In this document: positions 1-47,656 of the stretch, in pieces
Position numbering within the stretch: the first letter of the stretch is position 1
Layout: each line of letters begins with the position of its first letter
Assembly: GCA_026706345.1 (NCBI GenBank)
Contig: JAPOYX010000008.1
Coordinates: 1-47,656, forward strand
From: Gemmatimonadota bacterium
GTDB lineage: Bacteria; JAAXHH01
Direction: 5' to 3'
Length of the DNA stretch: 47,656 bases
Made by a program: the position numbers and the translations under genes
The notes under the pieces: model-generated
Seen by the model: the letters and a program-made list of their open reading frames with translations, nothing else
What the model was told of the DNA's origin: nothing
Database searches by the model: none

Positions 1-55
1 ATCGTCTCACAGGCTGATGTCTTCCGTTCCGATACACCGACAGGACCTTGAGTAT

Positions 56-127
56 TCCGGGGTCGTTCAATTGGCAGGACACCAGATTTTGGTTCTGGCT
101 ATCCAGGTTCGAGTCCTGGCCCCGGAG
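56..127 (+). tRNA. tRNA-Gln (anticodon UUG)
   Basis: The sequence folds as a complete cloverleaf. The acceptor strand TCCGGGG (56-62) pairs with CCCCGGA (120-126) and is followed by discriminator G127. The anticodon stem CCAGA/TCTGG encloses the loop TTTTGGT, giving anticodon TTG, which reads CAA (Gln). The T-arm has the usual GTTCGAGTC loop. No CCA is encoded, so the 3' end must be added by a CCA-adding enzyme; a candidate lies at 18774. AT-richer DNA with a MarR gene begins right after it. Confidence 0.95.
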
Positions 128-154
128 TTTAGGTATTTCGAATCATTTGAGATT

Positions 155-652
155 TCAGCTTTGTATACTACGGTCATCACGGGAATTAACTGATTTCAAT
201 ATTTTGTCTTCGGTTTGCCATAACAACTCCAACGACTTCACCACTGACTCCAGACTCGTTACATCCCATTGTTCTGCTATCTGCACAGCACGCTTTCGCG
301 CGTGACTTAAGAACGCTTCCGTTGCCCTCCTGCCTTGTCCCGTCACTTCACAGATGATCATCCTGCGGTCATTTGGGTTTGAGCTTCGCTTTACGTAGTT
401 CTTGCGAACTAAATTCTTCACAATGATCGTCGTGTGTGCGATTGAAGTGCCCAATTCGCCGGCGATAGCACTCATCCTCAGCGGGCCGAAGTATTCCAGC
501 AAGAACAAGGTGTTAATCTGGTGAGCATTCAGATCCAATCGTTTGAGTTCAGCAATACGACCACTGAACATCAAGCGATTCAGATGTTCCACCGCAAACA
601 CGAACCTTTCAATCAATTTTCCTTCCGGGCCTGCTTCTGGTTTTCTCTGCAT
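155..652 (-). CDS. MarR-family transcriptional regulator
   Basis: A 165-residue protein of normal MarR size. It should be a dimeric winged-helix repressor or activator acting on nearby promoters. The winged helix covers about residues 44-105 and ends in the family signature NPNDRRM (93-99), where the DRR wing contacts DNA; flanking helices would form the dimer interface. ATG at 652 is the first good start, but the Shine-Dalgarno is weak. The ligand is unknown, and no efflux or catabolic target gene sits beside it. Base composition is AT-richer than most of the window, suggesting later acquisition. An imperfect palindrome at 745-760 could be its own operator. Confidence 0.9.
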   Translation of the reverse strand: MQRKPEAGPEGKLIERFVFAVEHLNRLMFSGRIAELKRLDLNAHQINTLFLLEYFGPLRMSAIAGELGTSIAHTTIIVKNLVRKNYVKRSSNPNDRRMIICEVTGQGRRATEAFLSHARKRAVQIAEQWDVTSLESVVKSLELLWQTEDKILKSVNSRDDRSIQS

Positions 653-744
653 CGTGGACTTGCCGGCAGTGTTGGTTCACATACGTCATGGATTGAGTGG
701 ATCCACATGCCGGCCCACATACTGAGTTGTTGAGGAACTGGCAA

Positions 745-760
745 GTTACAATACTGCAAC
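745..760. promoter_or_regulatory. Imperfect palindrome, candidate MarR operator
   Basis: GTTACAATACTGCAAC is an inverted repeat whose 8-base halves match at six positions. It lies 92 bases upstream of the marR start codon on the minus strand. MarR proteins usually bind 16-20 bp palindromes in their own promoter, so autoregulation is plausible. The assignment rests on position and symmetry only. Confidence 0.25.
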
Positions 761-872
761 CCGGGGAGCAACAACAATCGCGGGGTTAAAGTCGGAAGAG
801 CCTGATAGTTGAAACCCCGGCCCGCCCTGTGATCGGGGCCCTGTCAACCCCCAAACCGCGGAAACCGACTGG

Positions 873-1244
873 CTAGTCTATCGACAGACTCAGACCGGCC
901 GTAATCGGGATTATCTTGTAGTCTTCATCTATAAAAGCGTGTTGGTAACGCCCTTCGACAAACACCAGGATTTTCTCCGCGACCGGAAACTTTATCCCCA
1001 CTCCAGCCGTAATGCTCAGCCCGCTTTCGTCTTCGCCGATGCTCATTCCAAGCACCTCGATGTTCGCTTCAGCCCGGACGAATCCGCCTCCGGCGAGTCC
1101 GTAGACCACCAGTGTACTACCGCTCGTTATCAGCGCACCACCGTGGAAGCCAAGCGACGAAATCGATGCATCCAAATCAGGTATCAATTCCAGAATGAAG
1201 TAGATGGATGCGCTCGTGGCACTCAATAGAGCGTTATCAGCCAA
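873..1244 (-). CDS. Outer-membrane beta-barrel fragment (C-terminal part)
   Basis: A 123-residue frame read from a TTG codon. It alternates hydrophobic and polar residues in the manner of barrel strands and ends with a run resembling the last strands of small OMP-type barrels (VEGRYQHAF near residue 98, then ITAGLSLSID at the C-terminus). There is no signal peptide, and the frame stays open upstream only to a TAA at 1320-1322. This looks like the C-terminal half of an outer-membrane protein that lost its N-terminus, or a remnant. It sits in the AT-richer stretch beside marR. I cannot name a function. Confidence 0.4.
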   Translation of the reverse strand: MADNALLSATSASIYFILELIPDLDASISSLGFHGGALITSGSTLVVYGLAGGGFVRAEANIEVLGMSIGEDESGLSITAGVGIKFPVAEKILVFVEGRYQHAFIDEDYKIIPITAGLSLSID

Positions 1245-1584
1245 CTCGCTGGCGCCAAGAACCGAACGTGATGCAAGAAGTTTATTATTGGAAGTTGAAA
1301 TGTAAAATATTTTAATTATTTATCGACATCATCCCCCGGGGACCATCTCACGGCCGCATTGGCTTGACGCGCTTTTCGGTAGATCGCTTCGGGATTACGC
1401 GCGTTCCAATCTATCCGGTATTTTAATCTGGCTTGTATAGCGACAGGGGATATGTACTACTACAAAAACAAGCCGGGACACCTACGGGGCAGGGGATTTG
1501 GCCATATAATGCAAGGTGTGGCAAGCCAGGATCGCAGATGGTCGCGGATATCTTATCCCCACGACACTTCAACCCAGGGTCCGT
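1245..1584. other. Intergenic stretch without a recognisable gene
   Basis: This 340-base gap contains an AT-rich tract (about 1280-1322) unlike the surrounding DNA. On the minus strand an open stretch of about 40 codons (1454 down to a TGA at 1329-1331) reads like real protein, with the segment NPEAIYRKARQANAAVRW. It lacks a start codon and may be the tail of a decayed gene. No promoter or terminator is convincing here. Confidence 0.35.
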
Positions 1585-2766
1585 CTATATCTTCTCCAGG
1601 GCCTGTTCCAGGTCGGCGATCAGGTCGTCGGCGTTTTCAATACCCACCGAAAACCGGACGAGTTCGTCCTTGATGCCGATTTCGAGGCGTTCGGAACGGT
1701 CCATTTCGTAGAACGACATGATGGCGGGCTGTTCGATCAGGCTCTCCACGCCTCCCAGGCTCGGCGCGATGTAGGGGATGCGCAGCGCATCGATGAATCG
1801 GATGGTCGTTTCCATGTCGCCGTCGACCTCGAAGCTCACCACGCCCCCGAAACCGCTCATCTGCCTGCACGCCGTCTCATGGCCCGCGTGGCTTTCCAGG
1901 CCGGGATAGTATGTTTTCCGGATGCGGGGGTGCCCGTCCAGAAAACGGGCGACGGCCAGACCGTTCGCGTTGTGCTGTTCCATGCGCAGGGCGAAGGTCT
2001 TCAGCCCCCGGATCAGCAGGTACGCGCCGTGGGGATCGACGATACCGCCCGTGACGTCGCGGAACTCGCGGATGGCGGCGATAAGGGGGGCACTGCCCAC
2101 GACGGCGCCCGAAAGCAGGTCGTTGTGGCCGCCCAGGTACTTGGTGGCGCTGTGGAGGACCAGGTCGATCCCGAAATCGAGAGGCTTCTGGTTATAGGGC
2201 GTGGCGAAAGTGCCATCAATCAGCACCTTGACGCGGTTCGCCGCGGCGATCTCGACGACCTGTTCCAAGTCGATCACGTTCAGGTACGGATTCGTGGGAG
2301 ATTCGGATACGATGAGCCGGGTTTTGCCGGTGATCGCCGACGCCAGCTCCTCGCAATTGCCCGTCTCGACGAAGGTCACGTCGATGTTGTACCTCGGAAG
2401 GATCTGCCGGCAGAACTGGCGGCTGCGCCGGTAGCACTCGTCCATGACGATCACGTGGGCGCCGGAGGAGAGCATGGCGAGCAGCACGGAAGTGAACGCG
2501 CTCATGCCGGAAGAGAAAAGGGCGGCGTCCTCTCCGCCCTCCAACTCGGCGATCTTGCGCTCCGCCACCGACTTGGTGGGGTTGCCGTAGCGCCCGTATT
2601 CTTCCCGGTCGACCTCTCCCGTCGTGTAGTCGATCAGTTCCTGGGTATTCTGAAAAACGTACGTGGATGTCTGTACAATGGGATTGGTCACCGAGGAAAA
2701 CGGTTTGTCACGATGCTCCCCTCCATGCACGGAGCGTGTGGACAGTCCCTTGTTGGCACGCGGCAT
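1585..2766 (-). CDS. Trans-sulfuration PLP enzyme (cystathionine gamma-synthase / gamma-lyase / methionine gamma-lyase family)
   Basis: A 393-residue fold-type I PLP enzyme of the Cys/Met metabolism family. Members interconvert homocysteine, cystathionine and cysteine or cleave methionine. The PLP lysine lies in HSATKYLGGHND (Lys209), the early glycine-rich SSGMSAF loop binds phosphate, and the active-site Tyr is present in DECYRRS. Start: ATG at 2766 with AAGGA at 2777-2781 is preferred over a GTG at 2808 that has no ribosome site. It lies 51 bases downstream of the acyl-CoA mutase gene, so the two are probably co-transcribed. If so, methionine or cysteine breakdown to 2-oxobutyrate and then propionyl-CoA would link the pair, but this is inference. 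Exact specificity within the family cannot be read from sequence. Confidence 0.9.
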   Translation of the reverse strand: MPRANKGLSTRSVHGGEHRDKPFSSVTNPIVQTSTYVFQNTQELIDYTTGEVDREEYGRYGNPTKSVAERKIAELEGGEDAALFSSGMSAFTSVLLAMLSSGAHVIVMDECYRRSRQFCRQILPRYNIDVTFVETGNCEELASAITGKTRLIVSESPTNPYLNVIDLEQVVEIAAANRVKVLIDGTFATPYNQKPLDFGIDLVLHSATKYLGGHNDLLSGAVVGSAPLIAAIREFRDVTGGIVDPHGAYLLIRGLKTFALRMEQHNANGLAVARFLDGHPRIRKTYYPGLESHAGHETACRQMSGFGGVVSFEVDGDMETTIRFIDALRIPYIAPSLGGVESLIEQPAIMSFYEMDRSERLEIGIKDELVRFSVGIENADDLIADLEQALEKI

Positions 2767-2817
2767 GTAGTCGGTTTCCTTTGAGATATGACGCCCGGCC
2801 GAACCCACGGGCGCGAC

Positions 2818-4464
2818 TTAAAATACGACGGGTTCTTCGTACGGCCCGTGCACTTCCTGCAGCACGCCCACGATTTCTCCCAGCGTCGCATAGGCCCTGA
2901 CCGCGGCAAGCATGGCCGGCATGACGTTCGCCCCCTCCCTCAGGGCGGCTCCCAGGACATCGAGGGCCTTGCCCGCCTCGCGTTCGTCCCGCCGCCGACG
3001 GACCGATCCGAGACGGACGCGCTGTTCCCTTTCGATGCGCGGGTCGATCCGCAGCGTCTCGATGTCGCCGTTCCTCGGGGAGGCGAATTCATTTACGCCG
3101 GTAATGATCCGGTCCCGGTTTTCGATCTCCGCCTGGTGACGATTGGCCGCGGCCATGATCTCCCGCTGGGGAAAGCCCGCCTCGATGGCCGCCACCATGC
3201 CCCCGAAGGCGTCGATCTTCTCGAAATAGGCCTCGGCTTCTTCTTCCAACCGGTCCGTGAGGGATTCGACGTAGTATGATCCGCCGAGGGGATCGACCGT
3301 ATCGGCCACGCCGGTTTCGTGGGCGATGATCTGCTGGGTTCTCACGGCGATGCGGGCCGCCTGTTCCGACGGCAGGGCGTAGGCTTCGTCCAGCGCGTTG
3401 GTATGGAGCGACTGGGTGCCGCCCAGCACGGCGGACAGGGCTTCCACGGCCGTGCGCACGATGTTGTTCTCCGGCTGCTGCGCCGTCAGGCTGCATCCCG
3501 CCGTCTGGGTATGGAATCGGAGCATCCAGGACCGCTCCGACCGGGCGCCGTACCGCCGGCGCATGTGGCGCGCCCAGATCCGCCTCGCGGCCCGAAACTT
3601 CGCGACCTCTTCGAAGAAATCGATATGGGCGTTAAAGAAGAAGGACAGCCGCGAAGCGAACCGATCGACGGCCAGGCCGGCGGCCAGGCAGGCGTCGACA
3701 TAGGCGAAACCGTCCGCCAGGGTGAAGGCGAGTTCCTGGGCGGCCGTAGCACCCGCCTCCCGGATGTGGTATCCGCTGATGCTGACGGGATTCCACTGAG
3801 GTACCCGTTCGGTGCAGAAGACCACCGTATCGGCGACGAACTTCAGGGCCGGGGCGGGTGGGCAGATCCACTCTTTCTGGGCGATGTACTCCTTCAGGAT
3901 ATCGTTCTGCAGCGTGCCCCTCAGCGCGGTCCAGGGGATATCCCGTTTCTCCGCCACGGCCAGATACATGGCCAGCAGCACCGCGGCGGGGGCGTTGATC
4001 GTCATGGACGTGCTGATCTTGTCCAGCGGGATGCCGGAAAACAGGATCTCCATGTCCTCCAGCGTGTCGACGGCGACCCCGCATACGCCCACTTCCCCTT
4101 CCGACGACGGGTGGTCGGAATCGAAACCCATCAGCGTGGGCACGTCGAAGGCCACGGACAGGCCGTCCTGTCCCTGATCCAGAAGGAACTTGAAACGGGT
4201 GTTGGTATCCGCCGCAGAACCGAAGCCGGAGAACTGCCGGATGGTCCACGGGCGGCCCCGGTACAGGGAAGCGTGGACGCCGCGCGTATAGGGGAACTGT
4301 CCCGGGAAACCTTCGTCCCGCAGGTAGTCGGAGCCGGACCGGTCACCCGCCGTGTACAGCTCCTCCACCGGAGACCCGGAGATGTTCGTAAAGGACGGCT
4401 TGCGAAGGGGGCGTCCGTCCTGTTTCCCGTCCCTCGACTTTTTGCTGTTCAGGGTCTCGTCCAT
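2818..4464 (-). CDS. Coenzyme-B12 acyl-CoA mutase, large (catalytic) subunit, isobutyryl-CoA-mutase-like
   Basis: A 548-residue TIM-barrel subunit of the methylmalonyl-CoA mutase superfamily, which carries out radical carbon-skeleton rearrangement of acyl-CoA. Conserved blocks include [12 protein letters not shown] (71-82), [10 protein letters not shown] (101-110), [10 protein letters not shown] (152-161), [11 protein letters not shown] (228-238, with catalytic His233) and TQSLHTN. Counting from His233 and the QNDILKE block, the residues matching Propionibacterium MCM Tyr89 and Arg207 are Phe78 and Gln196. This Phe/Gln pair is reported for isobutyryl-CoA mutases; Ala105 argues against the 2-hydroxyisobutyryl type. 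The C-terminal cobalamin-binding domain is absent and no small subunit is encoded nearby, so the partner must lie elsewhere. Automatic annotation would probably say methylmalonyl-CoA mutase; I am sure of the superfamily and moderately sure of the substrate class. Confidence 0.9.
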
Positions 4465-4600
4465 AACGACCGCCTTGCCAGACCTAATTGCGCCAAACTA
4501 TTTCAGTTACACCCGGAAGCAACACCGTAATATAGGCGGAGGCCGGAGGCCGTCAAGCAGGAACTGGTCCCGTGAAACACCGGTCGGGGGCCGAATTCCG

Positions 4601-4630
4601 TTGACAGATCCGACGGGGCCTGATTAAGAT
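4601..4630 (+). promoter_or_regulatory. Predicted sigma-70 promoter for the LON-domain gene
   Basis: TTGACA at 4601-4606, an 18-base spacer and TAAGAT at 4625-4630. The -35 is perfect and the -10 matches four of six. It lies in the divergent gap between the mutase gene and the LON-domain gene, pointing toward the latter. Confidence 0.5.
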
Positions 4631-4752
4631 GCGCGTGTCCCGGTCACGCCACTTCGCGAGCGGCGATTCCCGGATTTTCGCCCACCATGCTGCGCTCGTG
4701 TTCCATTACAACCAGTGAAATTCCGCCTCTTTTTCTCGTACGTCACACCGCC

Positions 4753-5406
4753 ATGAATACACGCGAGATACCCCTCTTCCCGCTCAATACCGTGCTGTTC
4801 CCGGGCATGCCCCTGCACCTGCATATTTTCGAACCCCGCTACAAGGAAATGGTGCAGAAGTGCCTGGACGAGAAACTGGAATTCGGCATTCTTCTCCTCC
4901 ACGAGACCCAGTTATGCCAGGTGGGCTGTACCGCCCGGATCACGCAGATATTGAGACAGTTCGAAAACGGGTCCATGGATATCCTCACCGAGGGACGGAG
5001 ACGATTCCGCGTCCTTGACGTCCTGAACCGCGAATCCTACCTGGAAGCGGTCGTGGAGTACTTCGACGACGACAGCGAGGACATCCCCTCCGACCTGCTG
5101 AAGAAGGTGCTGAACGCCTACCAGAAGATGATCAGGCTCCAAACCAGGGGCGTGGGCGCCATCCGCGGCATCTTCGACCCGGTACACTTCTCCTTCATCA
5201 TCGCGTCGACGATCGATATGGTCCTGCAGGAACGGCAGTCCCTGCTGGAACTGACCTCGACCACGGAACGGATCAGGAAACTCGACACGGCGCTCCTCGA
5301 TACGACGCAGAAGCTGAACGAGCAGGAAAAGATGAAACGCCTAGCCGACATGAACGGACATGGCAAGCACGAGCCCGAAGAAAGCGAATCCGCAGACGAC
5401 GATTAG
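4753..5406 (+). CDS. LON substrate-binding (PUA-like) domain protein
   Basis: A 217-residue stand-alone version of the N-terminal domain of Lon protease. The opening MNTREIPLFPLNTVLFPG and then HIFEPRYKEM are the family hallmark. After the beta-rich domain (to about residue 100) comes a helical region and a charged, acidic tail. No ATPase or protease domain is attached, so it is not Lon. Such proteins are widespread and poorly understood; a role in substrate recognition or protein quality control is only assumed. ATG at 4753 is chosen because the conserved domain begins there; an in-frame ATG at 4687 would add 22 residues of non-conserved sequence. The 3' end overlaps thiT by 47 bases. Confidence 0.85.
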   Translation: MNTREIPLFPLNTVLFPGMPLHLHIFEPRYKEMVQKCLDEKLEFGILLLHETQLCQVGCTARITQILRQFENGSMDILTEGRRRFRVLDVLNRESYLEAVVEYFDDDSEDIPSDLLKKVLNAYQKMIRLQTRGVGAIRGIFDPVHFSFIIASTIDMVLQERQSLLELTSTTERIRKLDTALLDTTQKLNEQEKMKRLADMNGHGKHEPEESESADDD

Positions 5407-5995
5407 TCCCGGAAGCACGCGCCGCCTGACGGCCATGGCCGTGGCCGTGGCGCTCGCGGTCCTCCTCGGTTTCATCCGCCTGTACCGGCTGCCCTGGGGT
5501 GGCTCGCTTTCGCTGAAGATCCTGCCTCTGGTCTACCTGGCCATCACGTATGGCCCCAGGGCCGGCATGGCCGGCGGTCTGGCGGCGGGCCTCGTCACGC
5601 TGATCGTCGATCCCGTCATACTGCACCCCATCCAGGTTGCCCTGGACTACCTGCTCCCCTACGCCATCCTGGGGATCATCGGATTCTTCCCCGCCTGGCC
5701 CAGGCTGGGAATCCTGGTGGCCGGCGCACTCCGGCTGGCCAGTCACGTGGTGTCCGGGGCGGTCTATTTCGCGGCCTTTACGCCCCCGGAACTGAACCGG
5801 CAGGTTTACGAACTGGTCCGGGATTACACGGGGATCATCCTTTCCCCCTTGCTCCAGCAATGGACGGCGCCGTGGCTCTACGCCCTGCTGTATAACGCCA
5901 GTGTCGTCGTCCCCGAGACCGTCCTGATGATACTTTTCGCCCCCCCGCTGATTCGCCGGCTCAACCGCGGCTTCGCGCCGGACCGGTACGCGTGA
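5360..5995 (+). CDS. thiT: ThiT-family thiamine transporter (ECF S component)
   Basis: A 211-residue membrane protein with about six hydrophobic segments. It carries the ThiT/YuaJ pattern: LPWGGSLSLKILPLVYLAI (about 44-62), YGPRAGMAGG, then DPVILHPIQVALDYLLPYA, where tryptophan/tyrosine and His residues of this loop line the thiamine site in known ThiT. ThiT normally works with the shared EcfT transmembrane and EcfA ATPase subunits, none of which are in this window. The gene starts inside the end of the LON-domain gene, so it is translated from the same message. I see no TPP riboswitch in the upstream gap, which is unusual for ThiT. Thiamine would serve the TPP-dependent E1 pair downstream. 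Confidence 0.8.
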   Translation: MASTSPKKANPQTTISPGSTRRLTAMAVAVALAVLLGFIRLYRLPWGGSLSLKILPLVYLAITYGPRAGMAGGLAAGLVTLIVDPVILHPIQVALDYLLPYAILGIIGFFPAWPRLGILVAGALRLASHVVSGAVYFAAFTPPELNRQVYELVRDYTGIILSPLLQQWTAPWLYALLYNASVVVPETVLMILFAPPLIRRLNRGFAPDRYA

Positions 5996-6104
5996 ACCGG
6001 GGCCGGGGCCGGATTCCCGTCCCGGATCAGGCCGGCCGGCCCGGGGTACTGCGTCCGTCGCGGCCGAACGCTGTGGACCGGCCGCTACGCGGGTATTTTT
6101 CCTC

Positions 6105-6133
6105 TTGCCTGCCTGCATGCCCGCCCATATTAT
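6105..6133 (+). promoter_or_regulatory. Predicted sigma-70 promoter for the E1 alpha/beta operon
   Basis: TTGCCT (6105-6110), a 17-base spacer and TATTAT (6128-6133), about 75 bases before the E1 alpha start. The -10 matches five of six. It sits in the 211-base gap after thiT, so the dehydrogenase genes can be expressed independently of it. Confidence 0.45.
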
Positions 6134-6206
6134 GAGACAGTTCACCCGGACCGTATTACCGGTAACGCCACTGCTTACGCCTCTTCCATTCAGGAGCGTT
6201 TGAACC

Positions 6207-7226
6207 ATGTCGGAATCCCTGGAGCTGATCACCACCTCCAGCGACGAGGGGACGCTGCCGCTGCCCGAGCCGCTGTGCCGGGAAATATACGAGAAAATGC
6301 TGACCATCCGGCGATTCGAGGAAGCCGTACTGGAGATATACACGCAAGGCCTGATGCGCGGTCTCGCCCACCTGTACATCGGCCAGGAAGCCTCGGCGGT
6401 GGGCATCTGTTCCGCCCTGAACGACGACGATTATCTCACCAGTACCCACCGCGGGCACGGACACCTGATCGCCAAGGGCGGCAAGGTCGACCGCATGATG
6501 GCGGAAATGATGGGCAAGGTGGACGGTTACAACCGGGGCAAGGGCGGCACCATGCATATCGCCGACATGAGCCTGGGGATCCTGGGCGCGAATGGGATCG
6601 TCGGGGGCGGCATGGGCATGGCGACCGGGGCGGCCTTAAGCGGCAAGATGCGTAATTCCGGACAGGTGGCCGTGTGCTTCTTCGGCGACGGCGCCATCAA
6701 TCAGGGCGCCTTCCTCGAATCCGCCAACCTGGCTTCCATCTGGTCGCTGCCGGTGCTCTTCGTCTGCGAGAACAACCATTATGGGGAGTATACGGCCGCC
6801 AGCGACGTTACGGCCGTCAGGGAACACGTGGCGGAACGGGCTGCGGGATTCGACATGCCGGCCATGGTGGTGGACGGCAACGACGCGGTCGCCGTGCACC
6901 AGACCGCGGTGGAGATGGTGAAACGGGCCCGGGCCGGCGAGGGGCCGTGCCTGATCGAGAACAAGACCTACCGGTACCGCGGGCACCACGTGGGCGACGG
7001 CGATCCGGAGAAGACCTACCGGACCCAGGAGGAGACGGACACCTGGCTCGCGAAAGATCCTATTCCCCGCTTCGCCCGGCGCATGATGAAGGCGGGCATG
7101 GTCGACGAGGCGGAACTGGAGTCCATCGATACCACCATTACCGGACTGGTGGAAGACGCCGTGGCTTTTGCGAATGACTCCCCCTATCCCACCGCCGACG
7201 AGGTGACCGAACATGTCTACGCCTGA
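6207..7226 (+). CDS. Pyruvate/acetoin/2-oxoacid dehydrogenase E1, alpha subunit
   Basis: A 339-residue TPP-dependent E1 alpha chain. It decarboxylates a 2-oxoacid and passes the acyl group to a lipoylated E2. The TPP/Mg motif runs from GDGAINQGAF (160-169) to ENN (188-190), and the phosphorylation-loop/active-site histidines lie in STHRGHGH (79-86). Length and the AGEGPCLIE and YRYRGHHVGD segments fit the PdhA/AcoA type. AGGAG lies upstream of the ATG at about 12 bases. The beta subunit gene overlaps its 3' end. No E2 or E3 gene is nearby, so pyruvate, acetoin and branched-chain specificity cannot be separated; PdhA/AcoA-like is the best guess. Confidence 0.9.
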   Translation: MSESLELITTSSDEGTLPLPEPLCREIYEKMLTIRRFEEAVLEIYTQGLMRGLAHLYIGQEASAVGICSALNDDDYLTSTHRGHGHLIAKGGKVDRMMAEMMGKVDGYNRGKGGTMHIADMSLGILGANGIVGGGMGMATGAALSGKMRNSGQVAVCFFGDGAINQGAFLESANLASIWSLPVLFVCENNHYGEYTAASDVTAVREHVAERAAGFDMPAMVVDGNDAVAVHQTAVEMVKRARAGEGPCLIENKTYRYRGHHVGDGDPEKTYRTQEETDTWLAKDPIPRFARRMMKAGMVDEAELESIDTTITGLVEDAVAFANDSPYPTADEVTEHVYA

Positions 7227-8214
7227 GCGCCGGATCACCTACGGCGAAGCCGTCCGCGAGGCCATCGCGGAGGAAATGCGGCAGGACGAGACCGTCTTCT
7301 TCATGGGCGAGGACGTGGCCGCGGCGGGCGGGGTTTTCAAGGTCACCGTGGGACTGCTCGACGAATTCGGCGAAGAACGGGTGCGGGACACGCCCATCTC
7401 GGAAGCGGGCATCATGGGCGCGGGCGTGGGGGCCGCCCTGACCGGCATGCGGCCCATCGTCGAGATCATGTTCGGCGACTTCATCACCATCGCCATGGAC
7501 CAGATCGTCAACCAGGCGGCCAAGATGTGCTACATGACGGGCGGTCAGGCCAGCGTGCCGCTCACGATACGGACCACCATCGGCGCGGGCCGTTCATCGG
7601 CGGCACAGCACTCCCAGAGTCTCCAGGCCTGGCTGTCCCACATTCCCGGGGTCAAGGTGGCCATCCCCTCCACGCCGGCGGACCTGAAGGGACTGCTCAA
7701 GACCGCCGTCCGCGACGACAACCCCACTGTCATCTACGAAGACAAGATGATGTACGCCCTGAAGGGACCGGTGCCCGATGACGACGACCATACCATTCCC
7801 TTCGGCGTAGCCGACATAAAGCGGGAAGGGTCGGACGTAACCCTCGTCGCCACTTCAAGCATGGTGCACACCGCGCTCAAGGCAGCGGACATGCTGGATA
7901 AGGAGCGAATCAGCGTGGAGGTGGTGGATCCCAGGACGCTGTCGCCGCTCGATATGGATACGATCATTCGTTCCGTCGAGAAGACCAGCCGCGCCGTGGT
8001 GATCGACGAAGCCTACCAGAGTTACGGCGTCACCGGCGAACTGGCCTCCCGGATCGCCGACGAGGCCTTCGACTACCTGGACGCCCCCGTCAAGCGGCTG
8101 GGCGCCATGGACGTTCCCGTACCCTTCAGCCCCGGGCTGGAGCCGGAAACCATCCCCGACGAGGGAAAACTGGTCCGGACCGTTCAGGGCCTCTTCCACG
8201 ACGTCCCCATATAG
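7213..8214 (+). CDS. Pyruvate/acetoin/2-oxoacid dehydrogenase E1, beta subunit
   Basis: A 333-residue transketolase-like beta chain that forms the alpha2beta2 E1 with the preceding product. The pyrimidine-binding domain holds the catalytic Glu in DTPISEAGIMGAGVG (about residues 59-73), and the E1-beta signature FGDFI follows. The His of QHSQ (about 132-135) matches the active-site His. A C-terminal transketolase domain follows from about residue 200 (VTLVATSSMVH). Its ATG lies 14 bases inside the end of the alpha gene, a typical coupled arrangement. Substrate is uncertain for the same reason as the alpha subunit. Confidence 0.9.
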   Translation: MSTPERRITYGEAVREAIAEEMRQDETVFFMGEDVAAAGGVFKVTVGLLDEFGEERVRDTPISEAGIMGAGVGAALTGMRPIVEIMFGDFITIAMDQIVNQAAKMCYMTGGQASVPLTIRTTIGAGRSSAAQHSQSLQAWLSHIPGVKVAIPSTPADLKGLLKTAVRDDNPTVIYEDKMMYALKGPVPDDDDHTIPFGVADIKREGSDVTLVATSSMVHTALKAADMLDKERISVEVVDPRTLSPLDMDTIIRSVEKTSRAVVIDEAYQSYGVTGELASRIADEAFDYLDAPVKRLGAMDVPVPFSPGLEPETIPDEGKLVRTVQGLFHDVPI

Positions 8215-8242
8215 CCGTATAGAAACCGGAGCATAATCTTAA

Positions 8243-9544
8243 ATGAACCTGTGGCGCCTGCCCCTGCACTGGAAGATCATCATCGGGTTGATTCTCGGAT
8301 TGCTATACGGGATCCTCTCCGCGGCCATGGGCTGGAGCCGGTTCACCGAGGACTGGATCACGCCCTTCGGCGACATCTTCCTGAACCTGCTCAAGGTCAT
8401 CGCCGTACCCCTCGTGCTGGGCTCGCTCATCATGGGCGTCGCCTCCCTGTCGGACGTGAGGAAACTGTCCCGCATCGGGGGCCGTACGATTGCCATTTAC
8501 ATCCTCACGACGACCGTCTCCGTGACCATCGGGCTTTTCATGGTCAATCTGCTCGAACCGGGGACGGGCGTGCCCCAGGGATTGCAGGAACAGCTGCAGG
8601 CCGCCTACCAGTCCGACGCGGAATCGGACATGGAACGGGCCGAAACGGCCAGGGAGCGGGGACCGCTTCAGGTCTTCGTGGACATGACGCCCGATAACAT
8701 CTTCGGCGCGCTGAGCAACAACGGGCGCATGCTCCAGGTCGTCTTCTTCTCCCTCCTCTTCGGCATCGCCCTGGTATTGATTCCGTCCGACAAGAGCAAA
8801 CCCCTGGTGGATTTCTTCTCCAGCCTCACGTCGGTCATCATCCAGATCGTGAACATGATCATGGTCGTCGCCCCCATCGGGGTCTTCGCCCTGATCGCCA
8901 AGACCATCAACCAGGTGGCGAAAGACGACCTGTCCGCCGTCGGAGAACTCCTTGGAGCCCTTGGCTTCTACTGCCTGGTGGTCCTCCTGGGACTGCTGAT
9001 CCACGGCATCGTCACCTACCCGGTCATGCTCAAGATCTTCTCCAACATGAAAATCGGGCGGTTTTTCCGGGGTATCGCCCCGGCCCAGCTCCTGGCCTTC
9101 TCCTCCAGTTCCAGCGGGGCCACGCTCCCCGTCACCATGGATGTGAGCCAACGGAATCTCGGAGTCTCGAAAGAGGTTTCCTCCTTCGTCCTGCCTCTCG
9201 GCGCCACGATCAACATGGACGGCACCGCGCTCTACCAGGCCGTGGCCGCCGTGTTCATCGCCCAGGCCCTCGGCCTCGGGCTCGACATGACCGCCCAGCT
9301 GCAGATCGTCCTCACGGCCGTCCTCGCCTCCATCGGCACCGCCGCGGTGCCCGGCGCGGGCATCATCATGCTGATCATCATCCTGGAGACCATCGGCGTG
9401 CCGGCCGCGGGCATCGCGCTGATCCTCGGCGTAGACCGCATTCTCGACATGTGCCGCACCGCGGTGAATGTCACGGGCGACGCTGCCGTGGCGACCTCGG
9501 TGGACGCCATGGAGAAACGGGCCGCCGCCAGACCGTCCGCCTAG
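8243..9544 (+). CDS. Dicarboxylate/amino acid:cation symporter (DAACS, GltP/DctA family)
   Basis: A 433-residue membrane transporter for glutamate/aspartate or C4-dicarboxylates, driven by Na+ or H+. The helical-hairpin-1 serine motif is clear (AFSSSSSGATLP, about 288-299), the cation site NMDGTALYQ follows (about 327-335), and the last helices carry the substrate-binding segment DRILDMCRTAVNV. An insertion rich in Glu and Arg (about 117-138) lies in the loop after the third helix, where family members vary. It follows the E1 beta gene by 28 bases and probably shares its transcript. Glutamate transport would fit the glutamate dehydrogenase at 16118, but specificity is not shown. Confidence 0.9.
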   Translation: MNLWRLPLHWKIIIGLILGLLYGILSAAMGWSRFTEDWITPFGDIFLNLLKVIAVPLVLGSLIMGVASLSDVRKLSRIGGRTIAIYILTTTVSVTIGLFMVNLLEPGTGVPQGLQEQLQAAYQSDAESDMERAETARERGPLQVFVDMTPDNIFGALSNNGRMLQVVFFSLLFGIALVLIPSDKSKPLVDFFSSLTSVIIQIVNMIMVVAPIGVFALIAKTINQVAKDDLSAVGELLGALGFYCLVVLLGLLIHGIVTYPVMLKIFSNMKIGRFFRGIAPAQLLAFSSSSSGATLPVTMDVSQRNLGVSKEVSSFVLPLGATINMDGTALYQAVAAVFIAQALGLGLDMTAQLQIVLTAVLASIGTAAVPGAGIIMLIIILETIGVPAAGIALILGVDRILDMCRTAVNVTGDAAVATSVDAMEKRAAARPSA

Positions 9545-9621
9545 CGTTCACGACAGACCGCTCGCATTCGAGTCAAAACAACGAAAGTTCGGGGCTTTTC
9601 GAAATGCGGGCGTGATGAATA

Positions 9622-10992
9622 TCACTGCCGCCGGCCGTATTCCTCGTAGAACCAGGCCGCGCTGTCGATTCCCCGGTAGAAATTGGGCAGGTGGAACTTC
9701 TCGTTGGGCGCGTGGGCGTCGCAATCGGGCAGGCCGAAGGCCATCAGGACCGTGGGCAGGCCCAGTATCTCCTCGAACATGGCCACCACCGGGATGCTGC
9801 CGCCCTCCCGGATGTAGACGGGCTCCTTGCCGAAGCCCCGGGTGATGGCCTCGTGGGCGGCCGTCACCGCGGGGTGGTTCCGCGCCGTGAGGACCGGCTT
9901 CCCCGTACCGTGACGGATGACGTCCACCTTGACCGAGGGCGGCGCAAGGCTTCTGACATAGTCTTCGAATGCCCGGGCGATCTTGTCGGGGTCCTGGTTC
10001 GGCACGAGGCGCATGCTCACCTTGGCCATGGCCTTCGACGGGATCACGGTCTTCGATCCCTCTCCCGTGAACCCTCCAAGCATCCCGTTTACATCGAGCG
10101 TCGGCCGCGCCCACAGGCGCTCAAGGGTCGAGTACCCCTTTTCGCCCGTGGCTTCCGGCAGGCCCAGCTTCCCGGCGAAGCCTTCCTCGTCGAAGGGCAG
10201 CGCGGCAAGCGACGCACGTTCTTCGCCGTCCAGGGGAAGAACGTCATCGTAGAACCCCGGCACCGTGATCCTTCCGTCGCCGTCCACCATCCTGCCCAGC
10301 ATCTCCGACAATACGTTCAGGGGATTGGGGACGGCGCCGCCGTAGACGCCCGAATGCAGATCTTTGTTGGGTCCCTCGAGCCGGACCTCCATGTAGGCCA
10401 TGCCTCGCAAGGCATACCCGATCGAGGGCTGCTCGTAGTCGAACATGGACGTGTCGGAAATGACCACCACGTCCGCCGCCAGTTCTTCCCTGTGGCTTTC
10501 CAGGTAGGCTTCCAGGTTCTCGCTCGACACCTCTTCCTCGCCTTCGATCAGCATACGGACGTTCACCGGCAGCCGGCCGTTCTCCCGCAGGTGGGCCTCC
10601 AGCGCCTTCACGTGCAGCCAGACCTGGCCCTTGTCGTCTGTCGATCCGCGGGCGTAGAGATTGTCGCCCCGGATCACGGGATCGAAGGGATCGCTCTCCC
10701 ACAGTTCAAAGGGTTCCGCGGGCTGAACGTCGTAATGACCGTAGAATAGGACGGTGGGCTTTCCGGGCGCGCCAAGCCATTCCGCCGTCACGATGGGATG
10801 GCCGGCCGTGGGGTTTACCGCCACGTGGTGCATGCCGATGCGTTCCAGTTCGCCGGCAAGGAAACGGGCGCATCGGCGCAGATCCTCGCGGTGATGGGGA
10901 TGGGTGCTCACGCTGGGTATGCGGAGGAAGTCCTTCAGACCCTCCAGGGCCCGGGGCCGCTGGGCCTCCAGGTAGGATATGACGTTTTTCAT
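9622..10992 (-). CDS. M20-family metallopeptidase (dipeptidase-like)
   Basis: A 456-residue di-zinc peptidase of the M20 carnosinase/DapE-like type, expected in the cytoplasm and acting on dipeptides. Metal ligands are visible: His86 in FYGHYDVQP, Asp119 in STDDKG, Glu152 near IEGEEEV (with the general-base Glu beside it), Asp180 in VISDTSMF, and a C-terminal His in CDAHAPNE. The dimerisation lid domain lies at about 200-320 (DLHSGVYGGAVPNP). Length and domain order match complete family members. It is convergent with the symporter gene and divergent from the channel gene. ATG at 10992 is the only sensible start. Confidence 0.92.
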   Translation of the reverse strand: MKNVISYLEAQRPRALEGLKDFLRIPSVSTHPHHREDLRRCARFLAGELERIGMHHVAVNPTAGHPIVTAEWLGAPGKPTVLFYGHYDVQPAEPFELWESDPFDPVIRGDNLYARGSTDDKGQVWLHVKALEAHLRENGRLPVNVRMLIEGEEEVSSENLEAYLESHREELAADVVVISDTSMFDYEQPSIGYALRGMAYMEVRLEGPNKDLHSGVYGGAVPNPLNVLSEMLGRMVDGDGRITVPGFYDDVLPLDGEERASLAALPFDEEGFAGKLGLPEATGEKGYSTLERLWARPTLDVNGMLGGFTGEGSKTVIPSKAMAKVSMRLVPNQDPDKIARAFEDYVRSLAPPSVKVDVIRHGTGKPVLTARNHPAVTAAHEAITRGFGKEPVYIREGGSIPVVAMFEEILGLPTVLMAFGLPDCDAHAPNEKFHLPNFYRGIDSAAWFYEEYGRRQ

Positions 10993-11308
10993 GGTCCACG
11001 CTTCCGTTCATAGGGTTCAAATGACCAGGGGCAGGGCACCGGCCGTATGTGAGACGACCGGACCGGCACGTACTTTCGGCAGGGTACAGGAACAGGGGAC
11101 GCCGGTGCAAGGGAAAAACAAGAGAAGAAACCGTTTCGGCCGGCGTGCGGGACGGAACATCCGAGATGCGGCTTTCACGTACGGGCCGGCCGTGCGGACT
11201 TGACAGTACGTGAGGATGGTCTTAGACTGGTAATCCGACATACGGCGTCCGGCGCATCAGGTGATTCCAAAGGCGACCGGACCGTTTCCGGAACAACGGG
11301 ATAACGGC
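10993..11308. other. Divergent intergenic region, M20 peptidase / K+ channel
   Basis: This 316-base gap separates two divergently transcribed genes. It contains the channel promoter at 11200-11228. An in-frame GTG at 11261 could extend the channel by 16 residues. I see no riboswitch or small gene. The promoter for the peptidase must also be here, but no clear boxes were found on the minus strand. Confidence 0.5.
11200..11228 (+). promoter_or_regulatory. Predicted sigma-70 promoter for the K+ channel gene
   Basis: TTGACA (11200-11205), a 17-base spacer and TAGACT (11223-11228). The -35 is perfect and the -10 matches four of six. It lies 80 bases upstream of the ATG at 11309. Confidence 0.5.
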
Positions 11309-13003
11309 ATGCGGACCTTCATCAGACAGTACCTGGGCGTGTTGCGCACGACGATCGGATCGGGGAACCTCAAGTTCTTCTACCGGTTCTTCATCTTCCT
11401 CTTCCTGTTGATCCTGGTCTATACGTTTCTGTTTCACGAACTCCAGGAAATGGAAGGGCGGGAACATACGTGGTTCACCGGATTCTACTGGACACTGGTC
11501 ACGATGACCACGCTCGGGTACGGTGACATCGTCTTCACCAGCGACCTGGGCCGGATTTTCTCCCTGTGCGTCCTCATGACCGGACTGACGACGCTGATCA
11601 TCGTGCTTCCCGTGGCCTTCGTCGAGTTCATCTACCGGCCGTGGCTCAGCGCCCACTCCATCGCGCGCGCGCCCCGGTCGCTGGAATCGACCTTCCAGGA
11701 CCACGTGGTCATCACCCATCACGACGAGGTGACGAGTTCCCTTGCCGCCAGGCTCAAGCAGTACGGGAACGACTATGTATTCATCATACCCGACCTGGAC
11801 GAAGCACTGCTCCTCCACGACCGGGGCCTCAACGTCGTGTACGGCGATCTGGATAACTCGGAGACCTATCGGCACGCGAACGTGGACCAGGCGGCGCTCG
11901 TCGTGGCAACCGGCAAGGATACGCTGAATACCAGCATCGCCTTCACGATCCGGAACATCAACCAGGACATCCCCATCCTGGCCACGGCGAATTCTCCCGA
12001 TTCCGTGGATATCCTCGAACTGGCGGGCTGTACCCACGTGATCCAACTGGGCAAGCAAATGGGGCAGCTCCTCGCCCGGCTCGCTTCGAGCGTGGATTCC
12101 ATGTCCCATGTACTCGGAAATGTCGAAGACCTGATGGTCGCCGACGCGGGCATCGTGGATACCCCGCTCATCGGCAAGACCCTGCGTGAAACGCGTCTTC
12201 GCGAACTGACCGGCGTTACCGTCGTCGGCGTATGGGAGCGGGGCAGGTTCCGCGTGATCGCACCCGACACGCAGCTTACCGAACGGATGATCCTGGTGCT
12301 TTTGGGGACGGAAAGCCAGATCACCTCCTACAACGAACTCTTCGCCATCTACAACGTGTCCGATCCGCCCATCGTCATCATCGGCGGCGGCCGCGTGGGA
12401 CGGTCCGCGGGAGGAACTCTTGCGCAGAGCGGGCTGGACTACCGGATCATCGAGCAGCAAACCGGGCGGATACGCGACGAAAAGCACTACGTGCTGGGCG
12501 ACGCGGCGGATATCGAGACCATGAAGAAGGCCGGCCTCATGGAAGCCCCTACCGTCATCATCACCTCCCATGAAGACGACATGAACATCTACCTCACGAT
12601 CTATTGCCGCAAGCTGCGGCCGGATATCCAGATCATCACGCGGGCGAAAGAGGAACGGAACGTGGAAGCGCTTCACCGGGCAGGGGCCGATTTCGTCATG
12701 TCCTATGCTTCCATGGGGGCCAATATCATTCTGAACCTACTCAAGCGGAACGACATAGTCATGATCACGGAAGGGTTGAATTTCTTCCGTGTCCGGCTTC
12801 CCCTGGAACTGGCCGGCAAAACCATCGCGGAATCCCAGATCTACCCGGAAACGGGCTGCTACGTTGCGGCCGTCTTCACCGGGAAAGAGAGTATCGTGAG
12901 CCCTCCGCCGTCGATGAAGCTGCCCAGCGAAAGCGAGATCCTCCTTATCGGCACGATAGAGGCCGAGAACCGGTACCTGGAGCGTTACGGCAATAAGCTG
13001 TGA
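11309..13003 (+). CDS. Potassium channel with tandem RCK domains
   Basis: A 564-residue two-helix channel subunit. A first membrane helix (about 25-42) and second (about 80-102) flank the pore, with selectivity filter TTLGYGD (67-73). Two full RCK modules (TrkA-N plus TrkA-C) follow. The second has an intact nucleotide loop, IIGGGRVGR, and an acidic EQQ after it. In the first the glycine loop is replaced by ITHHDEVTS, so it may not bind a dinucleotide. Tandem RCK in one chain resembles BK-type gating rings and Geobacter GsuK, which is controlled by nucleotides and Ca2+. ATG at 11309 is chosen over the GTG at 11261 because the extra 16 residues look non-conserved; neither has a strong ribosome site. 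Confidence 0.88.
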   Translation: MRTFIRQYLGVLRTTIGSGNLKFFYRFFIFLFLLILVYTFLFHELQEMEGREHTWFTGFYWTLVTMTTLGYGDIVFTSDLGRIFSLCVLMTGLTTLIIVLPVAFVEFIYRPWLSAHSIARAPRSLESTFQDHVVITHHDEVTSSLAARLKQYGNDYVFIIPDLDEALLLHDRGLNVVYGDLDNSETYRHANVDQAALVVATGKDTLNTSIAFTIRNINQDIPILATANSPDSVDILELAGCTHVIQLGKQMGQLLARLASSVDSMSHVLGNVEDLMVADAGIVDTPLIGKTLRETRLRELTGVTVVGVWERGRFRVIAPDTQLTERMILVLLGTESQITSYNELFAIYNVSDPPIVIIGGGRVGRSAGGTLAQSGLDYRIIEQQTGRIRDEKHYVLGDAADIETMKKAGLMEAPTVIITSHEDDMNIYLTIYCRKLRPDIQIITRAKEERNVEALHRAGADFVMSYASMGANIILNLLKRNDIVMITEGLNFFRVRLPLELAGKTIAESQIYPETGCYVAAVFTGKESIVSPPPSMKLPSESEILLIGTIEAENRYLERYGNKL

Positions 13004-13049
13004 ACTGGAGCCGAACGGCGCCGCCATTGGATCGGCCGGACGAATCCCG

Positions 13050-16000
13050 CTAGACGTCCCCCGGCTCCCGCTTCGTCGACGCGACGTTTACCCCGAGGGC
13101 GCGCGTCAGCCGCTCGAGTTCGACAGTCAGTGCGGTCCAGGCCTCCTCCGCTCCGTCCAGGCTTCCCTCCCTGCCCATCTGTTCCAGGCGCTGCGCGGCG
13201 TTCACGGTGGCCCGAGCCAGGAAAACTCCGGCAGAACCCTTCAACGTATGGGCATGCAGCCGCAGATCGGCGGCGTTCCCGGAACTGATCGCATCACGAA
13301 TAGCGGACTTCAGCCCCGGGCACTCGGCCACGAAAAGTCCGGCCAGTTCCAGCATCACGCCTTCGTCTCCGCCGAACCGTGTGACGGCCTGTTCCCAATC
13401 GATCACCGCTGAGTCGGTCGCTGCCGCTTGGGTCGCGGCGTCGGGCGGCTGCGCCGCGGCTTCCTCCCCGGACGGTGCGGATACTGCCGCTGAAGGTGCG
13501 GCATCCCGGTGAGCTGCCGGAGGAGCAGCCTCGCCGGAAACCGCCCCTGATCCAGCCGGGACGCCTTCCACCGCCGCGTACAACAGTTGGGCCTGAATGG
13601 GCTTGGACAGATATTCGTCCATCCCGGCCTCCAGGCACTTCTCACGGTCGCCGCGCATGGCGTGGGCCGTCATGGCGATGATGAGGATATGGGCGTCGCC
13701 GGTTTCCAGTCCGCGAATCGTCCGTGTCGCCTCCAGTCCATCCATCCCGGGCATCTGGACATCCATCAGGATCAGGTCGAACGCGCCGGTTTTAAACCGG
13801 TCGACCGCTTCGCTGCCGTTGTTTACCACGGTGACCTCGTGGCCCCTGGACTCCAGCATGAGTACCGCGACGCGCTGGTTCACGATCCCGTCCTCTGCCA
13901 GTAAGATGCGTCGCGGCGGGACCCCTTCCGCCAAGCCATCGGCTCCCTCCTCCAGTGCGGGTCCGCACGTGCCGGCCACCGTTTCCATGATGGCGTTCAG
14001 CAGGTCGGACTGCTTGACGGGCTTGCTGACCGTACAGGCGATTCCGAATGACTTGCCGAAGTCCGGGTCCTCCCGCTGTCTGGCGGAGACCAGCAGGATG
14101 ACGTCAAGGTCTCTTCCGTCGGCGCACTGGTTGATTTCCCTGACGAGGCCGTATTCTTCCATTTCCGGCATGGTTTCGTCCAGCAGGACCAGCTGGATAG
14201 TCTCGCCGCCCTCGCCGGTAAGGGCGGCGAGGGCTTCCACGCCCGTACCCGCTTCCGCCGGTTTCATGGACCATTCGGCCAGCATGTCGACCAGGAACCG
14301 CCGATTGGTGGGATGATCGTCGACCACGAGCACCCGCAGGCCGGACAGCGGTCCGGCGTCGACGCCCGTCTTTTCGGCCACGTCGGGCTGTTTTTGCATT
14401 TCGACGGTAAAATGGAAGGTGCTTCCCCGGTCCACCTCGCTTTCGACCCGGATGCTGCCGCTCATCATCGCAGTCAACTGCGCGCTGATAGCGAGCCCCA
14501 GTCCCGTACCACCGTACTTGCGCGACGTGGAACTGTCCGCCTGGCTGAAAACGTCGAAAATCAGTTTCTGCTTGTCCTCCGGTATGCCGATGCCGGTATC
14601 CGATACCGAGCAGGCCAGCGTGATGGCGTCTTCCGTTTCCGACTTCAGCGCCATGGTCAGGACCACTTCCCCGGAGTCCGTGAACTTGATGGCGTTTCCG
14701 ACCAGGTTGATCACGATCTGGCTCAACCGGCCCGGATCGCCCACGAGACGATCAGGAACGTCCGGAGATACCTGGTAGGCCAGTTCCAGGCCCTTTTCCG
14801 ACGCGGGGATCGACATGGCCTGCACGGTATTGGCGATACGCTCCCGCAGTTCGAAGGGAATCGATTCGAGTTCCAGGCGGCCCGCCTCTATTTTCGAAAA
14901 GTCCAGGATATCGTTCAACAGGCCCTGAAGCGAGCCCGTGGACTGATCGATCAGCCGCATGAATTCCCGCTGCCGGGACGACAGGTCGGTATTCAGCATC
15001 AACTGGGTCATCCCGGTGATCCCGTTGATGGGCGTGCGAATCTCGTGGCTCATATTGGCGAGGAACTCGCTTTTGGCCCTGCTGGCCTCTTCCGCCGACT
15101 CCTTGGCTTCCTGGAGTTCCTGTTGAAACAGGACCATGTCGTGGGCGGTCTGTTCCAGCAGGGCGTTCTGGCGATGCAGCTCGTGGGCGATCCGTGTACG
15201 TTCGGCGTCGATCTGTCCGATCGAACGGGCGTTCCACCAGATCAGGATGTTGAAGGCGATCACGTTGCAGACGACGAAGAGCGAATGGCCGAATTCCACC
15301 CCGTAGAATCCCGCTCTTTCCCCCTGGAACTGCACCCAACCGAGGACGATGGGGATGAGAAAAGCCGCGGGAAGGAGGCGGCGGGCCATGAGACCGCCGG
15401 CCGTGGCGCTGACTAGCGTGGCGGCCGGTTCGCGCCGGGGCCGCGCGCAGAAGATGCCGGCGCACAGGACGCCGAAACCCAGTGCGGTGTTCAGGGTAAT
15501 GGGAATCGCGCCGGAAACCCTGTACAGCACCAGGGTACTGTAAATCGCCCCGGCGAGAGAAAGCAGGGCGATGATCCCGGCGTTCATGACGCAGACGTGA
15601 GACAGCCAGTGTCTCGGACCGCGCAGATCAAGCAGCAGGAGCGCCAGTCCCACCAGCATGAAGGTGAAGGCGGTATGGGGGGCCATGCGGTTGCCGCTGA
15701 GGGACGCTGCGAACAGCCACTCGTCAACACCTCTGCCGCCCAGGTCGAAGTCGAGGAGCTTGACGGCCCCCAGCGCCATGAGCAGGCCCGCGCCGGCGAA
15801 ACCCGTCCATCTGCGATACGTGGAAGCGTTCCTCGGCAACAAGGCGCACAGCGTACCGCCGGCGAGCAGAAAGGCGGCGGCCGTGAGCGGGTTCATGGGA
15901 ACCCGGCCGGGGTTGATCAGGCCCCGCAGATCGGCAAGACCGAACTGCCAGCCGGCGAGCACGAGGACGGAGCACGCGATAACGATGACACTGCACAGGA

Positions 16001-16076
16001 AGGCGGCTTTCTGGAGCAACCGCACCCACGCTGCATCGATTTCCGTCGAAGCCGCATCGATTTCCGTGGAATCCAT
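13050..16076 (-). CDS. Membrane hybrid sensor histidine kinase (HisKA-HATPase-REC-REC-HPt)
   Basis: A 1008-residue multi-step phosphorelay kinase. Residues 20-280 hold about eight hydrophobic segments forming a membrane sensor of unknown ligand. A coiled coil (285-335) leads to HisKA with phospho-His344 in SHEIRTP, then HATPase with N box NAIKF (461-465), G1 DTGIGIP and G2 GGTGLGLAI. Receiver 1 (580-700) has Asp633 and Lys685; receiver 2 (723-840) has Asp772 in [10 protein letters not shown]. After an Ala/Pro-rich linker (841-890) the HPt domain carries His943 in [10 protein letters not shown]. It lies 41 bases downstream of the receiver-glutamate dehydrogenase gene on the same strand, making that receiver its most likely partner. 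The N-terminus contains a 7-residue tandem duplication (STEIDAA twice). Confidence 0.95.
16033..16067. repeat. 21-bp-period tandem duplication at kinase N-terminus
   Basis: GCATCGATTTCCGT occurs at 16033-16046 and again at 16054-16067. The period of 21 keeps the kinase reading frame and doubles the STEIDAA segment directly after the start codon. Confidence 0.85.
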
Positions 16077-16117
16077 GGCCTACCTCCCGGTAAACGCAGG
16101 CCGGTGGCTTTCAGGGG

Positions 16118-17764
16118 TCAGGGGAAGATTCCCCGAAGCAGTTTCGCCTGGGTCACCCGGTTGATCCCCTCGATCAATGCCGAGGTGCGCATATCGATCT
16201 TCTCTTCGGCAGCCCGGCGGACGGTCCGTCCGAAGGCGTCAATGAGGATATTATGCAGCCTGCCGTTGATCTCCTCGAGCGTCCACATGTAGTTCTGGGT
16301 ATCCTGCACCCACTCGAAGTAGGAGACGGTTACGCCCCCGGCATTGCCCAGCACGTCCGGCAGGATGAAGACGTCCTTTTCCCCGAGGATTTCGTCCGCC
16401 TCAAGCGTGGTTGGACCGTTGGCCCCTTCCGCGAGCAGCCTGCACTTCAGCCGGTCCGCGTTGTCGCCGGTGACCTGGTTCTGCAGCGCGGCCGGCGCGA
16501 GGATGTCGCAGGGCAGTTCCAGCAGTTCTTCGTTGGTTACCGCATCGGCCTCGGGATAACCCGCGAGGAAGCGGTTTTCCCCACAGTACTTGAAAACGTC
16601 CTTCAGCGACAGTCCGTTGGGATTGTAGATACCGGTAGTGACGTCGCTTACCGCGACCACCCTGACCCCGTCCTCATCCAGAAAACGCGCCGTATTGCTG
16701 CCCACATTGCCGAAGCCCTGGACCACCGCCGTGGCGCCGTCGAGGTGCATGCCCATATGTTCCGCGGCCGCCTCAATCAGGTAGACCAGGCCGCGGCCGG
16801 TGGCCTCGCGGCGTCCCAGAGACCCGCCCAGCACCACCGGCTTGCCGGTAACCACGCCCGGTACCGTGTAGCCCGCCTGCTGGCTGTACGTGTCCATGAT
16901 CCACGCCATGACCTGCTCGTCGGTTCCCATGTCAGGGGCCGGGATGTCCTTGTCCGGTCCGATGATGTCGATGATCTCCGACGTAAACCGGCGGGTGAGG
17001 CGCTGCAGTTCGCGGCGGGACAGATCGGTGGGATCGATCCGGACGCCGCCCTTGGCTCCGCCGAAGGGCAGGTTGATCAGCGCGCATTTCCAGGTCATCC
17101 ACATGGCCAGGGCGGAAACCTCCCCCAGGTTGACGGCCTCGTGGTAGCGTATGCCGCCCTTGGTCGGCCCCATGGTGAGCAGGTGCTGCACACGGTATCC
17201 GAATACGTTTTCCACGAGGTGGTATTCATCCCGCCGGAAGGGGAGCGTCACGATATGGGTCCGCTGGGGAAAGAGCAGCCGCTCCCGGATGTTCTCGTCG
17301 AGCCCCATGATCTGCGCCGCCTTCAGAAACTGCTGCTGGGCCAGTTTGAACATGGCCGAATCCCATTCGCCGCTACGCGCGCGCATGCGTTCGATAGCGT
17401 AGTGTATGGACCGGGAGAGCAGGGTGGTGTTGGCCTGGGTCTTTACGATGTAATCCTGTGCGCCCGACTCCACGGCCGTGGCGGCCAGCGACACGTCGTC
17501 CAGCCCCGTCAGTATGATGACCGGCAAATCCGGAGCGGCCGCCCGGACGCTATGCAGCGTGTCGAGATCCGCGCTGTCGGGCAGGACCAGGTCCAGCAGC
17601 ACCACGTCGAAAGACTCCTGCTCGATCAGATCCAGCCCTTCCCGGAGCGTTCCGGCCACGTGGAGCCGGGTGGTAAGCCGGCTGGAATCCATGAAATGGC
17701 GTATCAACTGCACGTGCACGGGGTTGTCTTCGATCATCAGGACTTCGATGGTGTTTTCCGCCAT
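16118..17764 (-). CDS. Response-regulator receiver domain fused to glutamate dehydrogenase
   Basis: A 548-residue continuous frame joining two domains rarely seen together. Residues 1-125 are a CheY-like receiver with acidic pocket Glu12/Asp13, phospho-acceptor Asp58 (VVLLDLVLPDS), Thr86 and Lys108. After a linker of about ten residues, 135-548 is a full-length Glu/Leu/Phe/Val dehydrogenase that interconverts 2-oxoglutarate plus ammonia and glutamate. Its active-site residues are present: Lys202 (PTKGG), Lys226 (MTWKC), Lys238 (GGAKGG) and Asp278 (PAPDMG), with Rossmann loop QGFGNVGS (349-356). The domains share one uninterrupted frame without stop or internal start evidence. hisA lies 18 bases upstream and the hybrid kinase 41 bases downstream, so one operon is likely. 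I infer that phosphorylation of Asp58 tunes the enzyme; that is untested. Confidence 0.93.
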   Translation of the reverse strand: MAENTIEVLMIEDNPVHVQLIRHFMDSSRLTTRLHVAGTLREGLDLIEQESFDVVLLDLVLPDSADLDTLHSVRAAAPDLPVIILTGLDDVSLAATAVESGAQDYIVKTQANTTLLSRSIHYAIERMRARSGEWDSAMFKLAQQQFLKAAQIMGLDENIRERLLFPQRTHIVTLPFRRDEYHLVENVFGYRVQHLLTMGPTKGGIRYHEAVNLGEVSALAMWMTWKCALINLPFGGAKGGVRIDPTDLSRRELQRLTRRFTSEIIDIIGPDKDIPAPDMGTDEQVMAWIMDTYSQQAGYTVPGVVTGKPVVLGGSLGRREATGRGLVYLIEAAAEHMGMHLDGATAVVQGFGNVGSNTARFLDEDGVRVVAVSDVTTGIYNPNGLSLKDVFKYCGENRFLAGYPEADAVTNEELLELPCDILAPAALQNQVTGDNADRLKCRLLAEGANGPTTLEADEILGEKDVFILPDVLGNAGGVTVSYFEWVQDTQNYMWTLEEINGRLHNILIDAFGRTVRRAAEEKIDMRTSALIEGINRVTQAKLLRGIFP

Positions 17765-17782
17765 GGCTTCCTCTCCAGGGTC

Positions 17783-18523
17783 CTAGGTGCCGGGGGCCGT
17801 CTGGTACTTTCTAACGGCTTCCGACAGGTCGATCCGGCCTTCGTACAGCGATTTACCGAGCACTACGCCCTCCAGGCCGTCCGCGACAGAACGGGAAGCC
17901 CGTTCCAGGTCGTCCAGCGAAGCCACGCCCCCAGACGCGATCACCCGCATGCCGCTTTCCCTGGCAAGACGCGCCGTAGCCCCGGTATCCAGGCCGTTCA
18001 TCGTGCCGTCCCGGTCGATCTCCGTGTAGATGATCCTGCAGACCCCGGCCGCCTTCATGGCCTTCGCCAGTTCGAGGGAGGAACACGATCCGCCGGCCGT
18101 CCATCCCTTGACCGCGACCCGTCCCGCCTTCGCGTCGATTCCGACGACGATACGCTCCGGCCCCCAACGGTCGACCGACATTCTCACCATTTCGGGGTTC
18201 TCCACGGCCGCCGTACCAAGGATAACGCGGCGCACCCCCAGGGCCAGCCACTTCTCCACCGCTTCGGGCGTTCGAATACCTCCCCCGAGCTGTATCGGGA
18301 TTTCGACCTGTTCGAGCATGCGGAGGACGCTCGACCGGTTCCCCGCGGCGCCGGTGAAAGCACCGTCCAGATCGACCACGTGCAGGTAGGTGGCCCCCTG
18401 CTCCTTCCATTTCAGCGCGATTTCCTCCGGGGACTGGGTATACACCGTCTCGCGGTCCTTCCTGCCCTGGAGGAGCCGGACGCATCGCCCCTGTCGTATG
18501 TCGATGGCAGGGTAGAGCTGCAT
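17783..18523 (-). CDS. hisA: HisA, phosphoribosylformimino-AICAR-P isomerase
   Basis: A 246-residue TIM-barrel enzyme of histidine synthesis that isomerises ProFAR to PRFAR. The N-terminal MQLYPAIDIRQGRCVRLLQG holds the general-base Asp (DIRQG), and the second catalytic Asp lies in YTEIDRDGTM. Phosphate-binding loops LGGGIRT and ASGGVAS are both present. The ATG at 18523 fits the family N-terminus; a longer frame to 18604 adds 27 non-conserved residues. No other his gene is in the window, so hisA is separated from the pathway. It leads the operon containing the receiver-glutamate dehydrogenase fusion. PriA-type dual activity (HisA/TrpF) cannot be excluded. Confidence 0.93.
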   Translation of the reverse strand: MQLYPAIDIRQGRCVRLLQGRKDRETVYTQSPEEIALKWKEQGATYLHVVDLDGAFTGAAGNRSSVLRMLEQVEIPIQLGGGIRTPEAVEKWLALGVRRVILGTAAVENPEMVRMSVDRWGPERIVVGIDAKAGRVAVKGWTAGGSCSSLELAKAMKAAGVCRIIYTEIDRDGTMNGLDTGATARLARESGMRVIASGGVASLDDLERASRSVADGLEGVVLGKSLYEGRIDLSEAVRKYQTAPGT

Positions 18524-18629
18524 ATGGATATCATCCCGCGGAACCCGGTCGATCGGCACGCTTTCAAACCAACAAAAACCTGCTTTAAAGATGACCGGAA
18601 ACACGCCGGCCTGTCAACCCACAAATACC

Positions 18630-18658
18630 TTGACACGGGCGGGACAGAGGCCTAGTAT
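18630..18658 (+). promoter_or_regulatory. Predicted sigma-70 promoter for the CCA/nnr/nadC/birA run
   Basis: TTGACA (18630-18635), a 17-base spacer and TAGTAT (18653-18658). It lies in the divergent gap with hisA, about 115 bases before the first plus-strand start. A second TTGACA facing hisA occurs on the minus strand at 18612-18617, but no good -10 follows it. Confidence 0.5.
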
Positions 18659-18773
18659 TCCGTGAAATCCGGCCCGATGGCCACCTGGTTTCCCGGCCGA
18701 GTCTTCGCCGGTCATCCTCGTGCATTTGTCGTTCTCCTCGCCGAAAACACGACCGCCCACCCTTCGAATCCCG

Positions 18774-20150
18774 ATGCCTGCCCTTGCCGATCGTATCCAG
18801 CCCCTGTTCGAGGTCCACCCACGGCTGTCCGCCGAATTGAGGAATCTGTGCGGAGAGGTGGATCGGGAAATCTACGTCGTGGGAGGGTCGGTGCGGGATG
18901 CCATCCTGGGTCGCAGGGTCCGTGACCTGGATCTGACGCTCGCCGAGGACGGACTGAGGCTCGGGCGGATGCTGGCGGACCGTCTGCGGTGTCCCTTCGT
19001 GCCACTCGATGACGCGGACAGAACCGGACGCATCATGCTGCGGCCCCGGTATACGATAGATATCTCGTCTTTCAAAGGCGACACGCTCCTGGAAGACCTG
19101 GGCAGACGGGACTTTACCGTCAATGCCATGGCGGTCCGCCTGGCGGACGTCCTGGAAGGCAGACCGTCGATCATCGATCCGCTGAACGGTGCGAACGACC
19201 TCGCGTCGCGAAGGCTGCAAGCCCTCTCCGGGCAGTCCTTCCGCGATGACCCGTTGCGTATTTTGCGGGCGTACCGCCTCGCGGGGCAGTTCGGCCTGGA
19301 CATCACGCCGGAGACGGCTTCGTGGAGCACGGCATGTTCCGGAGGCCTGCGTGACGTTTCAGGCGAACGCCTCCTGTACGAACTGGCCCTGATCCTGGGC
19401 GCGCGCAATGCCGCGGACCGGGTGTCGGCCATGATCGGCGCAGGGGTGTTCGGGGTCCTTTTCGCCGGATGGACGGGACCGGCGACGGCGGAGTTGGACC
19501 GGCGTCTTGAACGGACGGACCGGCTCATGGCCCGGGATGCCTACCTGGCGGACCACGGTCTCTACTCCCATCTTTCCGGATCCGACACGAAACTGGCCGG
19601 AGACCGATCCGGTCACTGGATCCTCCGGTTCGCTTCCCTCGTGCTGTTTTTTCTCCCGGCAAACGGCGCGGGCCCGGCGCTTGATCACATCGAAAGGACC
19701 GCCGACCGGCTGAAACTCAGCAACCGGGAAAGGCGGGCGCTGCACCAGTTGGTCTTCGGATCGAAGCGCCTGCTCGAAGGGATCGCCTCCCGGAAGACGA
19801 GTGACGAGGCGCTCTGCCGGATTGTCCGCGGGACGAAGGACGAAACGCCCGGCGCCGCGCTGCTGGCCCTGGCGCATGGGACGGACGAGGCTTCCGCGGC
19901 GGCGGGAAGCGTCGGCCCGGTCGTGGACCGGCTGCTCCAGCTGTACAGCCGGCACAGAACGGTCCGGTCAAGGGGCCTGCTGCTGGATGGCGCGGACATC
20001 ATGGAAGATCGGGATATCCCGGAGGGGCCGGAGATCGGCCGCATGCTGGATAGGCTTGAAAATATCCAGATACTGCACGATATTCGGACAAGGGAAGAAG
20101 CCCGGAATCTTCTCTACGACGATCACGCAATCAGCGTGGACAACCCATAG
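18774..20150 (+). CDS. CCA tRNA nucleotidyltransferase / poly(A) polymerase family protein
   Basis: A 458-residue class II nucleotidyltransferase, expected to add CCA to tRNA 3' ends. Motif GGSVRDAILG (37-46) is followed by the metal-binding DLDL (Asp51, Asp53). The family segment RRDFTVNAMA (111-120) and the base-selecting helix DDPLRILRAYRLAGQFG (158-174) follow. The C-terminal half is helical and poorly conserved. The two tRNA genes in this window lack encoded CCA, so the genome needs such an enzyme. PcnB poly(A) polymerase belongs to the same family and cannot be excluded. ATG at 18774 suits the domain start; a GTG at 18720 would add 18 residues. Confidence 0.87.
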   Translation: MPALADRIQPLFEVHPRLSAELRNLCGEVDREIYVVGGSVRDAILGRRVRDLDLTLAEDGLRLGRMLADRLRCPFVPLDDADRTGRIMLRPRYTIDISSFKGDTLLEDLGRRDFTVNAMAVRLADVLEGRPSIIDPLNGANDLASRRLQALSGQSFRDDPLRILRAYRLAGQFGLDITPETASWSTACSGGLRDVSGERLLYELALILGARNAADRVSAMIGAGVFGVLFAGWTGPATAELDRRLERTDRLMARDAYLADHGLYSHLSGSDTKLAGDRSGHWILRFASLVLFFLPANGAGPALDHIERTADRLKLSNRERRALHQLVFGSKRLLEGIASRKTSDEALCRIVRGTKDETPGAALLALAHGTDEASAAAGSVGPVVDRLLQLYSRHRTVRSRGLLLDGADIMEDRDIPEGPEIGRMLDRLENIQILHDIRTREEARNLLYDDHAISVDNP

Positions 20151-20175
20151 TCCCGCCGGACCCCGGATTTCAGGC

Positions 20176-21771
20176 ATGAGACTCTGCACCAACGCGCAGA
20201 TGCGGTCGATCGACCGCCGAACAATCGAGGATCACGGCCTTTCCGGATACGAACTCATGGAAAGAGCCGGCTGCCGGGTAGCCGAAACCGCGAAGCAGAT
20301 GCTGGGCGGCGTTTCCGGCAGATCGATCGCCGTGGCCTGCGGCAACGGGAACAACGGGGGAGACGGTTTCGTGGCCGCGCGGTATCTCCACCAGTGGGGC
20401 GCTTCCGTCGCCTGTCACGTGTTGGCCGCCAGGCCGTCCATTTCGGGCGAGGCGGCACAGCACCTGGAACGGCTCGAGGAGGCCGGCCTGTCCCCGGCAT
20501 ATCGGGAAGACGGTCCACTTGATCTGCTGGACCGCTTGGACCGCCTGGACCGCCTGGACCGCCCCCCTGCGCTGATCATCGACGCGCTCCTCGGAACCGG
20601 GCTGAAGGGACCGCTCCGCGGCCCGTACGGACCGGCCATCACCGAGATCAACCTGTGCCCTTCCCCGGTCCTCGCCGTCGATACCCCGTCGGGTCTTGCG
20701 CCCGGCAGCGGGTTTCCGCAGTCCCGGCCCAGCGCGGAATGGACCTGCGTTCATGCCGACCTTACCCTCGCGATCGGGCTGATAAAAATCGACCTGGCCA
20801 CCTATCCCGGCCGGTCCTGGTGCGGCACCGTGGAAGTCGCCGACATCGGTTTTCCCGACAAGGCCGTAGAAGCGGAACAGTTGTACCTGGCCATACCGGA
20901 ACGAAACGAGATGGCCGGCCTGGTCCCGGGACACCTGCCTTGCGACCACAAGGGCAGCCGTGGACGCGTCGCCATAGTCGCCGGTTCGGCGGGCATGGCG
21001 GGAGCGGCCACGCTGGCTTCGCGCGCGGCCCTGCGCAGCGGCGCGGGCATGGTCATGCTTGGGTCGCCGGCCGGCCTCATGGACGCCTTGACGGCCCGGC
21101 ACACGGAAGTGATGCTTCGGGGTCTGCCGGAAACCGCTGAAGGTTCGCTTTCTCTTGAGGCCGAGCCCGGCATCGAATCGCTGCTGTCCTGGGCGGACGT
21201 GCTGGCCGTCGGTCCGGGTCTCACGCGCCACGAGGAAACATCGGCGCTGGTCCGCCGCGTCGTTTCGAATACCGAAAAGCCCGTTGTCATAGACGCGGAC
21301 GGCGTGAACGCCTTCTCGGACCGCTCCGGCGAACTGGAGGATGCACCGGCCGAGATCATCATGACGCCCCATGTGTTCGAACTTTCCCGGCTGACCGGCG
21401 TACCGGCCGAGGAAATCGAGGCAGACCGGGTCGAGGCGGTGAGGCAGACCGCCTGCTCCCTCCAGGTTACCCTCGTGCTCAAGGGCGCCGACACGCTGGT
21501 GGCTTCCCCCCGCGGCCAGGTATCCGTGAATCCCACGGGGAACCCGGGCATGGCCACTGCCGGATCGGGCGACGTGCTTACCGGGACCATCGCCGCCCTG
21601 CTCGGGCAGGGACTCGGTGCCTGGGACGCCGCCCGCCTGGGTGTCTATCTCCACGGCCTGGCCGGCGATCTCGGCGCGGAAGCCATGGGTCCCCACAGTC
21701 TGGTGGCCGGCGATCTCATCGACCATTTGCCGGGAGCGTTTCTGAACACCACCGAGACGCAGAAATCATGA
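20176..21771 (+). CDS. nnr: Bifunctional NAD(P)H-hydrate epimerase / ADP-dependent NAD(P)H-hydrate dehydratase
   Basis: A 531-residue metabolite-repair enzyme that restores NADH and NADPH from their hydrated forms. The N-terminal YjeF domain (1-225) has the loop CGNGNNGGDGFV (55-66) and the catalytic-region DALLGTGLKGP. The C-terminal ribokinase-like domain starts near 255 (KGSRGRVAIVAGSAGMAGA) and carries the catalytic NPGMATAGSGDVLTG near 455-469. The real start is ATG at 20176, 25 bases after the CCA gene; the same frame is open further upstream only by chance. Between two epimerase strands the chain holds four copies of a 9-bp repeat encoding Leu-Asp-Arg. It precedes nadC, so two NAD-related steps sit together. 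Confidence 0.93.
   Translation: MRLCTNAQMRSIDRRTIEDHGLSGYELMERAGCRVAETAKQMLGGVSGRSIAVACGNGNNGGDGFVAARYLHQWGASVACHVLAARPSISGEAAQHLERLEEAGLSPAYREDGPLDLLDRLDRLDRLDRPPALIIDALLGTGLKGPLRGPYGPAITEINLCPSPVLAVDTPSGLAPGSGFPQSRPSAEWTCVHADLTLAIGLIKIDLATYPGRSWCGTVEVADIGFPDKAVEAEQLYLAIPERNEMAGLVPGHLPCDHKGSRGRVAIVAGSAGMAGAATLASRAALRSGAGMVMLGSPAGLMDALTARHTEVMLRGLPETAEGSLSLEAEPGIESLLSWADVLAVGPGLTRHEETSALVRRVVSNTEKPVVIDADGVNAFSDRSGELEDAPAEIIMTPHVFELSRLTGVPAEEIEADRVEAVRQTACSLQVTLVLKGADTLVASPRGQVSVNPTGNPGMATAGSGDVLTGTIAALLGQGLGAWDAARLGVYLHGLAGDLGAEAMGPHSLVAGDLIDHLPGAFLNTTETQKS
20527..20562 (+). repeat. 9-bp tandem repeat, four copies, inside nnr
   Basis: Unit CTGGACCGC occurs four times, with one copy starting T instead of C. 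It keeps frame and encodes repeated Leu-Asp-Arg in a loop of the epimerase domain. Related 9-bp units occur in nadC and in the aminotransferase-like gene. Confidence 0.9.
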
Positions 21772-21825
21772 AAAAGGCGGGACGCCCTGGATACGAAGTA
21801 CGATCTGGAATCACTTAAAGCGCTC

Positions 21826-22710
21826 GTGCGCCGGGCCTTGCGCGAGGACGTGGGAGACGGCGACCTCACCACCGAGTGGACGATAGCGCCCGAAGCCCGC
21901 GCCCGCGGGCGGTTCGAGGCCAGGCAGCCGGGTATCGTCTCCGGCCTCTTTCCGGCATGTCTCGCCTACCAGGAGGTGGACCCCGGCCTGGAATTCCAGG
22001 TCTTCCTCACCGATGGCGACCGGGTCGAAGGCGGCCAGCCCATTGCGGAAGTACGGGGAGACGCGCGGGCGGTACTGACCGGTGAACGCACGGCCCTCAA
22101 CTTCATGCGCCACCTTTCCGGCATCGCCACGTTGACCCGTCGATACGCGGACGTCGTGCAGGACACCCGCGCACGTATCGTGGATACACGCAAGACGACG
22201 CCCGGACTCCGTGAGCTTGAAAAACGGGCCGTACTGCACGGCGGGGGTGAAAACCACCGCCACGGCCTTTTCGACATGGTGCTGATCAAGGACAATCATA
22301 TCGCCGCCGCGGGAGGCATCCTCGCCGCGGTGCGTCAGTGCAGATCAAAAAGGGAGCAAACCGGCCGGCGCGTGGCCATCGAGGTGGAGACCAGCGACCT
22401 GGCCCAGGTCGAAGAGGCGGTGTGCAGCGGGGCGGACTGGATCATGCTGGACAATATGAACGACGAAACGATGCGGAAGGCGGTCCGGGCGATCCGGGCG
22501 GACCAAGCGGGCCAGGCGGACCAGGCGGGCCGCAGCATTCGCGCCGGGTCATTGCAAGACCGGTCCATCGTAATCGAGGCGTCGGGAAGGATCACGCTGG
22601 ACCGGGTGGAAGCGGTCGCGCAGACCGGCGTCGACATCATATCCATCGGCGCCCTGACCCATTCCGCGCCGGCGCTCGACATCAGCCTGGATATCGATAC
22701 ATCAGCCTGA
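21826..22710 (+). CDS. nadC: Nicotinate-nucleotide pyrophosphorylase (quinolinate phosphoribosyltransferase)
   Basis: Converts quinolinate and PRPP to nicotinate mononucleotide in de novo NAD synthesis. From the GTG the protein has 294 residues. Family blocks are plain: DVGDGDLTTE near the N-terminus, DTRKTTPGLRELEKRAVLHG, the GGENHRHGLFD active site and IKDNH. The start is uncertain. Protein-like sequence (LDTKYDLESLKALV) runs in frame upstream of the GTG to a CTG at 21787 that has AAGGCGGGA just before it, while the only ATG (21768) is in another frame. The true start may be that CTG. A 9-bp repeat near codon 225 inserts ADQAGQADQAG. It follows nnr directly and precedes birA. Confidence 0.92.
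   Translation: MRRALREDVGDGDLTTEWTIAPEARARGRFEARQPGIVSGLFPACLAYQEVDPGLEFQVFLTDGDRVEGGQPIAEVRGDARAVLTGERTALNFMRHLSGIATLTRRYADVVQDTRARIVDTRKTTPGLRELEKRAVLHGGGENHRHGLFDMVLIKDNHIAAAGGILAAVRQCRSKREQTGRRVAIEVETSDLAQVEEAVCSGADWIMLDNMNDETMRKAVRAIRADQAGQADQAGRSIRAGSLQDRSIVIEASGRITLDRVEAVAQTGVDIISIGALTHSAPALDISLDIDTSA
22498..22533 (+). repeat. 9-bp tandem repeat, four copies, inside nadC
   Basis: Alternating units GCGGACCAA, GCGGGCCAG, GCGGACCAG and GCGGGCCGC encode an Ala/Asp/Gln-rich insertion. The unit GCGGACCAG is identical to the one in the aminotransferase-like gene at 25842. Confidence 0.85.
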
Positions 22711-22786
22711 TCGGACGCGACGGGACCGGCACCCCGCCACCAACGCCGGGATTCGGCACCTGCTTCCAGCCTGAACGGGAACGACG

Positions 22787-23626
22787 ATGAAAACGAAACA
22801 GCGAGCCAGGACCGTTGCCCTTGGGGGATTCCAGGATCGATTCGACACGGACCGATTGCGCGCCGCGTTGCCGGCGCGGGGTTTCGGCCGCGTATTGAGA
22901 TACAGCGATCAGGTGACGTCCACCAACGATGTGATCCTGGACATGGCCGAAGACGGCGCTCCGCACGGGGCCGTCTGCCTCGCCGAAGAGCAGACGGACG
23001 GACGGGGCCGGCGCGGTTACCGGTGGTATTCGCCGCCCGGATGCGGCATATGGGCTTCCGTTCTCCTGCGGCCATGCCTGTCCGCCTCCCGCACCCCACC
23101 GCTCACGTTGTGCGCGGCGGCCGCCGTGGCCCGCGCCTTGGAGGCGACCGCCGGGGTAACCGTGGAAATCAAGTGGCCCAACGACCTGCTGATTCGAAAC
23201 CGCAAGGTCGCAGGCATGCTTGCGGAGACCCGCGTCACAGCCTCGGACGAGCCCGTCGTCGTAGTCGGCATGGGGATCAACGTAAATCATACCCGCGCCC
23301 TGTTTCCAGAGGACATCTCGGAATCCGCCACGTCGCTTCGAATCGAATCCGGCGGGCCCTTTGCGCGGCAGGACCTGTTCCTGGCCATCCTGGCTTCCTT
23401 CGAATCCGCCTACGAGCGCTTCCTGGGTTCCGGACCCGGGTCCCTGATCGCCGAGGTAAACGCCCGGCTCGCCTGGCGCGGACGGCTGGTCGAGGCCGAA
23501 TCCCCCGCCGGAGCCGCCGGCCGGCTGTCCCGCGTCGACGAAGAGGGCGGCCTGCTCCTCGAAGGTGAAAACCGCGGTGCCGTCGTGATCCGTTCAGGTT
23601 CCATCCGGCTTCGTCCCGATCGATAA
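22787..23626 (+). CDS. birA: Biotin--[acetyl-CoA-carboxylase] ligase (mono-functional BirA)
   Basis: A 279-residue biotin protein ligase. It makes biotinyl-AMP and transfers biotin to the AccB lysine (Lys119 of the product at 43275). The biotinyl-AMP loop GRGRRGYRW (74-82), the STNDVI helix start and KWPNDLLI (124-131) are conserved, and an SH3-like C-terminal domain follows (about 235-279). There is no N-terminal helix-turn-helix, so it should not act as a biotin repressor. It follows nadC by 76 bases, ending the CCA/nnr/nadC run. Confidence 0.93.
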   Translation: MKTKQRARTVALGGFQDRFDTDRLRAALPARGFGRVLRYSDQVTSTNDVILDMAEDGAPHGAVCLAEEQTDGRGRRGYRWYSPPGCGIWASVLLRPCLSASRTPPLTLCAAAAVARALEATAGVTVEIKWPNDLLIRNRKVAGMLAETRVTASDEPVVVVGMGINVNHTRALFPEDISESATSLRIESGGPFARQDLFLAILASFESAYERFLGSGPGSLIAEVNARLAWRGRLVEAESPAGAAGRLSRVDEEGGLLLEGENRGAVVIRSGSIRLRPDR

Positions 23627-23670
23627 ACCCTCGGCGCAACACCCTTCCTGCATCGCGCCGAACAAAAAAC

Positions 23671-23699
23671 TTGCATTCTCCGACCCCTCTTCATATATT
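23671..23699 (+). promoter_or_regulatory. Predicted sigma-70 promoter for groEL
   Basis: TTGCAT (23671-23676), a 17-base spacer and TATATT (23694-23699). The -10 overlaps the first arm of the CIRCE element, the usual geometry for HrcA repression. Confidence 0.65.
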
Positions 23700-23724
23700 A
23701 GCAGACTGGACGATCGAGTGCTAA
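23698..23724. promoter_or_regulatory. CIRCE operator (HrcA binding site)
   Basis: TTAGCAGAC, nine spacer bases, GAGTGCTAA. The consensus is TTAGCACTC-N9-GAGTGCTAA; the right arm is perfect and the left arm differs at two bases. It lies 124 bases upstream of groEL and overlaps the -10 box. This shows heat-shock control by an HrcA repressor encoded elsewhere. Confidence 0.85.
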
Positions 23725-23848
23725 TCGTGAATGCGCTACTTGTTGTATACATAAGCATTTAGTCCATGATAAAGCGCGGGCGGCACGTCCTGCCCGCCGT
23801 GATCGGAAACACCCGGATACGACCGGGAAATCATAGGGGGAAGCAGCA

Positions 23849-25471
23849 GTGTCAGCAAAACAACTCTCCTTCGACGCAGACGCCCGCCAAGCCCTCAAAA
23901 GAGGCGTGGACGCCCTGGCGGACGCGGTACGTGTCACCATGGGTCCCAAGGGTCGATGCGTCGTGCTCGATAAGAAATTCGGTTCGCCCACCTTCACGCT
24001 GGACGGCGTCACCGTGGCGAAGGAAATCGAACTCGAGGACAAGTACGAAAACATGGGCGCGCAGATGATCAAGGAAGCCGCGTCGAAGACCAGCGACGTG
24101 GCCGGTGACGGGACCACGACAGCCACCGTGCTCGCCCAGGCCGTTTTCGCGGAAGGCTTGAGGAACGTGACTTCCGGCGCCAATCCCATGGATCTCAAGC
24201 GGGGTATCGACAAGGCCGTGTCCGAGGTAGTCGATGCGATCGCGGACATGTCCAAGGCCGTGGAAGGCCGGAAGGAAATCTCGGAAACCGCCACCGTTTC
24301 CGCCCATGGCGACTCGACGATCGGCGATCTGATCGCGGACGCGATGGAAAAAGTGGGCAAGGACGGCGTCATCACCGTCGAAGAGGCCAAGAGCATGGAA
24401 ACCTCCCTCGACGTCGTCGAAGGCATGCAGTTCGACCGCGGTTATCTCTCCCCTTACTTCGTTACCGACTCGGAGTCCATGGAAGCGGTGCTGGAAGACA
24501 CGAAGATCCTGATCCACGACAAGAAGATCAGCGCCGTCAAGGATATATACCCCGTCGTCGAGAAGATCGCCCAGAGCGGATCCCCGCTGCTGATCATCGC
24601 CGAGGACATCGAGGGCGAGGCCCTTGCCCTGCTCGTCGTGAACAAGCTTCGCGGCACCCTGAAGGTCGCCGCGGTCAAGGCGCCCGGTTTCGGCGACCGC
24701 CGCAAGGCCATGCTCGAGGACATCTCCATACTGACGGGCGGTACAGTCATTTCCGAAGACGCCGGTTTCAAACTGGAGAACGTGACCGTCGGCGATCTCG
24801 GTACGGCCAAGCGCGTCAACATCGACAAGGACAATACGACCATCGTCGAAGGCGCCGGAAGCACCGACGCGATCCAGGGCCGCATCAACCAGATCCGGGC
24901 CCAGATCGAGGAAACCACCTCCGATTACGACCGCGAGAAGCTGCAGGAACGCCTGGCCAAACTGGCGGGCGGCGTGGCGGTAATCAACGTGGGCGCCGCG
25001 ACGGAAGCGGAGATGAAGGAAAAGAAGGCCCGCGTCGAAGACGCCCTGAACAACGCCAAGGCGGCCATTGAGGAAGGGGTCGTTCCGGGCGGCGGCGTTA
25101 CCTTCATCCGCGCTTTGTCCGCGCTGGAGAACGGATTGGACGCGGAAGGCGACGAAGCAGTAGGCGCCAACATCGTGCGCAAGGCGCTCGAGGCGCCCGT
25201 GAGACAACTGGCGGAGAACGCCGGTCTCGAAGGCTCCATCATCCTGCAGAAGATCCGGGAAGGCGAGGGCGGATACGGTTACAACTTCGAATCCGATACC
25301 TACGGCGACATGTCCGCAACGGGCGTGATCGAGCCGGCCAAGGTTTCCCGTGTCGCGCTGCAGCACGCCGCGAGCATCGCCGGCCTGCTGCTTACCACCG
25401 AGGCGCTGGTGGCGGAGATGCCGGAAGACAATCCGCCTCCGGCCATGCCCCACGGCGGCGGCATGTATTAA
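23849..25471 (+). CDS. groL: Chaperonin GroEL (60 kDa)
   Basis: A 540-residue chaperonin subunit forming the double-ring folding chamber. The ATP-binding segment VTMGPKGR (about 28-35) and [12 protein letters not shown] (86-97), the apical domain, and the C-terminal signature [20 protein letters not shown] are all intact. The C-terminal tail is short, ending MPHGGGMY, with one GGM. It starts with GTG, preceded by AGGGGGA at good spacing. The usual groES partner is not upstream; birA is instead. A CIRCE operator and a strong terminator make this a single-gene heat-shock unit. Confidence 0.97.
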
Positions 25472-25489
25472 GCGCGGTGAAACGATAAC

Positions 25490-25510
25490 GAACCGGGCGA
25501 CTGCCGGTTC
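25490..25510 (+). other. Short hairpin before the groEL terminator
   Basis: GAACCGG (25490-25496) pairs with CCGGTTC (25504-25510) around a 7-base loop. There is no T run after it. It may stabilise the groEL transcript end or pause polymerase before the main terminator. Confidence 0.4.
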
Positions 25511-25514
25511 ACCG

Positions 25515-25545
25515 AAAAACCCCGGTGGCGCCACCGGGGTTTTTT
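25515..25545 (+). terminator. Strong intrinsic terminator after groEL
   Basis: A perfect inverted repeat built from ACCCCGGTGGC and GCCACCGGGGT, centred at 25529/25530, with five A on the left and six T on the right. The A/T flanks allow activity in both directions. It lies 43 bases after the groEL stop. Confidence 0.9.
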
Positions 25546-25546
25546 C

Positions 25547-25575
25547 TTGCTGCGGACCTGCCCCGTTTCTATATT
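25547..25575 (+). promoter_or_regulatory. Predicted promoter after the groEL terminator
   Basis: TTGCTG (25547-25552), a 17-base spacer and TATATT (25570-25575), starting two bases past the terminator and 53 bases before the aminotransferase-like start. It would begin the aminotransferase-folB-folK-nucleotidyltransferase transcript. Confidence 0.45.
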
Positions 25576-25627
25576 CCCCCGAAGATCGGCGGCTTGTTCG
25601 GAATCATGTCCTCGGGACGTAGAGACC

Positions 25628-26893
25628 ATGAGAAACCCGGTGGTTATAGAACGGGCGGAACGACTTCACCAGGTCCCGCTGAACCGCCCCCTGGAACATT
25701 CGCGCTATCTCAGAAGGCTTGCCGCCAGGGGGATCGAGCCCATTGATCTGACCACGGGCTCAACCGAAACCTCTATCCAGCCGGAAACCATGGAGAGGTC
25801 ATTCAACGCCATGGCGACCGCTGGCGGACCGGACCATCCAGGCGGACCAGGCGGACCAGGCGGACCAGCAGATCCGGCCGAGGCGGGCCGACTCGCAGGC
25901 GCCGGGTTCCGCAGGGTATTCAGCAACTGGTTCGCGTATCGGTTCGACGTGGAGATCGATCCGGACGTGCACGTCCTGCCCTTCGCGGGCGCCGCCGCGG
26001 GACCGGCCAGCGTGGCCATGGCACTGGTCAACCCAGGTGAAACCGTGCTGGTCCCCGACCCGTCCCATCCGGCTTACCGGACCAGTGCCGTACTGGCGAA
26101 CGGACAGATCCATCCCTATCCCCTGTACGGACGGAACGATTTCCTGCCCAACCTGAAGCAGATCGAGTCCGGCGTAGCGGGTCAGGCAAAGCTGATGTAT
26201 ATCGGCTATCCGAACGATCCCACGGGGGCCGTGGCGGACCATTCGTTCTTCCGGGAACTCGTCGATTTTGCGCGACGGCATAACATCATCGTCTGTCACG
26301 ATGCCACCCAGCACTTTCTGACGTACGACGGGATCGAAGCCCCCAGCCTGTTGCAGACGCCCGGCGCGATGAACCTGGGAATCGAGCTGTTCTCCCTTTC
26401 CGTGCTGCCCGGCGGGGTGTTCCGCGACCTGAGCGTCGCCGTCGGCAATCCATCCGCCCTGGCCGCCATGTCCCAGTTGACCTCCCATTTGCACGCCCCG
26501 CTTCTTCCCGGCCTCCAGGCGGCCGCGGCCGCGGTGTTTCCGGATTTGAACCGGCACGTCGAAGAGGCGGCTTCGAAACACCAGTTGCGGCGGGACCTGA
26601 TGGTATCGGGATTGCGGGACCTCGGCTGGAACCTGCGCGCTCCCCGAGGCGGTCCCTACGTGTGGCTTCCCGTACCGCCCCGCTATTCTTCCGTTCGATT
26701 CAGTGTCTTGCTGCGCAAGGCGGGCGTGTTCGTCGTGCCCGGCGTGTACCTGGGCGAATACGGCGAAGGATACGTCCGTATGGCCTTCAACGTCAACGAA
26801 TCACAGATACAGACCGTGCTGGAACGCATAGACCGGCTGATGTCCCGTTTCCGGTTGCGCAAGCGGGCGTTTCCTGCTGTCAGCCTGGCCTGA
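25628..26893 (+). CDS. Class I/II aminotransferase-fold protein lacking the PLP lysine
   Basis: A 421-residue protein clearly built on the fold-type I aminotransferase plan (LL-DAP/aspartate aminotransferase-like): VNPGETVLVPDPSHPAYR, YPNDPTGAV for the usual NPNNPTG, CHDATQHFLTYDG, and the C-terminal GEGYVRMAFN with its substrate-binding Arg. Where active relatives read SFSKTFNM-like sequence, this one reads SLSVLPGG, so the Schiff-base lysine is Val259 (codon GTG at 26402). The SKE-type phosphate loop is also changed, to AGAAAG. It is therefore probably not a normal aminotransferase. A glycine/proline-rich 9-bp repeat follows residue 60. ATG at 25628 is preferred; the longer frame from 25547 overlaps the promoter. 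It leads the folB-folK run. Confidence 0.82.
   Translation: MRNPVVIERAERLHQVPLNRPLEHSRYLRRLAARGIEPIDLTTGSTETSIQPETMERSFNAMATAGGPDHPGGPGGPGGPADPAEAGRLAGAGFRRVFSNWFAYRFDVEIDPDVHVLPFAGAAAGPASVAMALVNPGETVLVPDPSHPAYRTSAVLANGQIHPYPLYGRNDFLPNLKQIESGVAGQAKLMYIGYPNDPTGAVADHSFFRELVDFARRHNIIVCHDATQHFLTYDGIEAPSLLQTPGAMNLGIELFSLSVLPGGVFRDLSVAVGNPSALAAMSQLTSHLHAPLLPGLQAAAAAVFPDLNRHVEEAASKHQLRRDLMVSGLRDLGWNLRAPRGGPYVWLPVPPRYSSVRFSVLLRKAGVFVVPGVYLGEYGEGYVRMAFNVNESQIQTVLERIDRLMSRFRLRKRAFPAVSLA
25842..25868 (+). repeat. 9-bp tandem repeat, three exact copies, in the aminotransferase-like gene
   Basis: GCGGACCAG three times in a row, in frame, encoding Gly-Gly-Pro repeats. The surrounding bases (GGACCATCCAG just before) look like a further degenerate copy. 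Confidence 0.9.
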
Positions 26894-26906
26894 ACGAATC
26901 GATCCC

Positions 26907-27293
26907 ATGCCCGAAGACCGGATCAGCGTGCGGGGCATTCACGCTTTTGGCCATCATGGCGCGACTGCCCGGGAACGGACACAAGGGCAGGTCTTCGAAG
27001 CCGACGTCGGCCTGTGCCTCGAACTGTCGGGGGCTTCCCGCTCGGACCGCCTGGCCGACACCGTGGACTATGCGGACGTCTGCCGGCGCGTGGAACGGAT
27101 CCTCGGCGGCAAGCCGCACCGGTTGCTCGAGGCGGTCGCCGGCCGCGTGGCCGACGAACTGCTCTCCGCCTATCCCCGGGTGGACCGCGTTGTGGTCAGA
27201 CTGCGAAAGCCCGCCGCGGCCCGGACCCTGCGTGCAGGGACCGTCGAGGTCGAGTTGAATAGAAGCAGAGAGGTGGAAAACACCGGCCGGTAA
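26907..27293 (+). CDS. folB: Dihydroneopterin aldolase
   Basis: A 128-residue T-fold enzyme of folate synthesis that splits dihydroneopterin to 6-hydroxymethyl-dihydropterin and glycolaldehyde. The opening ISVRGIHAFGHHGATARERTQG matches the conserved HG(x)n E start of the family, DTVDYADVCRRVE is the second hallmark, and VRLRKPAA holds the C-terminal Lys region. It is followed by folK after eight bases, so consecutive pathway steps are encoded together. Size is normal (about 120 residues). Confidence 0.9.
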   Translation: MPEDRISVRGIHAFGHHGATARERTQGQVFEADVGLCLELSGASRSDRLADTVDYADVCRRVERILGGKPHRLLEAVAGRVADELLSAYPRVDRVVVRLRKPAAARTLRAGTVEVELNRSREVENTGR

Positions 27294-27301
27294 GGTGCGA
27301 A

Positions 27302-27796
27302 ATGGCGTCTGTCGCCCTGGGACTGGGCAGCAATATCGGGGATCGGATCGCATGGTGCCGGCGGGCGGTGCACGAACTGGCCGAACATCCCGAGATCCGG
27401 ATCTTGCAGCGGTCGTCGTGGTATGAGACGCGGCCGGTGGGCTATGCCGGCCAAACCGACTTCGTCAACGGCGCGGCCCTGCTGGAAACCACCCTGGCGC
27501 CTGTACCGTTGCTCGATACGCTTAAGGAAGTCGAACGGCGTCTGGGACGGTCGGCCACGTGGAAGAACGGACCCCGTGAAATCGACCTCGATCTGCTGCT
27601 GTATGACGACCTGGTACTCGATCTTCCCGGCCTTGACCTTCCTCATCCCGCCATGGCGGAGCGGGCCTTCGTGCTCGTTCCGCTTTCGGAGATCCATCCG
27701 GACCTGGTTCACCCGGTGCACGGGCGGACCGTAGCGGATCTGCTGGAAGACCTGAAACCGGTGGACCATCTCGTCCGCCACCTGGCCCGGAAATGA
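27302..27796 (+). CDS. folK: 2-amino-4-hydroxy-6-hydroxymethyldihydropteridine pyrophosphokinase
   Basis: A 164-residue HPPK that transfers pyrophosphate from ATP to 6-hydroxymethyl-dihydropterin. Hallmarks: GLGSNIGDR (7-15), YETRPVGYAGQTDFVNGA (41-58, the flexible substrate loop), the magnesium site in REIDLDLLLYDD, and LPHPAMAERAFVLVPLSEI. Stand-alone, not fused to folB or folP. It follows folB by eight bases, and the next start lies 11 bases after its stop. Confidence 0.94.
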   Translation: MASVALGLGSNIGDRIAWCRRAVHELAEHPEIRILQRSSWYETRPVGYAGQTDFVNGAALLETTLAPVPLLDTLKEVERRLGRSATWKNGPREIDLDLLLYDDLVLDLPGLDLPHPAMAERAFVLVPLSEIHPDLVHPVHGRTVADLLEDLKPVDHLVRHLARK

Positions 27797-27807
27797 CAGG
27801 AGACCCG

Positions 27808-28590
27808 ATGGAAAAGGCAAGCAGCGATCTGATCACGGTGATCCTGGCCGCCGGAAAAGGCACCCGGATGCATTCGGACCTGGCGAAGGTGCTGCACCCA
27901 TTGAACGGCCGGCCCATGATTCACTACGTGCTCGACACCGCACGGGCGCTTCGGTCGCGACGGATCATCGTCATCGTCGGCCACCAGGCAGACGCGGTTC
28001 GGCGGGAACTGGCCGGAATGTCCGTGGAATTCGCCGTGCAGGAAGAACAACGGGGTACCGGGCATGCGGTCCGCCAAGCGGGACCGCTACTGGCCGGTGA
28101 AAAAGGCGTCGTCCTCGTCCTCGCCGGCGACATGCCCCTGATCCGTAACTCCACCCTGGAGGCGTTGATCCTCGCCCACCGCCGGGAAAGCGCCGCGGCC
28201 TCGGTACTTACCGCCCGCGTCGACGATCCCACGGGCCTGGGGCGCGTCCTTCGCGACGACGCGGGACACATCGATCGGATCGTCGAGGAAAAGGACGCCA
28301 CCCCGGAACAGCGCGCGCTGAGGGAGATCAACACCAGTACGTACTGCTTCGAACCCACCCGGCTGTTAGGGGCCCTGGATCGGCTCACGCCGGAGAACAG
28401 GCAGGGCGAATACTATCTGACGGATACCATCGGGATTCTCCGCCGGGAGGGCCACCGCGTTGCGGACGCGCCGGCAGGGATGCCGGAAGAAACCATCGGG
28501 ATAAACATGCCGGAACATCTGTCGGCGGCCGAATCGTGGCTGCTGGAAGACGCCCGTGCACGCGTCCCCCAACGGGGAAAAAACAGTTGA
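27808..28590 (+). CDS. GlmU-like sugar nucleotidyltransferase (uridyltransferase domain only)
   Basis: A 260-residue nucleotidyltransferase. The NTP loop LAAGKGTRMHSDLAKVLHPL (13-32) is that of GlmU, with QRGTGHAV for uridine binding and LAGDMPLI carrying the metal-binding Asp. It would make UDP-GlcNAc from UTP and GlcNAc-1-phosphate. The C-terminal left-handed beta-helix acetyltransferase domain of full GlmU (about 450 residues) is missing, so acetylation would need another protein. AGGAG six bases before ATG 27808 decides the start over the ATG at 27793 that overlaps the folK stop. Confidence 0.85.
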   Translation: MEKASSDLITVILAAGKGTRMHSDLAKVLHPLNGRPMIHYVLDTARALRSRRIIVIVGHQADAVRRELAGMSVEFAVQEEQRGTGHAVRQAGPLLAGEKGVVLVLAGDMPLIRNSTLEALILAHRRESAAASVLTARVDDPTGLGRVLRDDAGHIDRIVEEKDATPEQRALREINTSTYCFEPTRLLGALDRLTPENRQGEYYLTDTIGILRREGHRVADAPAGMPEETIGINMPEHLSAAESWLLEDARARVPQRGKNS

Positions 28591-28615
28591 CACCACCCAC
28601 TTCCGCCAGTATATA
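28587..28615 (+). promoter_or_regulatory. Near-consensus sigma-70 promoter for the rsfS-to-ribosomal run
   Basis: TTGACA (28587-28592), a 17-base spacer and TATATA (28610-28615). This is among the best promoters in the window. The -35 overlaps the stop codon of the nucleotidyltransferase gene. It would give a leader of about 258 bases before the first large gene. Confidence 0.7.
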
Positions 28616-28712
28616 TAGGGGTCTGGAAAGCGAGTCGAGTTCCGCCTGTCGAGCCTGGGTTCGATTTGACAGGCAGGACTGCGTAAAGGCCGGGGTAGAA
28701 AAGGGGGATCGC

Positions 28713-28736
28713 ATGGTGAAAGGAGTCGGTCGATGA
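28713..28736 (+). CDS. Possible 7-codon leader ORF
   Basis: ATG at 28713 preceded by AAGGGGGA at good spacing encodes MVKGVGR and ends in a TGA that overlaps the next ATG (ATGA). It is too short to judge by composition and is listed because its ribosome site and coupling to the next frame look deliberate. Confidence 0.2.
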   Translation: MVKGVGR

Positions 28737-28786
28737 TGAACTGTTGGTACCCTACCTATGTTTCCCTTCCTGGTGTTTCTCCCTAG
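28733..28786 (+). CDS. Possible 17-codon leader peptide
   Basis: Starts ATG-ATG with AAAGGAG seven bases upstream and encodes MMNCWYPTYVSLPGVSP, ending in TAG. It is rich in Trp, Tyr, Cys and Pro, amino acids often used by attenuation peptides. It overlaps the stop of the 7-codon frame before it. No terminator hairpin follows clearly, so function is unproven. Confidence 0.25.
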   Translation: MMNCWYPTYVSLPGVSP

Positions 28787-28879
28787 TACGCTCTCCGGTA
28801 TTCTTTGGAAAACCAAGATCGTTTGTCACACGGTCATCATGCAGACCGGAATCCGGACGTGAACCGTGTGGAATCTGCC

Positions 28880-29401
28880 ATGGCGAGACAAGACGTCCAA
28901 CCCGCCGGAGGCCGGCAGGACTCCGTTTCGGACGGTAACCGGCGCGGCGGCCGGTGGCGCGTCCGATTGCTGGAAGGCGTGATCGTTCTCCTGATCGGAC
29001 TGAACGCATACCTGGTTTACTCCGTGGCGACATCGTCGGCCTTCTCTTCATCCGCCGGACGATCCGCCGAGGCGGTACTCGACCCCTCGGCCTTCGAGAT
29101 CCAGGTGGAGGTCCTGAACGGATGCGGAGAACCGGGAATCGGGCAACTGGTCATGCGTTTCCTCAGGGAACAGGGATTCGACGTGGTCCATATCGACAAT
29201 GCGGATCACTTCGGGTATCGCGAAACGATCGTGCTGGACCGCAGGGGCGGGAACGGTCCGTCCGAGGCGGCCCGCGCCGTCGGCGGCGCGCTGGGAACGC
29301 CTAACGTACTGCTCCAGCAAAACGATGAACGCATGGTGGACGTATCGGTGGTTATCGGCAGGGACTACAACGAACTGCTGTTTCACGAGGAGAAGGACTG
29401 A
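28880..29401 (+). CDS. LytR_C-domain membrane-anchored protein
   Basis: A 173-residue protein with a basic N-terminus, one membrane helix (about 30-50) and an exposed LytR/CpsA-type C-terminal domain (about 72-166) beginning IQVEVLNGCGEPGIGQ, the typical start of LytR_C. It lacks the LCP catalytic domain, so it is not a cell-wall ligase; such short forms are common directly before rsfS. Function is unknown, with a wall or envelope role assumed. ATG at 28880 is chosen over a TTG at 28805 because the extra residues look non-coding. rsfS follows after two bases. Confidence 0.78.
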   Translation: MARQDVQPAGGRQDSVSDGNRRGGRWRVRLLEGVIVLLIGLNAYLVYSVATSSAFSSSAGRSAEAVLDPSAFEIQVEVLNGCGEPGIGQLVMRFLREQGFDVVHIDNADHFGYRETIVLDRRGGNGPSEAARAVGGALGTPNVLLQQNDERMVDVSVVIGRDYNELLFHEEKD

Positions 29402-29403
29402 CC

Positions 29404-29835
29404 GTGGCATTGGCATCGCAGGAAATCGCGGAGCAGGCGACCCTTTCCATGCTGGCCAAGAACGCGGCGGACGTGATGATTATCGATCTCAGGGGACTCT
29501 CCTCCATAACGGACTACTTCGTCATCGGGACGGCCGGTTCCGAACCGCAGATCAAGGCGGTCGTCGAGCAGGTGACGGTGGATCTCAAGGAGAGAAAGAC
29601 GACCCCGTGGCACACGGAGGGCAAGCAAAGCTGGCGATGGGTCCTGCTCGATTACGTGGACGTGGTGATACATGTGTTCAGAGGCGAGGTCCGCTCTTTC
29701 TACGGACTCGAGCGACTCTGGGGCGACGCGCCCCGCGTCACCGTCTCGGCGGACGCGGCAACGGGTGAAATCATACGCAGTCCCGATGTGGGCGCGGACG
29801 GGGACCGGGTGGACGTGCTGGAACACGAGGCATAG
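29404..29835 (+). CDS. rsfS: Ribosomal silencing factor RsfS
   Basis: A 143-residue RsfS/Iojap protein that binds ribosomal protein uL14 and blocks subunit joining when nutrients are short. Conserved features: AEDV-type opening (KNAADVMIIDLRGLSSITDYFVI), GTAGSEPQIKAV, and WVLLDYVDVVIHVFRGEVRSFYGLERLWGDA, which includes the uL14-contact segment. GTG start two bases after the preceding stop indicates coupling. The C-terminal 25 residues extend beyond the core and are not conserved. It heads the translation-linked genes downstream. Confidence 0.93.
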   Translation: MALASQEIAEQATLSMLAKNAADVMIIDLRGLSSITDYFVIGTAGSEPQIKAVVEQVTVDLKERKTTPWHTEGKQSWRWVLLDYVDVVIHVFRGEVRSFYGLERLWGDAPRVTVSADAATGEIIRSPDVGADGDRVDVLEHEA

Positions 29836-29838
29836 GAT

Positions 29839-30747
29839 TTGGGCATACTCGTAGTCGGTACGGTGGCGTTTGATTCGGTGAAGACGCCGGAAGGGGAGGC
29901 AAGCGACGCGGTCGGAGGTTCGGCGACTTATTTTTCCGCGGCCGCCAGTTTCTACGCGCCGGTGGACGTCATCGCCGTCGTGGGGAACGATTTCCCCCTG
30001 GATTCCCTGGATTTCCTGCGGGAGAGACAGGTCGACATATCCGGCCTGGAGATAAGGGAAGGCAAGACCTTTCGCTGGGCGGGCGAATACGCCGCCAACA
30101 TGAACGACCGGCGCACGACCGACACGCAGTTGAACGTGCTATCCGGTTTTCGACCCGTTCTGGCGGACCGGCATCGCGAACACGATCACGTGTTCCTGGC
30201 GAATCTCGATCCGGACGTGCAGCATGAAGTGTTGTCCCAGTCGGGCGGTCCGGGCCGCCCCGGCATCGTCGCCTGCGACACCATGGACTTCTGGATCGAC
30301 GGGAAACGGGCGTCCCTGCTGTCGATGCTGAACCGGGTGGACGTGCTGATCATAAACGACGGGGAGGCCCGTCAGCTGGTGGACGACTACAACCTCGTGC
30401 GGGCGGCGGAACGCATCCTGGATCTCGGCCCGCGGGCGGTCGTCGTCAAAAGAGGCGAGCACGGCGCGACGCTCTGTACCCGGGACATCTGGTTCGCCGT
30501 TCCTTCGTACCCCGTATCGTCCGTAATCGATCCGACGGGTGCGGGGGACACGTTCGCGGGGGGCTTCATGGGTTACCTCGCCCGGTCGGGCGATACCGGC
30601 GTCGATGGCTTGAAACGCGCCATGGTGCACGGCAGCGTCATGGCTTCGTTCAACGTGGAAGATTTCAGTGTCCGGCGTCTGGCGTCCCTTACCGAGGATG
30701 AGATTTCGGACCGGCACGATCGATTTCTGGAGATGATCACGCCTTAA
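29839..30747 (+). CDS. PfkB-family sugar/nucleoside kinase
   Basis: A 302-residue ribokinase-fold kinase. The N-terminal GGSATYFSAAASFYAPV replaces the usual GG substrate motif region, and the ATP/anion-hole signature DPTGAGDTFAGGF (about 232-244) holds the catalytic Asp. The start is a TTG three bases after rsfS, preceded by AGGA. It lies 57 bases before mtnA, suggesting a link to methylthioribose or another sugar phosphate, but kinases of this family have many substrates. The last 17 bases of coding sequence and stop region are repeated just downstream (30755-30771). Confidence 0.88.
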   Translation: MGILVVGTVAFDSVKTPEGEASDAVGGSATYFSAAASFYAPVDVIAVVGNDFPLDSLDFLRERQVDISGLEIREGKTFRWAGEYAANMNDRRTTDTQLNVLSGFRPVLADRHREHDHVFLANLDPDVQHEVLSQSGGPGRPGIVACDTMDFWIDGKRASLLSMLNRVDVLIINDGEARQLVDDYNLVRAAERILDLGPRAVVVKRGEHGATLCTRDIWFAVPSYPVSSVIDPTGAGDTFAGGFMGYLARSGDTGVDGLKRAMVHGSVMASFNVEDFSVRRLASLTEDEISDRHDRFLEMITP

Positions 30748-30771
30748 ACGCTCCGGAGATGATCACGCCTT
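30729..30771 (+). repeat. 17-bp direct repeat across the kinase stop codon
   Basis: GGAGATGATCACGCCTT occurs at 30729-30745, ending in the first base of the TAA stop, and again at 30755-30771. Period 26. It is a short tandem duplication of a gene end. Confidence 0.85.
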
Positions 30772-30804
30772 GAGCGGCATCGCGTCCATGGAGACAGATC
30801 TGTC

Positions 30805-31875
<1,071 letters not shown>

Positions 31876-31892
31876 AGGAGCGTGTACCATTT

Positions 31893-32321
31893 ATGAAAAC
31901 ACCCACGGTTAAAATGGAAGACCTGACGCGTGACTGGCACGTCGTGGACGCCGACGGCAAGGTGCTGGGCAGGCTGGCCAGCGAAGTGGCCAAGGTCCTG
32001 CGCGGCAAGCACAAGCCCATCTACTCGCCGCACCTGGACACGGGTGACCACGTCATCGTCATCAACGCGGAAAAGGTGGTTCTGACGGGCAAGAAGCCGC
32101 AGAACAAGCTCTACTACCGCCACAGCGGCTATCCCGGCGGTCTGAAGACGATCAGCTACGAACGCATGGCCGCCCGCCATCCCGACCGGGCGCTGCGCAT
32201 GGCCATTAAGGGCATGTTGCCGCACAACGCCCTCGGCCGCCAGATTTTCCGTAAACTCCGCGTGTACGCCGGCGCGGAACACCCCCACAGCGCCCAGAAA
32301 CCGGTCGCGCTGGACATATAA
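31893..32321 (+). CDS. rplM: 50S ribosomal protein L13 (uL13)
   Basis: A 142-residue large-subunit protein of usual length. Conserved [28 protein letters not shown] (10-37), [14 protein letters not shown] and the C-terminal [17 protein letters not shown] identify it. The ATG at 31893 has AAAGGAG upstream with rather long spacing (about 12). It pairs with rpsI, as in most bacteria. The start of mtnA's stop lies 17 bases before, so it is probably read from the same transcript. Confidence 0.97.
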
Positions 32322-32336
32322 GGAGAGCAACGGAGC

Positions 32337-32741
32337 ATGAATTCGGATAGCCATGGACATCACGCAGTGGGCAGAAGGAAACGCGCGGTCGCCAAGGTCT
32401 GGCTGCGCGCGAAGAAGGAAGGCGCGAGCCACCAGGTCAACGACAAACCGCTGCTCGACTACTTCGATCGGCCCGGCCTCGTCGCCGCGATCGAGGAACC
32501 CCTGGTGCTCACCGAGATGAACGACCAGGTGGTCGTTTTCGCCCGGACCTTCGGCGGCGGGAAGACCGGCCAGGCCGGGGCGCTGAGGCTCGGCATAGCG
32601 AGGGCGCTGAAGGACATGGACGAAAGCCTCCACGCCCCGCTTCGCGAAGCGGGCATGCTGACGCGGGATTCACGCATAAAGGAACGCAAGAAGTATGGAC
32701 TGGCCGGCGCACGGAAGCGGTTCCAGTTCTCGAAGCGTTAA
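32337..32741 (+). CDS. rpsI: 30S ribosomal protein S9 (uS9)
   Basis: A 134-residue small-subunit protein. The core [20 protein letters not shown] (10-29), [19 protein letters not shown] and the basic C-terminal tail [17 protein letters not shown], which reaches the P-site tRNA, are all intact. Starts 15 bases after rplM with GGAGAG upstream. Confidence 0.97.
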
Positions 32742-32793
32742 TTTACGGGACGCAGGCCTATCCGCCTGCCAGACAAGGAGATCAGAACCGCTA

Positions 32794-33534
32794 ATGGGGA
32801 TTCCTACCATCCAGGATTTGCTGGGCGCAGGCGTTCACTTCGGTCACCAGACCCGGCGCTGGAACCCGAAGATGAAACAGTTCATATTCGCTGAGCGTAA
32901 CAATATATACATCATCGACCTGAAGAAGACGCTCAGCCAGATCGAAATCGCGTACAACGCCGTGCGCACGGCCGTCGAGAGAGGGCAGTCCGTCCTCTTC
33001 GTGGGTACGAAGAAGCAGGCCCGGCCCGTCATCATCGAAATGGCGCAGCGATGCGGCATGTTCTACGTCGCGGAGCGCTGGCTCGGCGGCATGTTGACAA
33101 ACTTCCAGACGATACAGACCAGCGTCAAGCGGCTGGAAGAGCTCGAGAAAATGAAAGAACACGGCACCATGGACGCGCTCACGAAAAAGGAAGCCGCGAG
33201 CCTGGAAAAGGAACGCGAGCGCCTGCAGAAGGTCCTGGGCGGAATCCGTGACATGCGCGACCTGCCCGGCGTCATTTTCGTGGTGGACGCCCGGAAGGAA
33301 CGCATCGCCGTCGCAGAGGCGAATACGCTGGAGATACCCATCGTCAGCATCCTGGATACGAACTGCGATCCCGACCTGATCGACTATCCCATACCCGGAA
33401 ACGACGACGCGCTCCGGTCCATCGGTCTCATCACAGAAGTCGTGGCGAGCGCCGTGGAGGAAGGACTGCGCAACTCGGGCCGGGCCGTTCCGTCGGATGA
33501 AGCGCCGGTCGAGGAAGTCGAAGAAGAGGCGTAA
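32794..33534 (+). CDS. rpsB: 30S ribosomal protein S2 (uS2)
   Basis: A 246-residue S2. Family blocks: [19 protein letters not shown] (9-27), [20 protein letters not shown], and [17 protein letters not shown]. The C-terminal tail is short and acidic (VEEVEEEA). The ATG at 32794 fits exactly; an open frame from 32695 is chance readthrough into rpsI. tsf follows 69 bases later, the standard neighbour. Confidence 0.97.
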
Positions 33535-33603
33535 TCCGGATTCGTGGCCGGAGAAAGGCGGCCGTAGCGGATGATCGATGTCCGCTAAGAGTTTCATGTA
33601 TCC

Positions 33604-34200
33604 ATGACTATATCAGCAAGCGACGTAAAGACCCTGAGAAACCAGACCGGCGCCGGAATGATGGACTGCAAGCGGGCCCTGCAAGAATCCGAAGGAAGTA
33701 TAGAGAAGGCGGTCACGCTCCTGCGTGAAAAAGGCATCATGGCGGCGTCCAAGAAAAGCGCCCGGGAAGCGAAAGAGGGCATCATTCATACCTATATCCA
33801 TCCGGGCAGCCGTATCGCCACAATGGTCGAGATGAATTGCGAGACCGATTTCGTCGCCCGGAACGAGTCCTTTCAGACCCTGGCGCACGATATCGCCATG
33901 CAGGTGGCGGCCACGCGTCCCCTCGCCGTGGACCGGGACCAGATCGAAGAGGCCGTGCTGGACAAGGAGCGGGAGATATACTGGAACCAGGCCCGGAACG
34001 AGGGCAAGCCCGATCACATCATCGAACGGATCGTCCAGGGCAGGATAGAGAAATTCAACCAGGAAAACTGCCTGCTGGAACAGCCGTTCATCCGGGATAC
34101 CGACAAGACGGTGCGGGACCTGATCACGGAGGCGGTGGCCACGCTGGGCGAAAACATTATGGTAAGACGGTTCGTCCGGTACGAACTGGGCGGAGAATAG
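33604..34200 (+). CDS. tsf: Elongation factor Ts (short form)
   Basis: A 198-residue nucleotide-exchange factor for EF-Tu. The N-terminal UBA-like domain VKTLRNQTGAGMMDCKRAL (8-26) and the exchange motif NCETDFVARNE (78-88) are conserved. At 198 residues it resembles the short Thermus-type EF-Ts, not the 280-residue enterobacterial form with duplicated core. pyrH, which usually separates tsf from frr, is absent. Confidence 0.96.
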   Translation: MTISASDVKTLRNQTGAGMMDCKRALQESEGSIEKAVTLLREKGIMAASKKSAREAKEGIIHTYIHPGSRIATMVEMNCETDFVARNESFQTLAHDIAMQVAATRPLAVDRDQIEEAVLDKEREIYWNQARNEGKPDHIIERIVQGRIEKFNQENCLLEQPFIRDTDKTVRDLITEAVATLGENIMVRRFVRYELGGE

Positions 34201-34260
34201 CGCGCCGTACCCCTTGCCGGTAGGATCGACACCGGTTTTCCGTTGCCAACGAGGTGTATC

Positions 34261-34821
34261 GTGGAAGCCAAAGAGATCATCAGAGAAACCAGTCGAAAAA
34301 TGGATCAGTCCGTCGAGGTGCTTCGCATGGAGCTCTCCGGCGTACGGGCGGGCCGGGCCAATCCCGCCCTGCTGGACAACATCCAGATAGAAGCCTACGG
34401 AACCATGACCCCCATCAACCAGGTCGCCACCATCAACACGCCGGACGCGCGCACGATCTCGATCCAGCCCTGGGACAAGCAGATGATCTCCGAAATCGTC
34501 CGGGCCATCCAGACGTCCGACCTGGGACTCATGCCGAATTCCGACGGGAACGTCATCCACCTGCCGGTCCCCCAGCTGACCGAAGAGCGCAGGCTTGAAT
34601 ACGTGAAAGTGATCAAGAAACTGGGCGAGGACGGCAAGATCGGCATCCGGAACGTACGCAGGGAAATGAACGAGCGCATCAAGGCCGAAGAAAAAGCCCA
34701 CCGGATGTCGGAAGACGAAAGCAAACGGCATCAGAAGACCATCCAGGATCTCACCGACCAGCATACCTCCTCCATCGACAGCGCCATATCGGTAAAAGAA
34801 CAGGAAATCCTGGAGATATAG
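34261..34821 (+). CDS. frr: Ribosome recycling factor
   Basis: A 186-residue tRNA-mimic that splits post-termination ribosomes together with EF-G. Conserved LRTGRA-type segment LSGVRAGRANPALLDNI, PINQVATI, SIQPWD, and the C-terminal three-helix region with VRNVRRE-like IGIRNVRREMNERIK. GTG at 34261 has GAGG six bases before it, deciding the start over a TTG at 34243. Sits between tsf and uppS. Confidence 0.96.
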   Translation: MEAKEIIRETSRKMDQSVEVLRMELSGVRAGRANPALLDNIQIEAYGTMTPINQVATINTPDARTISIQPWDKQMISEIVRAIQTSDLGLMPNSDGNVIHLPVPQLTEERRLEYVKVIKKLGEDGKIGIRNVRREMNERIKAEEKAHRMSEDESKRHQKTIQDLTDQHTSSIDSAISVKEQEILEI

Positions 34822-34874
34822 GCGGAAGCCGGCCATCCGGATCCATACCCGCCAGCGGCACATTCGGGGGTGAC

Positions 34875-35651
34875 GTGGGTCGAGACGCAGAGAAAGACCG
34901 GGCGGTCTCAGAAGGACTGGATCCGGAGCGCATGCCCCGCCACATCGCGTTCATCATGGACGGCAACGGGCGATGGGCGAAGAAGCGGGGGCTTGCTCGG
35001 GACGAGGGGCATTCCGCGGGGGTGGAGTCCGTTCGCGAGATGATCCGGTGCGCCGGGGAGTTCGGCGTCCGAATACTCACCTTCTTCGGGTTTTCGACCG
35101 AGAACTGGAACCGGCCCCGGCGTGAAGTCGCCGCCATCATGCAGCTGATCGTCGAATCGCTGCGCGGCGCCTTCGACGAAGCCACCCGGCACGGGATCCG
35201 GGTCTCCTTCCTGGGCAGGTGGGACGAGCTGCCGGAAACCAACCGGCAGGTCATTCAGCAGATCACGGAACAGACGGCGGGCAACGACCGCCTGCTGTTG
35301 AATTTCGCCCTGAACTACGGCGGGAGACAGGAGATCGTCGAAGCCGCGCAATGTATCGCCATGGACGTCCAGGCGGGCAGGCTGAATCCTGAAGCCATCG
35401 ACGAATCGCTTTTCGCGTCCTATCTGTACACGGAGAACCTGCCCGACCCCGACCTGCTGATCCGGACCAGCGGCGAGATGCGGATCAGCAACTTCCTGCT
35501 GTATCAGCTGGCTTATACCGAAATCCTGGTTTCTCAGGTGCTGTGGCCCGATTTCTCGCGAAGCCATTTCATCGGAGCCGTCAGGGACTACCAGTCGAGG
35601 GAGCGCCGTTTCGGAAGAACCGGCGAGCAGGTCTCTTCTCCCAGCGCGTAA
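34875..35651 (+). CDS. uppS: Undecaprenyl (isoprenyl) diphosphate synthase
   Basis: A 258-residue cis-prenyltransferase that makes the C55 carrier for peptidoglycan. The catalytic Asp29 lies in FIMDGNGRWAKKRG (26-39), followed by GHSAGVESV, FFGFSTENWNRP, and the IPP-binding LLIRTSGEMRISNFL with its Arg residues. It begins with GTG. cdsA and dxr follow closely, the common envelope-lipid cluster. Confidence 0.95.
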   Translation: MGRDAEKDRAVSEGLDPERMPRHIAFIMDGNGRWAKKRGLARDEGHSAGVESVREMIRCAGEFGVRILTFFGFSTENWNRPRREVAAIMQLIVESLRGAFDEATRHGIRVSFLGRWDELPETNRQVIQQITEQTAGNDRLLLNFALNYGGRQEIVEAAQCIAMDVQAGRLNPEAIDESLFASYLYTENLPDPDLLIRTSGEMRISNFLLYQLAYTEILVSQVLWPDFSRSHFIGAVRDYQSRERRFGRTGEQVSSPSA

Positions 35652-35665
35652 CGGAGTGAATCTCC

Positions 35666-36508
35666 ATGGCGGCCTTCGCGGAGACCCGGGTTCGTATCAC
35701 CGTGGGTGCGGTGGTCCTCCCGTGCATCGTGTTCCTCTGCTGGATCGGCGGAACGAGCCTCTTCGTCTTCGTCACCCTCGTCGTGCTCTTCGGCCTGCGT
35801 GAATACCACGGCATCGCCGCGGCCAAAGACATCAGTCCCAACTGGTTCATCGGCGTGCCCGCGGCCATTCTGCTGTGTGTCGACGCCTGGCTGAACGCGG
35901 GCGGCCACGCCCCGCTGATCCTCACGGCCCTGCTGCTCCTGTCCACCTCGGCGGAGGTGTTCAGAAAGAGCGCGGGTTCGCCCTTTCAGAACGTGGCCGC
36001 CACGGTGTTCGGCGTGGTCTATATCGGACTCCTCGGCAGCCATCTGATCCTGCTCGGCAAATGGCCGATCGGCGATCCGGCCGTCGTAATGTGGGGAGAG
36101 CGGGCCATGACGCCGGCCCTGCTCGCTTTCGCCATACCCTGGTCCTACGACGCCTGCGCCTATTTTACGGGCAGGCTGCTGGGACGCCGCAAGCTGCTGC
36201 CCCGCATCAGCGCGGGCAAGACCGTAGAGGGCACCGTCGGAGGGCTTATCGGGGCCGTCGCATTCATGTTCGGACTCCGCTACGCGCTGTTTCCCTTCCT
36301 GAGTCCGCTTCACTGTGTCGTCCTGGGCGCCGCGGGCGGCATGGCCGCCCAGGTCGGCGACCTCGCGGAATCCCTGGTAAAACGGGACGCGGGCCTGAAG
36401 GATTCCTCCCGTATCATCCCGGGGCACGGCGGTATCCTGGACCGGTTCGACAGCGTGTTCTTCGCGGCGCCTTTCGTATATTACTACCTGGCCTACCTGG
36501 CCGGTTGA
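35666..36508 (+). CDS. cdsA: Phosphatidate cytidylyltransferase
   Basis: A 280-residue integral membrane enzyme making CDP-diacylglycerol from phosphatidate and CTP. About eight hydrophobic segments lead to the C-terminal family signature SRIIPGHGGILDRFDSVFF (about 249-267) with the metal-binding Asp. The internal SWSYDACAYFTGR-type segment and RISAGKTVEGTVGG are also conserved. It begins 14 bases after uppS. Confidence 0.93.
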   Translation: MAAFAETRVRITVGAVVLPCIVFLCWIGGTSLFVFVTLVVLFGLREYHGIAAAKDISPNWFIGVPAAILLCVDAWLNAGGHAPLILTALLLLSTSAEVFRKSAGSPFQNVAATVFGVVYIGLLGSHLILLGKWPIGDPAVVMWGERAMTPALLAFAIPWSYDACAYFTGRLLGRRKLLPRISAGKTVEGTVGGLIGAVAFMFGLRYALFPFLSPLHCVVLGAAGGMAAQVGDLAESLVKRDAGLKDSSRIIPGHGGILDRFDSVFFAAPFVYYYLAYLAG

Positions 36509-36534
36509 GCACCAGACAGGAGCGTCCCGAGACC

Positions 36535-37716
36535 ATGAAGCGCATCGCGATCCTGGGTTCGACGGGTTCCGTCGGAACGCAAACGCTGGATGTCATCGCG
36601 GCCTTTCCGGACCGGTATGCGGCCCACAGCCTGACGGCCAATACCCGGGTCGATCTGCTGGAGCAACAGATCGCGCGTTTCCGTCCCCGCATGATCGCCG
36701 TCGCCGACGGGGACAGGGCGGACAGGCTCGTCCGGGGCGACGCCGGGCTCGGCCGCGGCACCGGCGCGCCGTCGATCCACACGGGCGTGGAAGGACTGAT
36801 CGAAGCCGTCGCCCACCCCGACGTGGACCTGGTGATCAGCGCCCTTCCGGGGAGCGCGGGTCTCGTCCCCACGCTCAAAGCGATCGAAGCGGGCAAGACC
36901 ATCGGACTGGCCAACAAGGAGATCCTGGTCATGGCCGGGGAGGTCGTCATGGAATCGGCGCGGCGGAACGGCGTGGACATCCTGCCCGTGGACAGCGAGC
37001 ATTGCGCGGTGCACCAGTGCCTCGCCGGACAGGACCCGGACCGGATCGAGCGCGTGATCCTGACGGCCTCGGGCGGCCCTTTCCGCAACAGCGATCCGGC
37101 AGCGCTGACGCGGATTTCCACGACGGACGCGCTGAACCATCCCACGTGGAACATGGGACGCAAAGTCACCATCGATTCCGCGACGCTCATGAACAAGGGA
37201 TTCGAGGTCATCGAGGCCCACTGGCTCTTCGGCCTCCCCGTGTCGAAAATCGACGTGGTGATCCATCCGCAGTCCATTATCCACTCCATGGTCGAGATGG
37301 TCGACGGGTCTTTGCTGGCGCAGATGGGTCCCACCGACATGCGCATACCGATCCAGTATGCTCTCTCTTACCCGGAACGCCTGGAAACCCCCTGGCCGCG
37401 ATTCGACATCACGCGGAGCTGGTCCCTGACCCTGGATCCGCCCGATGAGGACACGTTTCCCTGCCTGGGGCTCGCCTACGAGGCCAGCCGCCGGGGGGCC
37501 ACCGCGCCCGCCGTGCTGAGTACGGCCGACGAAATGGCCGTAGAGGCCTTCCTCGAGCACCGGATCGGATTTACCGACATACCGGGCATCATCGCCGATG
37601 CCATGGACCGGCACGCGGCCGCGGCGGACGGCTCGGCACCCGTGACGCTGGAATCCATCGTGGCGGCGGACCGGTGGACCAGGGCGTACTGCGGGAAAAA
37701 GTTGATTGCCGGGTGA
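36535..37716 (+). CDS. dxr: 1-deoxy-D-xylulose-5-phosphate reductoisomerase
   Basis: A 393-residue NADPH enzyme committing to the MEP isoprenoid pathway. NADPH loop GSTGSVGTQTLDV (8-20), ALANKE-type GLANKEILVMAG, metal site Asp and Glu in VDSEHCAVHQCL, the flexible loop HPTWNMGRKVTIDSATLMNKG and GFEVIEAHWLF are all present. Where many homologues read DSEHSAIFQ, this one has DSEHCAVHQ. The ATG at 36535 with AGGAG upstream fits the family start. It supplies precursors for uppS two genes upstream. Confidence 0.95.
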   Translation: MKRIAILGSTGSVGTQTLDVIAAFPDRYAAHSLTANTRVDLLEQQIARFRPRMIAVADGDRADRLVRGDAGLGRGTGAPSIHTGVEGLIEAVAHPDVDLVISALPGSAGLVPTLKAIEAGKTIGLANKEILVMAGEVVMESARRNGVDILPVDSEHCAVHQCLAGQDPDRIERVILTASGGPFRNSDPAALTRISTTDALNHPTWNMGRKVTIDSATLMNKGFEVIEAHWLFGLPVSKIDVVIHPQSIIHSMVEMVDGSLLAQMGPTDMRIPIQYALSYPERLETPWPRFDITRSWSLTLDPPDEDTFPCLGLAYEASRRGATAPAVLSTADEMAVEAFLEHRIGFTDIPGIIADAMDRHAAAADGSAPVTLESIVAADRWTRAYCGKKLIAG

Positions 37717-37812
37717 AGGTGGCCGCCTGTATATTTCTGTGTCATGTTATCCGCCGCGCGAAGTGCGCGTCGAGGGTATGAGAAAAGGTAAGAAAAGAAC
37801 GGAGTTTCCGGC

Positions 37813-39135
37813 ATGTTAACCACCGTGCTATCGGCGATTTTCGTCCTCGGGCTGCTGGTCTTCTTCCACGAGCTGGGCCACTTTCTGGCCGCCAAGCGCA
37901 TGGGTATCCGGGTGGAGCGGTTCTCCCTCGGGTTTCCGCCCAAGATGATCGGCAAGACCATAGGAGACACCGAGTACTGTATCTCCTGGATTCCCCTGGG
38001 CGGCTACGTGAAAATGGCCGGAGAGCAACCCGACCGCCAGTCGGAGGAGAAGGCTGGCGAGCCCGGGGAATTCCAGTCCAAGTCCGTGAGCGCGCGCGCC
38101 TTCGTCATCGCGGCGGGTCCCGGGGCGAATTTCGTCCTCGCCTTCATCATCTTCTGGCTGTTCTACGTGACCATGGGCGTGATGCTCGTCGACACAACCA
38201 CCGTCGGCCGGGTGGACAGCCGAAGCCCTTACGCCGCGGCGGGATTGCAGGTCGGCGATGAGATACTCGAAATCGACCAGGCGCCCGTCGATACGTGGGA
38301 GGATGTCCAGCGGCAACTCGCGTCCGGCACGGCGGCGGCCGTGGCGCTGAAGGTGCGCCGGGAGGGACGGGACCGTACGGTTGAAGTGCGGTATGACGGT
38401 ACGGGCGCGGCGGAGCGGCTGGCCGGCCTGGACTACTTTCGGGCGTCGGCCGTGAGCACGGTCATACCGGATTCTCCGGCGGAGAAGGCCGGTCTGAGGC
38501 CCGGGGATGTCATCACTTCGGTAGATGGCGTCCCGGTTACGCAGTGGTACGAGATGGTCGACCAGATCCGAGGCCGGCCGGGCATGGAAACCACGGTGTC
38601 CTGGACCCGAAACGGGCAATCTCACCAGGTGAGCATCGTCCCCAATACGGCCCAGGACCTGGACCGGGAGACCGGGGACGTCATCGATATCGGCCAGATC
38701 GGCATTACCCAGCAGGATCACCTGAAGCGCAGCCCGGTGGGGCTTGTCTCTTCCGTCAGCCTGGCCGGGACGCAGCTGGCCGCCGTCACCTACACCATAC
38801 TCGGTTTCGTCAAGAAGCTGGTCATGGGCCAGGTGTCCACCGACTCGGTGGGCGGTCCCATCGCCATCGCCCAGATGGCCGGAGACAGCGCCCGCCAGGG
38901 TCCGAGCAGTCTCTTCAGTTTCATGGCCTTTCTGAGCATCAACCTCGCCATACTGAACCTGTTGCCCATACCCGCGCTGGACGGCGGCCAACTGCTCATC
39001 CTGGGCGTCGAGAGCGTGCTGCGGCGTCCGCTTTCGCTCAGGTACCGGCTGGTATGGCAGCAAACAGGCATGGCCCTGCTGCTCTTGCTCATGGTGTTCG
39101 TGGTGTTCAACGACGTTACGCGGATATTCCGGTAG
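37813..39135 (+). CDS. rseP: RIP metalloprotease RseP (site-2 protease)
   Basis: A 440-residue inner-membrane zinc protease that cuts anti-sigma factors and signal-peptide remnants. The zinc motif HELGH (19-23) lies in the first membrane helix; the third zinc ligand is in LLPIPALDGGQLL near the C-terminus. Two PDZ domains occupy about 130-215 and 222-300 (each with a GLxxGDxI motif: GLQVGDEIL and GLRPGDVIT). dxr-rseP order is common. A 96-base gap precedes it without clear promoter boxes. Confidence 0.95.
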   Translation: MLTTVLSAIFVLGLLVFFHELGHFLAAKRMGIRVERFSLGFPPKMIGKTIGDTEYCISWIPLGGYVKMAGEQPDRQSEEKAGEPGEFQSKSVSARAFVIAAGPGANFVLAFIIFWLFYVTMGVMLVDTTTVGRVDSRSPYAAAGLQVGDEILEIDQAPVDTWEDVQRQLASGTAAAVALKVRREGRDRTVEVRYDGTGAAERLAGLDYFRASAVSTVIPDSPAEKAGLRPGDVITSVDGVPVTQWYEMVDQIRGRPGMETTVSWTRNGQSHQVSIVPNTAQDLDRETGDVIDIGQIGITQQDHLKRSPVGLVSSVSLAGTQLAAVTYTILGFVKKLVMGQVSTDSVGGPIAIAQMAGDSARQGPSSLFSFMAFLSINLAILNLLPIPALDGGQLLILGVESVLRRPLSLRYRLVWQQTGMALLLLLMVFVVFNDVTRIFR

Positions 39136-39139
39136 ACAC

Positions 39140-41473
39140 GTGATGACAGGTGCGAATATGACGGCGGGAAGCCGGTCGGCCGCAAGAGCCACTGCCTGGG
39201 GAATCTTGCTGCTCTGCGTGGTGCTGGCGGGCATCCATCCCCCCCTGCACGCGCTCGGCCAGGTGAACCGCGCCAAGGCCCTGGAGTTCTATGCCCAGGG
39301 CGGCCTCTACGACGCGCAGAACGACCGGGTCAACGCGATCAAGGCCTATCTGCAGGCCCTCGAGTACGATCCGACCTCCGCCGAGATCCACACCGCGCTG
39401 GCTGTGGACTACTACCTCGTGACTCAACGCGACCAGGCGCGGCAGCATGCCGCGAAGGCGGTGGAACTGGATTCGACGGCGACGGACGCATGGCTCGTGC
39501 TGGGAAAGTACAACGCCGACCTGGGCAGGTACCTGCCGGCCCGGGCCGCGTTCGAGCGGGTCGTCTCGCTGGAACCGGGTAACATCGAAGCCCACATCGC
39601 CCTGTCGCAGCTGGCGGAACGCCTGAACGACAGGGAGGCCGCCCTTCGGGCGCTGGAAACGGTGAGCCGCCTGGCCCCCCGCAACGCCGAATTCCATTTC
39701 AAACTGGCCGACGCCTACCGGAAGCGGGAGATGTACGACAAGGCGGTCATCGAGCTGCAGAAGGTCCTCGACGACTACCCGGATTCGATCCCGGCACGGG
39801 TGGCCCTGACGGAAATCTACGAGTTCAGGCGGCAGTGGGACCGGGCCGTGGCCATGTACCGGGAGATCATCGCCCTGGGACCCGATCGGGAAGCTGCCCT
39901 GAGGCACCGGCTCGCGCGGATCCTGATGTTCCTCGGCAGGCCCGACGAAGCGGCCGCCGAGTACCGGTTGCTGCTCGAATCCAACCGGACGTCCCCAGCG
40001 CTGTGGGCGGAACTGGGCGATGCTTACCAGGCCGGCGGCCGTGACGATCAGGCGCTGGCGATCCTGCGGGAGGGCCTGGATGTTCATCCGAATTCATCGG
40101 AAATCCTCGGAGCCCTTGGAGAAGCGCTGCTCAACCAGGACAAGCCGGAAGAGGCCGTCGCTCCGTTGACGAAGGCCGTCTCCTTGAACGGGGAGGATGC
40201 GAAACACTGGATCAACCTCGGCCGGGCATACCGGAGTACCGGGAATCTTGAGCGGGCCGTGAGCACGCTGAGGGAAGGCCTGGGCGTCATGGGAGAGAAC
40301 CCCGATCTCTTCATGCACCTCGGATTCGTCTACCAGGAATCCGGCGCCCATCCCCTTGCCGTCGCCGCTTTCAAATCGGCCATCCGGGTAGATTCCGGAC
40401 ACGCGCGAAGCCGGATAGCACTGGGATACGCCCTCATTGAACAGGGCATGTTGCAGGATGGGATCGCCGCCCTGAAAGAAGGCGTGGAGTCGCTGCCGGA
40501 CGACGTCACCCTTCGCCTGAACCTGGCGAACATCTACCTCGAACACGAAATGTACAACCAGTCCATCGACCAGGCTCAGAAGAGCATCGGGATAAACCGG
40601 CACGACCCCCGGGGATGGATCAGCCTGAGCCTGGCCTATCTGCGGCAGGACAAGCACGAACAGGCGGAGCGCGTGCTCAGCCAGGCCCTGTCGTTCCTGC
40701 CGGAGATCCCCGAGCTTCACCTGTACCTGGGCGTCAGTTACCTGTCCCGCGAGGCGTTCGAACAGGCGGGGACGCAATTTCGAAGGGTCGTGGACCTCAA
40801 TCCGGAGGATGGCAGGGGATGGATAAACCTCGGCCTGGTGCACCTGCGCCAGGAAGACTTCGAAGGCGGTATCCAGGTCCTCCGGGACGGCCTTGAAATC
40901 GATCCGGAGAACCCCGAACTGTGGTTCTACCTCGGTTACGCCCATACGGAGCAGGAAAAGTACGAGGAAGCCATCGAGATCACGGAACAGGCGGTAGCGC
41001 GCTTCCAGGCTCACCACCGCCTCCATTTCCTGCTCGCGCAGAACTACGACCAGTCGGGCCAGTTCGAGAAAGCCGTGGCCACCTTCGAGACCGCCCTGAC
41101 CATCGATCCCGACGACATCTACACGCTGAACTACCTGGGATATATCCTGGCCGACAAGGGCCTGCGGCTGGACGAAGCCAAGGTGATGATCGAGAAAGCC
41201 CTCGAGCAGAGCCCGGAGAACGGTGCCTTCCTGGATAGCCTGGGATGGGTGTATTTCAGGCTGGGCGACTACCGGAAAGCGCGGTTCTACGTGGAAAAGG
41301 CCCTCCAGTTCGAAGATACGAGCGCCACGGTACACGACCATCTCGGGGACATTTACAGCCGGCTCGGCATGAAAAGAAGCGCCATCCGCTACTGGGAGCG
41401 CGCCCTCGAGATGGAAGACGTGACCCCCGAGGAATCCGAAGAGATTCTGCAGAAACTTCAAGATGCCAGGTAA
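39140..41473 (+). CDS. Large TPR-repeat protein, probably exported
   Basis: A 777-residue protein built almost entirely of about twenty tetratricopeptide repeats. A likely signal peptide occupies about residues 7-40 (hydrophobic core TAWGILLLCVVLAG), so it should lie in the periplasm or be attached to the envelope. The last repeats (TLNYLGYILADKG, then LDSLGWVYFRLGDYRKA) are a recognisable conserved end of envelope-associated TPR proteins. It starts four bases after rseP at a GTG-ATG pair and overlaps the lipoprotein gene by 11 bases. The pairing suggests a shared envelope assembly or sorting job. Confidence 0.88.
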   Translation: MMTGANMTAGSRSAARATAWGILLLCVVLAGIHPPLHALGQVNRAKALEFYAQGGLYDAQNDRVNAIKAYLQALEYDPTSAEIHTALAVDYYLVTQRDQARQHAAKAVELDSTATDAWLVLGKYNADLGRYLPARAAFERVVSLEPGNIEAHIALSQLAERLNDREAALRALETVSRLAPRNAEFHFKLADAYRKREMYDKAVIELQKVLDDYPDSIPARVALTEIYEFRRQWDRAVAMYREIIALGPDREAALRHRLARILMFLGRPDEAAAEYRLLLESNRTSPALWAELGDAYQAGGRDDQALAILREGLDVHPNSSEILGALGEALLNQDKPEEAVAPLTKAVSLNGEDAKHWINLGRAYRSTGNLERAVSTLREGLGVMGENPDLFMHLGFVYQESGAHPLAVAAFKSAIRVDSGHARSRIALGYALIEQGMLQDGIAALKEGVESLPDDVTLRLNLANIYLEHEMYNQSIDQAQKSIGINRHDPRGWISLSLAYLRQDKHEQAERVLSQALSFLPEIPELHLYLGVSYLSREAFEQAGTQFRRVVDLNPEDGRGWINLGLVHLRQEDFEGGIQVLRDGLEIDPENPELWFYLGYAHTEQEKYEEAIEITEQAVARFQAHHRLHFLLAQNYDQSGQFEKAVATFETALTIDPDDIYTLNYLGYILADKGLRLDEAKVMIEKALEQSPENGAFLDSLGWVYFRLGDYRKARFYVEKALQFEDTSATVHDHLGDIYSRLGMKRSAIRYWERALEMEDVTPEESEEILQKLQDAR

Positions 41474-42362
41474 ACCGACCGGTCCGGTCCGGTCCGGCCG
41501 CGGTTGGCGGGGCCGGATACTCGCCTGCGCCGGTCTTTTGCTGTTTTCCTGTCGACCTCCACATACCGTACCTGTTCCTCTGCCGGTTGATCAGTTGCTG
41601 CGGGAAATGGATGAGGCCTCGGCGCGCCTGCGGGATCTAAGAGGCAGCGCGCGCATCGAGACCTCTTTCAAAGGCCGGCGGGGCCGGGCGTCGCTTCGGA
41701 TTCGGTACCACAGTCCCGCGCGATTCCGCATCGATGTGCACGGCACCATGTTCCAGGTGCCCGACATCCTCCTCGTCGATGACAGGAAGGTCCGGCTCTA
41801 CCTGCCCCGTGAAAACACCGTCTTCGAAGGAGAACTCGGGACACGGTACGTCACCATACCCGGGCTCGATCTGACCCTGGAGGACATACGCGCCGCCGTA
41901 ACCGGGACCATGGAACCAGGCAGATACGCCGGGATGCGAATCGTCGAATACCGCCACGGCGGAGGGACGGCAGCCGTCACGCTGCAGGACGGCGGGGCCA
42001 ACCGGTCGCTGCGGATCGACACCGAAAAAAAGACGGTCACCCGGGAGGCCTGGGAATCCCCCGCGACCCGGGAATCCGTGGTACGGACTTTCGAACGTTT
42101 CCGGAAACGCAACGGGATCTGGATACCGGGATCGGTACGTATAACACGGAGCGGCGGGATGTCCGGCACCGGCATGTCCGGCACCATCGAACTGACGTAC
42201 AGAACACAGTCGGTCAACCGGGGACTGCGGCCCGCGGGCGTCGACGTGCGCCTGCCGCAGACGGTCACCCGCCGTCCGCCGGAGGAAGCTACGGCAATCT
42301 CCGAGACCACGGACGAAGACGAAGCTTCGGGCCCCGGTGTGCCGCGGGAGCGTTTTCCCTGA
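41463..42362 (+). CDS. LolA/DUF4292-like outer-membrane lipoprotein
   Basis: A 299-residue lipoprotein. The signal peptide ends in the lipobox LLFSC with Cys30 as lipid site. Residues 45-240 follow the beta-rich LolA/LolB-like pattern (RIETSFKGRRGRASLRIRYH, then a region like VQVPDILLVDDRKVRLYLP), matching the DUF4292 type found beside TPR proteins. A role in handling lipid or lipoprotein at the outer membrane is suggested, not shown. Its start codon overlaps the TPR gene. A 5-bp repeat lies in codons 6-12 and a 15-bp duplication encodes MSGTGMSGT. Confidence 0.78.
   Translation: MPGKPTGPVRSGRGWRGRILACAGLLLFSCRPPHTVPVPLPVDQLLREMDEASARLRDLRGSARIETSFKGRRGRASLRIRYHSPARFRIDVHGTMFQVPDILLVDDRKVRLYLPRENTVFEGELGTRYVTIPGLDLTLEDIRAAVTGTMEPGRYAGMRIVEYRHGGGTAAVTLQDGGANRSLRIDTEKKTVTREAWESPATRESVVRTFERFRKRNGIWIPGSVRITRSGGMSGTGMSGTIELTYRTQSVNRGLRPAGVDVRLPQTVTRRPPEEATAISETTDEDEASGPGVPRERFP
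41479..41497 (+). repeat. 5-bp repeat (CCGGT) in lipoprotein signal region
   Basis: CCGGT is repeated nearly four times, within codons 6-12 of the lipoprotein gene. As the unit is not a multiple of three, copy-number slippage would shift the frame, so phase variation is conceivable. Confidence 0.6.
42159..42185 (+). repeat. 15-bp-period tandem duplication in lipoprotein gene
   Basis: ATGTCCGGCACC occurs at 42159-42170 and at 42174-42185. Period 15 keeps frame. Confidence 0.8.
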
Positions 42363-42449
42363 ACGCCGGGTGATTTACGGCGGCGTGTCACGGAGCCCGG
42401 CCCCTTCCCGGAACCCCGCCGGACGAGCGCCGGATCTCCGACAAATCCC

Positions 42450-42479
42450 TTGACAGCAGGCTGGCGGAGCGTCTATATT
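42450..42479 (+). promoter_or_regulatory. Promoter for tRNA-His (and probably efp-accB-accC)
   Basis: TTGACA (42450-42455), an 18-base spacer and TATATT (42474-42479). Perfect -35 and five-of-six -10, with the tRNA beginning 23 bases downstream. Since no terminator is seen after the tRNA, the transcript may continue into efp. Confidence 0.7.
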
Positions 42480-42501
42480 GCTTGCTCGATTCGTAGTCGA
42501 T

Positions 42502-42576
42502 GGTGGGCATAGCTCAGTTGGTTAGAGCGCTAGACTGTGGCTCTGGAGGTCGCGGGTTCGAATCCCGTTGCCCACC
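42502..42576 (+). tRNA. tRNA-His (anticodon GUG)
   Basis: Acceptor strand GTGGGCA (42503-42509) pairs with TGCCCAC (42569-42575). The anticodon arm CTAGA/TCTGG encloses CTGTGGC, giving GTG. An extra G at 42502 (G-1) faces C73 at 42576, the identity mark of bacterial tRNA-His, which fixes the assignment. No CCA is encoded. Confidence 0.96.
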
Positions 42577-42694
42577 CTGCAAGCGGAATGCTCTCGTCTC
42601 AGCCGGAGGGGATAAAGACGCGCGCGTCGCATGCCGATCGGTCCGGTAACGCGGACCAGCCGATGTAGCGGGCAGAGGAGACCAGCCGAATCCC

Positions 42695-43252
42695 ATGGTA
42701 AACGCGACAGACCTGCGCACCGGAATGACCATCAGGATCGATGGCTCCATTTACCTCATCACGGGCTGCGAGCACATCAAGCCCGGCAAGGGAACGGCCT
42801 TTTCGCGCACCCGTCTGAAGCATATCCATACCGGGGCCGTGATCGACAAGACGTACAAGGCCTCGGACAAGCTCGAAGACGTGCGGGTGGAACGCCGCAA
42901 GGCCCAGTTCCAGTACGCCGACGGGGACATGTACTACATGATGGACCTGGAGACCTACGAGCAGGTACCGGTCGGCGCGGCGATCATCGGGGACAACAAG
43001 GATTACATAAAGGACAGCATGACGCTCGAACTGCTCACCGCGGACCAGGGCGTCGTGGGCCTCGAGATGCCGAATTTCATCGAACTGGAAGTGACGCAGA
43101 CCGACCCGGGTATCCGCGGCGATACCGCGACCGGCGGCACCAAGCCGGCCACGCTCGAGAGCGGCGCCGTGGTGCAGGTCCCGTTGTTCATCAATCCGGG
43201 CGACGTGCTGCGCATTGATACGCGGTCCCGCGAATACGTGGAGCGGGTGTAA
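42695..43252 (+). CDS. efp: Elongation factor P
   Basis: A 185-residue three-domain factor that relieves ribosome stalling at polyproline. The tip-loop PGKGTAF contains Lys32, the position that receives beta-lysine or another modification in other bacteria. The C-terminal S1-like domain ends [17 protein letters not shown] and RSREYVERV. No epmA or epmB is nearby. It heads the usual efp-accB-accC order. It starts 118 bases after tRNA-His. Confidence 0.96.
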
Positions 43253-43274
43253 CCGCCCTCCCGAGGAGCCTGTC

Positions 43275-43742
43275 ATGGGAATCGACGAGGTGCTCAAGCT
43301 GATTGAATCGCTTCGGGATACCGACATCCAGGAAGTCGAGGTGGCCGAGGGCGACCGGAAGATCCGGATCGTCCGCATGACGCCCGGGGCGCCCGCGGCG
43401 GCGGTCCCCGCGCCCGCGGCGGACCCGCTCGCGTCGGCCGCCGCACCGCCTGTCGAGAACGTGTCGTCAGACAACGGACCGGCAACCGATGCCGACAGTA
43501 CCTACGTCGAGGTGAGTTCGCCCATGGTGGGTACATTCTACCGGGCGCCCGAGCCCGACGCCGAGCCCTTCGTTCAGGAGCAGGACCGGATCACCACCGG
43601 CCAGCAGCTGTGCATCATCGAAGCCATGAAACTGATGAACCCCATCCAGTCCGAATTGAACGGGCGCGTGATGGCCATCCTGGTGGAAGACGCTCAGCCC
43701 GTCGAGTACGGCCAACCGTTGTTTCTGATCGAACCGGCATAG
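43275..43742 (+). CDS. accB: Acetyl-CoA carboxylase biotin carboxyl carrier protein
   Basis: A 155-residue BCCP that carries CO2 on biotin between AccC and the carboxyltransferase. The C-terminal biotinyl domain has Lys119 in IIEAMKLMN and the thumb-like [16 protein letters not shown] segment typical of AccB. A Pro/Ala-rich flexible linker (36-72) joins the N-terminal helix. Biotinylated by the BirA encoded at 22787. Start ATG 43275 has GAGGAG upstream. Confidence 0.96.
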
Positions 43743-43748
43743 GCATCG

Positions 43749-45095
43749 ATGTTTCAGAAGATCCTCATCGCCAACCGCGGCGAGATCGCCCTGCGTATCA
43801 TCCGCTCGTGCAAAGAGTTGAACATCGCGACGGTGGCCGTCCATTCCGAGTCGGACCAGGACTCCCTTCACGTCCGCTTCGCCGACGAGGCGGTCTGCAT
43901 CGGCAGTAACTCGCCCAACGACAGCTACCTGAACATCCCCCGCATCATCAGCGCGGCGGAAATCATGAACGCCGACGCCGTGCATCCCGGATACGGGTTC
44001 CTGTCTGAAAACCCCCACTTCGCCGAAGTCTGCGAATCCTGCGACATCGCCTTCATCGGACCGCCGTCCAGGGCTATCCGCCTCATGGGCGACAAGGCCG
44101 AAGCGCGAAAGACGGTGTCGGCGTCCGACGTCCCCACCATTCCGGGAACGGAAGACACCGTCGCCGACGAGGACGCCGCGGTGGAGGCTTCCCAGGAGAT
44201 CGGATTTCCCCTGGTGATCAAGGCCTCCGCCGGCGGAGGCGGACGGGGTATCCGCATCGTCCGCGACGCGGGCGAGTTGCGCGAGGCCTTCCGCCTGGCT
44301 TCGCGCGAAGCCCAGAACGCCTTCAACAACCCTGCCCTGTACCTGGAAAGGTATATTGAAAAGGCCCGGCATATCGAGGTGCAGGTCCTGGGCGACCGGC
44401 ACGGCCAGGTCGTCCACCTCGGCGAGCGGGACTGTTCGATCCAGCGGCGCCGGCAGAAACTCATCGAAGAGTCGCCCTCCCCCTTCGTCGACGACGACCT
44501 TCGTTCCGGGCTGGGAGAAGCCGCCCTGCGCGCGGCGCGGGCGATCGACTACGAAAACGCGGGGACCGTCGAGTTTCTGGTGACGGAGGACCGCCAGTTC
44601 TACTTCATGGAAATGAACACGCGCATCCAGGTGGAACATCCCGTGACGGAAATGGTCGTTTCACAGGACCTCGTGAAGGAACAGATCCTCGTTGCCTCGG
44701 GCCGTCCCCTGGGCTTCTCTCAGGAAGACGTCCAGCTGCGCGGACACGCCATCGAATGCCGGATCAACGCCGAGGACCCGGACCGGAACTTCATGCCGTC
44801 CACGGGCGAGATCACGAGTTTTCACACGCCGGGCGGATACGGTGTGCGGGTGGACAGCCACGTGTACGCCCAGTACGTCGTCACGCCGTTCTACGACTCC
44901 ATGCTGGCGAAGCTCGTCGTCTGGGGAAAGGACCGGGAAGAGGCGATGACGCGGACCGAGCGAGCCCTGGACGAGTTCATCGTCGAAGGCATAAACACGA
45001 CGATACCGTTCCACCAGTTCATGTTGAAGCACCCCACCTTCCGTTCCGGGAAGGCGGACACGGCTTTCGTTGAATCCCTGAGTTCCCTGAGTTGA
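43749..45095 (+). CDS. accC: Acetyl-CoA carboxylase, biotin carboxylase subunit
   Basis: A 448-residue ATP-grasp enzyme carboxylating biotin on AccB. Preserved: [15 protein letters not shown] (5-19), the glycine loop [12 protein letters not shown] (about 158-169), [22 protein letters not shown], and the catalytic [14 protein letters not shown]. Starts six bases after accB. The C-terminus ends ESLSSLS, produced by a 9-bp duplication. accA and accD are not in the window. Confidence 0.96.
45075..45092 (+). repeat. 9-bp tandem duplication at accC end
   Basis: TCCCTGAGT twice in a row, immediately before the TGA stop, doubling Ser-Leu-Ser. Confidence 0.8.
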
Positions 45096-45151
45096 CGAAC
45101 CGACCGGTGGCGGCGGCCCGCATCGGACCTAGGCGCCGGAGAAAGGAACGC

Positions 45152-45532
45152 ATGAACACGCCCTCAGATCTCCGCTATTCGACTGAACACGAGTGGGTGC
45201 GCCTGGAGGGCGACATCGCCACCGTCGGCATCACGGACTTCGCGCAGTCCGAACTGGGTGACATCGTCTTCGTGGAACTGCCTTCGGAAGGCGACCCCGT
45301 GGCCGAGATGGGCGTCTTCGGGGCGGTGGAAGCCGTGAAGACCGTGTCGGACCTCTACAGTCCCATGGGCGGGACCGTGACGGAGGTCAACGACGACCTG
45401 GAAGACAACCCCGAGGCGGTCAACCAGGACCCCTACGGCGACGGATGGATGATCAGGCTGAAGGTGGACGACGCGGGCGCCTTCACCAGCCTGATGACCG
45501 CCGCCGATTACCGCTCCTTCACCGGCGCCTGA
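45152..45532 (+). CDS. gcvH: Glycine cleavage system H protein
   Basis: A 126-residue lipoyl carrier of the glycine cleavage system. The lipoyl Lys63 lies in GAVEAVKTVSDLYSP; the opening LRYSTEHEWVRLEG and the C-terminal DPYGDGWMIRLKV are standard. ATG 45152 with GAAAGGAA upstream; a frame from 45092 is an extension. gcvT is not upstream, where it often is; accC is. The last 35 bases including the stop are duplicated directly after the gene. Confidence 0.96.
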   Translation: MNTPSDLRYSTEHEWVRLEGDIATVGITDFAQSELGDIVFVELPSEGDPVAEMGVFGAVEAVKTVSDLYSPMGGTVTEVNDDLEDNPEAVNQDPYGDGWMIRLKVDDAGAFTSLMTAADYRSFTGA

Positions 45533-45571
45533 GGGACCGCCGATTACCGCTCCTTCACCGGCGCCTGAGGG
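45501..45571 (+). repeat. 36-bp-period tandem duplication across the gcvH stop
   Basis: 35 identical bases at 45501-45535 and 45537-45571, covering the last ten codons and stop of gcvH. The second copy lies outside the gene and carries its own TGA in the same frame. Confidence 0.95.
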
Positions 45572-45592
45572 GCCGGCTCCAGCGGAGTATCC

Positions 45593-46936
45593 ATGACGTA
45601 CATTCCCAACACCGATGCCGACCGGCGTGCGATGATGGCCGCCATCGGCATCGAGTCGGTCGAAGAACTGTTGGCCGGCATCCCCCGTGACGTTCGCCTC
45701 GACGCCCCGCTGGATCTCCCGCCGGCCCTGTCCGAACTCGAACTCCACGATACGATGGGCGAGATGGCCGCCCGGAACGCCTCGGCCGACCGGATGGCGT
45801 CCTTCGTGGGCGGCGGCATGTACGATCATTTCGTTCCAAGCGCCGTCGGCCACCTGGCCGGCCGCTCGGAATTCCTGACTTCCTACACGCCCTACCAGCC
45901 GGAGGTGAGCCAGGGGACGCTCCAGGGCATCTACGAATTCCAGACGATGATCTGCGAACTTACGGGCCTGGACGTGGCCAACGCTTCCATGTACGACGGC
46001 GCCTCGGCGACAGCGGAGGCGGCCATGCTGGCCCGGTCGGCGACGGGGCGCAGCCGCGTGCTCCTGGCGGGCGGCCTGCACCCCCATTACGCCGAAACCG
46101 TATACACTTACGCCCACGGTCCGGGCATCGAGGTGGAGACGCTACCCCGTACCGGCGGCACGCTGGACCCTGACCGGCTGGCGTCCGCCCTGACCGACGA
46201 CACGGCCTGTGTCATCGTCCAGCATCCCAACTTCTTCGGCTGCCTGGAATCCATGAGAGACCTGGAACGGACCGTGCATGCCGCGGGTGCCCTCCTGGTC
46301 ATGGCCGTGGACCCGATCTCCCTCGGGATCATCGAATCTCCGGGCGCCTATGGCGCGGACATCGCCGTGGGAGAGGGGCAGTCCATGGGAAACCAGGTGA
46401 GTTACGGCGGACCGGCCCTGGGTTTCTTCGCGACGCGGGACCGCTTCGTCCGGCGCATGCCCGGGCGCATTGCGGGACAGACCGTCGACCAGGAGAATCG
46501 CCGGGGGTTCGTCCTGACGCTGCAGGCCCGGGAGCAGCACATCCGGCGGGACAAGGCGACGTCGAACATCTGCACCAGCCAGCAGCTCAATGCCCTGATG
46601 GCGACCATCTACCTGGCGCTCGTTGGAAAACAGGGGTTGAAAGAGGTTGCGGAACTGTGTCTCCACAAGAGCCACTACGCCGCCGAGCGTATCGCGGACC
46701 TGTCCGGCTATGAGCTCGCCTTCGACCGGCCGTTCTTCAAGGAATTCGTGGTGCGGACGCCGGTATCGCCCGGCGAGATCGTGACCCGGCTCACCGAGGA
46801 CGGGCTGCTGGCCGGCATCGACCTGGGCCACTTCCCGGCGCTGGGCCTGGAAGACGGCCTGCTGATCGCGGTGACGGAGCGGCGGACGCGGGTCCAGATC
46901 GACCGGCTGGTCGAAGCGCTGGGGCAGTTCAGTTGA
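45593..46936 (+). CDS. gcvPA: Glycine dehydrogenase (decarboxylating) subunit 1
   Basis: A 447-residue N-terminal half of the P-protein, in the split form. YIPNTDADRRAMMAAIG at the start, FVGGGMYDHFVPSAVGHLAGRSEFLTSYTPYQPEVSQGTLQ and GSMGNQ-type EGQSMGNQVSYGGPALGF are family hallmarks. This half lacks the PLP lysine and forms the (alpha-beta)2 enzyme with GcvPB. It begins 60 bases after gcvH. Confidence 0.95.
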   Translation: MTYIPNTDADRRAMMAAIGIESVEELLAGIPRDVRLDAPLDLPPALSELELHDTMGEMAARNASADRMASFVGGGMYDHFVPSAVGHLAGRSEFLTSYTPYQPEVSQGTLQGIYEFQTMICELTGLDVANASMYDGASATAEAAMLARSATGRSRVLLAGGLHPHYAETVYTYAHGPGIEVETLPRTGGTLDPDRLASALTDDTACVIVQHPNFFGCLESMRDLERTVHAAGALLVMAVDPISLGIIESPGAYGADIAVGEGQSMGNQVSYGGPALGFFATRDRFVRRMPGRIAGQTVDQENRRGFVLTLQAREQHIRRDKATSNICTSQQLNALMATIYLALVGKQGLKEVAELCLHKSHYAAERIADLSGYELAFDRPFFKEFVVRTPVSPGEIVTRLTEDGLLAGIDLGHFPALGLEDGLLIAVTERRTRVQIDRLVEALGQFS

Positions 46937-47058
46937 TTCTGAACGGCGGACTTCGAGCTGCTGAGCCGCGACCGCGGACTTCGATCCGCTGGGTCTGAGA
47001 GGACCTGCAGAAGCAGCGCCGCCTAAAACGGAACAGACGCATCCTGAGAGGAACAAGA

Positions 47059-47604
47059 TTGTCGGAACCGCTTATATTTGAGCTAAGCTCCCCCAGAAGA
47101 AGGGGTGTTTCGCTGCCCGCGCCAGACGTGCCCGCCAGGCCGGTTTCGTCTTACCTGCCCGAAGCGGACATCCGGAGCACACCGCCCGGACTGCCCGAGG
47201 TCAGCGAGGTCGACGTCGTCCGCCACTATACCCGGCTGTCCACCCTGAACTACCATCCCGACCGGGCCATGTATCCCCTCGGATCGTGCACCATCAAGCA
47301 CAATCCGAAAGTAAACGAGGACATGGCCGCCCTGCCGGGATTCGCGCGCCTGCACCCCATGCAGCAGGACGAGACCTGCCAGGGCGGTCTTCAGCTGATG
47401 TACGAACTCTCGCGGGATCTCGCGGAAATCGCCGGACTGGAAGGCGTGACGCTGCAGCCCGCCGCCGGTGCCCACGGCGAGTTGACCGGCCTGATGATCA
47501 TGCGGGCCTACCACGAGAGCCTGGGACACGCCCGGCGCAAGGTCATCATCCCCGATTCGGCCCATGGCACCAACCCGGCCAGCGTCACCCTGGTGGGTTA
47601 CTAG
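47059..47604 (+). CDS. gcvPB: Glycine dehydrogenase (decarboxylating) subunit 2, interrupted by an in-frame TAG
   Basis: The first 181 residues of the PLP-carrying half of the P-protein (full length about 480-500). TTG start with GAGGAA upstream. Family blocks: [56 protein letters not shown] and [11 protein letters not shown]. At 47602-47604 the frame meets TAG, yet typical gcvPB sequence (TVQIPTNAHGLVD) continues in the same frame to the window edge. Homologues have a sense codon, often Lys, at this point. Either a nonsense mutation (AAG to TAG), a sequencing error or, less likely, recoding. The PLP lysine would lie beyond the window. Confidence 0.85.
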
Positions 47605-47656
47605 ACGGTGCAGATCCCGACCAATGCCCACGGGCTCGTGGACACCGGCCGGCTGG

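Follow-up and report, generated by a model that had tools for sequence, protein, structure and literature searches.

A receiver–glutamate dehydrogenase fusion neighbored by a hybrid histidine kinase in several bacterial phyla

The window, a stretch of 47,656 nucleotides from a Gemmatimonadota bacterium (contig JAPOYX010000008.1 of assembly GCA_026706345.1), encodes a protein in which a CheY-like receiver (REC) and a glutamate dehydrogenase (GDH) are joined in one polypeptide, followed 41 nt beyond its stop codon on the same strand by the start of a hybrid histidine kinase (Table 1). The hisA-like gene preceding the fusion is possibly co-transcribed with it, and hisA matches are confined to loci of the window's phylum (among L002–L018 and L112–L125; L numbers denote rows of the comparison). 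Genes for a potassium channel and a dicarboxylate symporter also lie near the fusion in the window.

Table 1. Features of the locus, with positions in the window
Feature	Positions	Strand	Basis
REC-GDH fusion, 548 aa, single ORF	16118..17764	-	ORF list, Pfam; recurs in other genomes
CheY-like receiver (REC) of fusion, aa 8-117, phospho-acceptor D58	17414..17743	-	Pfam Response_reg
REC alpha-5, short linker and first GDH helix, aa 113-153	17306..17428	-	predicted helices
GDH dimerization/substrate domain, aa 166-294, K202, K226, K238, D278	16883..17269	-	Pfam ELFV_dehydrog_N
GDH nucleotide-binding domain, aa 313-545	16130..16828	-	Pfam ELFV_dehydrog
hisA-like gene, ends 18 nt upstream of fusion	17783..18604	-	annotation; kept apart from the proposed system
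Hybrid histidine kinase, 1008 aa, proposed fusion partner	13050..16076	-	Pfam, conserved neighbor, co-variation
Kinase N-terminal sensor region, aa 1-310, hydrophobic	15147..16076	-	
Kinase HisKA, aa 334-399, H344	14880..15077	-	Pfam and residue alignment
Kinase HATPase_c, aa 446-561	14394..14741	-	Pfam
Kinase first receiver, roughly aa 580-700 (boundaries judged by eye), D633	13977..14339	-	Response_reg stretch
Kinase second receiver (REC2), aa 724-836, D772	13569..13907	-	Response_reg stretch
Kinase HPt domain, aa 910-991, H943	13104..13349	-	Pfam Hpt

All three domains of the fusion score above their Pfam cut-offs: Response_reg with 68.1 bits against 30.2 required, ELFV_dehydrog_N with 175 bits and ELFV_dehydrog with 260.3 bits. 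The receiver has its acidic pair (E12, D13), phospho-Asp (D58), Thr/Ser (T86) and Lys (K108) in place, and the GDH part has K202, K226, K238 and D278, which we take to be the catalytic and substrate residues of the enzyme. The closest solved sequence to residues 136–548 is the hexameric GDH of Thermotoga maritima (1b26), which also ranks first by fold, with 52% identity when the folds are aligned. By its two ELFV domains and this fold the protein classes with the ELFV GDHs; its best NCBIfam models are likewise GDH equivalogs, although it scores 489.6 and 485.8 bits where 620 and 750 are required. The kinase displays the order HisKA-HATPase-REC-REC-HPt and thus, by Pfam, the domain set of a tripartite phosphorelay; its sensor region matches no Pfam family above cut-off and shares 40% identity with its counterpart in the L004 kinase. 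The first-pass annotation had described both an intact receiver joined in one frame to a complete GDH and a same-strand downstream kinase with H344, two receivers and an HPt with H943, and the domain matches, residues and coordinates agree with it on each of these points.

The full fusion is present in 14 of the 16 genomes of the window's phylum, with one further copy cut by a contig end, and a profile scan of genome contigs recovers it in at least some genomes of other phyla. Named strains are represented among the matches listed, for example by Zobellella maritima and Aestuariicella hydrocarbonica. (Some searches of genomes from other phyla used E≤1e-150 and scored the best 3 to 22 first-look candidates per genome.) The assembly that holds the window is split into 293 contigs, and a mis-joined frame had been named beforehand among the things that would undo the first-pass reading. 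That risk did not materialize: because the same fusion recurs in independent assemblies, named-strain records and several phyla, an assembly or gene-calling artefact is ruled out, its probability being negligible. In a quick tree of the GDH domain, which carries long-branch warnings (L202 and L211 among the flagged rows) and was built without nine near-copies or cut rows from the window's phylum, all 45 fused rows fall inside one 48-row branch with an SH-aLRT of 99.

Across the fused proteins, the phosphorylation site of the receiver is kept despite considerable divergence of the domain as a whole. D58 and K108 are invariant (53/53 each), position 86 is T or S in 52 of 53, and E12 and D13 are each found in 52 of 53, with the remaining row being a gap in a contig-cut sequence. 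A comparable constancy marks the neighboring kinases. In an alignment of 39 of them, namely the 38 fusion-adjacent kinases counted below and that of L125, the H-box His (H344) and the Asp of REC2 (D772) are present in all 39, the Asp of the first receiver (D633) in 37, and a His in the H943 column in 36, though this last alignment is approximate and counts L203 and L205, where the HPt match sits in another ORF.

The genomic pairing of fusion and kinase is widespread. A hybrid kinase lies within 300 bp of 38 of the 47 evaluable fusion loci and of none of the 67 evaluable GDH loci that lack the receiver (144 rows in all). In the 38 loci the kinase is downstream on the same strand 31 times, upstream on the same strand six times and convergent once, and it is retained while gene order, sensor type and HPt attachment differ. 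The HPt is part of the kinase in 33 of these; it is a separate gene at L203, L204 and L211, while L205 has an HPt match in an overlapping ORF and L193 one on the opposite strand. The nine evaluable fusions with no hybrid kinase within 300 bp are L005, L007, L011, L188–L191, L194 and L202, all but the last of which fall in, or branch with, the Planctomycetota. Rows with no kinase in view and under 2.5 kb of flank on either side were scored as unknown, comprising 23 REC-less rows and six fused ones (L010, L119, L122, L192, L209 and L210); at the contig ends of L119 and L122 a matching kinase begins. L125, a fusion truncated by a contig edge and with a kinase beside it, was sorted with the REC-less rows and stands outside the 67. 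Among the REC-less rows, a kinase or HPt match occurs 2.1 to 5.4 kb away in L023, L054, L059 and L220. The count leaves aside L002 and L003 (which share contigs with L115 and L121), L187 (which shares its place with L007) and copies retrieved with short flanks, namely L001, L082–L111 and L126–L182; REC-less GDHs from other genomes occur among L097–L111 and L126 and hence lie outside it.

Since the fusion arose few times, perhaps once, these adjacency counts are not independent, and an independent-pairs test of receiver against kinase yields too few pairs to be informative (one on starred branches, three overall). The recurrence of the kinase, together with the finding that no other neighbor family recurs in more than three of 15 lineage groups (42 loci), leads us to reject a chance neighborhood. 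The same finding bears on the direction of information flow. The GDH domain might sense glutamate, 2-oxoglutarate or NAD(P)H and tune the gain or loss of phosphate by the receiver; the fusion would then put a metabolic brake on the kinase or drain phosphate from it as a sink. Such a reversal would suit both the kinase pairing and members whose GDH domain may bind ligand without turnover, but it would leave the kinase with no conserved neighboring output because no other family recurs widely beside the pair; even granting an unlinked output, which it allows, it appears quite improbable.

The kinase is linked to the fusion by descent as well as by position. When the core of the window's kinase is used as the query (scoring the best 36 candidates at most), its best match is the fusion-adjacent kinase in 18 of the 20 searched genomes that have one. 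The adjacent kinase of L193 is not an ortholog of the window's kinase and is still counted within the 38; in the kinase tree the adjacent kinases cluster, yet do not form a single clade. Over 12 genomes, pairwise distances of the kinase core correlate with those of the fused receiver (r 0.90) and of the GDH (0.84), against 0.19 and 0.07, respectively, for a further hybrid kinase from each of them, and 0.38 and 0.37 over all 16 control genomes, with these controls being next-best paralogs rather than one orthologous unlinked kinase. Because any pair of co-inherited genes should show such a correlation and the controls are paralogs, it is read as co-inheritance of kinase and fusion, not as contact. 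Together with the single fused branch and the adjacency in 38 of 47 loci, this co-variation above control answers with yes the earlier question whether fusion and kinase recur together, and so lends partial support to the first-pass interpretation, in which phosphorylation would set GDH activity directly. It also weighs against the receiver being an oligomerization or localization tag whose phosphorylation has no function, as does the constancy of D58 and K108 in receivers that are down to 33% identical to that of the window. Only the nine fusions with no adjacent kinase would fit such a tag, which we consider very improbable.

Within this family the key residues of the GDH domain are conserved with few exceptions: K202, K226, K238 and D278 are each retained in at least 51 of 53 fusions. 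L211 (K202L, D278G) and L202 (K202L, K238M) combine an intact receiver with a GDH domain that is probably inactive; L211 retains a kinase and a separate HPt, and L202 is among those with no hybrid kinase within 300 bp. Given that these two keep the receiver after the loss of catalytic residues, the GDH domain can apparently stay under the relay even where it is probably no longer an enzyme. Both genomes carry other ELFV dehydrogenases, and at least one further ELFV_dehydrog match is found in 25 of the 31 fusion genomes searched. This raises the alternative that the fusion is a regulatory subunit or moonlighting protein, in which phosphorylation decides whether it assembles with a second GDH or some other target and catalysis of its own is secondary, by analogy with GdhA of Thermus thermophilus, a subunit that PMC9570180 describes as regulatory and without catalytic activity. 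However, the near-universal retention of the four residues speaks against it, and the fusion is the only ELFV dehydrogenase in six of the 31 genomes, including that of the window (sole ELFV_dehydrog match at E≤0.001); we regard it as unlikely.

These observations favor, with a probability of roughly 0.7, a two-component output whose effector is the GDH itself. Upon a signal the kinase would autophosphorylate at H344, and the phosphate would pass to a kinase receiver, most likely at D772, then to H943 of the HPt and on to D58 of the fused receiver. As judged from predicted helices at aa 113–130 and 137–153, the last helix of the receiver would run near-directly into the first helix of the GDH, and a change in the receiver upon phosphorylation may thus alter the activity or assembly of the enzyme, which is presumably a hexamer like its solved relatives. 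The stretch from K108 to A150 shows no change in length in any of the 53 fusions. Most of the protein is similarly poor in indels, and because eight of ten control segments are also constant in length (49 of 53 rows), this constancy was dropped as a main argument for rigid coupling.

The sensors of the fusion-adjacent kinases include PAS, GAF, dCache-HAMP, CHASE and YfiR-like domains, or none that is recognized. With the sensor varying from lineage to lineage, the signal probably varies as well, whereas the output remains constant. It seems somewhat favored that one ancestral REC-GDH fusion and a co-inherited kinase core have had their sensor swapped repeatedly, giving rise to a cross-phylum family in which varied signals act post-translationally on the carbon/nitrogen branch point, with one sub-branch being a non-catalytic, regulatory GDH under the same relay. 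An osmotic (potassium-glutamate) signal is only an idea: several of the named carriers are, we take it, marine or halophilic, and no neighbor family of the potassium-channel or dicarboxylate-symporter type recurs across lineages (42 loci, 15 lineage groups).

Control of bacterial GDHs is generally ascribed to gene expression, small-molecule effectors, proteolysis and protein partners. The architecture described here suggests that cells may set GDH up or down directly by a relay instead of through gene expression. If this is true, the fused receiver and its co-inherited kinase would provide a direct, reversible and transcription-free grip on ammonium and glutamate metabolism, as well as a model for receiver control of a multi-subunit enzyme and for sensor swapping with a kept output. 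As the two named strains carry the fusion, the system is open to experiment.

Response regulators with enzymatic outputs include CheB, the REC-GGDEF and REC-EAL proteins, PorX and RegA of Dictyostelium. Like them, the fusion joins an intact-site receiver to an enzyme; in contrast, theirs are second-messenger, chemoreceptor-modifying or phosphatase enzymes, whereas GDH belongs to central metabolism. The kinase shares the HisKA-HATPase-REC-HPt order of the tripartite kinases BarA, TorS and ArcB, with the BarA model scoring best, but falls below all three curated NCBIfam cut-offs (506.5 of 890, 455 of 676.5 and 340.9 of 838 bits, respectively) and differs in its two receivers, its sensors and its GDH-fused receiver neighbor. 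T. maritima GDH has the same fold without a receiver. The GdhA/GdhB hetero-hexamer of T. thermophilus is controlled through a catalytically inactive GDH subunit, resembling L202 and L211, but by leucine and AMP, with no phosphorelay mentioned in the consulted part of PMC9570180. The earlier list of receiver outputs (DNA-binding, GGDEF/EAL, methylesterase) was too narrow, in that bacteria are known to have REC domains joined to standard enzymes of metabolism, as stated in PMC5847659, which cites Galperin 2006 and 2010. Such fusions are therefore known as a kind; a REC-GDH fusion is not described among the literature matches listed, whose coverage stops short of the two Galperin reviews, its likeliest sources, and the word dehydrogenase has no match in the main text of PMC5847659. 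That paper emphasizes that its archaeal fusions are narrowly distributed and names, from metagenomes, thioredoxin reductase and pyruvate phosphate dikinase; the principle of a metabolic enzyme placed under a receiver is the same, but REC-GDH crosses phyla with a recurrent partner kinase.

The fusion gene of the window encodes a receiver (REC; residues 8–117) joined to ELFV dehydrogenase domains (166–294 and 313–545), each above the Pfam cut-off, and all the residues that the first-pass annotation had named in it are present: E12, D13, D58, T86 and K108 in the receiver, and K202, K226, K238 and D278 in the glutamate dehydrogenase (GDH) part. Likewise, the hybrid kinase described as lying 41 bases downstream on the same strand was confirmed by Pfam and a residue check as a protein of 1008 residues with HisKA, HATPase_c, two receivers (REC1 and REC2) and a histidine phosphotransfer domain (HPt), H344 and H943 included; its sensor region matched no family over the cut-off in a Pfam search. 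The fusion is the sole ELFV_dehydrog match in the genome (E≤0.001; 4.49 Mb, 293 contigs), which also encodes a glutamate synthase-family ORF and thus a further possible route to glutamate. The symporter, M20 peptidase and ion-channel/TrkA families beside the pair do not recur as neighbours across lineage groups; a hisA-like gene that stops 18 nt ahead of the fusion may be co-transcribed with it in the window's genus.

Coordinates of the features in the window and in three further REC-GDH loci
Feature	Coordinates	Strand	Remark
Sodium:dicarboxylate symporter-family gene	8243–9544	+	beside pair
M20 peptidase	9622–10992	-	beside pair
Ion-channel/TrkA gene	11261–13003	+	beside pair
Kinase sensor region	15147–16076	-	hydrophobic; ~40% identity to L004 counterpart
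REC-GDH ORF	16118–17764	-	548 codons
hisA-like gene	17783–18604	-	
L211 REC-GDH (G900)	7958–9607	+	5.05-Mb contig
L202 REC-GDH (G887)	5099–6748	-	
L193 locus (G628)	1–4294		REC-GDH on - strand
L193 kinase	2102–4294	-	
L193 ORF with HPt match	1–2052	+	match at aa 580–676

One scan of genome contigs recovered at least 12 full fusions, i.e., 12 of 80 among the matches listed (L002–L012 and L015), and the three domains were Pfam-confirmed in seven further fusions. By title, the metagenome-assembled carriers among the 12 are Gemmatimonadetes, Gemmatimonadota, Latescibacterota, Planctomycetaceae, Myxococcales, Gammaproteobacteria and "bacterium", and the named strains are Zobellella maritima, Rhodopirellula sp. 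JC639, Aestuariicella hydrocarbonica, Halomonas stenophila and Lujinxingia vulgaris. That the fusion is an artefact can be rejected, as the same fusion is found in many genomes, including these named-strain records. Of 16 genomes from the phylum of the window, 14 carry the full fusion, one (G005) a copy cut by a contig end and one (G014) REC-less GDHs only. Five group searches outside this phylum, with 3 to 22 candidates scored per genome and the centre genome included in each count, recovered full-length or contig-cut fusions (E≤1e-150) in 1/369 genomes of the class of Zobellella (the match being Zobellella itself), 2/293 of the order of Aestuariicella, 12/392 of the phylum of Rhodopirellula (one cut), 11/235 of that of Lujinxingia (two cut) and 9/64 of that of the L004 genome. 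Thus, the fusion is patchy in its distribution, being rare in Gammaproteobacteria and commoner elsewhere.

A tree built by a quick method from the GDH domain of 135 rows, without the receiver, places all 45 fused rows in a single 48-row branch (SH-aLRT 99); the other three members of this branch, L013, L014 and L016, are REC-less. Mapping the presence or absence of REC onto this tree takes three changes, e.g., one gain and two losses, with gain and loss indistinguishable there. Beside the fused branch lie GDHs without a receiver from Lujinxingia's phylum (L213–L221, ~58–63% identity), which are candidates for the pre-fusion enzyme.

Across 144 loci, a hybrid kinase lies no more than 300 bp from the fused gene in 38 cases, there is none in 9 and the neighbourhood is cut in 6, the corresponding figures for REC-less genes being 0, 67 and 23; a truncated fusion with a kinase (L125) is counted apart. 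As the fused rows share ancestry, these 38 adjacencies are not independent events. Where the kinase shares the strand of the fusion, it lies downstream (31 loci) or upstream (6); in 1 locus the two genes are convergent. By our own grouping, an adjacent kinase occurs at one or more loci in 10 of 15 lineage groups, and in one of the ten (L193) this kinase is non-orthologous; no other family recurs within 8 kb in more than 3 of the 15 groups (42 loci).

With the HisKA-to-HPt part of the window kinase as query, the fusion-adjacent kinase was the best match in 18 of the 20 searched genomes having one; in G960 it came second by 8 bits, and the kinase beside the fusion in G628 (L193) is another kinase. 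Among genomes with the nested REC-less genes, G070 (L014) has no kinase at E 1e-80, and the best matches in G071 (L016) and G069 (L013) reach 304 and 501 bits; this suggests that the partner kinase was lost together with the receiver for L014 and L016, but not for L013. In planctomycete-type genomes whose fusion lacks a neighbouring kinase, strong matches occur elsewhere in the genome. In the kinase tree, the G066 match groups with the G620 and G824 adjacent kinases (95), the G644, G772 and G820 matches are placed next to gammaproteobacterial adjacent kinases (86), and the G060, G062 and G792 matches have no clear affiliation with adjacent kinases. The adjacent kinases are clustered rather than a single clade (7 changes vs 16.1 in shuffles), with 17 of 20 in a weakly supported 25-row branch (88) shared with 8 others. 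Distance matrices over 20 genomes correlate for the kinase with the fused receiver (r=0.82) and GDH (0.72). In the 12 of these genomes that also provide a control, the adjacent kinase gives 0.90 and 0.84 vs 0.19 and 0.07 for a control hybrid kinase, which over all 16 control genomes gives 0.38 and 0.37, each reached by 9/2000 permutations. As these controls are next-best paralogs, the correlation backs co-inheritance rather than physical contact.

The relay residues are conserved on both sides of the pair. In the fused receivers, D58 and K108 are kept in 53/53, T or S at position 86 in 52/53, and E12 and D13 in 52/53, with one gap in a contig-cut row. The 39 adjacent kinases (the 38 and that of L125) all have the H-box His and REC2 Asp; the REC1 Asp is replaced by Glu in L208 and missing from L193, which makes REC2 the likely receiver of the relay. 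The HPt-position His is found in 36/39, an approximate column that counts L203 and L205, whose HPt match is in another ORF. The kinase itself carries the HPt in 33/38 cases; L203, L204 and L211 have a small separate HPt gene overlapping the kinase gene end, and L205 has an HPt match inside an overlapping ORF. The single-receiver L193 kinase has an HPt match just upstream on the other strand. The sensors differ: PAS (L004), three PAS stretches (L006), GAF plus PAS (L009), YfiR/HmsC-like (L008), dCache-HAMP-PAS (L183), CHASE (L203) and CHASE-PAS (L211), with no sensor family recognised by Pfam in the kinases of the window, L012 and L199.

In the AlphaFold2 model of the fusion (pLDDT 89.5, pTM 0.81), a receiver helix (113–130) is followed by six residues and then a GDH helix (137–153). 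The PDB fold that matches best is that of Thermotoga maritima GDH, aligned over ~410 columns, i.e., the GDH part, and the nearest solved relatives of the receiver are receivers from other signalling proteins. The 43 residues from K108 to A150 are unchanged in length in 53/53; since eight of ten segments likewise show no length change (49 full rows), this fits rigid coupling without proving it.

Two family members have lost catalytic residues of the GDH part, at positions whose roles we take from well-studied GDHs: K202L and D278G in L211, and K202L and K238M in L202. Both retain an intact receiver site, and each of their genomes holds two more ELFV_dehydrog matches. A hybrid kinase and an HPt gene lie directly downstream of L211, and the 11-kb contig of L202 shows no kinase. 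In the GDH tree the two are joined as long branches, so that their sister relation is unsure. These substitutions suggest a relay that acts, in some members of the family, on a GDH-shaped, probably non-catalytic domain. For these two, a regulatory-subunit role, as described for T. thermophilus GdhA (PMC9570180), is more likely.

Taken with the observed architecture, residue conservation, pairing and co-inheritance, the best reading is that a His-Asp-His-Asp relay would start in the hybrid kinase and end on the GDH-fused receiver, where its arrival would alter the enzyme; the phosphotransfer, its effect on GDH and the sign of that effect we infer. As the fusion is the only GDH found in the window genome, direct control of flux would be the simplest outcome there. 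Metabolic enzymes with an attached receiver are already recognised as a type in PMC5847659, which describes the archaeal examples as narrow in spread. Among the papers listed by our literature search, with key reviews outside its coverage, none deals with REC-GDH, which may thus be a new variant within a class whose principle is already known.
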